From the NCBI GenBank assembly GCA_903813345.2, contig CAIIXF020000001.1:61209885-61273884 (forward strand): 64,000 nucleotides of DNA, read 5' to 3'. Shown piece after piece: positions 1 through 64,000 of the stretch (position 1 is the first letter of the stretch; the number at the start of each line of letters is the position of its first letter). Under the pieces are notes generated by a model, which worked only from the letters and a program-made list of their open reading frames with translations, did no database searches and was not told where the DNA came from. The stretch comes from Owenia fusiformis. Its lineage: Eukaryota; Annelida; Polychaeta; Sabellida; Oweniidae. A program made the position numbers and the translations under genes.

Positions 1-765
1 CCAAAAATTAATCAGTTAATGTTGATATGTAGAAACATCCCTGAAAATTTCAGATGAATTCCTGAAATGGTTTGGCTGGAAACCTGTAGACAAGTCTTGA
101 AAGTGAAGATTTTAGGACGGAAAATCCAAAATTGCCACCATAAGATTTACCCAGAATGCCCAAAAACTAATCAGTTCTTGACGTTGATATGTAGAAACAT
201 CCCTGAAAATTTCAGATGAATCCCTCAAATGGTTTGGCTGGAAACCTGTAGACAAGTCTTGAAAGTGAAGATTTTAGGACGGAAAATCCAAAATGGCCAC
301 CTTAAGATTTACCCAGAATGCCCAAAAACTAATCAGTTCTTGACGTTGATATGTAGAAACATCCCTGAAAATTTCAGATGAATCCCCCAAATGGTTTGGC
401 TGGAAACCTGTAGACAAGTCTTGAAAGTGAAGATTTTAGGACGGAAAATCCAAAATGGCCACCTTAAGATTTACCCAGAATGCCCAAAAACTAATCAGTT
501 CTTAACGTTGACATGTAGAAACATCCCTGAAAATTTCAGATGAATCCCTCAAATGGTTTGGCTGGAAACCTGTAGACAAGTCTTGAAAGTGAAGATTTTT
601 AGGACGGAAAATCCAAAATGGCCACCTTAAGATTTACCCAGAATGCCCAAAAACTAATCAGTTCTTGACGTTGATATGTAGAAACATCCCTGAAAATTTC
701 AGATGAATCCCTCAAATGGTTTGGCTGGAAACCTGTAGACAAGTCTTGAAAGTGAAGATTTTAGG
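1..765. repeat. 162-bp tandem repeat array (cut by window edge)
   Basis: About 4.7 copies of a 162-bp unit. The marker AGAAACATCCCTGAAAATTT recurs at 31, 193, 355, 517 and 680, with a 163 step where one extra T is present. Units differ by only a few substitutions. Each full unit carries CAAAATGGCCACC followed by a TTTACCCAGAATGCCC segment. Related segments return in the 8.2-10.3 kb array, so this is a dispersed family. The array runs off the left edge and ends where the sequence changes to ..TTTTAGGTACGATAAAAAGG. Confidence 0.95.
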
Positions 766-1211
766 TACGATAAAAAGGTAACAGTTCTGAGCCTGAGGTT
801 TCCAGTCTGCCAATACAAAAAGAATTAGTTGCTCCAGTCTTCACTTGGGTTATTAAGAATGGTTTAACTCTATGCATTTTTGATGGTTGCCATGGCCACA
901 ACAAAACAACCCCCAAAACAACTGCTACAACATTGTCTATCAGTCTCAGAATTCCTTTTTGTTGTTGTGACACTGTACCAACATATGAAATATCTCTTAT
1001 TATGAAATATTACTAATTGTTCACCCAAACATATTTTGACATAAACGGATATAAATAATTTATTGCACCCATTATATCTGCTTAATACTGTAAAAGCATT
1101 CCCAATTTGACTCTTTGAATGATTTATGATATACATGTATGTTCCTACAACCTCTCATTTATTTCACTGACATCTGACATCCCTGAACAAACATGCTATA
1201 CTGAGAAGAAG
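766..1211. other. Unassigned flank, possible promoter of the downstream secreted-protein gene
   Basis: No coding pattern or repeat recognised. It lies directly upstream of the candidate ATG at 1212, so it may hold the promoter and 5' UTR. I see no convincing TATA/initiator pair. Confidence 0.3.
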
Positions 1212-4200
1212 ATGCTGCAATTTGTAAGTACCTTATATTTTTCATGAGGTTATTTAATGGGAGGGACGGAATATGAATTTTATTCCAAAGAAAAAAAATA
1301 TGATATTTGCTAAGGAAACATCTTATTGACAGAGGGCGATAGCATAGCCAAAGTGTTGATATGATATTTTCCCAGTACTCAAGGGGCGAAGAGGAAAATT
1401 CTCAATAAATGGTGTATAGTTGGTTTGGCAGCATTTTCAGTTAGGGGAGAGTCTTGGATGAAACTTCCACCTAGGTGATAGCTTCACAGAGTGGTAGGAA
1501 GTTCTTTTTTTTGAGGAATTAGCCCCCCACCCCCCAAAAACACCCCACCCTGGGAAAAAATTGTTCACACTAAATAACCTTAGATATTTTGATGTTTGTA
1601 AGTGACATACATAGATATTATATATATGAATCACTTGCAGTATAATTGATGCTGATAACTCCTAAAGAATTTGAAAATTAGTACAAAGTATGTACCCCAG
1701 GGGGCAAATTCGTGACTCATTTTCTTACTATTTTGATTCTAACTTTTCAATTAGACACTGTAAGAGGCTGGAAAAATTCATGTGAAGTGCCCAATAGCAG
1801 GGTTAGTAACCCTGAAAGATGCAAAGCCATGGAAGAGGTAGGAGCTGAGAAAAAAATTGTTGATTTTTTGAAAAATTTGACATTTCTGACAGCTGGATTT
1901 TGTGTATGACTATAGCTGACCCTTATAATTTCTAGATTCATCCCTCTATGATGATATTTATGGTTTTATAGTGTGAAACTAAGATGTAAAACATAATTTA
2001 GATGGGTTTTAAGGAAGTTAAAGGTTTTAAACAAGTCCAAAATTTGAAAAATTGTAAATATAAGGTTTCAAATTTACGAATTCCAGGTATAGCCATGGCT
2101 GACCCCTATAGTTTCTAGATCCATCCCTCTGTGATGATATTTATGGTTTTGCCATGTGGAACTAAGATGTAAAACATAATTTAGATGGGTTTTAAGGAAG
2201 TTAAAGGTTTTAAACAAGTCCAAAATTTGAAAAATTGTAAATATAAGGTTCCAATTTTACGAATTCCAGGTATAGCCATGGCTGACCCCTATAGTTTCTA
2301 GATCCATCCCTCTATGATGATATTTATGGTTTTGCCATGTGGAACTAAGATGTAAAACATAATTTAGATGGGTTTTAAGGAAGTTAAAGGTTTTAAACAA
2401 GTCCAAAATTTGAAAAATTGTAAATATAAGGTTTCAAATTTACGAATTCCAGGTATAGCCATGGCCGGCCCCTATAGTTTCTAAATCCATCCCTCTTTGG
2501 TGATATTTATGGTTTTGTAGTATGGAACTAAAGATGTAGAACATAATTTAGATGGGTTTTAAGGAAGTTAAAGATTTTAAACACAGTCCAAAATTTGAAA
2601 AATTGTAAATATAAGGTTTCAAATTTACGAATGTTAGGTACAGCCATGGATGACCCTTATGGCTTTTTCATCCATACCTCTATGATGAAACATATATTTT
2701 TAGAGTGTGAAACTAAGAAGTAAAACATACCGAAGATGAATTTTAAGGAAGTTTAAGAATTTTAACAAGTGCAATGTTTGAAAAATTTAGAAATATCAGG
2801 TCTCAAAGGAGCACGGAAAGTATTGCAACATATTTCAGACAGTCATATGTTAGATTTGTCTGTTTCCTGAGGATTTAAGCAGGTGCATATGATAGGCCAT
2901 TGCATTACCTACAGGAAAAGAACTCTTAGAGATGATAAAATAGTTTGGACTTTGAGACAGCGAAGGTGCAAACAATCCACCCACATGTTTTTTTCGGAAA
3001 TGTTGTCCTGATTTTCAAGCCCTTTCACCCCTGCTTTTTTCAATTTTTGTTGCATCAATATGTTGCGTTTTGAGACATAGTTAACCCATAAAAAGGAATA
3101 ATAAATTTCTTTTAGATAAAGCAGAAAACAATATTTTCCTGTTATTTTCCCATAGGGAAAACTCAGGTGCTCCATTACTTTCAGCTTAATTTTGGTCACC
3201 CATATTTGATATCTTTTAAACCCCTGATGGAATACATTATTTCTTTAAAGGGGTTAACTGTGCATCAAAACACAACATATTGATGCATGTGGGTGGGTGC
3301 ACCCTGTCTCAAATAGAAATTATTTTATCATCTCTATGAGTGCTTTTCCTGGAGGAAATGCATTGGCCTAACATATGCACCTCCTCAAATCCTCAGAAAA
3401 TAGCAAAAATCCAACATGTAACTGTCCTAAATCTGTTGCGATACTTTCAGTCCTCCTTTAAGATTTCAGGTTGTCTTGGATGTCTCTCTTTTTGAATGTA
3501 TGACTTTTTAGCTTAGAAATTAGATGTTGAAAATATTGTGGTCAGGTTTGATCCATGTTACAAGTATTGTTAAAAGAAAAATCATTAGAGTTGAGGACCT
3601 TACCCTAGAGTTCCTAAGGGGGTGAGAGGTTAATGAATCCCCCCCCCCTAAAGTGTAACTGCTCTTAGGGATATCGTATACAGTGTAGTAATTGATTGAT
3701 TATATGGATTATAACTAATTAATTATTATTTGATGATATTTATTATGTGATATAGCATTTTTACTTTTTCACATCAACATGTTCGATGTAATGTTCTACA
3801 ATGTCAAAATACATAAAGACATGGTTAATTAAAAGAAACATGATTTCTCTATATTTTGTTATGCCCATACTGTAATTAAGCAATGATCATCTCCTAATAC
3901 AAAATATTACTATAAATTATCAAATTATAATCACTACACTCTCAATAAAACAACTTGTCATCAGGCAACAGTAATTATTTGGGAAAATAAGGATTATAAG
4001 GATCATACCCCGCTGGGCCTAGAAACTCCCGTTAGTGCAATGTGCAATGAGATTAGGAATTCCAGGGTAATAGGGTCTTGTCACACTAAAATCTTCATGT
4101 AGATCAAAAAAGTATATAATGGTGATATATATGATCAATATGTTTCAAACAAACAAACATTGTAGAAAATGTTTACATACTGACTTTGCAGATGACATTT

Positions 4201-7200
4201 TCTAGCAGTTGAAGAATTTTTTACATTTATTGAAATGATAGTCACATGTTCTCCTACTGAATGTAAAACAGAGTGAATAAGTTTAAAATCAGCCTCTTCA
4301 AGAGTGGAATTTAACAGAGGATTTCAGTTATCATTTTCACAGATATTTAAGTTCTCTCCAATAGTTCCACTTAAAACAATCTTGACATTTGGCACATTTT
4401 TAGAATGCTGCTTTATCAAATTTCTTTGTAATCTTTGAAAATTTGTTTTATATGACTTGGCCAAAAGGTATTCATATTTTTAGGTAATGGTGTAATTTCT
4501 TCTTTGGATTAAAGTTCAGTAGGGGAAGCATCCATTCTTTGCATTCTTTCAGAATCTTTTACTGATGGAGACTACTAGGAGTCTAATATGGAATCTATTC
4601 TTTGGGCTCCTTTGCTAGATTTGATGGAGTAGTCAAATATAGCTTTCCAAAACTCTCCAAATTTCAACATATAAGTTAATCTTAATTTTCCTTTTGTCAT
4701 AGCCATTGCATCGATCACGAAAGTTTTATCAATTTGTGGTATGGTTTCATCGATCTCCATTTCAAACCCCTTTTCAAGTTCTGATTTTACAGATAGGATA
4801 GATGATCATTGTCAAACGAACTGTTTGTATCCATATAAGATCATAGTTAACTCACACATAGCTAGGCAATGTGTGTCCAATTCCAGCCAATTCAATACTT
4901 CATATAAATGCATTCCAATTTACTACTCTCATAAACCCAAAGTCAATTTTAGATTCTAGAGAAAGTAATGAAACCAATAAGCTGATCAATAACATTGACT
5001 AAAAATCTATAAATAGCATCATAGGGAATAGCATGCCAAGTGCTTGAATTTATGTGGATTACTCATTTGGTAGACACCTTTATCAAATCTTAAAGTGTTG
5101 TTGATTTTCAAGTTGTACAAGCAAAGTGTCATGGGTGCTTTCTTTTCCTGACATAGTATTAACATTGTGGTAAAAATTATCAAATGCGCCTAGTACAGTA
5201 GTTCTAGTTCATCATCTTGTATAAATGATATATCATCAGTGAAACCTGTATATCCCAACATCTGACTATTGTGAAAACCTACCAATCATCCCAACACCTG
5301 ACTAATCTGAACACTTTTTCCAGTCCAAGTTTTCTTCCCATTGACTCCTATGTTTAAAAAAATGAAATCTGGACACCTTTTACTTCGAACAGTGAACACT
5401 CATATTTGAAAAATTAACCTGTCTAACTTGAACGCTTTTTACCAAATATCACATATTTCTTACAAAATTCCTCAAATATTGTCAGTTTAACACTGAATTG
5501 TTATGATATCAAAACTTTTGAATTGGATTTTGGAATGCTATGAAGCTTTTTATGTGGTTAGTATAAATATTATTAATATTTTTCATTGAGAATGCATTCA
5601 TATTTCTTCAAAATCCAGAACTTGTATTGTAGATGTAAAAACCTCAAAATTCAAACACTCCTAATTAGAATGCTTTTAGCTGGTCCAAATACCAGTAGCA
5701 TTCAGATTAGAGAGATTTTACTGTAGTTCACGACTTTTCACCCCATCTATATGCAGCAGACTAACTGCTGCAACAGGTATATATTCTACACCTGGTCTCT
5801 AAGCTATGATATCATAGTTGATACTATTATGCTCATAACCTTCAATTATTAGGGCTCATTCAAGGCTGTACCTGAATAATGTGAATTTGAGACCAATTTT
5901 GAGATTGAAATTGAAAAAAGCAGGGGTGAAAGGGCTTGAAAATCAGGACAACATTTCCGAAAAAAACATGTGGGTGGATTGTTTGCACCTTCGCTGTCTC
6001 AAAGTCCAAACTATTTTATCATCTCTAAGAGTTCTTTTCCTGTAGGTAATGCAATGGCCTATCATATGCACCTGCTTAAATCCTCAGGAAACAGACAAAT
6101 CTAACATATGACTGTCTGAAATATGTTGCAATACTTTCCGTGCTCCTTTGAGACCTGATATTTCTAAATTTTTCAAACATTGCACTTGTTAAAATTCTTA
6201 AACTTCCTTAAAATTCATCTTCGGTATGTTTTACTTCTTAGTTTCACACTCTAAAAATATATGTTTCATCATAGAGGTATGGATGAAAAAGCCATAAGGG
6301 TCATCCATGGCTGTACCTAACATTCGTAAATTTGAAACCTTATATTTACAATTTTTCAAATTTTGGACTGTGTTTAAAATCTTTAACTTCCTTAAAACCC
6401 ATCTAAATTATGTTCTACATCTTTAGTTCCATACTACAAAACCATAAATATCACCAAAGAGGGATGGATTTAGAAACTATAGGGGCCGGCCATGGCTATA
6501 CCTGGAATTCGTAAATTTGAAACCTTATATTTACAATTTTTCAAATTTTGGACTTGTTTAAAACCTTTAACTTCCTTAAAACCCATCTAAATTATGTTTT
6601 ACATCTTAGTTCCACATGGCAAAACCATAAATATCATCATAGAGGGATGGATCTAGAAACTATAGGGGTCAGCCATGGCTATACCTGGAATTCGTAAAAT
6701 TGGAACCTTATATTTACAATTTTTCAAATTTTGGACTTGTTTAAAACCTTTAACTTCCTTAAAACCCATCTAAATTATGTTTTACATCTTAGTTCCACAT
6801 GGCAAAACCATAAATATCATCACAGAGGGATGGATCTAGAAACTATAGGGGTCAGCCATGGCTATACCTGGAATTCGTAAATTTGAAACCTTATATTTAC
6901 AATTTTTCAAATTTTGGACTTGTTTAAAACCTTTAACTTCCTTAAAACCCATCTAAATTATGTTTTACATCTTAGTTTCACACTATAAAACCATAAATAT
7001 CATCATAGAGGGATGAATCTAGAAATTATAAGGGTCAGCTATAGTCATACACAAAATCCAGCTGTCAGAAATGTCAAATTTTTCAAAAAATCAACAATTT
7101 TTTTCTCAGCTCCTACCTCTTCCATGGCTTTGCATCTTTCAGGGTTACTGACCCTGCTATTGGGCACTTCACATGAATTTTTCCAGCCTCTTACAGTGTC

Positions 7201-10200
7201 TAATTGAAAAGTTAGAATCAAAATAGTAAGAAAATGAGTCACGAATTTGCCCCCTGGGGTACATACTTTGTACTAATTTTCAAATTCTTTAGGAGTTATC
7301 AGCATCAATTATACTGCAAGTGATTCATATATATAATATCTATGTATGTCACTTACAAACATCAAAATATCTAAGGTTATTTAGTGTGAACAATTTTTTT
7401 CCCAGGGTGGGGTGTTTTTGGGGGGGTGGGGGGCTAACTCCTCAAAAAAAGAACTTCCTACCACTCTGTGAAGCTATCACCTAGGTGGAAGTTTCATCCA
7501 AGACTCTCCCCTAACTGAAAATGCTGCCAAACCAACTATACACCATTTATTGAGAATTTTCCTCCTCGCCCCTTGAGTACAGGATAATATTATATCATAT
7601 TTTCTCAAAGAAAAAATAAATATTCAATCAAGACCATACCATTTTTTCTTATCTATTATTTTTTGTATGTCCTCACACAATGATGGTGACATAAAATGGT
7701 ATAAATTAATCTATAATATGACATTTTCAACTTTTGTTCTACAAGATTTAAAATAGAAATAATTTGTAATAATTAAATAAATGGACCATAATATGCCATA
7801 ATAACACAATATCTAGTCTCATGAAATTTCCTGATTGTTCTGATTCAGGATACAATACAGGATCTGATACAGGATTTTGGTTGATACAGGAACTCATTAT
7901 TTGTTGTTTCAGGTGTTGCTCTTAGCAACGTTGATGTTTGCGCTAGTAAAAAACACTCAATCAGCAGGTAATAACATTTATTATGCACCTTGTCTAGATA
8001 CTGAAATCTGATTGGTTCTGAGCTGCTGGTAATTTGGACATATCTGGCTTTTATAAAATAAAACTGCTCAATATTTTTTTGCAACTGGCTTATATTTTTT
8101 TGCAACTGACCAATATCTTTTTCAATGTTTTTGCAACATTCCCTACTAAGAGTTTTATTTCTCAATAACTCGAGTTCTACTAAAAGACAACATCAGAGAC
8201 TGACGGCATATAGAAGGAAGAAACAAGACACACAGTGATAAATATCGCACTTTGAAGAGCAAACTGGCCACCATGCAATTTACCCAGCATGGCCAAAACC
8301 TTATCAGACCTTGGCACTAGTCTGCTCTTGCATCTGTAAACATTTCAAGTTGACAAGGTTAGCGGTTTTCATGCAATTTTGATGACAAGAATTTATTTGT
8401 AGTCTTGAACTTTGGGAAAATTTAGATAACATTGTTTGTGACCTAATTGATGATTTGCGATCACCGAATGTATTCTATCTTGTAGTGACGTCACAACAAG
8501 GCCATCCAGCTTTAGATGTTTGATTTTGAGAGATCATCTTCTATATTTCGTGCTTTATTGATTTATTTTTCACGAAAGCGTTCGATTTGACTAGATCAAC
8601 ATTCATGCTAAGCACATACCAAGTCTAAGATCTTACTGACATGATTTAGATAGCGGTTTAAGCGCCCCCCGATTTTGACAAAAACGGGGGGCGCTTATAG
8701 GCATCGATGTTTAGTATGAATTTCAACCAAACTTCAGACATATATAGATATACTCATGATCTAGTCAAATCGGCATATCTGGTAAATATCCGACCCATGG
8801 TTTTCATAAAAGAAACGACAATATTTTAAGCTCAAAACTGCTACGTGTCCGCCATTTCGTGATTCCATCATGTCTAATATCATTTCTATATGACGTCACA
8901 CCAATAAGACGAAATACATGACAACAGTATCCATAAACAAAGTTCCTGAATTCTAATCGCAAAAGGTCAATTTGATGACCTTTGACCTTGAAAATTCAAC
9001 TTTTTCAGACCTCAGTAGGTGTTTTGTAATTAAGCTGACCTAAATTTAAATCCAAAATATCAATTTAGAAAATCAAATTTTTGACCTTTTCAAGGTCACT
9101 GAAGGTCAACGAAAGGTCAAATCTGAAATGTTTTAAAAAAAATTTGGTCAATTTGGAGCAAGTTGAAAAATTCAAAATGGCCGCCAAATTGAAAATTTCA
9201 AAATGGCCACCATGTAATTCAGCCAGCATACCCAAAACCTAATCAGATCTTGGCAATAGTCTGCTCTTACATCTGTAAAAATTTCAAGTTGAACGGATAA
9301 GTGGTTTTCCTGGAATTTTGATGACAAGATTTGTTGAAAAATTCAAAATGGCCGCCACGTAGTTTACCCAGCATGCCCTAAACCTAATCAGATCTTGGCA
9401 CTAGTCTGCTATTGCATGTGTAAACATTTCAAGTTGAACAGGTTAGTGGTTTTCTTGGAATTTTGATGACAAGAATTGATTTGTAGTCTCAAACTTTGAG
9501 AAACTTGGATAACATCATTTGTGACCTAGTTTAATGACCTTGACCTTCGACCTTGAAAATTTCACTTTTTCAGACCTCAGTAGGTCTTTTGTAATTAAGC
9601 TGACCTAAATTTAAATCCAAAATATCAATTTAGAAAATCAACTTTTTTGACCTTTTCAAGGTCACTGAAGGTGAATGAAAGGTCAAATCTGTGACCTAGT
9701 TTAATGACCTTGACCTTCGACCTTGAAAATTTCACTTTTTCAGACCTCAGTAGGTGTTTTATAATTAAGCTGACCTAAATTTAAATCCAAAGTATCAATT
9801 TAGAAAATCAACTTTTTTTGACCTTTTCAAGGTCACTGAAGGTAAACGAAAGGTCAAATCTGAAATCTAAGGTCAGATTTGAACTTCTGAGAACTTGTAG
9901 ATGTTTTTAAAAAAAAATTTGGTCAATTTGGAGCAAGTTGAAAAATTCAAAATGGCCGCCAAATTGAAAAATTCAAAATGGCCACCATGTAATTCAGCCA
10001 GCATACCCAAAACCTAATCAGATCTTGGCAATAGTCTGCTCTTGCATCTGTAAAAATTTCAAGTTGAACGGATAAGTGGTTTTCCTGGAATTTTGATGAC
10101 AAGATTTGTTGAAAAATTCAAAATGGCCGCCACGTAGTTTACCAAGCATGCCCTTAACCTAATCAGATCTTGGTACTAGTCTGCTCTTGCATCTGTAAAA

Positions 10201-13200
10201 ATTTCAAGTTGAACAGGTAAGCAGTTATCCTGGAAATTTGATGACAAGATTTGGTTTATGTGCCGCCCGCACGCCCGCACAACCGCACGCCCGCCCAACA
10301 GCACGAGACGACAACAATATAGCACTTTTTCAAAGTGCGATAAAAAGGTGTACTTAATCAATCACAGTTACCCTTATGATTCAAACATTACGCATAATTC
10401 TGCAAGAACGCCTCAAACAAATGTAAATTAAATCCCGGGTGAATAATAAAACAAATATTTGTATGATATTTCTCCATATATTCTGATATGTAAATTATGT
10501 TTACCTCGGGGGAATGTAAAATATAGTTTATCAATTATGATAGTTGCTATACTAGCATTGCAACACATGAGATTTGCTGATTTTGTTGCTCACAACACAA
10601 CATAAACGCTAAATCATTTACAATAACGCAGACGCGAGTAGGTAGTTACCAGTTTCGCCACCAGGTGGCTCGTTCGGGTCAGATAACATGGCGGGTATAG
10701 TAGAAAGTTCCCTTTAACTTAAATTACATCTGTTTTAGTGGTTCAATTTTTATATAACCCTTATGTATCTAATAGTTATACAAATTAAAATATGTCCAGT
10801 AAAGGAAAATGATATCTGTCCAATACAAGAAAAGATATTTCACTTTTTGTGATTTTGTAACATGAGGTCTATGAGGAATCAACCTGAACTAAAAGTCACA
10901 TTTTCAAAAAAAATTAAATTTTCGAAACCATTTTTCTAGACGTACTTTTACATGTAGATTTCAAATATGACATCACTTTGACTGAATTTTGAATATTTAA
11001 TGACATAAATCAAGATTATTTCTATTCGCATCTAGTCTATTGGTCAAAGAGACATCAACACTAATCTTTCTCACTGTTGAAGATGTACTGATGATATATA
11101 CAATAAATACTATGATGTTATATAATGGTTGATTCCGTATATCGTGTTTATACTCAAGTGAGTATATGATATATGCACGAGTGACTGAAGGGAACAAGTG
11201 CATATATCATATACTCACGAGAGTATAACGATATACAGAATCAACCATTATATGATCTTATTATCCCACCCTAATCATTAATCAATAAAAGGTTAATTTA
11301 AATTCAGCAGTTGTATATCAAGTCGAAGAGTTGTATACGCTGCCCAGGAGTTGTATATCATTCTCAAGAGTTGTATTATAACGATGAGTGTTGGTTTTAC
11401 ATTGCAGTTATACAATGCTATAATACAATCATATAAAGCACTTAGGGTGGGATAAAATATAATATATATACAATATATCCAATACACTTATGATATTTTA
11501 GAAAGAACTGCATAATTACCCAGCAGAAACAGGAATATTGTCATCATTATTTATGACTAGAAAATCTGACAATGTGACAACTCATTTCAAATCATTAATT
11601 GATGAGGCAAATCTGTGATGATTTTTGAGCCAATCAAAAGACACTTTAGAAAATGTTAATGGTCATGTGATTATATAGAATATTATACATCAAATGCAAT
11701 ATGGGAGATAATGGGGAGATAATCAATAGGTTAGGGGGGTAGGGTGGAGTGCAGGATGGGCAAGTTGAACCAAAAGGGGAGAATCATTCAGTGAGAATCT
11801 AGGAAGATTAATGCTTTGTTTTATGATTTCAGCAACAGAAAAAACAGTGGAACTCCGTTCAAGAGACTTTCCCGGGTATCTACTGAAGCCAGATGCAGAT
11901 AACAAGGTTTGGCTTGTTCAACACACAAATGATGACTCTGGGTTATGGACAATGCAATCACCAGGACTCAATCTTGAACCTAACACTGTATCTCTCGAGT
12001 ACAAGGCTAAACCTGGCTATTTTTTAAAGAGTAAATTCGATAACGAAGTTATCATACAGACAGCAACTTTGGCAGGTAGCTCCTTTGAAAAGACTGCATC
12101 GTGGATATTGCTTAAAGATGAATATTTTCCGAGGTCTTTCACTCTGCAAACAGGAGACACAGAATCTGTAAAACTCTTACGTCATAATGGTTTTCAGGCA
12201 GGATTAAGCAATGATGATGGCACAGTGAGTTTCAAAAATGCTGCCAGCTTCTACCTAGGTAATATTATGCTTAAGATTTCCATTCCCACACTCGGTTCGG
12301 CTTAATTAATACATGTAATTAAACATCTCTCTTTGTGGATGAAGTTTGAGAGGGGGTGGGGTAAAATGCTATACGATGACAGACATTGATTTTTAGTTTC
12401 CTGGGGTTTTGTTTTCTGTAATCTTGTGTCACGCTTTTATTATACATAGCTATGGTCCATTTTTCATTATCTGAACGTATGATGTTTTACTGTGCAATCA
12501 CTATCATTAGGGGTTTATGAAGTGATTTAGCTTGGTTGCCACAAAATCAACTTTGGGGAAAAATTAACTAGAAGGAGTTGTAAATCCCACCGAACAAAAC
12601 ACATTTTGATAATTAGTGGCCATCTTGAAAATCCCTTGAACAGAGCATATCAATTACTCAGATGCGAGTTGGTAGTTACCAGTTTCGCCACCAGGTGGCT
12701 GATTCGGGGGAAATAACATGGCAAGGTATTACAAAATTCCCTTAAACTTGAATATTCATCAGTTTTAATGGTTCAGTTTTCATATTACCCTAATGTATCT
12801 GATAGTTATACAAATCAAAATATGTCCAGTAAAAGAAAATTTTATCTGCCCAACACAAGAAAAGATATTTCCATTTTTGTGATTTTACAACATGGGGGCT
12901 ATGGGGAATCTCCCCGACCTAGAAGTCGCATTTTCAAAGAAAATTAAATTTTCAAAGTTGATAAACTCTTTTTAAAATCATATTTCTAGATGTAATTTTA
13001 CATGTAGATTCCAAATATGACATCAGCTTGACTTAATTTTGAATTTTTAATGACGTAAATCAAGATTATTTCTACTCGCATCTAGGCTATTTCTAATATT
13101 TAAACCAATACTTTCTCGAACAGGGCTACTATGTCCCTAGGCATCAGCATATGAAATTTGAACCAAATCCATTTACTGTTATTTGAGTTATGAAAGATTG

Positions 13201-16200
13201 CGTTTTTTGGGGGAAAAGTGGCGCCCATTTTGAAATTCAGATGCCATCTTGAAAATTGATTCTTGAACAACAGTGTCCCTTGGCTTCAGCATATAAAAAT
13301 TTGAACTAAATCCATTCACTGTTTTTTTCGTTTTTAACGAAAAAACGACGGCCATTTTGAAATTCAGCCGCCATGTTGAAAATGTTTTCTCAAACACAGC
13401 AACTGTGTCACTAGGCATCAGCATATAAAATTCGGATGAAATCTGGTTACTAGTATTTGAGTTATTAAAGATTACCTTTTCTTGCGAAAAATGGCGCCAA
13501 TTTTGAAAATCAGCAGCCATCTTGAAAATCTCCTCTTGAATAAAAGGTCCTTTGTTCCTAGGCATCAGCATATAAAATTGGAACCAAATCCGTCCACTAG
13601 TAATTGAGTTATCATAGATTACATTTTTTGCAATTGTCTTTTTGATATATGCGAACGGCTTTCCTATATCCCCCTCGAACTTCATTCGGTGGGATAAATA
13701 TGCAACTACAAATGTACATGTATATGTTTCCCCATTGTGACATACATGATGGTATCCTGTTGCTAAGTCATAGTCAACCACATGTTAAGCCAATGCACCT
13801 TTGCTGAAATCCTCATTTTCTCAAAACAACTCAGGTTGATGGACCCTCAACAAGTAGATTCATGTTGGTGACTCTTGTTTGAATCTGTTTTCAATAGAAG
13901 AATAGAGGTTCTTAAACAGGATGTGTGGCTTGCTTTTAAGAACTTTATGTTGGTACTTAATATTTCAATAATGGACTCCCTAATTAGCCAATGTAATTTT
14001 TTCGATGAACAAACTTTTTTGATAACCCAATTAAATCACTTCATAAAACCCTTATTATCATAAATCAACCATAAAACATTGTTCTTTTAATAATTCAAAC
14101 ATTCACTATAGGATGTATGGGGGTGACAAATGGACAAATATAGTTATGTATCTATATAGCAAACAAGCTATGCTGAATCATGCAAGTGAACTATTTGATT
14201 TTGTGATTTTGCAGTTGCTCAGGGCTATCACATTCACACAATGGGGGGCCCAGTGCAAGTATATGACTCAGCTGGGGGTTTGAGTTATATGAATATTTAT
14301 ACAGATCTGCGTTTTGAGGCACATGGAGAGGTTCTTGTTTGGAGATACCGTGCTAGAAACACAAACACATTCTGGGCAGATGTTTGGAGACCCTTGCTTA
14401 CTGGTGGGTATAAGCTCATCGGAAAAAATCGGATTGATCCACCAGGCAGTGGTAAGTATCAAACTGGAGAGAAAATATAGCACTTTTAAAAAACACTGCA
14501 TGTACCCTGTAGTCTAGTGGTGTCAATTAACTGCTTGAGCATTAACCGGTTAACCGGGTGTTTTTACCGGTTAAAGTCGGTTAACCGGCGGGAAATTTGA
14601 ACTGATAATTCCAAATGAAATCTTCATCTTCGATCTTGAAAGTTAAAAAAAATTGGAAAAATGATATATCGGCGTTTATTTTTTACGTTCGTCAAGCTTT
14701 ACTCTATTCATACACTACCTGACAACCGGTACCTCTAAATTACTTACCACATTGGTTTACCCTTGGAATCTCCACGAACGCACCGAAACAACGAGAATTG
14801 CAGCTGATTAGTCTTTATTTTAATTTCAATTTTCTCACTACCCAAGCGAGGCTTTGATCTTTGACATTTTGGCGACGTTGATAGACAACAATAACAAAAC
14901 TGACGAATTAAAAAATGCATGTAATTTATTTATGAAATTGTTTTGCAATATGTAAAATTAAAGGAATTATCTGGCCTATGAGTTGATTACACATGGCTGA
15001 CACTTGAAAAACAAACAGATTAACATGCAAAGTAAGGGGTTAAAGTTGCTAATTGGATGTTTGTAAGGAGTTACCGGACTTATGATATGTATGAGTAGCT
15101 TACGTGAAACTGACACTTTAAAACCAAACAGATTAGCATGCATCAAAGCGCGGGAAATAACTTACAGAATTATACACGGTCAACTAACCACCGATAAAAA
15201 CGCAGACCGGTCAACGCATTATCGGCGGTTAACCGGTTAACCGGTTAATACTTGACACCTCTGCTGTAGTCTATTAGGTAAAATTTGTATATCCACCAAA
15301 CCTCTGTAATCTGAACACCTTTCAATATTATGATCAATCGGTGCCAATGTTTTTAGCTCCCATTGAAATATTAAAAGAACTTGAAATGTGAACACCCACT
15401 AATATAAATGCTTCTGACCAGTTCAGACAGCATTTGAATGAGAGGTTTTACTTTATATTATTCTATCTATACAAATACAAATCACATCCACATAAAACCT
15501 GTAACAATTAACAGTCTGTGACATAAACAAACTTGAAACTTTAGAAAATTATGATACATTAAACCTGTATTAGTGAACACATCTCACTTACTGTCAATTT
15601 CTGGACAACTTTTAAAATTTGATATATATATATGTATATTGGCCTATTTTCTAATTGCAAATATTACTGTTTTTAGGTTATCACTCTTATACTGTTCCTT
15701 TTCGTGAGACAATAATATTCCAACCTGGGGATGTAATAGGAATCCATACTGCTGGTCAATCAAATCTTGGATACGGATCAAGCTCAGATGGTATAAGTAA
15801 AGTTATATCTTTAGCCATGTATGACAGTGCATTACCAGTTGGGAAAACATTAAGCGCAGCTTCAATCTGTTGCAGGAAATTACCACTGATGGCATATGGG
15901 CAACAAAGTAGGTCTAAGATATTATGTAAATCTCAAAATTTCATGTCCAAATTTTTCAAACACTTTTAGTAGAACATCCTACATACTGCTGAACTGTGCT
16001 TATCAACTTAATTTATCAGCTGTGCTTTTTCTGGGCTAATTTATCTAACTGTACCAATACCATGCATGATATAAGAATGTTTTTACTGTTCCAGTGGTGC
16101 CTATCTCATTCAACCCAAGACATGGTGAAGCAAGCCTCCTTGATATGAACAAAGTTGAAATCTTAGACGGCAACCTAAACACATGTGTTGATGTCAAAAT

Positions 16201-16510
16201 AGGAACAACTCTGAAATTTGACGAAGACATTTCTGGTTACTCCGAGTACAACATCGTTGTCTACACGAGAGGTTCTCCAAACTGTCTCACCAATCACACA
16301 ATGTATGTCTATGAAGAAGTAACAAGTCCCGGGGACTTCACTGGATCTTTCGAAACTTGCAATTATCTAGACTCGAAAGTTGTACAAACAATGAGTGGTT
16401 TGGTAACTGGTTGCATATGGAGCTGTGGATGTGAAGCTAATATTTGTAGGAAAGGATATGTAGCAATTGTTACCAATGTAATACTCTGTGAGGTATACAT
16501 TGAATATTAA
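1212..16510 (+). CDS. Secreted three-domain lectin-like protein (AbfB-like beta-trefoil + beta domain + Cys-rich galactose-binding-like domain)
   Basis: Proposed exons: 1212-1223, 7913-7967, 11833-12258, 14215-14451, 15677-15907, 16095-16510, giving 458 codons plus TAA. Junction phases agree throughout (0, then 1,1,1,1). Residues 1-22 form a signal peptide (MLQF + VLLLATLMFALVKN..). Residues ~23-164 resemble the AbfB beta-trefoil domain (ELRSRDFPGYLLKP, later FKNAASFYLG). Residues ~165-320 are a beta-rich module with VWRPLLTGGYKLIG and FQPGDVIGIHTAG, seen in large secreted invertebrate families. Residues ~321-458 are Cys-rich with ILDGNLNTC near the start and a LCEVYIEY end, as in discoidin/fucolectin-like domains. 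A role in extracellular glycan binding is inferred. The first 12-nt exon rests only on ATG context, a good GTAAGT donor and fitting phase; the four large exons are firm. Candidate AATAAA at 17079. Confidence 0.72.
1911..2790. repeat. ~183-bp tandem repeat inside the left foldback arm
   Basis: About five copies of a unit with ATCCATCCCTCT, TAGATGGGTTTTAAGGAAGT and CAAAATTTGAAAAATTGTAA. Copies start near 1911, 2092, 2275, 2456 and 2638. The last copy is clearly more diverged than the first four. The same set lies inverted at about 6170-7050 in the right arm. Confidence 0.9.
2795..3475. repeat. Nested diverged inverted repeat at the inner end of the left arm
   Basis: Bases 2795-3115 are mirrored, with substitutions and small gaps, by 3235-3475. 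Shared blocks include TATTTTATCATCTCTA, CAACATATTGATGCAT and TTTAAG.TTTCAG. It crosses the inner boundary of the 1.67-kb arm, so it is older than, or independent of, the large arm pair. Confidence 0.75.
4200..4790 (-). pseudogene. Decayed multi-copy (transposon-type) protein relic in the foldback loop
   Basis: Read on the minus strand, two blocks look protein-derived. The upstream block (4575-4790) contains KTFVIDAMAMTKG and AQRIDSILDS. The downstream block (4200-4460) contains LLAKSYKTNFQRLQRNL, KIVLSGTIGENLNI and EEADFKLIHSVLHSV. The EEAD..LI.H pattern and the FVIDAMA block recall a repeated family of uncharacterised metazoan proteins with a HEEADTR-like motif, which I know from memory only. 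Stops (TAG TAG after SILDS, TGA after CENDN) and frame changes break it. It may be a remnant of the element's own protein, or a passenger. Confidence 0.45.
5237..5723. mobile_element. pogo/Tigger-like MITE, copy 1
   Basis: Starts CAGTGAAACCTGTATAT and ends GAGATTTTACTG, matching the 17844-19107 element. Inside are several AATCTGAACAC / GTCCAAATACCAG blocks. The right flank is TA; the left TA is mutated to AT. No transposase. It lies in the loop of the foldback-like element. Confidence 0.6.
7583..7912. other. AT-rich intron sequence, nothing recognised
   Basis: Intron sequence between the foldback-like element and the signal-peptide exon at 7913. It ends with a T-rich tract and the acceptor TTGTTGTTTCAG. 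Confidence 0.5.
8260..10340. repeat. Composite array: CAAAATGGCCGCC units and TGACCT/AGGTCA units
   Basis: Two unit types alternate. Type A (~160 bp; near 8265, 9170, 9330, 9950, 10105) carries CAAAATGGCCGCC, TTTACCCAGCATGCCC and ATCAGATCTTGGCA, and is related to the array at 1-765. Type B (~165 bp; 8965-9125, 9530-9690, 9697-9860) carries TGACCTTTGACCTTGAAAAT or TGACCTTGACCTTCGACC, TTTTCAAGGTCACTGAAGGT and GAAAGGTCAAATCTG. The array lies in the intron before the AbfB-like exon. Confidence 0.85.
8659..8697. repeat. Perfect 13-bp GC-rich hairpin
   Basis: TAAGCGCCCCCCG at 8659-8671 is exactly complementary to CGGGGGGCGCTTA at 8685-8697, with a 13-nt loop. It stands out in AT-rich intron sequence. 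Confidence 0.9.
10630..11033 (+). mobile_element. ~400-bp MITE family, copy 1
   Basis: Starts AGACGCGAGTAGG and ends ATTCGCATCT, a short imperfect terminal inverted repeat. Internal landmarks are CCAGTTTCGCCACCAGGTGG, AAATATGTCCAGTAAA and TACATGTAGATTTCAAATAT. Full-length relatives lie at 12660-13083 (same strand) and 40773-41093 (inverted, truncated). Confidence 0.8.
11120..11253. repeat. 134-bp palindrome (hairpin element)
   Basis: Arms of ~57 bp: ATATAATGGTTGATTCCGTA.. on the left and the complement ending ..AATCAACCATTATAT on the right. The centre reads ATGCAC-GAGTGACTGAAGGGAACAA-GTGCAT. The design (long arms, a GAG-rich loop framed by TGCAC/GTGCA) matches the palindrome at 62026-62159. 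Confidence 0.9.
11261..11455. mobile_element. Small TIR element with internal GTTGTAT repeats
   Basis: A perfect 14-bp terminal inverted repeat (TTATCCCACCCTAA / TTAGGGTGGGATAA) encloses 195 bp. Inside, GAGTTGTAT or CAGTTGTAT recurs four times at ~25-bp spacing. It directly follows the 11120-11253 palindrome, so the two may be parts of one element. Confidence 0.7.
12660..13083 (+). mobile_element. ~400-bp MITE family, copy 2
   Basis: Starts AGATGCGAGTTGG and ends ACTCGCATCT. Collinear with 10630-11033, including CCAGTTTCGCCACCAGGTGG. It lies in the intron after the AbfB-like exon. Confidence 0.8.
13115..13640. repeat. ~140-bp tandem repeat, four copies
   Basis: The landmark GGCATCAGCATAT (one copy GGCTTCAGCATAT) occurs near 13139, 13281, 13416 and 13560. 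Each unit also has GGCGCC/GGCCATTTTGAAATTCAG and CATCTTGAAAAT. The minus strand stays open for 197 codons across the array because the unit lacks stops in that frame; the translation just repeats FYMLMPRD-like segments, so I do not call it a gene. Confidence 0.85.
14515..15263. mobile_element. Non-autonomous hAT-type element with 8-bp target duplication
   Basis: The 749-bp element starts TAGTGGTGTCAATTAA and ends TTGACACCTCTG. The two termini are inverted repeats (GGTGTCAA) with mismatches. The flanks are a perfect direct repeat CTGTAGTC (14507-14514 and 15264-15271). Eight-bp duplications and CAGAGGTG-like ends are typical of hAT. Subterminal TTAACCGGTTAACCGG blocks cluster at both ends, as expected for transposase sites. 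No transposase. It is intronic in the secreted-protein gene. Confidence 0.85.
15288..15455. mobile_element. Fragment of the pogo/Tigger-like MITE family
   Basis: Contains AAACCTCTGTAATCTGAACACC at one end and GAGAGGTTTTACTTTA at the other, with AACACCCACTAATA inside. Matches the family at 17844-19107, but the ends are eroded and no TA pair is kept. Confidence 0.5.
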
Positions 16511-17843
16511 AATTTTAGTTGAAGCTAAATGTTTGTTGCCAGACAATACAGTATGTATACAGTATGCCCAGTATGTTTGTAGAGAAATGTATTTGTTTTG
16601 ACAAAGATAATTGTTGCAATTTTAATATTTTCCATCAATTATTCAAACTTCATTGCATTTTGCATTTATCTCATTTCAAAGATTGCATTGCCACGCACAC
16701 AAGAGTCAACAGAGTAAGCCATAACACAGTCAGACAATATGAGACAAAGGAACTGAGGCAACATCTAAAATTCAATACATCTCAATTTTGGATTTATGGG
16801 TACTTTTAATGTGTCTGAGACAATATTATAAATAGAATGAATTCAGGATTTTTTTATTTGTTAGTTGGAGGTACCACACAACCTCAAAAAATTTTATAAT
16901 TCTAAGATACCATTTGGTGATTTCTTGGTACTTTTAAATTGTACAAGTATTGTATATATTGTATCAATTAAAAAAGAAACTTAAAACCTTTTTTTAACAT
17001 TTTTTCTGCATGCCATAGGGGTGTGCGGTCTTTCCACATCCTTTGCAACCCCCCCAAATCTAATGGGCCTGTATATACAATAAATAAGAATATAAAATCA
17101 TATTTCCTTGCTTCAAAAACACAATTCACACGTTTACTCACACCTGTATGTTAAATATTGTGGATATGATAAATTTTGTAGATATGAATTTTATTCTAAT
17201 CTTGCACCTATCTCAGTAAAACTTGTTAATATGAGCTGGATCATGAAGCCTGTCTACATGGTTAACTCATTACTTATTAATTTACTTCAAATTATCTTTT
17301 CAATAGTTCTACTGAGCCTAACAACGGCAATAACAACAATTGTTCATATGGCTCTGTCTGTCTTGACTATGCATTGTATATTTTAGCAAATAATCAGATT
17401 TTAGATGTGGTTCAATGAAACGGTTGCACAATACGCCTCGTACAATGAGCCAAAGTATACAAAAAAATTAAGTAAAATGTTGAAAGATTTTAGTTGGGAT
17501 TTAAAGATGACTCCTCTAGTCTTGTACTCTTGTAATTTTATTGATTTTTTGTAATAAATCATTTTGTTAAACTCAATGTTTCCCTTGGGATTTTTTCTCA
17601 AATTTGAGCAAAATACTCATTTTGTCCAAATTTTGCCTATTTACATGATTTTTCACATTTTCAAGACAATGCAGGTTTTCTTCAAAATCTCAATTGGGGG
17701 TAGCGGCCAACTGATTAATAAATGCTATGGAGATTACCGATATATTCTTTGTGTAACTGTAAGGTTTTATTCTTAACTACTTTAATTTTGGGGAGTTCAC
17801 GGATTGCATATAGAAGATGAAGATGTTCCATAATAAATGTATA
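16511..17843. other. 3' UTR and spacer after the secreted-protein gene
   Basis: No further coding exon recognised. AATAAA at 17079-17084 is a candidate polyadenylation signal for the plus-strand gene. The next exon of the minus-strand CEP104 gene was looked for here and not found. Confidence 0.4.
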
Positions 17844-19107
17844 CAGTTAAACCTGTCTAATCCGAACACCCATGGGACCAGCCAAAAGCGTTCAAATTGG
17901 CAGGTGTTCAAATTTCGAGGATTTTGTTGGTCGGGGGGGGGGATTTTCATTGTTCAGTGCACTATATTGAACACTTAATACTAAGTCAGAAAACAATACA
18001 TGTTGTTGTTGAGTTAATTCTACAATAGGCCTATAGCCTATATGCTATGTTTTATTTATATTTTGAACAATTTCATCATTTTAGTAAAAATAACTCTTAT
18101 ATTTTGGCAAAAACTTTGTAATACACTGTAAAAGTATATGATAGTCTCGTACGAAATCTTATGCTTATCAAATGGCTTATCCCATATTATGGTTATATAG
18201 CACTGCTTTACTTTTGCTTGAAAAAGTCCTTCATTGTTGTTTGTTTCTTGGGACTTATAGCATTAGCAATATTTGAGTAGATATCCTCTTCAAGTAAAAA
18301 TAATTTTTCATGAGTTCATTCAAGATGATGTATAATCCTTCAAAATATCAAGGGCATTCAGGATGTCAGATGTATGCGAATATTACGAAGTTGGATTTTT
18401 TCTCCTTCTCGTGATATAATCGTGTCTGCAAATGGCGTCTGTGTTGTCTTTATGATTATAAAACATTTACTGATTGAATCTAAACTATCATAATAGACCC
18501 ATGGGATATAAAACAGTTAAGACCTGTTCATAATCCAAATCAAAAACATCCAGTTAATTTACAATAAGGACAAACCAATTATCTCCCAGACTCTCACCTT
18601 TCTCTTAATCAAATCAAAAACATTCAGGTGATTTCCAATAATGATAAATCAATTATCTTCTTGATTCACACCTTTCTCTTAATCCAAAGATAAAACATTC
18701 AGTTGTTTTCTCATAGGATAAACCAATTAACTCCTGTATTCACACCTTTCCAAAACATCCTGCTGTTTTCCACAAATTAGGGATGTCACTGAGACTAAAT
18801 AAGTTAATTAGGACAATTGGTTCTTTGATTGCATTTGTATATATGTAAAGATAAATAACAACTATAACATTGACTCAATATGTGGCTTTAATTGAAATGT
18901 CCAGACATTTGATTTCTGATAAAAATGTTCAGATTAGACAGGTCACTTTTTCAAATCTGGTTGTTCACTGTTCAAATTAGGAGGTGTTCAGATTTCAAGG
19001 TTTTTTTAACATGGGAGTCAATGGGAGGAAAAAATGGGACCGAAAAAAAGTGTTCAAATTGGAAGGTGTTTGGATTAGCCAGGTGTTCAGATATACAGGT
19101 TTTACTG
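17844..19107. mobile_element. pogo/Tigger-like non-autonomous element (1.26 kb) with TA target duplication
   Basis: Left end CAGTTAAACCTGTCTAAT, right end the complement of CAGTAAAACCTGTATATC, each flanked by TA (17842-17843, 19108-19109). That is the Tc1/mariner-pogo insertion signature. AACACC/GGTGTTCA motifs repeat inside both termini. The centre (18515-18775) has three ~90-bp repeats with CACACCTTTC and AAACATTCAG. No transposase frame. Confidence 0.8.
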
Positions 19108-19166
19108 TATGTATATATAAATATCTGTGTCTGTACTAATATGCCTAATTCAAGACTTAACCAAGT

Positions 19167-19290
19167 TTAGGGGTATTGTAAGTAGTAAATGTGGGAGAAG
19201 TAAATAGAAGATACTTTAACTGTATTTCCCAACTCAGATCTTGAAATGCCATCCAACATCTCCCACATTTACTACTTACAATACCCCTAA
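19167..19290. repeat. Perfect 32-bp inverted repeat
   Basis: Bases 19167-19198 (TTAGGGGTATTGTAAGTAGT..) are exactly mirrored by 19259-19290, with a 60-bp spacer. It lies just beyond the last CEP104 exon seen. Probably a young hairpin MITE. Confidence 0.85.
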
Positions 19291-19350
19291 TTTAGCCAGT
19301 TACACAGCATCTTATATCAAACATCATCTACATCATAAATGTATTCTTAC

Positions 19351-20441
19351 TTGTTGAGTATCCCAGCCAGAGCAGGGTCATTCCCAGTCCTGGGGTCAGA
19401 CAGGTTAGGAAGGTCATCGGGGTCACTAGGGTTGACGACTGCGTCTCCGATCACATTAATAGCCACTAGTCCCACCTGGTTGTAGAGGTTGTGCTTGTTG
19501 ACGTGGTTTTTGTGGATGACCAGCTTCAGGAAGAGACCTACTGCATCTACATGGACAGACTTCAGTTCCCGAGCTTTAAAGCCAGTTTTTTCATTGCTGG
19601 ACAATTCAATATAGCTGAAAATTGAATGGGTAAAAGTTTGTGTATTGATATACATGTAAATTGATCAGTATAATTTTAAATCCCATCTATTTATGGAGCT
19701 GAAAAATTGACTTACATCACAATTTTTAATATTTTTCTTCAGCCCTAAGTAAGGGTAAGGGAAATATACAAATCTTGTGATAAAAATTGTTCAGTATTTG
19801 TCAATCCTATCTTTTTTATTAACATGATCCCAGAAATCATGCAAACTACAATTCAACTCACCCTAGTCTTGTGTATCTGGCATGCTGCAAAGTAGGTGGT
19901 GTCCCATCAGGCACGTCTCCAACATAGAACTCTACCTTGGTGGCTACCAAAAATTGATGGGATAGAAGTTGCACCTTGCGCAGCCTGCTTCTGAAGTCAA
20001 GTTTCACTACTATGTCTTGTGGGTAAAGGCAAAATCTGAAAAAGGTTAAAATTCGAATAAACCTAGCTGTATTTTTGGACAAAGGTGTGTTTTCATTAAG
20101 TAGATCTGAATTCCCTTGTTGTTCTGTAAGAATAGTATGATACCACTAAGGAGGAAATAGCCCGGAATTCATAGAATCTAATTCCATGTATAGATGAATA
20201 TCTTGAGGTTCACCTTTACATGCACATAGGTTCATCTATGAATTCTGGGATATTTCCCCCTCTTCCCATTTACAGATTATTAAGTTTAGCCCGCAGTGAA
20301 TATTAGACTAAAGGAGATTGGTTGGTACCTTGCAGACTGCCAGCCTTTTGTAAGAGGACTGTGAGTATTCAATTCTACAGCTTTGAAATGTTCATCTTGG
20401 CCAGAAACATGGATAACACGGAATGGTAGTTTTGTTGGCAT
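19351..20441 (-). CDS. CEP104: CEP104 (centrosomal protein of 104 kDa), N-terminal exons
   Basis: Three coding exons on the minus strand: 20441-20329 (ATG in ACCATGCC context), 20035-19862 and 19614-19351. Phases fit (2,2,2) and splice sites are canonical. The 183 codons match the CEP104 N-terminal jelly-roll: MPTKLPFRVIHVSGQDEH, RKVQLLSHQFLVATKVEFYV, NEKTGFKARELKSVHVDAVG, KNHVNKHNLYNQVGLVAIN. CEP104 acts at ciliary tips and microtubule plus ends. An acceptor at 20446 shows an upstream non-coding exon; 20642-20536 is a candidate. After 19351 there is a good GTAAGA donor, but the coiled coil, TOG and zinc-finger parts (most of the ~900-residue protein) are not found in the window. DFFB lies divergently upstream. 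Confidence 0.88.
20148..20264. repeat. Hairpin MITE, family copy 1
   Basis: Imperfect inverted repeat: AAGGAGGAAATAGCCCGGAA.. facing ..GAATTCTGGGATATTTCCCC. A relative with the same AGAATTCAT/ATGAATTCTGG core lies at 52819-52895. Located in the first coding intron of CEP104. Confidence 0.7.
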
Positions 20442-20642
20442 GGTGCTGAAACAAAAAAAAGATAATTGTATTTTTGTATATCATTCTAGCAGGTGCATTT
20501 TCACTGTATGCCTGAGTTCTACCAATATAGACTGACCTTGGGAGGCTCTATAGTTGGGCAAGAGCGAAGGCATATTTCCTGTTAGAGTGACATAGCTGAT
20601 CAAAGGTTTGCATGAGATCCCCAGTTTGAAAAATTGTCTGAA

Positions 20643-21237
20643 ACAAAAATGGTGGTCATAAAAAGGGAAACAGATGATTTCAAATTTTCAAATTGCTTAT
20701 CATTCATTAAATAGCAATTATTTTGAACATTTTCTGAAAAATTTAAAGGATTCTATTTGGTGAACTTTCCGAAAGGAAAGTCACATTTTCAGAGGGCTGA
20801 ATAAGCTATTTCATCATGTCTAAGGTCATTCTGGCCATCCCCATTGTGATCCTTTGACGAAAGGTCAAAATAGAACTCTGTTCCGCAACACCCTGACAAT
20901 AGTCAAGTCAGATACTGTTGTCACAAATAACAGCCATGGTGTTTTATTCATCAACTGCATGCAACTAGATTAAATGCCTTTGGTACAACAATCAATCAAA
21001 GTGTCTTTCTACTCATCATTAGTTAAATCTGGTGTACTGTCGATCGTCTACTATAGATCTACAGTCTCTCAGTCTTATTTCTTATCTGACAAATGGTGTG
21101 GCCTGTGACAAGGTTTAACTTCCGTGCATATTCAACCAACTACTAAATTAAGTGGTAGCACAATTTGGGCCAGCGCTTGTAATTATGAATCTGTGATGTT
21201 ACTCCTTGAATAATAAGATCCAAGCAAAAATAATATA
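20643..21237. other. Upstream flank of CEP104, nothing specific recognised
   Basis: Non-coding on both strands as far as I can see. It may include CEP104 promoter sequence. Confidence 0.4.
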
Positions 21238-21243
21238 AGAACA

Positions 21244-22115
21244 CAGTGTTCGCGCTAGCCATTTAAATTTTTGAGTCCCAGGGACGCAACACATTTAAAA
21301 AATGTGAGTCCCGTCTAATTTTTTTTGCGTCCCTCATATTTTGTTATTAAAGTGAAAGTGAAGTGGGCGATAATAGAGTGCTTACGCTAAAACGGGATAA
21401 AGTGACATATATTGTAATTCTATGCATTCTCCCGATAAATATCTATCATTTGGTCCTTTTCACCCAATTCTTTACTAATGTTATACCAAAATTCTCCGAA
21501 ATGAATGAAAGAAATACTCAAATTAAGAGTTGTTTTCACATTTTACCAACCACCGATCTTCAAGGTCGTGTCAAGGTCACGAACTTTTTGTTTCTTTTTA
21601 TAACATATCTCGATCCTTACTCTGACGACTTTTGGATGAAAAACGTTGATCTATCATTAAATAATTATATTGATGTATAACATTAGATCGGTATCTAACG
21701 GTTCCTAGTGGAAGTAAGCTTAACTAAGATTATCGTGAAAAACAAGTCTCAATTCTCAATTTTGAAACTAATGTTTGCGTACAACAGATTATCCAGCTTC
21801 GGTATACTCCGGAATGACTCGGAGGGCACTAGAGCCAATCAAATGCTGTGTTTCAGACTAGAAACCCGCGAATATACTGAGACACTCCGGTAGCCAATCA
21901 GATTTGCCGACATAAACATTATTGAGATCAAGGAAGTAGACGATTTGAAAATTGTTCAGAAAATCATGTTTTATCACTTCTACGCTGCAGTAAAAGTTAC
22001 CTGATGGTGGTGTAGGATCTTTGCGTCCCAGGGACGTAAGTTATCTCTGATTTTCCCGTCCGACCTCTTGAAATTTCCGTAAAAACGAGAAAAAACGGCG
22101 TCAACGCGAACACTG
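21244..22115. mobile_element. TIR element (872 bp) with 6-bp target duplication
   Basis: Starts CAGTGTTCGCG and ends CGCGAACACTG, a perfect 11-bp inverted repeat. Both flanks read AGAACA (21238-21243, 22116-22121). Subterminal GTCCCAGGGACG occurs near both ends (about 21276 and 22024). The longest frame inside (21363-21680) resembles nothing I know. A 6-bp duplication is unusual, so I leave the superfamily open. Confidence 0.8.
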
Positions 22116-22319
22116 AGAACACATCATCCCATTGTGTGATGATAGGGCAAAGGTGTGTAACGTCCATGTGTGATATAATGTCAACCCCGGGGATGTCAAC
22201 ATAAGAAATGGGGTAACCTCAACACTTAAAAATTAGAATTTCTGCCAAGTTTGATTTCAACAATAAAAAAAGTCTCATGAAAAACATGGCTTCTACCTTG
22301 ATTGGAAATTAGATCAGAT

Positions 22320-22437
22320 GAACAACAAGGTGTCAAAGTTACCCCACACAGTATGTCAAAGTTACCCCATACATGTATGTCAAAGCTACCCCACACAGTA
22401 TGTCTGTACCCCATATGTCAAAGTTACCCCAAAATTG
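22320..22437. repeat. Minisatellite of ~26 bp (GTCAAAGTTACCCC)
   Basis: Four to five copies of a unit containing TATGTCAAAGTTACCCCACA. One copy has GCTACCCC and one is shortened. A G10 homopolymer follows at 22491. Confidence 0.85.
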
Positions 22438-24006
22438 AAACAAAATGGCGTCATAGTTATATCCCTTCACTAGGTGTTTTTATATTTGTAGGGGGGGGGG
22501 GCTACGTGCCTTCATATTATTGTCAAGATTTTTTATTCATGAATGCATAGGGAGGAGGTTAAACCTTACTCGAGTCTCTAGCTTACAGCTAGACGAAACT
22601 TCATTGATTTCGTATGTACTGTGCTACACGCACCTACACGCACCTAGAACTCATTTTTAATAAATTTTATAAATATTTTTAAGAATATTAATCATATTTA
22701 GGATGAAGCGTTGCTTGTCTGGATTTAGATATTTCAAAATTTCATTTCGGAGTTTGACACATGGTGAAATTTTCTCGCTGTAGCTAAAAATGGCTTCCGG
22801 TTCTGGACGTGAATAACATTTGAAATTATTCTCGCTTAAAGAAATCAAATATAACAATAGATTCAGACGGGGATGTGAGCTGATGTTCTTCAAATCTATA
22901 CATAAAGGTATATTTCATATTATTATGCCATATTTACTGTGCGTGTGACACAATGATTTACAATATTTATAATACTAAGGCAGCTCAATCTTCCTCCTCA
23001 AAGCCGGAATATAGAGAAGGCTTTGGACCGAAGTAAGTTAAACCCAATAACCGCTCCAGCAAAATTCAGATTAAAGAAAGAAAGCCATATAGACCTATTG
23101 GGTTGACCTAATGGATGGATGGGATTGGACAAAAAGTGATGTGAAATGGAATATACAGTTGGGGACATAAATAAATGACAGGTGGATTTGCTGAAGTGAG
23201 GATTTCCCATGTTAAAAATAAGAGAATTTACAAGAGGCCATACATCAGTGGATGAGATTATATGTATTATTGCCAACAACATCTGTTTGGGATGATAAAG
23301 TCGGAAAATGACAGTACCTGAAGTTGTGGTGATATTCAAGTCTTCATCTGCAATGCTTTAAATAGTCAAACAATGCCCCATTTAACAAGAATTATGCAAA
23401 ATGTAATAAATTTACTTGACAACCGATTTTGTGTACAAAATGGCGATTTGAAATCTCGACTACAGATCACATGATCTTTGAAATAATTTGTACATCCCTT
23501 ATTTTCTTTCAAATAAAGTACATTATAGACCCAAAACAGAAATGAATCAACCGCCTGTCGTAAGTTAACTATGTCAATGTTCATGTTATATCAGTGAAAA
23601 TGCTTTTGAATAAGGAGGTTATTCGAGAATATTTGTATTCACGCGAGATTTGTTCAATTTCCGGTTTGGGAATTTTAAAAAGTTAGATTCCATTTACAAT
23701 AGTTTTCCTTTTTTCTATTAATTTCTGCTGTATTGAGTATAATGAACAGTGTTACATGAAGCCATACAAAGTTCAAAATTGCAATGGCACCAAAAGAGTT
23801 GGTGTTGTGGCAAGTGACCTCCATGACCTCATCAAGAAAGGACAACAAAAACTCAAAATCAGAGTGAGTACTGAAGACAGTGAAGTTCACTGGAAAACTT
23901 TAGGCTAAATACTTCATCCATCAACAGTTGTCAGAATGAGCTAAATTCTAAGTTTCACGTCCTAAACTCTTCAAAATGGTCGAAAAATAGTCTAACTCCT
24001 TTTCAC
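22438..24006. other. Spacer between divergent CEP104 and DFFB, nothing recognised
   Basis: No exon or long repeat recognised. A short CACGCACCTACACGCACCTA duplication sits near 22628. Confidence 0.4.
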
Positions 24007-24557
24007 TTATCCCGTGCCAGGACTATAGTCCTGCGAACGTCTTATTCTTTTGCCTGTACGGTTACAACATGGGAGAATTTTCTACGCTTCTTACACTTAA
24101 GATACCTATTTCAATAGATTCCTTGTTATTTTAGCATTAAATTCTTTTCGTGTAGTTGAATCCACAATTGTCTGGGTTTATCGGCAAAATAAAGAAATTT
24201 CCGTCTTTGATCACAATATTTGCGTGTAATATTTAACTTATTTCAACTGTCAAATTCTTCCATTTATTGGTACATCCGGGCCACTTCCGGGTCAGTCAAA
24301 CGGGGAATCCCCTTTTAAATTCAACCACCATCTTGGAAAGTGATGGAATATCTCTCGATGAAAAAGAAAAATGTTCACATTCTGCCGATATACCCAAACA
24401 ATTGTGGATTCAACTACACGAAAAGAATGATAAAATATCCAGGAACCTATTGAAGTAGGTATCTTAAGTGTAAGGGGCGTAGATAATTCTCCCAAGTTGT
24501 AATCGTACAGGCAAAAGAATGCGCTTGTTACAGGACTATAGTCCTGGTACGGGATAA
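24007..24557. mobile_element. Long-TIR MITE (551 bp) with 8-bp target duplication
   Basis: Ends are TTATCCCGTGCCAGGACTAT and its near-complement ATAGTCCTGGTACGGGATAA. Both flanks read CTTTTCAC (23999-24006 and 24558-24565). The inverted arms extend ~190 bp (GTGTAGTTGAATCCACAATT against its complement near 24404), leaving a ~170-bp centre. Each arm starts with the palindrome CAGGACTATAGTCCTG. Confidence 0.85.
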
Positions 24558-24565
24558 CTTTTCAC

Positions 24566-26067
24566 TCTTAGTAGCACCATGGGGGGGGGCAGGTGTAAAT
24601 ATTTTCGAAAAGGAACGGGTGATACATACATATATTTCGGACCAAATGCGTGACATGAACGGCAATCGCGTGCAAAGACCGAATGGAATGCGTTCGATTT
24701 TTTCTGCATTTCTGATTTTTACCGTATCGACTTTCATAAAAAACAATTTTTAGGAATATCAACATAACGTGTGATTTGCGTGATATTTGATCATACACGC
24801 TAAAATGATGCATGATTTCAAATTTTCCAGCAAATGCTTGACAATTACGCCTAATGCGTGAGGGTTGACAGGGCTGCCATGGGCTTTCAATAAAGAAGCC
24901 CATGGTAGCACAATAAATGAATCAAAGGCTTCTCCAAATGGTGGAACCGCATTTTGAAAGCTGTCACGTGTCATGTTGCAGTCTGGGAGCCAATCCTCTT
25001 TGCGGCATAATTGGGCTCCAAAATCACCTCAACATTTGAAGAGTCATGTGAAAATCATTTCAAATTTTTAGTTCCCAAATGGTCATTGTGGACACAAATT
25101 CCACTATATTTGTACTTTTTAGGACAGAGGAAATAGAGCTTCACTGAGGTAAGAATTTATTATATGTGCGACAGAATCTCTTTTTGATAGCGATAGTCAT
25201 TATTTATGATCCTGACTATAACTGAGTTAGGCCTTTAGGCATGGGATTGGAACCCCCTGGCCAAGACTATATCCTCTAGTCTGAATTTTTATGTCCCCAC
25301 CAAGGCCACCACATAGTGTGGGGCCACATTGTCGGCCTTGGCGCATCTGATGACTTTTTCTTCATGTGGCGTTTTTCATGAGAGTTTGGGCCAAAGGAAG
25401 AGGTGCGATAATCGGCAAATACATCCATGGTCAAAATGAATACTTAAGTGTAACTTGAAAAAAAGAATGTCATATAATTCTTTGGAAAATATTGGTGATA
25501 AGTGGCCTACACATCAATACAGTGCTGAATATAGGTACTAGTACTAGGTACTAGTCTGCATATAAATGTAAAAATATTAAAAAGCAACTTATTCATTTCG
25601 AAAAATCAGATGAATTTAATTTTTTTCATGGGGAAATTATAATAGAGAGTACACTACTTCCTTTGTTTAAGTGAACCCTCCTTGGAATTTTTCTGAAAAG
25701 TGAACCAACCTCAAAAACGAGAAGTGGAATAATGGCACATGTTTATTTATCATAATTTAGAGATTTTGTTCTCGCAACATGTACATCTGATTTTCGGCAG
25801 TATCTAGAGTTTCCATTTTTTGTTATATTTGACTTGAGACTTCCATCCGATTACCAGGCATGTGATGTGGTAACAAGTCTGCATAAGTGTTGTCTTCAAA
25901 GATATGGCAGCTAAATCTTGAGAAATCATGAAGTGGCAGAAAATAAACACAGGGTCAGTAGAAGGCTACCTATCCCCTTGAGGCATGTTAGTCTCAGGTA
26001 TGTCTCAGAAGTATTTTTACACATATTTGTGTGTTTTATATTGTACTCCATGTGTATTGTATTGCAG
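24566..26067. other. Region upstream of the first recognised DFFB exon
   Basis: Likely holds the missing 5' part of DFFB. Candidates are a donor CACTGAG|GTAAGA near 25139 (possible 5' UTR exon) and an open segment at about 25923-25986 encoding NHEVAENKHRVSRR, which could be the first half of the CIDE-N domain. The strong GT at 25998 gives the wrong phase for the next exon. A weaker donor CAT|GTTAGT at 25987 gives the right phase. Confidence 0.35.
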
Positions 26068-29000
26068 GGTCGTGCAGAGCAAGTTCGTGCTGTCTTGGAA
26101 GATGGAACTGAGGTTGATGATGATGAATATTTCTACATGCTTCCTCCTCATACAGTTTTCTACTTGTTGCCACTAGAAACATCATTTGGATGTAAGTAGA
26201 ATTGGATAGATTGAATTTGATTCTTATTTTAGCATACCACTGTACTGCAAAACATATTTTGATAGATATCACATATTTACTCTGTAACTACTCCATTCCG
26301 ACACAAAAATGCAGCCAGTGGACTTGGGCTGATGATTTTCATATTGACATCCCTAAGACTATGCTTTGACATTAATTTTGTAAAATGCTATCACTTTGAA
26401 TAAAGGCTCAACATTTAGACATGTATATATAAAATACATTGGCACCTTATTGTAGATGCGCTCCTGCTACAGACATTATTTGATCACGTGTCTAAAGCCA
26501 GTGGTAACAAAAAACTTCAGAGTGACATTACTGACTTTATTGAACATGGTGACGGAGGTGAAACCAAAACTTTGATGATGGAGTTTGTCAACCAACTTTC
26601 AAATAGAGATACAATTCATGCAGAAGATAGGAAAGATCATGAGGACTGGTTTGAAGGTAAGGATATGTTGTTGCTTGCTTGCCGCTAAGAATTACATGAA
26701 AGTTTCAGTATTTTGTTATTGTGTGTAATGCACATAGAAATTTTTTGAGGATACACTGAAAGCCCCCACTTAAAAATTAAAATATTTTTTATCATACAGT
26801 AGTGATACTACACATATTTTCCTAGTTGTTCTAAATCCACCTTTTCAAATTAAAAAGAAAAAATATCTTGATTGAATGAAAGGTGATCAAAGTTTACACA
26901 GAGCCTGCTGTAGAATGAAGAAATATCTCTAAATAATGAACATAAAATTCAGTTACTTTAGCACTTTTGAATCAGGAGACCATTTTCAAAATTGGCAAAT
27001 GGGTTTCATTAATTTCATTTATCGCAATAATGATGGCTGCTATACTAATATGTGAAATATTGATGTAGGGAAGTCAATCACAATCTGTAGGTCAGAAGTA
27101 CTCCTCCAGAAAACGAAGAGTTGTTGGATCCCCACTGGGGTGGACTGAATTCTTCACAACTGCCCATTTATGGCAAATTTTTGTATTCACACCCCTTGGA
27201 TTCGTTTGTTCCATCGTGCATTCTTGCATTTAAGGTACTGAGAAAAGATTCAAAAGTAAAGATTCTGTGATGCGCTACAGTGCTGAGAGAAGAGTTCGCG
27301 GGTACCTCAGAACAGTAAGTGACACTTAAATGTATAACGTTTTTTTTATTCAGATCTCGTAAAATTCAAAATGTCTGCTTAACGCAATACTTTTCTGATA
27401 TGGAATTTTAGAGTTGATTCCTGTATATAGTGTTCGTTGGGGTTCGCTACTCTGTGGAGTCGCCAATTTCTAGTTCCAAAACAATGGTGTTATAGGCACA
27501 AGAAGAGGTTAATAAGGCAATATCCTGTAAAAGCCAGAAGGCCCAGCTGGATGCTGTGATGGAAAACTTCAAGGAACGCTTGAGGGAAAACAAATACCAT
27601 GGAACCTACTTCTCTAGGAAAGATCACAAGCATGCAGACTCCATGTGTGATGAATTTGGTATGTTTGATTACATTTATAGCAACTCTTGAAACTTTCTTT
27701 AGGGTTAAAATGCCTTCATACACTTTAGCTGTCAGCTGTATCATTTAGAACCAGCCAGTGATTATCTCCAAGAAAGCATACACAATGATTACAATCGGCT
27801 TCTTTGATGATGGAGGAATGATCAATCCATCAACATGCTCTTTCAGAAATTGACCTAATCTTCACCAAAAAGGCATCTTGTAATTTTAATGCCAAATTAA
27901 AAGGACTTTGGTGATCAAAATGAGCTGAAAGCGAAGTATAGCATGAATAATATCTTAAGAAAATAACATGTAGAAGTCTATTATTCAATGAATTTAGTCT
28001 TGAATATAACGATGGGTTGGTCACTCATTCATTTTGAAGGCCTCAATATCACTCTGGGTGTTTAACGTAACTCAGACATACTACTCCGTAACGTTAAGAT
28101 CATGAAGCATGTACGTTTATGGGGGGGTTAGGTTTTTCTTTAGATCATTTATTTGATATATTTGTCAACCACATGGTGTGAGTGGAATTTTATTCATATT
28201 GGATATAATAGAATAGAAGGGTTTGTTAAATGATTTCAGTTGATTTGTCAAATTGTTTTACTTCTACATAACTAAACAACATAACGTAACACCTGCCTCA
28301 TTATTTATCATAATGTTGGTGTTACATTATCATGATGCTTTTGATTTTTTCAAATCATATGCACATTTTCAGAAGTTCAAATCTGACTTTACATTTAAGA
28401 TTTGACCTTCAATGATCTTTTCACGGTCAAAACAGGTTAAAAGGTCAAAAAGTTTTTTTTTCAACTTGCTTCAAATTGATTATATTTTTAAAATCATCTA
28501 TAAGTTATCAGAAGTTGAAATCTGACTTTACATTTAAGATTTGATCTTCAATGACCTTCTCAAGACCAAAGAAAGCTTTTTCAGCTTGCTTCAAATTGAC
28601 CAATTTGTTTTTCAAAATCATCTACAACTTCTCAAAAGTTCAAATCTGACTATAGATTTGACCTACTTTGATATTCTCAAGGTCAAAAAAGGTTTGACCT
28701 TCAATGACCTTCTCAAGGTCAAAAAGGTCTTTTTTTAACTTGCTTCAAATTTTGTCATGTAAATACCTTAAACTTAAATTTGGACTGCAACAATTGCCAA
28801 GTCTCTTTAACTTAATTATCATTGTATATACTTTTCTTGCAGATAATGGAACTTAAATATACACCTGTCTTCAAGGTCACAAAATACTGATAATAATGTG
28901 TGAGGAACATACAATTTGATCAAAAATTATTTCAGTATTTATAATATCTAATCTATTCTATTGTAGGCTGGTTTAGGTGTGAGGGGGCATATGATGAAGA

Positions 29001-29687
29001 CAGCTGTGATAGGATACACAGAATAAACCCATATGGTGATCGGGACAGTAGAGTCCTGTTCAGTACCTGGAATCTCGACCATGTGTAAGTAAATCAGAGA
29101 GTGGTTGTATTGTATCCTTCAAATGCAGGGATTCAGTTATCATCCACTCTGTTTGTTTTGCCAGATTGTTCCTAGCCTATCTGATTAAGATGATCACGGG
29201 GTGGAAAAAGGAAGGAAAAGAACTGACGATGTCTGAATCCCTTAGTTTTGAAGGATACTATTAAAGTGTGATGTTTGTACTCTGCCATGAGTACATGTCC
29301 GTAATTTATAAACCACTTCAGAAGTGGATAATGTCAGTTATACCATTTGATATGTCAATAATTCTTTTTTATTAGAGAAAGACAATTCACAACCAAGTTG
29401 AATCCATGCTGCTAATATTCTCATGGATTCCATGTGGATTGACGTGGAAGAAATGCCAAGAACTGATATTTTCTTTCTATTCCAGCATTGAAAAATCAAG
29501 AGAGATTCTACCTTCACTTGTGAATTCTGCTGGGAAAGTGCCTAAAGACAAACAAATTAACTGGCAGTACTTCTACAATCTCTTGTTCACTCGGGACAAT
29601 CTTAAGCTCGTACATATCGTGTGCCATAAAAAGGAAGAACATTCCACGGAGAAATGTGATGAAAAACGATTCTATAGCAAAAAGTGA
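26068..29687 (+). CDS. DFFB: DFFB / caspase-activated DNase (CAD, DFF40)
   Basis: Six exons: 26068-26191, 26456-26656, 27235-27314, 27496-27658, 28967-29084, 29486-29687 (TGA). Phases fit at every junction; 295 residues plus a missing N-terminus (human protein 338). Exon 1 seen is the second half of the CIDE-N domain (AVLEDGTEVDDDEYF). The nuclease domain is complete: RFKSKDSVMRYSAERRVRG (equivalent of Lys155), GWFRCEGAYDEDSCDRIH (zinc Cys, Cys, His with family spacing), FSTWNLDH (His263 equivalent) and LVHIVCHKKEEH (Cys307, His308, His313 equivalents). In animals this enzyme cuts chromatin between nucleosomes in apoptosis after caspases remove the inhibitor DFFA/ICAD. No DFFA is seen nearby. 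Candidate AATAAA at 29920. Confidence 0.95.
28370..28770. repeat. ~150-bp tandem repeat rich in AGGTCA half-sites
   Basis: Three partial copies of a unit with AAGTTCAAATCTGACTTTAC, TTTGACCTTCAATGACCTTC and CAAGGTCAAAAAGG. Related in motif, not collinear, to the type B units at 8965-9860. It lies in the DFFB intron between 27658 and 28967. Confidence 0.75.
29116..29263. mobile_element. Short hairpin MITE in the last DFFB intron
   Basis: TATCCTTCAAATGCAGGGAT at the left faces ATCCCTTAGTTTTGAAGGAT at the right, an imperfect ~25-bp inverted repeat. No clear target duplication. Confidence 0.55.
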
Positions 29688-30712
29688 TATTAGTTTATTT
29701 TAATTTTGCCTGCTAAAATGAATTAGTATGGAGTATTGAATTATCAAATGAGCATATCTTTGAGGTCCAATGACAGCAAACAGTAGATCTGAAGTTCACA
29801 GCTAATCTCCAACAGTACCATACTCTTAATGTACCATACGGTACGGCGAATTCAAGGTATGGATTGGGGCTGTAGTTTGCCTCACAGTTCAAGAAAATGC
29901 CTCTTGAGGTGGCCTCACCAATAAATTAGGAAAACTCAATTATCATATAGCTGTATATTTGGCTATACACTGGACTATATGTTTTGCTATACACTGGGCT
30001 GCTGAAATGGGCATGTACTAGCTAGCATGCACTCAGTTGCAATATTATTTTATTAAGTGACGTATATATTGTCTCAATTTATACTTAATATATACTTTCT
30101 AAACTAATCAGGTCTTTCTGTATTTATACTTTATCAGGCTCTGTCTGATAACTTGATAAGTGGTTATTTCACTTATATTAATTGTATTCACATGAATGCA
30201 GAGTACTCCAAAATGTACACATTTAAATTCATTTCTTCAATATGCAGATCTAAGATGCCGATCCATGTTTCCTTTGAAATTTTTCATTTTCTCCCAACTT
30301 TACTCAAAATGTTCAAAACTGAATAATATGCAAAATCAACTCTTTTTGATGACTAATAATTGTGTGAATCTGGAATTGTTTTTTACTCTGAAAAATATTT
30401 ATTTCCCAGAATTACTTCAGAATCAATATCATCCATGAAAAACCAGATTACATTATTATGATATTGTTTCATCTGGATTGTGCATATTTTAGTATCAAAT
30501 AAACTGACAAAATGTGAACATTTTTGGATTGTGTAAAAAACTATTTATAATATCATGTCATTTATAAGGAGAGAAGGTGCAATGCAAGTTTAGGTGTTAA
30601 GAATCATTTCAAGGTTGAAGCCTGGATATAACCTTTGCAAAAAGGGTTTGGTGGAGTTTTAATTTTTTACTTTGTTAAAATATGTTTATATATTGTTAAA
30701 ATGTTTTACTCA
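29688..30712. other. DFFB 3' UTR and spacer
   Basis: AATAAA occurs at 29920-29925 and 30498-30503. Nothing else recognised. Confidence 0.4.
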
Positions 30713-31116
30713 CGGGGTCCTAACTTTGACCGTTAATTTGAATTTTTGACCTACCAGGTGCTTGAAAATCAAGGATTGCGAGTTTCGTACTGCACCGTTT
30801 TTCTTCAAACTTATACCATTAAAAGCAGAACAAAATTGCCTTTCTGTCAGTGCATTACTTTATTGTAAAGAGTCCCTCGTTCTAGCAGCGTTTTGGTCCC
30901 CAGCTGTTAGAAGGCCTTCTTACTGCTGGGGTCCAAAATGCCGCTGGAAGTAGGGACTCTGTTGAAGAGAATAATGTACCATCAGAAAGGGATTTGTGTT
31001 ATGCTTTTAATGGAACAAGTTTGAAGAAAAACGGTGCAGTATGAGACTCGTAATCCTTGATTTTCAAACATCCGGTAGGTCAAAAATTCAAATTAACGGT
31101 CGAAGTTAGGACCGCG
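30713..31116. mobile_element. Long-arm hairpin element (404 bp)
   Basis: Arms of ~190 bp: CGGGGTCCTAACTTTGACCG.. and its complement ..CGGTCGAAGTTAGGACCGCG. Shared blocks include GACCTACCAGGTGCTTGAAA and GCACCGTTTTTCTTCAAAC. The centre contains TGCTGGGGTCCAAAATGCCG. No coding content. Confidence 0.8.
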
Positions 31117-32139
31117 TGTCACTGTGTGTGAAATATATTAAAGCAATGAATATATGAATTTCAGCTTATTGAATGCACTTGTTTCTTGCATCTTGTCCTT
31201 AAATTCAGAAAAGTTTTATACACCACCTTCAAAATTATATTTATTGCACTCGTTTCTTCTCATGTTTTTCGTATCTTGTATGCTGGCTCCATACAAGAAC
31301 ATCACTAAATAGATCACCCACAAACCATGATGTAACATTCCAAACAGTTGAATGTCATGTCAATTGACTTTAATTTGTAACTTTCCCAATTGACATTTGA
31401 ACTGATAAAATGTTGTTTTAAAATAATGAGTTAGATTTAGTCATGTTAAGATATTTTCATGAATAGTTATTGTTGCACACTAAAAAATCTATGTCATTTT
31501 CGATATAGTGAACATATACAATATGTGCTAAATATTTGTATGATTTAAGTGTTCAACTATTAAAATAATATAAAATAATATACATTTGTAATATTCAATG
31601 ATTTTTGATGTGAAGTGCCCATTTTCATATTGATTGTATATGATAGTATTTTGTTAAAACCATTTACAAAGGAAATAGATTTGTAAGCCAGAATATACGA
31701 ATATACAAATATACTGTTTGTCAAATAGAGATAAAGAATGATTAAATCATTCTTCAAGTTAAATATTAATTCTGTAAATTAGTGAGTAATGAATGTTTGT
31801 ATATGGTACGTCATATTTGATTAGGAATTAGTGACCAAATATATATGTATTATACTCATTTACAGATAAACCAGTAAACTAATTGTAGATTATATCAATA
31901 AACATAGTTTTATTAATAAACGAAGTGATCAACAAAAATATTTTTAAATCCTGTTATGAAAATCAGCTAGAAATGCTGCCACCCCTTAAACAGCAAATTT
32001 GAGCATTCTTATCTTATCTCAACTACCTTTGGACCCTTTACCACTTCAGTTCACGAAACAACAGTTTCAAATAAGCCTTCACTAACAAAGTTAAGTTTAG
32101 TAAATTATAAAGCCGCCATATTGGATTTACAGTTACAAA
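31117..32139. other. Spacer upstream of the claudin-like locus
   Basis: AT-rich. The last 40 bases before the ATG at 32140 hold TTATAAAG (32105) and GCCGCCATATTGG, possible promoter elements for first exon N1. Confidence 0.35.
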
Positions 32140-32404
32140 ATGGCACCCCCACCAGAGAGGGTGATGTTCCTCATAGGATTTGGATTATCTTGCGCTGCAG
32201 TCGTGTGTAACATTATCGGCTTCTCTAGCCCATTCTGGTTCCAGTCTTACCCCTCTGCCCATAGCACATTCAGGAGTATAGGGCTGTGGCAAGCATGTTT
32301 TCAGAACTTCCAGCATCCAGCCGATTACATTGGGAAGCTTTATACAGGATGTTGGTGGATCTTCCACACTGAATACTGGAATATGCGCGACTGGCTCCTG
32401 CCAC
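32140..32404 (+). CDS. Claudin-like first exon N1 (TM1 + extracellular loop 1)
   Basis: ATG in AAAATGGC context. Short cytoplasmic start (MAPPPERV), TM1 (~residues 9-30, MFLIGFGLSCAAVVCNIIGF), then loop 1 with FWFQSYPSAHS, SIGLWQACF, YTGCWWIF and EYWNMRDWLLP, carrying the claudin-type W/GLW/C/C set. Ends phase 1 at CCAC|GTAAGT. It is 13.9 kb from the middle exon, with the 25-bp and 90-bp arrays and exons N2/N3 in between. N1 joins M as P-WFISVQ without breaking frame. Confidence 0.85.
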
Positions 32405-32769
32405 GTAAGTTCATAAAATTCATTCTGGAATGTCTCATTATTGACAGGTTTTGACCTTGATGGCCATTTTGAAATGTTAACTGTGTATCAGATATTGGGC
32501 CATTTGGGAAGCTCAAACATTTAAACCCAGGATTCATCCTATGTATGCAAAAATTAGAGAGTATATCAATGCCATGTATTAAGTGAGAGCATAAATCCTA
32601 ATAGGACATTTCCTGGAATATTCTTAAAAATAGGGTCATCCTGTTGATGAATAATGTTGTATTGTGCATGTGTTTCAAGTTTAAGAGAAAATTGTTGCAT
32701 TCTAATTTGGCCAGAGGGTTGTGTCTTTTTCAGTTGTATATGTGTGTTGTTTGCTTGGTTGAACATGAG

Positions 32770-35700
32770 TCGCTAATTTTATACATGTGTTATATTTTAC
32801 ATGTGTCTCATGTATTTTATTGTACAAGTGTCTTGTGTGCTGTATTTTACATGTGTCTCATACGTTATATTGTACATGTGTCTTGTGTGCTTTATTTTAC
32901 ATGTGTCTCATATGTTATATTGTACATGTGTCTTGTGTGCTTTATTTTACATGTGTCTCATATGTTATATTGTACATGTGTCTTGTGTGCTGTATTTTAC
33001 ATGTGTCTCATATGTTATATTGTACATGTGTCTCATATATATATTGTACATGTGCATGTGTTTCATATGTTGTATCGTACATGGGTCTTGTGTGTTTTAT
33101 TGTATATGTTTCTAATATGTTATATCGTACATGTGTCTCTTGTGTTGTATTGTACATGTGTCTATTTTATTGTACATATGTCTCATGTGTTGTATTGCAC
33201 ATGTGTTTTATTGTACATGTGTCTCATTTATTGTTTTGTATTGTACATGTGTCTCTGAGTTGTATCATACATATGTTGTATTGTATATTTTGCACCATGT
33301 GTTGCATGCTTAGCCTAAGTGTCTTGTGTGTGCATGTTCTATTGCACATGTGTCTAATGTGGTGTATTGTACATTTGTCTTGTGTGTTGTATTGTACATG
33401 TGTCTCATGTCTTGTATAGTACAAAACTTGTGTTTTGTATTGTATGTGTGTCCCTTGTTTTGTGTTGAACAGATGTTTGGTGTGTTGAGTTGTACTTGTG
33501 TCTTTTATTGTAAAGATGTCTCAATTGTTGTTTTGTATGTTTTATTGTACAGATATTTTGTTTATTGTAATGAATATGTGATAAGTATGTTGTTTTGTAC
33601 ATATGTGTCCCATGTGATGTATTGTACAAATGTTTGGTGTGTTGTGCCTCATGTGTTGTATTGTACATGTGTCTCATGTGTTGAATTGTACAAAACGTGT
33701 GTTTTGTATTGTATGTATGTTTTGTATTTTATTTTACAAATGTTTGGTGTGTTGTGTGTGCTGTATTGTACACGAGTCTTATATGTAGTATTGTACATGC
33801 ATCTCATATATTGTATTGTATGCATGTGTCTCATGTGTTGTATTGTAAATGTGGCTTGTGAGGCTGTACTGTACATGAGTCTTATGCTGTATTGTACATG
33901 TGTATCTCATGTTGTATTGTACATGTGTCTTGTGTGTTGTATTGTACATGTGTCTTGTGTGCTGTACTGTACATGAGTCTTATGTTGCATTGTACATGTG
34001 CCTGATATGTTGTATTGTACATTTTATCCCATGTGTTATATTGTACATGTTCCTCATATGTTGTATTGTATGCATGTGTCTCATGTGTTGTATTGTAAAT
34101 GTGGCTTGTGAGGCTGTACTGTACATGAGTCTTATGCTGTATTGTACATGTGTATCTCATGTTGTATTGTACATGTGTCTTGTGTGTTGTATTGTACATG
34201 TGTCTTGTGTGCTGTACTGTACATGAGTCTTATGTTGTATTGTACATGTGCCTGATATGTTGTATTGTACATTTTATCTCATGTGTTATATTTTACATGT
34301 TCCTCATATGTTGTATTGTATGTATGTGTCTCATGTGTTATATTGTACATGTGTCTTGTGTGCTGTACTGTCCATGAGTCTTATGTTGTATTGTACATGT
34401 GTATCTCATGTTGTATTGTACATGTGTCTTGTGTGTTTTATTGTACATGTGTCTTGTGTGCTGTGCTGTACATGAGTCTTATGTTGTATTGTACATGTGT
34501 ATCTCATGTTGTATTGAATGCATGTGTCTCATGTGTTGTATTGTACATGTGTCTTGTGTGCTGTACTGTACATGAGTCTTATGTTGTATTGTACATGTGC
34601 CTGATATGTTGTATTGTACATTGTGTCTTGTGTGTGGTATTGTACATGTGTCCCATATGATGTATTGTACATGTGTCCCAGCTGTTTTATTGTACATGTG
34701 TATCTTATGTTGTACTGTACACGTGTCTCATGTGTCATATTATACATGTGTCTCATGTGCTGTATTGGACATGTGTCTCATGTGTACGTATTGTACATTT
34801 GTCTTATATGATGTATTGTACATCTGTCTCAGCTGTTGTTTTGTACATGTGTATCTTATGTTGTACTGTACATGTGGCTCATGTGTCATATTATACATGT
34901 GTCTCATGTGCTGTATTGGATATGTGTCTCATGTGTTGTATTGTACATGTGTTTTATTGCACATGTGCCGCATGCCTTGTGTGTTAAATTGTATATGTGT
35001 CTCTTGTGTTACATTGTACATGTGCCTCATATGTTGTTTTATTCATGTGTCTTGTGTGTTGTATTGTATTGTGTTGTATTGTATAGAGGTCTTATGTTCT
35101 TTAATTGTGTCCCGTACGTTCTATTGTACAGAAGTCTCATATATATGTGTTGTCTTCTTTTGCTGTACAGATATCTTGTATATTGTATTGTACATGTGTC
35201 TCATATGTTGTATTGTACACATGTCTCATTTGTTGTATTTTACATGTATCTCATGTGCTGTATTGTACATTTGTCTTGTATGTGAATTGCACATGTGCCT
35301 CATGTGTTATATTGTACATGTGTTTTATTGTACATGTGTTGCATGTGTTGTATGTGTCTAGTGTGTTAATTGTATGTGTGTCTCTTGTGTTACATAGTAC
35401 ATGTGCATCACATGTTGTCTTGTTCATGTGTCTTGTGTGCTGTGTGTTGTATTGTAATTGTGTCTCTTGTTCTGTTCAGAAGTCTCATGTGTCGTCTTGT
35501 TTTACTGTTCAGATATCTTGTTCATTGTATCATACATGTGTCTTGTGTGTTTTATTGTATATGTGTCTTTTGTGTTACATAGTACATGTGTTTTATTGTT
35601 CATGTGTTACATGTAACATATTGTACATATGTCCCATGTGTTAAATTACATAAGTGTCTCTTGTGTTATATAGTACATGTGTCTCATATGTTTTATTGTA

Positions 35701-36620
35701 TATCTGTTTTATAATATGTGTCTCATATGTTGTATTGTACATGTCCCTCGTGTGTTGTATTGTAATTGTGTCATACATATTGTATTGTACATGTTTTTTA
35801 TAATATATGTCTCATATGTTGTATTGTACATGTGCCTCGTGTGTTGTATTGTACATGTCTCTCACATGTTGTATTGTACATGTGTTTTATAAAATGCTTC
35901 TCAAATGTTGTATTGTACATGTGCCTCGTGTGTTGCATTGTACATGTGTCTCACATGTTGTATTGTACATGTGTTTTATAATATGCGTCTCAAATGTTGT
36001 ATTGTACATGTCCCTCGTGTGTTGCATTGTACACGTGTCTTACATGTTGTATTGTACATGTGTTTTATAATATATGTCTCAAATGTTGTATTGCACATTT
36101 GCCTCGTATGTTGTATTACTTGTGTCTCATGTGTTATATTGTACATGTGTTGCATGTATTGTGTTGTACATGTGTCTTGTGTATTGTATTGTATGTGTGT
36201 CTTTTGTGTTAGATTGAACATGTGTCTCATCATGTGTTGTATTGTACATATATATCTCGTCTTTAATTATACATGTTTGTTGTATTGTAAAAAGGTCTTG
36301 TGTTTGTACTGTCATTGTGTATGGTGTGTTATATTGTACAAAAGCCTCGGGTGTCGTACAGATATCTCGTACGTTGTATTGTACATGTGTCTCATGTGCC
36401 ATATTGTACATGTGTCTCATTTGTTAGATTGTAGATGTGATTCATGTGTTATATTGTATATAAGCCTTGTATGTTTTATTGCACATGTATGTTGTGTAAT
36501 GTTTTGTGCAGGTGTTAATGTTTTGTACAAGTGCATTTCATTGTACATGTTCTTCATTTGTTGTCTGTTAGTGTCTTGAGTCGTTTATGTGTGTCTTGTG
36601 ATGTATTGTATTGCACCTCA
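32770..36620. repeat. 3.9-kb minisatellite, ~25-bp unit with ~250-bp higher-order repeats
   Basis: More than 100 copies of TTGTACATGTGTCTCATGTG + TTGTA and variants (CTTGTGTG, CATATGTT, GAGTCTTATG). Larger duplications are visible: 33811-34060 is repeated almost exactly at 34061-34310, and partly again to ~34620. The unit is not a multiple of 3 and lacks stops, so long frames open on both strands (up to 254 codons), all translating to the same CIVHVSHMLYCT-like string. These are repeat translations, not genes. The array begins ~370 bp after exon N1. Confidence 0.95.
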
Positions 36621-37899
36621 TTATATCGTTCAATTGCATTATGTGTTGGGTGGATTGTGTCTCATAAGTGTATTGTGCGTTTGGTTGTGCATTTGTCTCG
36701 TATAAATTAACCCGTGACAAACCACATGAACCAGTCTAACAACTGATGCGCCGGCTTGTCGGCATATCTCATCTTTAGTTTGTTCTTTTTGTTTTATCAT
36801 ATTCCCCTCTGTTAACATATATGTCTTGTGCATATGTATCCTTGTGCATATGTATCCTTTCGTTTTGGATTGTCACCGTTTCTCGTGTATCTTGGATTGA
36901 TTTTTGAGCGTGTTTGAATGTGCATGTGTTCGTGCTTTGATTTCCCGGGGTTGGATATTACGCTGGTCTGATTTTCATCATTTGTCGTTTTGCCTTGCAC
37001 ATGTGTAAGATTCATACTTGTGAAGTTTGCGACGGGCGCTTGATAGTTTGTGTCTAGTACCCCATTATTATGATGGCATTTGGGCATATGTTAGAAGTTC
37101 AAACGCTTTGAACGTCAAGTCTCAATAAATATAAAAGTTAAGAGGTAAATAGCGCTAGTAAAGCTAGCGTCATGGACTTACATCTCTTTAATAGACTTTT
37201 TCCTTATACCTTTACAACCAGTAAGTTTATATTTCAAAGGGGAGACCTAATCCTCAGGGGGACGTAATTCTAAACCTGCGACGTATATATGTACAAGTTC
37301 TCTCAGAAACGCATCATGGAGGAGTTTTAACCTCTCTACTTCTGGTGACAAAAAGCACATCAAACGCATTTACTTTAGGCTAATCAATCAGTTTGACGTG
37401 TCGAAAAAAGAATATTGTAACAGTTTGGCCTATTTTTGTGGATATACGTGGTAGCGTGGCTAATAATAGGCCCACTGTTTAGTAAACGGTGTTTACTTGG
37501 TGAGTTACACGGCACACGTTAAATGTGCGATTGTCCCTAAAGAATTAAACAGACATATACAATTAAATATAAAATATAAAACAGTATATTGTGGCGTTTA
37601 TAAGCCCAAATAAAGATGTACATTAAATTTCAAGTCTAATTGTAAGAGTGTTACGATTTTAATATCTCTCTCAAAACTCACAACTCAAAAGTCCATATAA
37701 GCTAATATTTATCACTAATAACACAATATCCAGAGTCCATATAAGCTAATAATAATCACTAATAACACAATATCCAGAGTCCATATAAATTGAAGCTGAT
37801 GATCAATATATCACTGTTGTATCTCCAATATTAAAAGTTCATATATGTTGTAATACTTGTACGTCTTGTATTGTACTTGTAACTTGAACCTGAAATAGT
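36621..37899. other. Intron sequence between two tandem arrays
   Basis: No exon recognised. Small repeats only: GTTCAAACGCTTTGAAC palindrome near 37096, GCGCTAGTAAAGCTAGCG near 37151, and a ~55-bp duplication (TATCCAGAGTCCATATAA) near 37730-37790. Confidence 0.4.
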
Positions 37900-39085
37900 A
37901 ATCTCCTGGATCCTCTTCTATGTAGTGTAATATGATTCAAGTTTGATGATGTGAAATCATCTAAGTCAACTATCAGCTCGGTAAATGGCTATCTCCTGGA
38001 TCCTCTTCTCTGGGTTGTAGTGTAATTCAACTTTGAGGATGTAAAATCATCTAAGTCAAACTATTGCTCCGTAAACGTAAATTTTCTGGATCCTCTTCTA
38101 TGTAGTGTAGTATAATTCAGCTTTGATAATGTGAAATCATCAAGTCGACTATCGGCTCAGTAAATGGCAATCTCCTGGATCCTCTTGTGCTGTAGTATAA
38201 TTCAACTTTGATTATGTGAAATAATCTAAGTCAAACTATTGGCTCTGTAAATGGATATCTCCTGGATCCTCCTCTCTGTGTTGTAGTATAGTTCAACTTT
38301 GATTATGTGAAATAATCTAAGTCAAACTATCAAGTCTGGAAACGACTATCTCCTGGATCTTCCTCAATATGTTGAAGTATAATTCAACTTTGATTATGTG
38401 AAATAATCTAAGTCAAACTATTGGCTCTGTAATCCTGGATCCTCCTCTCAGTTGTAGTATAATTCAACTTTGATTATGTGAAATAATCTAAGTCAAACTA
38501 TCAAGTCTGGAAACGACTATCTCCTGGATCCTCCTCAATGTGTTGTAGTATAGTTCAACTTTGATTATGTGAAATAATCCAAGTTAAACTATCAGCTCTG
38601 TGAACGGTTATCACCAGGATCCTCCTCAATGTAGATGTATATTCTAACTTCAATGACACAAGATCATCAAAGTCAAAATATCTCGCTGGATAATCTGCTA
38701 AGTCCTGGAACGTCCTCTCTGTAGATGTATATTCTAACTTCAATAATCCAAGTTAAACTATCAGCTCTGTGAACGGTTATCACCAGGATCCTCCTCAATG
38801 TAGATGTATATTCTAACTTCAATGACACAAGATCATCAAAGTCAAAATATCTCGCTGGATAATCTGCTAAGTCCTGGAACGTCCTCTCTGTAGATGTATA
38901 TTCTAACTTCAATGACCAAAAATCATCAAAGTCAAAATATCTCGTTGAATAATCTGCTAAGTCCTGGAACGTCCTCTCTGTAGATGTATATTCTAACTTC
39001 AATGACCAAAAATCATCAAAGTCAAAATATCTCGTTGAATAAACTGCTAAGTTCCAGAACCTCTTCTCTGTAGATGTATAAGTCA
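37900..39085. repeat. ~90-bp tandem array (CTCCTGGATCCTC / CTAAGTC units)
   Basis: About twelve units. The left part has ATCTCCTGGATCCTC and AAATAATCTAAGTCAAACTA. The right part (38640-39085) has GTAGATGTATATTCTAACTT and ATCATCAAAGTCAAAATATC. On the minus strand the right part is open for 137 codons and repeats a ~30-residue string (FDFDDFWSLKLEYTSTERTF..); the left part shows an equivalent string (FDLDYFT) broken by a stop in most units. So coding is doubtful. Confidence 0.85.
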
Positions 39086-39960
39086 AACTATCACAATCTT
39101 CAAACTACCAAGTCCAAGGACATCTAAAACACGGCATCAACTGTTAAGTCTATGTAGCTTGCTTTCTTCACAATTAAATAATAAGGATACCTACAAATAT
39201 AGCATGCACACAACGACATATGCAAAAATATAACATGTGAAAATATTTGACCTCTAAAATGACTAAGTTCATTTAATGTTAAGTGATACTGATATTAAAA
39301 TATTCTAAGTTCAATATTTCTCTTTCCAAAAACAACAAAGTCCAAAATAATGTTTCATCAAATATTGACTAAGTTAATTTCATGCTAAGTTATACTGATG
39401 TTAAAATATTCTAAGTTAAATATTTCTATCTCCAAAAACAACAAAGTCCAAAATAATGTTTCACCAAATACTGACTAAGTCCAATAATGTTGTAAATCGT
39501 CTAAGTTCCTTGATGCTCAAAACAGCTTAAGTTTTTCAAACACAAGTTATGTCAGCATTTCCTCTCAGTCTATGAAGGCTGGACAATACGTCTAATGATT
39601 TGCGCTGGGGATAGCTTCACCCTGTCGAAGTTTTGTCCAGTCTTGTAGATCTCCCTTACTTCCAGTGCGGTAAATAAACTAAGTTCCTCTCACTTAGCTA
39701 CATCAAAGTTTCCCAAAAATCCAAGTTCCAAAATAAACCTAAGTTTCGCACACTTAGTTTCCTCAATCTGCCCTTGTATACTGCAAACGTATAGCTTGGC
39801 TCATCAGATGTATTCTACTAAGGTACAGCTTCTATCTTCATGTGTATACTGCAAACGTATAGCTTCAACTCCACAAAATCGACTAAGTTCTATAAAACTT
39901 AGAAGATTTTAGCTGTTTCCCGAAATTCCGCTCTAGAGGTCCTTCCTCGACAACATCTGG
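39086..39960. repeat. Irregular CTAAGT(T/C)-rich tract
   Basis: CTAAGTT or CTAAGTC (ACTTAG on the minus strand) recurs every 20-60 bases and continues the motif of the adjacent 90-bp array. Two larger duplications: ~115 bp (39290-39400 vs 39395-39480) and TGTATACTGCAAACGTATAG (39776 and 39842). Confidence 0.65.
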
Positions 39961-39966
39961 CATCGC

Positions 39967-40015
39967 ACTGACGAGCCTTCAACAACGAGATACTTATATA
40001 GGCCCGATGACGTCA
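39967..40015 (-). promoter_or_regulatory. Core promoter on the minus strand: CRE + TATA + initiator
   Basis: Read on the minus strand: TGACGTCA (40015-40008), TATATAAG (40000-39993), then TCAGT (39971-39967). The A of TCAGT lies 31 bases downstream of the first T of the TATA box, the textbook spacing. A transcript would run left through the CTAAGT-rich tract and the 90-bp array, antisense to the claudin-like locus. Start-site use is predicted, not shown. Confidence 0.6.
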
Positions 40016-40772
40016 TCGATTTTCGTACAAGATTTCAACTGTGAATTACAGCTTATTTACGCCATATTTCGCTTCAATATTGATCATACAGCAAGATTAT
40101 AATATTGACTCAAGAAATATAACAGTAATTAATCACTATTTAGTCTAATTTTACTTCGATTCCATCGAATCAAAACCAGGAAGTAAAATAATACAGGTGT
40201 CATGTTAGACTACCGATCAACTTCAAATTAGACTGCCAGATAAGACTGCCCGATCAACATAAACAAAATCGTGATCAAATAAATAAAACATGTGAACTAT
40301 TTCACCTCTGTAAGTACAACCTAAGTGCTGCAAATGATACTACATTTATAAATCTTAATAATCTCAATGGGAAATTACTTTCCAAGTGTAATAATTACCT
40401 AATGTACAAAAATACAGCACTTTATCAAAAATCAAAAATTTTACATTTTAAAATTTCGTTACAATATAATAGATCATGTTTCTGGAGTTGTCGTGAATTG
40501 CTAAAAACGAATCATTGCATTGTGCCACATTTCTTTGATTGTACGCAGGATTAGGCTAGGTGTGAAAGTTGGGTTGTTGGATTGTGCTTCTAGGTCTAAC
40601 AAAAACTATATTATATATGTTGAATTGAACCTGTGTGAATAGGTTATCAGAGTTTGTTTCTGGAAATGATAAGTGCTCTTAAACTTTGAATAAAATGGGG
40701 GATAAAGGTCCATGCGCGATTTAATGATATCATTCACCGATGGAGATCGAGACCATCGATTTAAAATAGATT

Positions 40773-41093
40773 AGATGCAAGTAGAAATAATCTTGATTTA
40801 CCCCATTAAAAATTCAGCCAAACTGATGCCTTATTTGAAATCTACATGTAAAGTTTTGAAAAGAGTTTATCAACTTTGAAAATTTAATTTTCTTTGAAAA
40901 TGTGATTTCTAGGTCGGGGAGATTCCCATAGACTCCATGTTGTAAAATCACAAAAAGTGAAAACCTTTACTTTTGTTGGGCGGATAATATTTTCTTTTAC
41001 TAACTGGATGATATTTTTTATCTGTACAACTATCATATACATAAGGGTTATATGAAAAGTGAATCGTTAAAACTGATACCCTGCCATGTTATT
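40773..41093 (-). mobile_element. ~400-bp MITE family, copy 3 (inverted, truncated)
   Basis: Starts AGATGCAAGTAGAAAT and ends TACCCTGCCATGTTATT, the complement of copies at 10630 and 12660. It lacks ~50 bp at the far end, including the CCAGTTTCGCCACC block. Confidence 0.75.
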
Positions 41094-41573
41094 GAGTTGG
41101 ATTGTCCTCACCTGGAAATGTTTCATTTTTGCATTGTGCTTTGATCATTGAACCTTGAAAAGTGTTTTATACAAAGTATACCAATAAGTTTAAGCATTTC
41201 TGAACTCAAATGCTTTTCTCTTGGAGGCTAGATAAGCAAAATGTACTGCTTGGTTGTCAATGGGCTCTATAATTGATATAAGTGTACACGTACATTGTGA
41301 TATTGTGAGTCCAAGGTATATTGTAGGTTGTCCTGAAACATCAGTTTTCAACAGCTAATTTGGAATTGAATTATTCTTTTGACTATTAATTGAGTCGTAT
41401 TTGTCATTTGTGGCTCAATTGATGATAAACATCATCGCTTTGGTTGTTCCCTATCGAATGCCAATGGGTTTCGTATTACATCGAATCCCCGGGGATTTTT
41501 ACCTGTACAGGTGAGTTTACCTGGAATTGGATGTGGCGTGTCATGACCTAAATTTCAAAAAAGTAAATTCAAG
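41094..41573. other. Upstream flank of first exon N2
   Basis: No repeat or exon recognised. Likely 5' UTR/promoter for N2 if that exon has its own start. Confidence 0.3.
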
Positions 41574-41850
41574 ATGGTGTCTAAAAAGTTGGAAAAGATT
41601 TACACAATTTGGGGCAAAATAGGCCTATTCTGTGGCCTATTTGGTGTAGTTCTTACCATTGTTGCATTTGTCAGTGGACATTGGTTTGAGGCAGAAAAGG
41701 ATTCAGACTCTCATTTCAAGCGATTAGGCCTTTGGGAGGCTTGTTTTGATGGATACCATCACCCAGCAAATTATGTGGGAAAAGTTCATCGAGGATGCTG
41801 GTGGATTCTTCACGTTGAATACTGGTACATCAGAAGTTGGCTCTTACCTT
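41574..41850 (+). CDS. Claudin-like first exon N2 (TM1 + extracellular loop 1)
   Basis: ATG in CAAGATGG context. Basic start (MVSKKLEKIY), TM1 (about residues 15-35, GLFCGLFGVVLTIVAFVSG), then HWFEAEKDSDSHF, LGLWEACFDGYHHP, HRGCWWIL and EYWYIRSWLLP. Same W/GLW/C/C framework as N1 and N3, with different exposed residues. Ends phase 1 at TTACCTT|GTAAGT; joining M gives S-WFISVQ. It is 9.2 kb after N1 and 3.7 kb before N3. Confidence 0.85.
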
Positions 41851-42189
41851 GTAAGTTCAATTATATTTTCAAATAGATTTTCAATAACTGTGTCAGAATT
41901 ATTTGTTTTCTGTCTTTCAGATAACTGATAAAAGTTTGTTGGACATTGTTTTTGTGAATTTTTGTGGTTTCAGTTGAGATTTGGCACTCAGGATTAGAGA
42001 ATAACTAATATTGTATGTTTCCGTTCCATCATTTTCTATGTTATCATATCATACAGGTCCGCCAGAAGACTTTTCAAAGGGATTTGTGTTGTGGCGACTT
42101 TGGTTGGTTGGTTGGTTATATCCTTTTGCATTGATGGGCTGTATCAGTGACACTCCAGCTTTAGGGCAATGTTTATATATGCAAAGTGT

Positions 42190-42290
42190 CATCAGTACTG
42201 GGAGCTAGGGGGTCTGGGTCTGGATCATGCCCCCAGAAAATTTTTGGAATTCAGACCATTTCCGATGCCCCGTCTGGTCCATTCTGAACA
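42190..42290. mobile_element. Transposon fragment (ATGCCCCCAGAAAATTTT family)
   Basis: Contains GGGGGTCTGGGTCTGGATCA, ATGCCCCCAGAAAATTTTTG and CCATTCTGAACATATCT. The same string order occurs at 59750-59820 (GGGGGTATGCCCCCAGAAAA .. GCATTCTGAACATATCT), so both are pieces of one dispersed family. Confidence 0.6.
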
Positions 42291-42433
42291 TATCTGTTAT
42301 TCTCATCCTCTCATCATCATCATCATCATCAGTATTAAGACTAGTTGGTTACTCCAGTTATTAGTCTCATCTGTTCAAACATAGTTTAGATCTGAGCTTT
42401 AGTACAACTTTAAGGACAAAAAAGGGGGGAAAC

Positions 42434-42590
42434 CTATAGCCAGTAGTGTTGATACACCCAGTGTCTGTCCAGAGCTGTCTTGAAGACATCCAGATTTTCT
42501 GCCTGTGCCACTTCTGTAGGGAGACTGTTCCAATCATTAATGATGCGTTGACTGAATGTGTTTTTCCTTACATCTAGTCTGGACCTAGGA
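42434..42590 (-). pseudogene. LINE (non-LTR retrotransposon) reverse-transcriptase C-terminal fragment
   Basis: The minus-strand translation contains RSRLDVRKNTFSQRIIN, DWNSLPTEVAQAENLDVF and KTALDRHWVYQHYW followed by TAG. This is the well-known C-terminal end of LINE polymerase proteins (R.F.FS.R..N.WN.LP..V). It is open over ~50 codons with no upstream polymerase, so it is a 5'-truncated copy. An ATC microsatellite lies just beyond its 3' side at 42308-42330. Intronic between N2 and N3. Confidence 0.8.
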
Positions 42591-42840
42591 TATCAGATTG
42601 TGTTATTCTCTTGATAATCTTTTTTTCAAGTAGATTTTGACCAATGATTATGTCACCTTATTCAAAAGGTTTTTATTCATGTCATATTATTCAAGTGGAA
42701 TTGTATGTATCACAACACTGTGAGAGTTATGTTCATGTCACATTATTATTCCAAAGCTGATGTTCATGTCATTTTATTCATTCGAATATGACTGTATTCA
42801 TGCCTTCTATAAACTGTGAACAAAGTCAACATTTCACCCA

Positions 42841-43016
42841 GGGTATATTCGCCAACAATACCCCTGATAATACGAGTAATATGTGACGTCATAAATGCGG
42901 GCCATAGTAATGACGGACCATAATGAATATTCGAAACATTTTGGTGAATTTTCGTGTTCGAATCTTAATATAGACCTCAGAGTACTATGTAGGTGTAATA
43001 TCGGCGAATATACCCC
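42841..43016. mobile_element. Small TIR element
   Basis: GGGTATATTCGCC at the left and GGCGAATATACCC at the right form a 13-bp perfect inverted repeat enclosing ~175 bp. A second partial inverted pair (GGCTAGGCA / TGCCTAGCC) follows at 43021-43096. Confidence 0.65.
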
Positions 43017-43149
43017 TTAGGGCTAGGCATTAAAGCTTTCGCATCCCTCACTCCCTTCGGCCATTCAGGTTACAGAAAACGTTTGTGCCTAGCCATGCGG
43101 AGTGTATTAAATGATATTACCCCTGCTCTTTGGTCTATATTTCTTTCGT

Positions 43150-44420
43150 TCTTGGTTTTGTTAGTTCATGTCACATTATTCAAAGAATGATGGTCATGTC
43201 ATATTATTTCAAAAAGTGTTGATCGGGTCATAATATTCAAAGGTTATGGGTTATGTCACATTATTGAAAAGGTTTTGTCTGTCACATTATTTAATGGATG
43301 TTGTTGTGCTGTCATATTCAAAGGATATTGCATTGCTCATGTGTTTTCACATCCAAACCATATTGTTCATTGTCACATTATTCAAAGGATCTAGTTCACC
43401 ATGTCATATTATTAAAAACAATGTTGATTTGGTCACATTAAAGAGGGAATCAGATCTACCGAGCAGCCTAACAAAAGATTGTTTCAATTTTCGAAAATAT
43501 CTGGCTTATGTCATTCTTTGTCACATCTTTTATATTTCAGGAAAACTTTAAAATTTTTACTATAATGTATTATTTTTCTTTAAGAATTGTCGCCATTCTT
43601 ATTATTTGGGAGAATTTAAACATTTTTCACCCATTTTTGCACATTGCAATCCATAACTTCACCAATTTATAACATATCATGAATATTTTGGGAGATATTG
43701 TATTTGCAATTGTAAGGAATAGATTGGTAGATCAATTGTACATGTTGCTTGTAATTTTGTCACCCCTCTGATTCTGTCTCTAATAATCAAAGCCTCTGGT
43801 TTATGTCACATTATTTAAAATATATTGTTTCTGTCTAGTATTCAACAGATATTTTTCATGTCACATTATTCTATTGATATTGTTCATGTGTTGTCACATT
43901 ATTCAAACAATATTGTTCATTGTCACATTGTTCAAATGCTATGATTCATGTCACATTACTCAAAGTATATTTTCCATGTCACATTACTAGTGATAGTGTT
44001 GTTACATTATTCTAACATATTGTTCATTGTCTCATTAGTCAGAGGATATTTTTCTCAAGATTTTTTATTCGGTCACATTATCAAAAGGATATGGCTCATG
44101 TCACATTATTGAAAGAATATTGTTTGTGTCATATTATTGGAAATTAGTGATGGCCATGCATGTCACATTATTTAAAGGACATTGTTTCTGTCATGTTATT
44201 TAAAGAATATTGTTTGTGTCATATTGTAGGAAAATGTTGATTTGGTCATATTATTCAAATGGCTGTGATGGTGATGCATGTCACATTATTTAAAGGATGT
44301 GGTTTCTGTCATGTTATTTAAAGGATATTGTTCATGTCACATTATTCAAACAATGTTGTTCATATGTCACATTATTCAAATGATATTGGTCGTATCATAT
44401 TTTTTCCAAGAATGCTGTTC
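43150..44420. repeat. ~28-bp minisatellite (TGTCACATTATTCAAA)
   Basis: About 35 degenerate copies of a unit like TGTCACATTATTCAAAGGAT + ATTGTTCA, with a non-repetitive gap at ~43540-43800. Scattered single units start at about 42690. It lies in the intron between N2 and N3. Confidence 0.9.
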
Positions 44421-45567
44421 CATTTCACAATGGGTAATAGTTCAAATACATGGTTTTATTATTAATAGACATAATTCAACCAATAAAGGTCTCAAAATAA
44501 ATAACAACTTTTGAATTGGTCATCTTACTGTGTTACGGTTGAGATTTCTGCCGCAGTGATATGTTGGAGACTAGCAGTGTCATCGGATATTGGGAAAAGA
44601 GTAGATAAGTGCATCAAAACCAAAATATCAAGAATGAACAAAAATATTGTCCTGTTGAATGACTCACAGCTTAAGGTGTAAAAAGGTTGCCAAATAGAAT
44701 TCAAATTGTTAGAAACTTATTCTAATATGAACATTTGTATATTTGAAATGAGGCAAGTACTTGGTGTCATTTGAATTTGTTTAGTAACATGACTCTAGAT
44801 TGTGGATTTTGAATGTGGAAGTGTCATAAAATGAAACCTGGGCCTTAAAAAATTATGTGGTTGCTCACATCATCAGTTAGGAATTTGAACTACTTTGTTG
44901 AGGGGTAGTGAGATCATAACCTGGCATGACCTGATCATTTGAAAAACAATAATTTATGTTTATCCAGTTATTTTAACTAAATTCATTATGGTAATGTAAA
45001 TCGAAATAAAATAAGTCACATACATAAATCAACCAGAAACTAAGATTATTTTGTTTTTAACTTGATATTGATAATTGTCTCCCAATATTGTTTCATCATG
45101 ATTTCTCCTTAAGTTTATAACTAAATAAAATTCAAAATAAACAAGAGATAGGAGAACTCAACCGTTAATCAATCATGAAAAACTAAAAGTTTTAGGAAAC
45201 AAGTTATTGATTAATGAATTGTTATCATTTTGTAAACATGACTCAAATGTGATTCACTTATTACTAAAGAAATGCTATCACCCCTTCAGGTGAAAATATG
45301 AACCATTCCATAATGCTCTTCTTTTGAGCGCATTTACTCCTTACCTAAATAGTTATATCATTTTCTATCACATAAGCAACTTGTCATTTGTTTATTATAT
45401 TTCTACCAGTTTTTAATTAGTCAATTCAATACCTTTATTTAGCACAAGTATCTAGTATTTGTATTAAGAAATTGATTCTAGAAATCAAAAATAGATTATT
45501 TCGGGGCGGCTGGTTTGCAATTGGAACAGCATACCTGTTCAATTTTAATTCAAAACATCTAGGCAAG
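44421..45567. other. Upstream flank of first exon N3
   Basis: AT-rich, no exon or repeat recognised. The reading frame of N3 stays open upstream to ~45472, but the ATG at 45568 (GCAAGATGGCC) is the better start because it puts TM1 at the N-terminus as in N1 and N2. Confidence 0.35.
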
Positions 45568-45823
45568 ATGGCCACCAGCGCCGTCTTTCTAGCAGGAATC
45601 GTTTGCAGCTTTTGTTCATTACTGTGTTGTATAATAGCGTTTTGCTCACCGTATTGGTTTCAATCATGGCCAAGAGTACACAGTGAATTCAAAAGAATTG
45701 GACTTTGGGAGGCTTGTTTTGCCGGATTTATTCACCCAAGAGATGAATTAGGAAAAGCCTATCATGGCTGTTGGTGGACCTTCTCAAAAGAATACTGGAA
45801 TATCAGGGATTGGTTACTTCCCC
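45568..45823 (+). CDS. Claudin-like first exon N3 (TM1 + extracellular loop 1)
   Basis: Starts MATSAVFLAG; TM1 about residues 6-28 (IVCSFCSLLCCIIAFC), then PYWFQSWPRVHSEF, IGLWEACFAGFIHP, YHGCWWTF and EYWNIRDWLLP. The W/GLW/C/C framework is intact. Ends phase 1 at CCCC|GTGAGT; joins M as P-WFISVQ. It is only 0.5 kb from M, so N3-M is the nearest pair. Confidence 0.88.
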
Positions 45824-46345
45824 GTGAGTAAAGGAGGAAATAAGGATCAGTTGTACTCGTGGTTTATGATTGTTTGAGATGAGGATCTTTAGTTTTGAGG
45901 AGATTGTTGTTGAATTTTCACCTGGAGGGAAAAACAAAATGGCTGCCATTTGACCTACTTTCAATGAAAACTCACCTGTTGATTAGAAACATTCAATTTG
46001 TTTATTTCATTTTGATATTAAAAATAATAGAGGATTCAAAATGTTATAATATATCAAGTTAAGAATGTAAATCATCTTCATATTACTTTCAAAAACTTAT
46101 GTAAATGAATTTGATGTGTTCACTGGAATAACTTTTTTTGAACCAGGAAATGATGTTGAAACCAGCAATTTTTCATTCCAAATTTCAAAAAATGTCAGAC
46201 TAGAGGATATAGTCAAAATTAAATGTACTTCAAATTTTTGAAATATTTCATACTTCTTCAAATACAGAAAACACATCATATTCACTATTTTCTACTTTTG
46301 TTTCTAACTCAAACTTATAATTTTCTTCCCGTTTGTGTCTTTCAG

Positions 46346-46498
46346 CCTGGTTTATCTCCGTACAAGTGATGGTGACAGGAACTTTGATCTGCCAACTGGT
46401 CGGAGCAATATTATTAGTAGCGTATTTCCTCAGATGTTGCCGACCACAGACGGAAGCTTTTGCTCTGTTTGTTTCCGCTGGGCTCCAGTTTGTATGTG
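46346..46498 (+). CDS. Claudin-like common middle exon M (TM2 and start of TM3)
   Basis: 153 bases, phase 1 to phase 1, acceptor GTGTCTTTCAG and donor TGTG|GTGAGT. Encodes WFISVQVMVTGTLICQLVGA and ILLVAYF (TM2), a short cytoplasmic turn RCCRPQTE, then AFALFVSAGLQFVC, which starts TM3. The remainder of TM3 comes from whichever C exon follows. It is the only exon of this type I can find, although three N and three C exons exist. Confidence 0.85.
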
Positions 46499-48715
46499 GT
46501 GAGTGAGGAATAAGTATACATCAATTTTACAGTTCAGAAATGCAGCAGCTTGTGGGGGTTTGCGTCATCTTCACATGAAAGTTATGATCATTGAGTTTCC
46601 AAAAAATATTATCAGCTCAAAACAATTTTCTATTTATTGGAATCAACACCTGTCGAGATCAGTAGATCTATCTGTGATATTTTCAAATCGTTTGAAGATT
46701 GACACAAACCCTCCCCCCATGGCTTCATACCCAAAAAGTATACTCTCAATAGTATAAGATAGAGGTAAGGCTGGCTTTGTTACCTACAGGGGCTATATCT
46801 TAAAAACTGAATGTATGACTCAGAATAAGAGTTTTTTCAGAAATAATGCATGGCTTTTTGAGATATGGCCTCTTACAGTAGCATTGGAACTTTTGAAAAA
46901 GCAATCAAAGCAACTATGGAATGATTACTTTCAGTTAATACCATCGCCTTTGGCAATATGTATGTGAGAGGTTTGTTGTTGGCTGAGAACTAGCAATAGT
47001 TGTGAAAGTCAATGGCAAATTTCTAATACTGAAATTGCGATTTGCTTTTTCAAATTGTTCATTTTCTTATTTGATAAACATTGCCAAATATCCCATCCTT
47101 CCATCAATCCCACACCTATTAGGTAAGTTAGTTTTGTTTTGCATCGAAATATTATACCTGGATATCATAAGTCATCCAAATGTTTGTCAGGTAAAGGCAT
47201 GATTGTGTGAGTGAGATATAGTGAGCTTATATTCCAACAACTTGTTTTTGGAACTTTTAAATTAAGTTGAAAATTAACATTTATTCAACAGTTCAAGCAT
47301 CGTCTAAGTTGATGTTGAAATATAAGTGAATTTTTGAAAGTGTCTTGGATGAATGAAATGACCAAATGTTTGTTGAAAAATGGTCAATTACTTCATTCAT
47401 AGGAGTGAATGTATGCGAGGTGAATGAGGACCAATTATTACTCCCGTCTTTTTGGAAAAAATATTTTATTTCAACTCTGTTGCTCTTTATTTCCCTGCTT
47501 TATTTTCCTTTGCTGTTTTCTCTCCTTCTGTCACCCTTTAGTTAAGTTCCTTCATATTTAAGCATTCTATTTCTCATCATTTAGTTAAGTTCCTTGCTTT
47601 ATTTAACCCTTCCTTGATAAGTGCTTTAGTTATAAGATAATATTGTCAACAATATTCCTTGGAATCAACAATAACATTCAATTTAATTTTCATTGAAACA
47701 ATTTCATTTTTGACATAAGTTGTTTTACTGTTACTTTTTAAAACATTTAAACGTAGCGCATCATTTCTTATATTTCACATTCAGTTACAGTCTCTAGAGA
47801 TCTATCACTTATGTTTTGTTTCCCGTGTGTTTATTTTGCATGGGTTTGACTCCCAGTCTCTACTTCTATTCTTTACTAACAGTCTGTTTACTATACTTGT
47901 CATAAAAACAGAAGTGCATTGTGGGTTTTGCGGATGTTTTTGGCGCGACGGTTTAGACAGGTATTAGGTGAGTTGATGACCAAAGTAGGCTAGACACTTC
48001 TGTTGATAACTGAAAAATGGAAATGCTAAACTGGGAGATCCTATTCCAACCAATTTACTCAATGCATAACAATTTTGATGTTTACTTTCATGATATTAAA
48101 TTATTCAAAAGAGCCTATTGAGGATTTTTTGCATTAAAGTTAGGCTCTTTTCTTTAATTTAGTATCTTTATTCAGTGTAAACTTTTGACCTGTTTTTAAT
48201 GAAATATAAACACTCCGAGTGAAATGACTCGAGAATCATCCAGTTATCTTAAGAAAGTAGAAGCCTCATTGGTCAATGAAATCAGTTAATTCATTAATTC
48301 ACAAATTGTAATTAAGAAACTCATGCTAAATGCTATATGTTAAGATCATGAGATTTGTTAATATAGAATGTATTGTGATACTTTAAAAGATAAAAATTTA
48401 GATAACTAGTACTGTTAATTAAACGTAATACATAATTCATGATTCAAGGAGCATTTGTACAGATCTTAAGTGAAATTGACTTACGTTCGAAGGATACAAT
48501 GTTTGAGTTTGTCATCATTCTTCTTTGTGAGTGGTCTAAATGGTCCAAAAGTGTTGGAAAATTAATTACAAGAATAGCCAAATGTGTAAACAGTTAAATC
48601 AAAAATACCTTGCTGGCAGGATTCATTAGATCTGACTTAACAGAGGCCTGAGATCTGTATAATATTCCTTGAATTCATTCTTGTCCATCAGCCTAAATGT
48701 GTTCATTGTTTTCAG
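46499..48715. other. Intron between M and C1
   Basis: No second copy of exon M and no further N exon recognised. T-rich tract near 47450-47600; nothing else. Confidence 0.5.
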
Positions 48716-48948
48716 CTTTTCTGATGGGAGTATCTGTGCTGGTGTTTGGTGTTATGGCAAAGGAGGACAGAACATGGATGCCCCGACCTGAACTGAACTA
48801 TATGTCCTGGAGCTATGGACTTGCTGTGTTATCAGCCTTCTTTGCATTCTTCTCGGGGCTGGCATTGGCAGTACAAGGAATGATAGTGAAAGAGAGAGCT
48901 CTTGAGAAGGAGGGTCATGAAATGGCACCTCTGCCACCCAAGATCTAA
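48716..48948 (+). CDS. Claudin-like last exon C1 (TM3 end, loop 2, TM4, short tail)
   Basis: Acceptor CATTGTTTTCAG. Encodes FLMGVSVLVFGVMA (end of TM3), loop 2 KEDRTWMPRPELNYMSW, TM4 SYGLAVLSAFFAFFSGLALA, and a ~25-residue charged tail ending LPPKI. AATAAA at 49903-49908 would give a ~1-kb 3' UTR. Confidence 0.88.
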
Positions 48949-51900
48949 TATTTCCGTCATCTATTGCTTATAAACAATTTAGCTTTTGTAACATTCCATT
49001 TTTCATATAACAAGACATTCCTAATGTTGAAGTGAACTGTGTCTACTTGCTTGTAATTTATATCAATTTGGTTATTTCAAACATTTGAAAAAGACAGGAT
49101 TTGACATTGAAACATTCCTTTTAAACGCAGGCAAATTATGCGCCAATAGGAGATCCCATTTCTCAAGATGGACAAAAAAGATTACTATGAAATGGAAACA
49201 AGTTGTATAAAGCAAAACACGCTTGCAGGACTTGATTCAAAGATTAGCTGTCATTTGTAAATAACATATACAAGAGTATTTTTATGGCAAAGTTATACAG
49301 TAATTTTTAACTTCACACATTCTCTGATTAGTCCGGGAATATAAATTCTAGTAGAACGCTCACAATCATAGCTGATTGGTGGCTATGTATATATACTCTT
49401 CTTTTTTATATTACAATGATGTATATACTCTGGTGAAGATTAGTTTTATAACATTAAATTATAGCATTTTACAATTCAATTAGAAGAGTTGATTGAAGAT
49501 ATTTTCTCAGAAAGAAAATTAGTATCTGATAAAAGAAATTTAAAATAGATTTGTGACAATGTGTGATATCTCAATCTACTTAGGGAGTCCTGTCATTTCA
49601 GAGCACATTTTCATGTACTGCAAATATTGATAGAAACAGTCTTGTATAATTTTTATCAGAAATTGAAATAATTCTAGCTTATTGTACCAACATAGTATCC
49701 AGAAGAGATAAATATTTTTATTCAACTCCTCAATTTGTAATTCCAACTATACGATGTACATTCCTGGTTTTATACAAAACATTTTATGAATCATGAATCA
49801 AAAATTCAAGAATGTGAGGCCATGAAGACCAATGATACGAGAGATCACTTGAACTCCCATATTAACCTCATACGTGTATAACTTAACTCTGTATACAATT
49901 TGAATAAACAAAAGATTTGTAAAAAACATTGTCTTGCTTTATGTGTCAATAAATGTCACATTTGGAATTGAATTTTAGGTTTTTAGGACAACAGAAGCAG
50001 AAGTATGCATTTATGGATAAATTTAATTGATTTGTAAAATGGCTAGCCATCAGTAGAATAGTACTAAAATAGTTGCATCATTATTGAAGTAAGCCTTCTA
50101 AATGGTTATGTAATTCTAATGATTGATGTAAGCCGTTACAAATGAATTCAGTTTTTCTCTGACCAAGGTGAGTATTAGTTAAGTTATTATTAGCAATATA
50201 TAGTTAAGGATGCCTCCCCAACCTGCTTTCCCAGCTGCTGCTGCTGCAAATTTTCTACACTTAATTTTCTTGAAATATTCAGTTATGTCGTATTTGATAG
50301 TGTTAAAAGTAAATGAGTTTAAAGTAAAGTTGCGACTTCTAATTTAAAATATTTTGAGACGTATGAAGAATTTGAATAATATTTATTTTAGAAACAAGAT
50401 TTTTTGTAACTATCGTATAAATAATATGAAAACACTTATTTGATACATTTTTCAAATACTTCAATTTTTATTAAAAATTTCATTTATAAACATAAAATTA
50501 CTTCTAAAACCACTTTCTTGTAAGTCTATAAAGCGTGGAAACACTTATCTTGTGTATTTTGTTCATTCAAGTGATGCATAGTTTATACTCCTGGAGTATT
50601 GACAGATTTGCTACTTTCATTAACTGGAGGGAATGTTAGTTATTTAGTGAGATTTTTAGACCTCGATTTCATGGGAAAATATCAAAATTTCTTCGTTTGA
50701 TTATTCTAATAAATGAGAGGAAAAGAAGATATCTCATGTCCTGGACTATTACCTTGGGGCTATTTTAGAATTTATTTTACAAAAAAACATAATTGGAGAA
50801 CTAAATTGTTGAGGTTAGAAAGTCTGGTGTTCGGTCACCAAAACTTCCTTTAGTTCACATTTTTGGTACTAAAAAGTTGATCATGTGTAGTTTTGAGTCT
50901 TATCATTTGAAGCAGCAACTGGGAAAGCTGTGGACCATGCAGTATTTCATTTTGCTTTTGAATAGGTAAGTTCCACTTTCATTCCTTGCATTGTTATTTG
51001 TATGTGTGTACCGTGGGGTGATGGGTTAAGTTCACATTCCAAGAAGAGACGTAAATCTTCAAAAATCATCCCATTGTTTATCTATCAATCCTAATTTTTG
51101 GGATTAAGAATCCAATATCACTGTTCCACACTTGGATGACTCTTAAACTGCAGTTAATATCATTCAAGATAGTGGCCAAAATTCTTCGTTTTTGATAAAA
51201 AAAAAGACTTCGGCTTGACTAAGTTAACTAGCTGCAATCGAAGATTTATGGATAATGAAAGAATTTTGGCCACCTTATGGAATGATGCTAACTGCAGTTA
51301 GAGTCATCGAACCGTGGAACATTTTAATTGAGATTTATGGTGGGACATCCTCTTTTCAAACTTGTAGACTACAAAATTTACGGTAAAAACCTCGAACTGT
51401 TGATCAGCAGAAAATAAGTATGATAGTAATAGTATGATGAGAGCAAGAAATGTTCAGCCTAATTTTTTTCAAAACTTGCCTCTATTTTTAACCTTATAAT
51501 GAGTATTATGGGATAATCACTGAACTTTAATGACAAATGTGGATTGACCCCTTCACTCACCCATGGTTTCATAATATTCATATTACATTTTACTTAAGTT
51601 CGTTTATTTTATACATGTTACAGGATCATATAAACATCATGCTTCTTTGAGAGCCAAAAGATTCAGACACATTTTAGATTAGATTATACTTGAATCATTG
51701 AATGACTTATAAACCTAGTTCATATAGTTCATGCATTAATCATCTAGAAGTCTTCAGATTTTAAGCAATATTGGTTACCACGGCAATGAATTATGGGTCT
51801 TGCACGTGCAACCAGGACATGTAAATTCATATAGCTGAGAGTCTCTCATGTCTAAAATGACAAGTACATGTAGTTATGATTTTTTCTATTCATTGATCTT

Positions 51901-51952
51901 ATGTCCAACGTTATGAATTGATTGTTCTTAACAATAGTTCTTTAATTTCCAG
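48949..51952. other. C1 3' UTR and intron before C2
   Basis: Candidate polyadenylation signal at 49903. No first or middle exon recognised; AT-rich unique sequence. Confidence 0.45.
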
Positions 51953-52281
51953 CCCTTGTTATGCTGATTGCTTGTATCGTGTTCGGTGTTGGAGCTAACG
52001 ACCGAGCCTGGATGCCTCGGCCAGACCAGAACTACTTCAGCTGGAGCTTCGGGTTTTACATCATTTCCATGTTTTTCTCCGTCTTCGCTGGGCCTCCCAT
52101 TTTGATGCATGCCATGCAAGTACGGAGAGATGCCCCCAAGGAACGACCCGAACTTTACGCCATGGAACAATTTGGTTATTCACAGACTGGCAGTATGCCT
52201 TCAGTGGCTGGTACTGCCATGTCTAAGGTTTCCAAGGCATCTACTCCATACCCAATGGGCCCAAATATGAACAGATACTAA
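51953..52281 (+). CDS. Claudin-like last exon C2 (TM3 end, loop 2, TM4, long tail)
   Basis: Acceptor TTTAATTTCCAG. Encodes LVMLIACIVFGVGA, loop 2 NDRAWMPRPDQNYFSWSFG, TM4 FYIISMFFSVFAGPPILMHA, and a ~56-residue tail rich in Ser/Thr/Met/Pro (SMPSVAGTAMSKVSKASTPY) ending NMNRY. AATAAA at 53058-53063. Confidence 0.88.
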
Positions 52282-52818
52282 ACTATTTGGAGAAAGAACT
52301 GTTCTATTCGATCATTCCAATCTCCTTTCAGCTTATATATGGAGATCTATAACTTGGAAGTATCTTTTATTCCAGTGCATATCATTCAAAATTATTCAGT
52401 TTAAGAACAGCATGTTTTTCTTCATGTATCCATATTGTGACAATGTTTATAAAAAAACAACTAGACATTTCATTTTCCTGAATTATTAATGTTTGTTTGT
52501 TTATCGGAATGTCATTTTGTCATTAGAAATTCCAACAATATTCTAGCCTGTAATTTGTAAATATTTCAGTTTATGATTTCCTAAAATATACTTGCCCTGT
52601 CTGTATAGCTTGTTTTTCAAAAGCTTTAGAGCTGTATATAATCATTTAATATGTAACCATTCCATGAAATCGTTTCAGGATGGACTAATTGGTGACAATG
52701 CATTAGAACATCATTTAAAGCATTGTCATTCATGATTTCATTTAGTAATACCATGTCTGATTGAGATTTTAAATACTATTTCTAATAACAATTCGACTGT
52801 AGCTTCTGTAGTTCCAAA

Positions 52819-52895
52819 GAGGGGGGATACCCAGAATTCATATATGAACATCTAGAGCTTCGTAGTTCATCTATGAATTCTGGAGTATGCCCTCG
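52819..52895. repeat. Hairpin MITE, family copy 2
   Basis: AGAGGGGGGATACCCAGAAT.. faces ..ATGAATTCTGGAGTATGCCC. Related to 20148-20264. Lies in the 3' UTR region of C2. Confidence 0.7.
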
Positions 52896-53352
52896 TCTTA
52901 GTTATCATTTAAATTCACACTGATTGTATGAGTTTTTGAGTTCTGTACTTAAACATTCCCAGTTTTAAAATCCATCAAATGATGATTATAATATTTTATA
53001 TTCTTACAAAGTGTTCTTAGCAGATGTAGTTAGACATTTTTATACCAATCATGTATAAATAAAATATTTTATTAAAAACCATATTTTCAATGACTTTCTT
53101 CGTTGTTGTCTTCTACGTGCACAAATAAAACTGGTGTGAGTTGAAACAAAATGTAAGTTCTGATCTGAATGTATCAAGCCATGAAGATGGCGGTATCATT
53201 AGCATTAGGTCCAAAGAAAGGGACAAGGGGATAGAGACCATTGCTGATGCCATATACAATTATCTATTAGTATATTATCATGTCAATATATTTTGTAAAC
53301 AAAAAAAAATATTCCCAACTTTCATGCATGTTTTGCTGTTCTGGTATTTCAG

Positions 53353-53639
53353 GTGGTCTATTGGCGATTTCTGTGATTGTCTTCGCAACAATGTGCAAAG
53401 ATGACCGCACGTGGATGCCAAGGCCAGAATACAATTATCCGTCTTGGTCATTTGGTTTTGCTGTCATTAGTGGGTTCTTCTCAATATTTGGTGGGATCTG
53501 TCTGCTGATTTGTGGGTTTATAGTCGTATATGGACCTCCCGGGTACCCTCTTGGAGAGAAAGAGGGCGTAACGAAGACACAATCCCACCAAATGATCCCG
53601 ACTCATAAATCACAGATGCAGCCACCTCCAGGACCATAG
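53353..53639 (+). CDS. Claudin-like last exon C3 (TM3 end, loop 2, TM4, proline-rich tail)
   Basis: Acceptor TCTGGTATTTCAG. Encodes GLLAISVIVFATMC, loop 2 KDDRTWMPRPEYNYPSWSFG, TM4 FAVISGFFSIFGGICLLICG, and a ~40-residue tail with PPGYPLGEKEG and the end QMQPPPGP. AATAAA at 54266-54271. Loop 2 is closest to C1 by eye. Confidence 0.88.
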
Positions 53640-56600
53640 GAACGGAGATAAACAATTACTGATCTACAATGGAGATATATTTATTCCATCGGTACCATTC
53701 CATCAGTTAGACATTTCCAGGTGTGTAAACCGGAGAAAAAATTGTAACTGCAAATTTTGAGAAATATGAGGTAATTTACCACCTTGGGACTTCCTTTCCC
53801 GCGCCTCACACCCGGCTACGCAGATGCATTTTTAGATCCGTATAGACTAGCTACACATTTCATACTGGGGGAGTCGGACTAATAGAATTCTATGTAGATA
53901 AACTTTTCTTACTTGTAAATAGATGGCGATCATAACTTGAAGTTTCATAAAAGCCAACCATGATGATTCAGTGTGGCATCAAGTCCTTTCATCTCGTCTC
54001 CGCAACTAAAAGCTATATGTGTGACAAAAATAGTCTATAGAGACAGATGGCGGAGAATTGATGCAAGACACTTATGATTAAAAGAGATTACATGTATCCC
54101 CTGTAAATAAAAAATATGCTTAATGATGTTGGAATATTTCTGAATGATATATGTATGTAGAAATTATGTAGACTATATAGTATGCTAAACAAAATCCAGA
54201 AAACATGTTCAGCAACTATCGTATCTCTAAATGATGTATAGTTTTGACATTTTGTACCTGTCTAAAATAAAATTGATTTTTGTGAAATATAATAATGTGA
54301 GTTGTTGTTTAGAATACAGATGTGAGGAAACCGTTTAAGCTAATTTACAAATGGATTTTATGTCTCGCTAATTCACATCAATATTAATTTCAACTTTTTT
54401 AGTCTTAACAGTTAACACACAATCAAGGTCTTTGCATTAGGACAACTTTAACGCAGTTATAAAGATGGATGTAGTTGGAAAACTTAATGCGGGACAAAGT
54501 TAATGTGTATGGACTAAGATAACTTAACCACTATGAGACATCACAATGATGCTGAGCCTATGGAATGGCAATTTTCAAATAAATTAATTGTTCTTCGTCT
54601 GAACCAATACTTGCATTCATTATCTTGGTTCCATCCTCATGATTCATGCCATTTGTTCAGGCTCTTAATAAGAAATCAGCTTTTCCACCATTTGAGTGGA
54701 TAGTGGAAATTTTCAAGAAATTGTGCCTTTTATTTGACCCCAGCACTGCTCCCCACTTGACGTTACGTTTTTATAACAAAATGGATGAAATGCCGTCGGA
54801 GGAAGTGTTTCAACGTACGGGTATAATATTTGTATACAAACTGACCTACTTGGTGAAGATGCTGAAAATAAAATCTCGCTCTGCCGGAGGTTAGTAGTAA
54901 TCCATTTTGTTATAAAGACGTTCAGGTCGGGACCAGAGCCCCGGGGAATGATGAAGTTCGGTGCCATATCCCAGGAACAATTATGCATATTTTACTTTGT
55001 ATAGTATCAAGATTCGTTACGGCTCATGTTTTACCGTATTCAAACTTTCGATATCATTAAATATGATGCAAGATATATTCTGTAGAACACAAGGTACTGG
55101 TGGTAATTCTGTCCAGGAGTGAAAAACGACGAATTCTAGGGGTTTTACTTAGAATGAGATGTATGATCTTGGGATCGATAGACTTTTCCAATTTTGATGA
55201 TACGCTAAATAATCGGAACTGTTTGAAGAAAGTATGTAATCTCATATTAGTCCTGCATAAAATAAAATAACTCTATATTTGGATAAATTCAATGTTTATT
55301 GCTTGGTATGTCCTTGTACACCAGGGTATGAATACAATATTTGCATAGGTGTACAAGATTTCAAGATGACAACAATCAACAACAACAGCTCATATGATAC
55401 ATAATTAGGAAGGTTAAGCTACACGTTTTATATTAAGCGAATTTGTTCGTGAACGTGTAATATTCTTTTAAAAACGTGTAGCTTGACCTCTCTAATGAAA
55501 CTAAAATTCGTTGTATAAAGTAGTCCGGGAGAGTAAGACTCTATTTTGATATGTGTTCACGTAGACAGGTTTTACTCAATGTCATATAATCAGATCGAAG
55601 TAATGCCACACTACCCTACCACGTGACCACATTTAAAAATGATACAGGGTACGGTTAAGTTGCAAATGGAGCGGGTATTCTCTATCTTTGTCAATTGGGC
55701 TTTTCTGGTAATAATACGTTGCAAACTGCTCGATAAATCTATACAATGTATAGTAGAACACTTAGAATATGTGTAAAATCTAGTATACATTCAGAACTAT
55801 GGAAATAAACAAACGTCCTCCATTTGCAACTTCCCTGTAGCCTGTACTTCTTTTAAAGGAATACAGGATACAGTATGGGGGTATAGTAGTGTGAATGCAT
55901 GACTAAAGTGGTGATTTGAAACTATGGGATTCGATACTATCAATGTTTCCCAGTACACACCTCATTTTATGCACTGCCGTACAGCAACGGCAGGGTTTGT
56001 CTCCACAATTTCAAAATATGCCGTACGGTTACCGTAGCTCATATGCGACTGCAACTATGTGGCCGAGAACATCGACAGTGAACTTATAGGATTGATCATA
56101 AAGTTCTCATACTATACAATACACGAGCACAGAGTGTGGCATGTTCAGTGTAAAACCTGCCTAGGTTACAAATGTTCATGTTCGTATTGATAAATAATAA
56201 AAGCCCTGTCAGCCACCCGGGGCCAGCCATAAGCTGGAAAACCATATCAGTAGCAGTTCGTTCGATGTGTTTCTCTGCCTACCTACTATTGCACTAAACG
56301 AAATGCTACGGAGACTGTTGGGTAAAAATATGCTTGTATTTCTAGTTACCCAAACTCCCATTCTTGGCACATACATTATCTTTTAAAGGTAGAGGCCCAC
56401 CTTGTTTCCTAAACTACAATACTATTCCATCTATACTATTCATTGGATTTGTACCTTTTTAACATGGATGATACTATTACTTATTTTGGCCAGTTATTCT
56501 GCTCTTGAGATGTTCTGGCAGAGGTATCATTATCACATTTAGCAGTGGATTACTGATGCACTGTTTAACATGGGGATATATAAGTAAAACAATCAACTCT

Positions 56601-58033
56601 ACACCTGTTCAGGCAAAACTGCCCAAAATAGCAGGTAACATTTTTACAGACTTAGGGATATGTACATTATTTACATTTTAGTAAAATTATACAAATCAAT
56701 CACACCACACGGGCAATTATGTTCAACCAAATTCAAGGTTATAAAACTAATTCTTAAAATTAAGGCATCCGAACAACTTAATACTCGGGCAAATGTTGAA
56801 TGATGAAATCCATAACATCTTCTGAGTATGATCTTTTGATTTAATCGAGGGATACAGTCACATCAGATCAGTGTCTGTCTCGTCGAATGATCAGTGTTAT
56901 GCATGAGTCCTGCCTCGAGTATAAGTATCACTTGATTATTAAAAGGAAAATTCATTTTCTCTTATAAATATTGGTTACGTGTCTCGTGAATATAGTTGCC
57001 GGTGTAGTCGATAAAATATATACTATATTTAGTAACAGATAGTATACAATGCAGCTTAGAGGCTCATAGGAATTCATAAAATTGATGTAGAAGTTTTAAC
57101 CCTGGAGTTTTAAGCAATTCACCATTTTAGAAAATGTTGCTAGCTATAAAATACATTGATTTTCATTTCAATGTACTTTCCAATTGGTAGTCTTCAATGT
57201 TATAAATGGAAAAGAGAATGAAGGGAAAGGCGGACTGCATGGTAACCCTAAACATTTATTACTAGCAAGCAGTATGAATTTGTCGGTATTATTACTTAAA
57301 AATTAACAATTCTATTCAACGTATGGTTTAATTTTAAAATAATGATACACCTTGAATGCTAGTCTCATCGACAAGACCTCTTCTAAAATCTTTCTTCACC
57401 TTAACTAATTATGACCAGCAGCAAGAGACTATGAACCTGTGTGAAACATATCCTATATTTATAAATAACATATGGAACGTATGAAATTAGCATGTGAACT
57501 AGATGAAAATGTGAAATGTATGAAACATATGAACCATATCAAAATGTGATATATATGAAATATGTGAAACATATCAAATATGTGAAACATACAAAAATGT
57601 AGAGTATATGAAATATGTAAAACGTATGAAACAAATATTTAAATATGTGCTGACTAAGATGAATGAATGATCATATGTATCAACGATATCTGTTCACGTG
57701 ACACGATTATGTTCAAAATACACGTGCTTACAAGTTTACCCAGAAACTTGAATGTCATCATTATAATTTTCAAATTCAATGTTTACGAATAAACGTAATT
57801 ATTGGGACTAATATGTGGGACTACTACTAATATAATAAGGACTTCAATGAGAAAGTCACTTAAATCGTCATAAAAATATTGATCATTTTGTTTTATGGTT
57901 AGTTCGCTTCACAAATTGGGGTCTTGACACAGTGCTCGTCATCAACCCGTATTGTAGGATCCTGCACAAGACGTCACTGTTCAATCATGATAATACAAAG
58001 TGCAGGCAGCATTGGCGCCGGGAGGTTTCTTGA
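53640..58033. other. C3 3' UTR, then long non-coding spacer
   Basis: No gene recognised. Open frames near 54646-54988 on both strands resemble nothing and overlap each other. Contents: hairpin at 55411-55489, CCGTACGG-rich patch at 55975-56035, and a degenerate ~20-bp ATATGTGAAACATAT repeat at 57500-57640. Confidence 0.5.
55411..55489. repeat. Hairpin with ~19-bp stem
   Basis: AGGTTAAGCTACACGTTTT faces AAAACGTGTAGCTTGACCT with one or two mismatches and a ~40-bp loop. Confidence 0.75.
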
Positions 58034-58714
58034 TTAGGCATCGGCAGCCTCAGACTCTATCCAAGGTACGTCTTTATCCTCTATGCTGGAGTATGGATTG
58101 TTCCCACTGGGTTTCCCATTACGTCCATTTTCCTGAGGTTGCAGTTTTTCCTCTTCCTCTGACGTCAGGCGTTCCTGATCTTCAGCTTTCTTCTGGTTGC
58201 GTTTAACACAGATATACGCCAAGAGGAACACAACTACAAAATAGCCAATGACCAGAAGGCAAACGATAAGGCTAATGATATGAATGAGCGGGATCGTGAA
58301 CAACTCTTCACAGACAACGTGCTCAATTTGCTCGCCAGCATCGCTCCGGTAACTAGCAACCACGCACACGTTGTATGGCGTGTCATGATTCAGATGCATG
58401 ATCCAATACGAGTTATTCGTTGGCCCTAGTGGGTCACTATTGAAATTCAACTTGCCAGTTCGGTACTTCACTTTGAAATGATTTATATGCTGTTGTGTAA
58501 TATTTTTTGAATAGGTCATATTCCAACCGACGTGAATGGCGTCAGTTTTACTCGTCAAATGGACAACTTTCATAGAAAACACCTCATTTTCAAGTTCTTC
58601 AATGTTTGAGTTATTGGAAGGTGCCATATTGACCATGGGGACTTCTGTCCCAGTGGTGTCCTGCCCCATAACGAGGCTCGCCACCAGATGGAGTCCCAGC
58701 AGATGCACCAACAT
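58034..58714 (-). CDS. Small type I membrane protein with one fibronectin type III domain
   Basis: 226 residues in one coding exon on the minus strand. Start chosen at the Met giving a signal peptide (MLVHLLGLHLVASLVMG); an acceptor (TCTACTTGCAG, exon from 58737) places an intron in the 5' UTR, so the open frame further upstream is not used. Residues ~47-141 form an FN3 domain (AIHVGWNMT, FKVKYRTG, TPYNVCVVASYRS). TM ~143-167 (SLIVCLLVIGYFVVVFLLAY). The ~59-residue cytoplasmic tail is Glu-rich, with NNPYSSIEDKDVPW and the end ESEAADA. Four N-glycosylation sequons (NNS, NMT, NIT, NNS) and two extracellular Cys. The layout recalls short FN3 receptors or FNDC-type proteins; I cannot name the family. 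Confidence 0.8.
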   Translation of the reverse strand: MLVHLLGLHLVASLVMGQDTTGTEVPMVNMAPSNNSNIEELENEVFSMKVVHLTSKTDAIHVGWNMTYSKNITQQHINHFKVKYRTGKLNFNSDPLGPTNNSYWIMHLNHDTPYNVCVVASYRSDAGEQIEHVVCEELFTIPLIHIISLIVCLLVIGYFVVVFLLAYICVKRNQKKAEDQERLTSEEEEKLQPQENGRNGKPSGNNPYSSIEDKDVPWIESEAADA

Positions 58715-58737
58715 TGTAACAGCCAGTTGACGCCTAT

Positions 58738-61700
58738 CTGCAAGTAGATAAAAAAACAGCATTATTATTAAAAGATACAAATGATGTCGTTGGATGTAAG
58801 AATAGTATAATAGCTGTCTATACAGACTTTGTGTTGTAACTGTAAAGAAACTTTTGGGCACTCTTCTTATCTCTAAATTTTAAATATAAAAAATAACATG
58901 TTCCCTAGAATGAGTTAGATCAGGTGGTTCCTTGGCAAATAATGATATATTTACGAGTCAGTCTGACACAAATTATATTCCTGACATTTGTGTCAAATAC
59001 GGACGCACTTAGTTACATGTTGAGGGAATTCGCACTGAAATCCGTATAATTACGGCAATCCATGGTCGGCCATTAGTATACGATTTCATTTACGTAACAC
59101 GTTGGAACACTCTACAAGCCATTAAATTGTTAATTATCAAGAAAAGTGTAGTACATTGTCAAGATAATTACTTATAATTAATTAATTTAAATCCCAATTA
59201 ATACATAGTTGACTAGAATCTAATTGAAAGCCCATGATAGTACATGACAATGGATACTGCACATCTACCATTGTCCCCGTTGTATTTCTAAATTCAGAAT
59301 CCGTTGTCTGATGATAGAAAATGGTGTATTGTGGCGATTCACGACCACATTTGATCTGAATTAATATTTTATATAATACATCATCAAAACAGCATAATAT
59401 TTGCACAGAATTAGCGCCGACAAGGTCCCATGAAATGAGAACCAAGCGATTAAAGGGTCGATCGAAATCCGACGTCTTGGTTGTCAGGGGTTCGAGTGTG
59501 ATCTAGAAACGTTCGAGTCTTATCAGCTTAGAAGTTGGCAACGTACCCCGCTTTGACGTCCAATGAAATACTTGGTGTTTGACTAATATTAACACTAACG
59601 TGTAGTGAACAACGCCAACGAAAACAAATTATTGGCTAGTGTATATATAGGGGCGTCAGAAGGATTTGCCAGGGGAGGGAGACTTTTTAGTACGGATGGG
59701 ACGTGCGTGAAGCGAGCCGAACGCGATGCGTGCGACGCAATCTAAGGAGATCGGGGGTATGCCCCCAGAAAATGTTCAAATTTAGACCCTCTCTGGTGCA
59801 TTCTGAACATATCTCAGATATGAGAAATGAGATCTTCTACATGTATGCTTGATGTAGACTAGACACTGACAAAGAATCATTTCTGTCATTATTACACTTT
59901 CACTTAAAGGGATCCAACACCTTACAAAACTTCTTAACGGAGAGGAATAAGGGAAAATGCTTGCCGGATTCTGAATCTGTGTATTTTTTAATGATTTTTC
60001 ACCGTCTTAGAATTTCATTTTTTTTCCTTTGAAAAAATGAGATTTGCATTGTTTTCCAATTAGACAAATGAGTAAACATGAATAGCTCGAAATCTAACGG
60101 TGAGATTTTGTTTTAAAAAATCATGGTTATCAAGGCTAAATATAGCTATACAATAAACATAAAAAAGCAATGCTTAGACTCTTCATATTCACACAAAAAA
60201 ATTAATTAGTAAATGAGGTTTGATATTTGTGAGAATAAGTTGTACGAGTCACAATGCTCTACAAACACCAGACTACAGGGTGGATTAGGATCAATGACAC
60301 ACATAAAAATTAATTTAAAAATATTTCATGATAATTATCTCAAACAAAAGCAGTTAGCGAAGGATACATTTCATTACACTCAATAAAAAGTTATCACTTT
60401 TGACTATATATACATATCTCATGGGAATGTATTTCCATCTGCTCAAGATATCATATTTTAGCTTCGAAAATCACAGTCGTTGGATAATGCATTTGTCTCA
60501 GAATGATAGGCCACCCTGTAGCAATGTAGCTTTCACTTGAAGTGTACCCTTGAGAATAATGAACTTACTAAATCAAATTGGTCTTGCTTTTGTGGTGTAT
60601 GTGGCTTTTTAGCAAATCTGCCACGCTCATTTCTTTCCAGAACCATCTTGTTCACATGTAACACTAGGCTATACGCGCATGTATAGACAGATGACATAGA
60701 TATACATATAAATTATATATTGCACCTGTATTTACTTACATGGGAATATTCCCTTTGGAAAAATGCAAATGCATGAACATATATTTTCATCTTATATATG
60801 ACTTCAAGCTAACATATTATTTCATATTTATATTTTCATAGTTAGTCTAACATAAATAATAGATCCATGAGAACAATATTCTTTGTTTTCTTAAAAATTG
60901 ATGGGTTTACTGTGAATTCAATAAATTACAATTTGCAATGGGTAAGTATAATGTATGACCTTAGTTGCAAAGTACTGTTTATATATGCAGCTCAATAGCA
61001 TAAAATATGTTGAATGAAGCATATGGTATGGATTAGTCGTGTGACACACAAACTGACCAATATATGAGGGTATTAGCTACTTTTCACAGAAACCAAAGGA
61101 GGACAGTGCTTTTATTTCAACTGGGAGCTTACCTCCACACGACTGATCATGTGACCATGGTGTTGGGTCCCTTTAAATAAACTCTACAACTTTCAATTCT
61201 AGGCTCGGTTTCAAATCTTAAAAAATCTGGGAAAGGGTTACCCCCAACGCCCTCCCCCTTCCGACGCCAATGTTTATACTGTAAGTATCCGAGAAAATTC
61301 GCAGGAGCAAGAAGACACGTTACAAATCGAGTATGATACTCTGAGAAAGAAATAACTACGTGTTTGATGTCTTTACACTGCGTTCGGAGAGTGATTGAAC
61401 GTATATTATATGCGATTGCAATAAAAGATGTCATAGCGTTCACGTTCTCAAGGTTAAAGAGTTGCGTCAACGTTACCTCAAGGTAAACACTGAAACAACA
61501 AGCTTTATTAGTGTATTACAAAATTAGACACATTTTTCACAGCAACAGAAGATTGAGATAATTCTTACAAGTTGCAAGATCTGAATGCAATAACAGATGT
61601 TATGTTGATTAAATGTGTGGCTACTGGGCACAGTTCATTTTGATTAACCAGACTCGAGACCCACTCTTTTTTATGCCGCTAAAACGATCAGCTAAAACGA

Positions 61701-62025
61701 TATAACTCCGTGTAGCGTAGTTCCTGATATGATTATGATACATATCAACCATTCCCAATTTAGTTGACTCTTCATTATCTCTAATATAGTATTACTTTTA
61801 CCACGTGTGCACAATGGTTGTTTTAACAATCTTTTCAATGCTGCACGAGGGTGGCGCAGAAATCTCGGGTGACAATAATAATTTGAAATGGTGGTTTTGT
61901 CTTTTCATAAAGACAGGTTATAGTTCAACATGTCACTAAGAATAACTGCATTATGTCCGTGAAACGTCGAGCCTTAAAATATCCGGTGAATATTTGTAAA
62001 TACGAAATACGAATATATAGAGGAT
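58738..62025. other. Upstream of the FN3 gene; non-coding with transposon fragments
   Basis: The 5' UTR exon and promoter of the FN3 gene should lie here but were not located. The GCGTGAAGCGAGCCGAACGC .. ATGCCCCCAGAAAA fragment at 59650-59830 belongs to the family at 42190. A similar CG-rich remnant (CCCAACGCCCTCCCCCTTCC) lies near 61240. Otherwise unrecognised. Confidence 0.45.
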
Positions 62026-62159
62026 ATCCTATGATTTATGAGTGATATGATTTTTATCCACGAATGGATATGATATCTGCACGAGCGAGCGTAGCGAGAG
62101 AGTGCAGATATCAATATCCATGAGTGGATTAAAATCATATCACGAGTAAATCATAGGAT
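62026..62159. repeat. 134-bp palindrome with GAGCGAGCGTAGCGAGAG loop
   Basis: Left arm ATCCTATGATTTATGAGTGA.. and right arm ..TATCACGAGTAAATCATAGGAT pair over ~56 bp with few mismatches. The loop GAGCGAGCGTAGCGAGAGAG is framed by CTGCAC and GTGCAG. Same design and size as 11120-11253, with different arm sequence. A further palindrome CATACGACGTCGTATG lies at ~62297. Confidence 0.9.
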
Positions 62160-64000
62160 GTTCTTTTTATTCCATAGTTAAAGTCATCATCAGAATCGTC
62201 GTAAATTAAGTTATTTAATTCGAATTTCCAAGATCCGGCGATGTTGACACTTAGTCTCGTTTTGAGTCTGAAGTAGCAAAAATCCATAAACCATCGCATA
62301 CGACGTCGTATGTCATGGCTAAAAAACCGTATGTTATGGTTAAGTGAAAATTTGTCAAAAATATCATATTTTACCACTGATTACAAAAATACCGTTTTTA
62401 TTTTCACATGTTATCCTATGAATATCATGCTAACTATGAAATAAATATATATATCCACAAACTGCCACAATATAGAATGTTATTTTTATGATATCCATAT
62501 TGAACTACTATCATTTTTGGTCTAAAGTTAATGGAGTCAAGCTAATACTGATAAATCGGAGTCATAACATCATTTCACTTTCCAATCATTTGAGAAACGC
62601 TATACGTGTAAAGCAACTATCTCAGAGATTGATAATTAATCTTATAGAACGTTTTTTGGAAAGGGTACATAATACTTTTTACATGAACGAACATCCAAAA
62701 CGAAAGAAATAGATTTTATAAGAGCAAAATGATTTCGAATGAATGTATTTTAAAATCCTTCAGTATTTCTGGCGAAGATGCAATCATAATATTTAGTTAC
62801 CATAAATAACGATGTCTTAAAATTACGGTGTTTGTAAAGTATAGATATGAATGTACGAGTACCTATCTGTTTTTCATTACAAACTCATAAATTAGATTAC
62901 TTATTTGGAATGAGTTGAACAGTGTAAATATATTTTAAGAAAAATAAGGCGCTCCCCAAATCATATGTAGATCGCTATTTATGATGAATCTTAAGATATC
63001 TGCGTCATTAACTTTATTTATCATTCTCGAGTTATTTTAACAGAAAGTTAACATAAAGACTCTTACATTTCATTCTAAATATAGTAGTTTGGTTGTGATT
63101 GTATGTTTAAATGACAAGATTAGGCATTGAGCAGTCATTTTATCTAACCATATACGTCATCAACGTATGGACACAAGGACGAGCTATCGCGTTTATTATT
63201 GATAGAAGCAAAGTATAATTTTATTAAACTGATAATTTATAGTCATTTGAAGAGAGTAGTGAAAGTTCAATTGCTACCGAATTTATAATGCTACCTTTAA
63301 CATAACACATATGTACTCGAACAAACATTTCAAGTACCTTAAAACATAACATACAATTCCCATGCAAGGAGTACATTTAGGTTCTACAAATAAGACCTTT
63401 CCCCACAACTCTTCCATAGAAATTATGACTACAACTAACCCAACCGTGCATGAACTATATAAAGTTTACATGCCTTCAAATGTTAATGTTTTTGGAAATG
63501 GGAAAAACATATATTTAATTCATATATATCTATCTAGTTCTGTTAAACAGAAACGTTATGAATGTCGAGATGCCTTATTCCACTACATAGTCTTGCATAC
63601 AATCCAGTAAAACAATTGGCATTTAGTCCATATGCTCCTTACTGAACTGCCTTATAAAATAGCTCACTTCTGAGTAATCTTCCAGGATTGTATACAGGAT
63701 TAAACATCAGTTTATTAAATGAAACCGTCTGATGAGGAGTTCCTGAAGTAGCTACTAAAATGTTTTATCTAACATATTGCCTTCTTAAAGCCAGGTAGGC
63801 TTATATCGAGAATGAAATATTGGGACAAACATATGTTCAAAGCAAATGTTTCTCCTCGTCAATTTCCAAATTCCAGAGGGAAAGTTGAGAGGTGTTTGGT
63901 AATATTGAAGCATTTAATCGACTATGAGTTGTGCGTTTGACATTTCAGTTCAGTTTATGAGGGAATGCTGAATATAGGAATTCCAAAAGGCATTCATAAA
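62160..64000. other. Right-end sequence, nothing recognised
   Basis: AT-rich, with no exon, tandem repeat or mobile element I can support. Short frames (62135-62377 minus, 62488-62712 plus, 63362-63610 plus) show no family likeness. Confidence 0.5.

Follow-up and report, generated by a model that had tools for sequence, protein, structure and literature searches.

Organization of the locus

Seven exons encoding a predicted four-transmembrane (TM) protein lie on the plus strand of the window (the whole stretch of 64,000 nucleotides that was analysed) in the 5'-to-3' order N1-N2-N3-M-C1-C2-C3, and their coordinates match to the base those of the original prediction (Table 1). That prediction had placed three start exons (N), one common middle exon (M) and three end exons (C) in this order, with phase 1 at the end of every N exon, at both ends of M and at the start of every C exon; each reported junction coordinate is confirmed, as are all of the phases and the presence of a separate stop codon in each C exon. 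Phases and splice sites are compatible in all nine N-M-C combinations, every one of which is open, with products of 213–252 amino acids. The N and C exons closest to M are N3 and C1, separated from it by introns of 522 bases (N3-M) and 2217 bases (M-C1). A tRNA scan returned 0 genes.

Table 1. Exons of the locus, with positions in the window
Exon	Position	Strand	Description
N1	32140..32404	+	265 bases; start exon with ATG; encodes TM1 and a loop 1 bearing W..GLW..C..C; phase-1 end at donor GTAAGT
N2	41574..41850	+	277 bases; start exon with ATG; phase-1 end at donor GTAAGT; the N exon that diverges most
N3	45568..45823	+	256 bases; start exon with ATG; phase-1 end at donor GTGAGT
M	46346..46498	+	153 nt; common middle exon, phase 1-1; TM2, cytoplasmic loop, first part of TM3
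C1	48716..48948	+	End exon to TAA; starts in phase 1; remainder of TM3, then loop 2, TM4 and a short tail
C2	51953..52281	+	End exon to TAA; starts in phase 1; longest tail; most divergent C
C3	53353..53639	+	End exon to TAG; starts in phase 1; proline-rich tail

The splice sites of the locus are far better than background. All four donors are of the form GTRAGT, which is found at 38 of the 4049 GTs on the plus strand, and all four acceptors fall in a pyrimidine-rich class that holds 232 of 3099 AGs. A well-placed start codon had been claimed for each N exon, and in all three the ATG is indeed preceded by a purine at -3 and followed by G at +4, a context shared by ∼9% of plus-strand ATGs. The AATAAA said to follow each C exon is likewise present, the nearest lying about 955 bases beyond the stop codon for C1, 777 for C2 and 467 for C3; as evidence, however, it is weak, because the DNA is AT-rich and the motif occurs at its background frequency of about one per kb, with 55% of sampled positions having one within 1000 bases.

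Protein family and membrane topology

By its profile matches the predicted protein is a member of the claudin superfamily (PMP22/EMP/MP20/claudin). All nine splices exceed the cut-off of 29.1 for Pfam Claudin_2 (PF13903), scoring 52.9–70.1 bits over nearly the whole profile. The cut-off of 26.7 for PF00822 is not reached: the best match returned, that of N2-M-C1, scores 17.3 bits, and the other eight splices gave none within the E values covered (up to 10 for three splices and up to 0.01 for six). The LHFPL profile (PF10242, cut-off 25.2) is weakly passed by two of the nine, the N2-C2 (28.2) and N3-C2 (27.4) forms, which score well higher with Claudin_2 (52.9 and 56.8, respectively). Since PF00822 is not reached and LHFPL is weakly passed by these two C2 forms, claudin-superfamily protein is the safe name, rather than claudin in the strict sense. 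The W..GLW..C..C motif, which we take to be the claudin loop 1 signature, is found in loop 1 of all three N exons. Claudins sensu stricto typically carry a C-terminal YV-type PDZ ligand; the C-terminal ends here are PPKI, MNRY and PPGP, none of them of the YV type.

Hydropathy of three of the nine splices reveals four hydrophobic regions, TM1–TM4, with TM2, and likewise TM4 of C2, split into two overlapping peaks by the averaging window. The proposed mapping of N, M and C onto claudin topology is supported by this, except that M does not correspond to the whole of TM2 and TM3: the M/C junction falls within TM3, and a C exon supplies the latter half of TM3 along with loop 2, TM4 and the tail. 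The net charge of loop 1 over the three N exons is 0, -1 and +1, with no strong separation, and a PDB sequence search with N3-M-C1 gave no match up to E 10.

Copy number of the middle exon

When M was used as a query against the whole genome (498,259,871 bases in 525 contigs), one match was obtained, M itself. One candidate was scored in this search, which is not sensitive enough to pick up distant M exons in other genes, as is evident from those that exist on contigs C10 and C7 (see below). Within the window, tblastn at three composition settings, a check proposed with the original prediction, found no credible second M. The next-best M-like stretch, at 44326–44418 (also bounded as 44324–44488), lies between N2 and N3 and has an E value of 0.001 without composition correction and of 0.41 or 0.021 with it. 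It sits inside tandem repeats (44072–44429); read as an exon, it would have an acceptor with A at -3 and the donor AAG/GTCTCA. Among the candidate phase-1 internal exons (362 on the plus strand and 176 on the minus strand) M scores 260, this stretch 58 and the next, unrelated one 40. It was dropped as a missed copy of M because of its tandem-repeat origin and poor splice sites.

This weak M-like stretch is what would speak for reading the locus as three or more ordinary genes with overlooked M exons, or as an assembly error. Given its repeats and splice sites, the single genome-wide match to M and the 62.2 Mb length of the contig, we regard such a reading as very improbable.

A search extending 40 kb to either side found no additional N, M or C. 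Two further matches to N3, one antisense at 23883–23821 (E 0.008, 21 amino acids) and one at 47420–47343 (E 0.05), contain no usable exon; the same stretch at 47.4 kb is the sole other match below 0.05 in the run over the flanks (E 0.011).

Related exons in the genome

The genome contains four matches to N3, of which three are the N exons of the locus and the fourth is a weak one to an exon on contig C10 (E 0.006); C3 also has four, which are C3, C1 and C2 and a 152-base piece on contig C4 that is 97.4% identical to C3. This piece derives from the exon interior, without acceptor or stop, and was rejected as a gene. Bar the weak, distant N relative on contig C10, the whole exons matched by the N and C queries are, as judged by similarity, those of this locus. 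With the Claudin_2 profile, 22 candidates were scored and 17 stretches had an E value of 1 or less, consisting of five at the locus, the piece on contig C4 and 11 elsewhere; exon C2 is absent from this list.

The gene at 10.06 Mb on contig C10 is a plain single N-M-C gene whose M/C intron is in phase 1; its M exon begins W-Y after a phase-1 acceptor and has a GTAAGT donor, while its N exon has three candidate donors of different phase, one of them phase 1. At 25.07 Mb on contig C7, N, M (beginning W-F) and C follow in order with approximate splice sites, and at 29.07 Mb on contig C9 the same succession of N, M and C is indicated by the order of the matches. The genes on contigs C10 and C7 share with the locus the N/M/C division and an M exon that begins W-Y or W-F; unlike the locus, each was found to have one copy of each exon.

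Identities among the N exons are 58% (N1/N3), 43% (N1/N2) and 44% (N2/N3), and among the C exons 56% (C1/C3), 43% (C1/C2) and 48% (C2/C3), compared with 17–31% between N1–N3 and six N exons of other genes and 14–33% between C1–C3 and five C exons of other genes. N1–N3 form a cluster relative to the six other N exons of the genome (support 0.977), as do C1–C3 relative to the five other C exons (support 0.941), with one further exon (contig C9, 26.76 Mb) joining C1–C3 at 0.758. N2 and C2 are the outliers of their respective trees, and the grouping of N1 with N3 has a support of 0.483. These supports are local values from short alignments, the ends of which were trimmed by eye, and the trees omit one exon on contig C9, the fragment on contig C4 and the M exons.

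Between copies, dN is 0.41–0.80 across six pairs; dS could be computed for two pairs, at 2.09 and 2.65, values so high that they are lower bounds only, and not for the other four. By this measure the duplicated N and C exons are old and maintained.

Discussion

Because N1–N3 and C1–C3 each form a cluster and the other genes are single N-M-C genes, separate duplication of the N and the C exons is supported by the exon comparisons. The ancestor would have been an ordinary three-exon N-M-C gene of the claudin superfamily, in which the first and last exons were probably multiplied separately; the order of the exons and the trees suggest two duplications of the first exon, upstream of M, and two of the last exon, downstream of it, with M staying single. 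Since the six duplicated exons are old yet still open, all of them are very probably used.

The locus is a probable alternative-first and alternative-last exon gene, and we consider it fairly likely that it is one gene, derived from an N-M-C ancestor, whose two ends are chosen separately to give up to nine forms. Transcription would start at N1, N2 or N3, and the splice sites and reading frames predict that the phase-1 donor of the chosen N exon is joined to the sole M acceptor and that the constitutive M exon is then joined to C1, C2 or C3, competing alternative last exons that each bring their own stop codon. The product would be a four-TM protein in which the first extracellular loop is chosen separately from the second loop and cytoplasmic tail. 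A role at cell junctions is predicted from the family, and by analogy with claudin-10 the choice of exons probably tunes extracellular contact or permeability, and the tail anchoring. A more far-reaching proposal, which we hold tentatively, is that the locus provides a combinatorial code of contact or permeability, akin to that of the protocadherins, in which the first loop and the second loop with its tail are picked independently, up to nine junction proteins are obtained from seven exons, and separate 5' and 3' duplication took place around a core that fits every partner.

It is possible, but rather unlikely, that pairing is fixed rather than free, giving three isoforms that simply have M in common; N2 might then go with C2, and N1 and N3 would each take C1 or C3. 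On this reading the locus may stem from duplication of the entire gene, perhaps with copies nested in one another, after which the copies lost their M exons and came to share one. The divergence of N2 together with that of C2 hints at preferred partners, both being outliers of their trees, and the identities of the N and C exons run in parallel (58/43/44 versus 56/43/48). However, with three copies a matching topology is expected by chance one time in three, the N1+N3 grouping reaches a support of just 0.483, and the C identities in the alignment used for dN/dS (0.39, 0.53 and 0.37) are less parallel. Furthermore, tandem copies of a gene would yield repeated N-M-C, and loss of M would have been fatal to a separate gene before sharing was in place. 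That there is one main isoform, such as N3-M-C1, with the remaining N and C exons rarely used or decaying, is a still less likely reading; it would fit the proximity of N3, M and C1, but all six N and C exons keep open frames, conserved motifs and good splice sites despite saturated or nearly saturated synonymous sites, which is unlike decay.

With regard to the 5' end, the N exons may be selected from alternative promoters or from a single upstream promoter with one or more 5' untranslated exons, N1–N3 then being picked by mutually exclusive splicing. The acceptor-like sites found within 300 bases upstream of N1 (four) and N3 (five) leave room for the latter, which we nevertheless judge unlikely: N2 has no such sites, each N exon starts with a separate ATG in a favourable context and shows no evident requirement for an upstream exon, and sites of this kind are common (232 of 3099 AGs even under a slightly stricter pyrimidine rule). 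Counting against the favoured reading, no shared promoter words were found upstream of the N exons above a random control (one shared 9-mer against a control mean of 1.67, and none of 10), and the words shared by the intron flanks extend up to 8 bases, a comparison made with no control.

As described in the available portions of the sources, CLDN10 has alternative first exons, 1a and 1b, that encode TM1 together with the first extracellular segment, are joined to a common body and alter charge selectivity (PMC6862131), and the isoforms CLDN18.1 and CLDN18.2 of CLDN18 come from alternative lung and stomach promoters (PMC11178514). The locus resembles CLDN10 in joining alternative first exons with TM1 and loop 1 to a shared body, and CLDN18 in its putative alternative promoters. 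CLDN10, however, has two main first exons and, in the portion available, no counterpart of the three homologous last exons, while CLDN18 is described there as having two forms that vary on the 5' side only. In the open-access literature searched, no claudin gene was found in which a single core exon is flanked by variable exons on either side, or which has several homologous last exons. The suggestion that no described claudin locus is built in this way therefore has to be narrowed: alternative first exons are already known from CLDN10 and CLDN18, and what is new relative to them, as far as these sources describe, is the additional set of homologous last exons. The likeness to a protocadherin-type cluster that had also been put forward is a loose one. 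In the clustered protocadherins and the 5' cassettes of chelicerate sDscam, tandem variable 5' exons upstream of a constant part are joined to the constant exons via promoter choice and splicing (PMC4835542, from the part available); these systems belong to an unrelated family, have far more copies and vary at the 5' end only, whereas here copy numbers are small and both ends vary.

The locus is a clear case of duplication at the level of exons rather than genes in a tetraspan family. If the predicted pairings are used, claudin diversity would arise partly from the choice of exons flanking a shared core, beyond gene copies, and the shares of loop 1, loop 2 and the tail in junction behaviour could be tested directly. 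The parallel divergence of N2 and C2 leads to a simple prediction, that N2 preferentially pairs with C2, which can be set against free combination.

Related sequences elsewhere in the genome

A 152-base piece from the interior of exon C3, the third alternative end exon of the claudin-like gene, recurs at 97.4% identity on another contig of the same genome (G000:C4:1724228-1724386; loci L012 and L016). It corresponds to window positions 53365-53516, and both the acceptor and the stop of the exon are absent from it. The sequence adjoining this fragment is ∼80% identical to window 59283-59458, and the copy was perhaps carried there by a mobile element. The sole match to the Claudin/PMP22 family profile PF00822 in the genome search lies on a further contig (L001, G000:C9:1956899-1957081), where Claudin_2 matches are found nearby at 1916780, 1964855 and 1987132; we take L001 to resemble the terminal exon of a gene of the calcium-channel gamma/TARP type.

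Other features of the window

The two 183-base arrays, being opposed and equal in score and accompanied by matching pieces at 1749-1808 and 7146-7205, suggest a large inverted repeat. The degenerate tandem repeat gives rise to several hydrophobic open frames that are spurious. The 178-aa frame presumably resembles an AbfB-type domain. The 281-aa frame likely has a single TM and one stretch that we regard as fibronectin-III-like.

Repeats and open frames in the window
Feature	Position	Strand or orientation	Remarks
183-base repeat array	1915-2807	opposite to the next	score 1339
183-base repeat array	6147-7039	opposite to the preceding	score 1339
Open frame, 178 aa	11769-12302	+	
Long degenerate tandem repeat	32784-36458		25/50-base units; occupies much of the N1-N2 intron
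Open frame, 281 aa	58037-58879	-	downstream of the claudin-like locus
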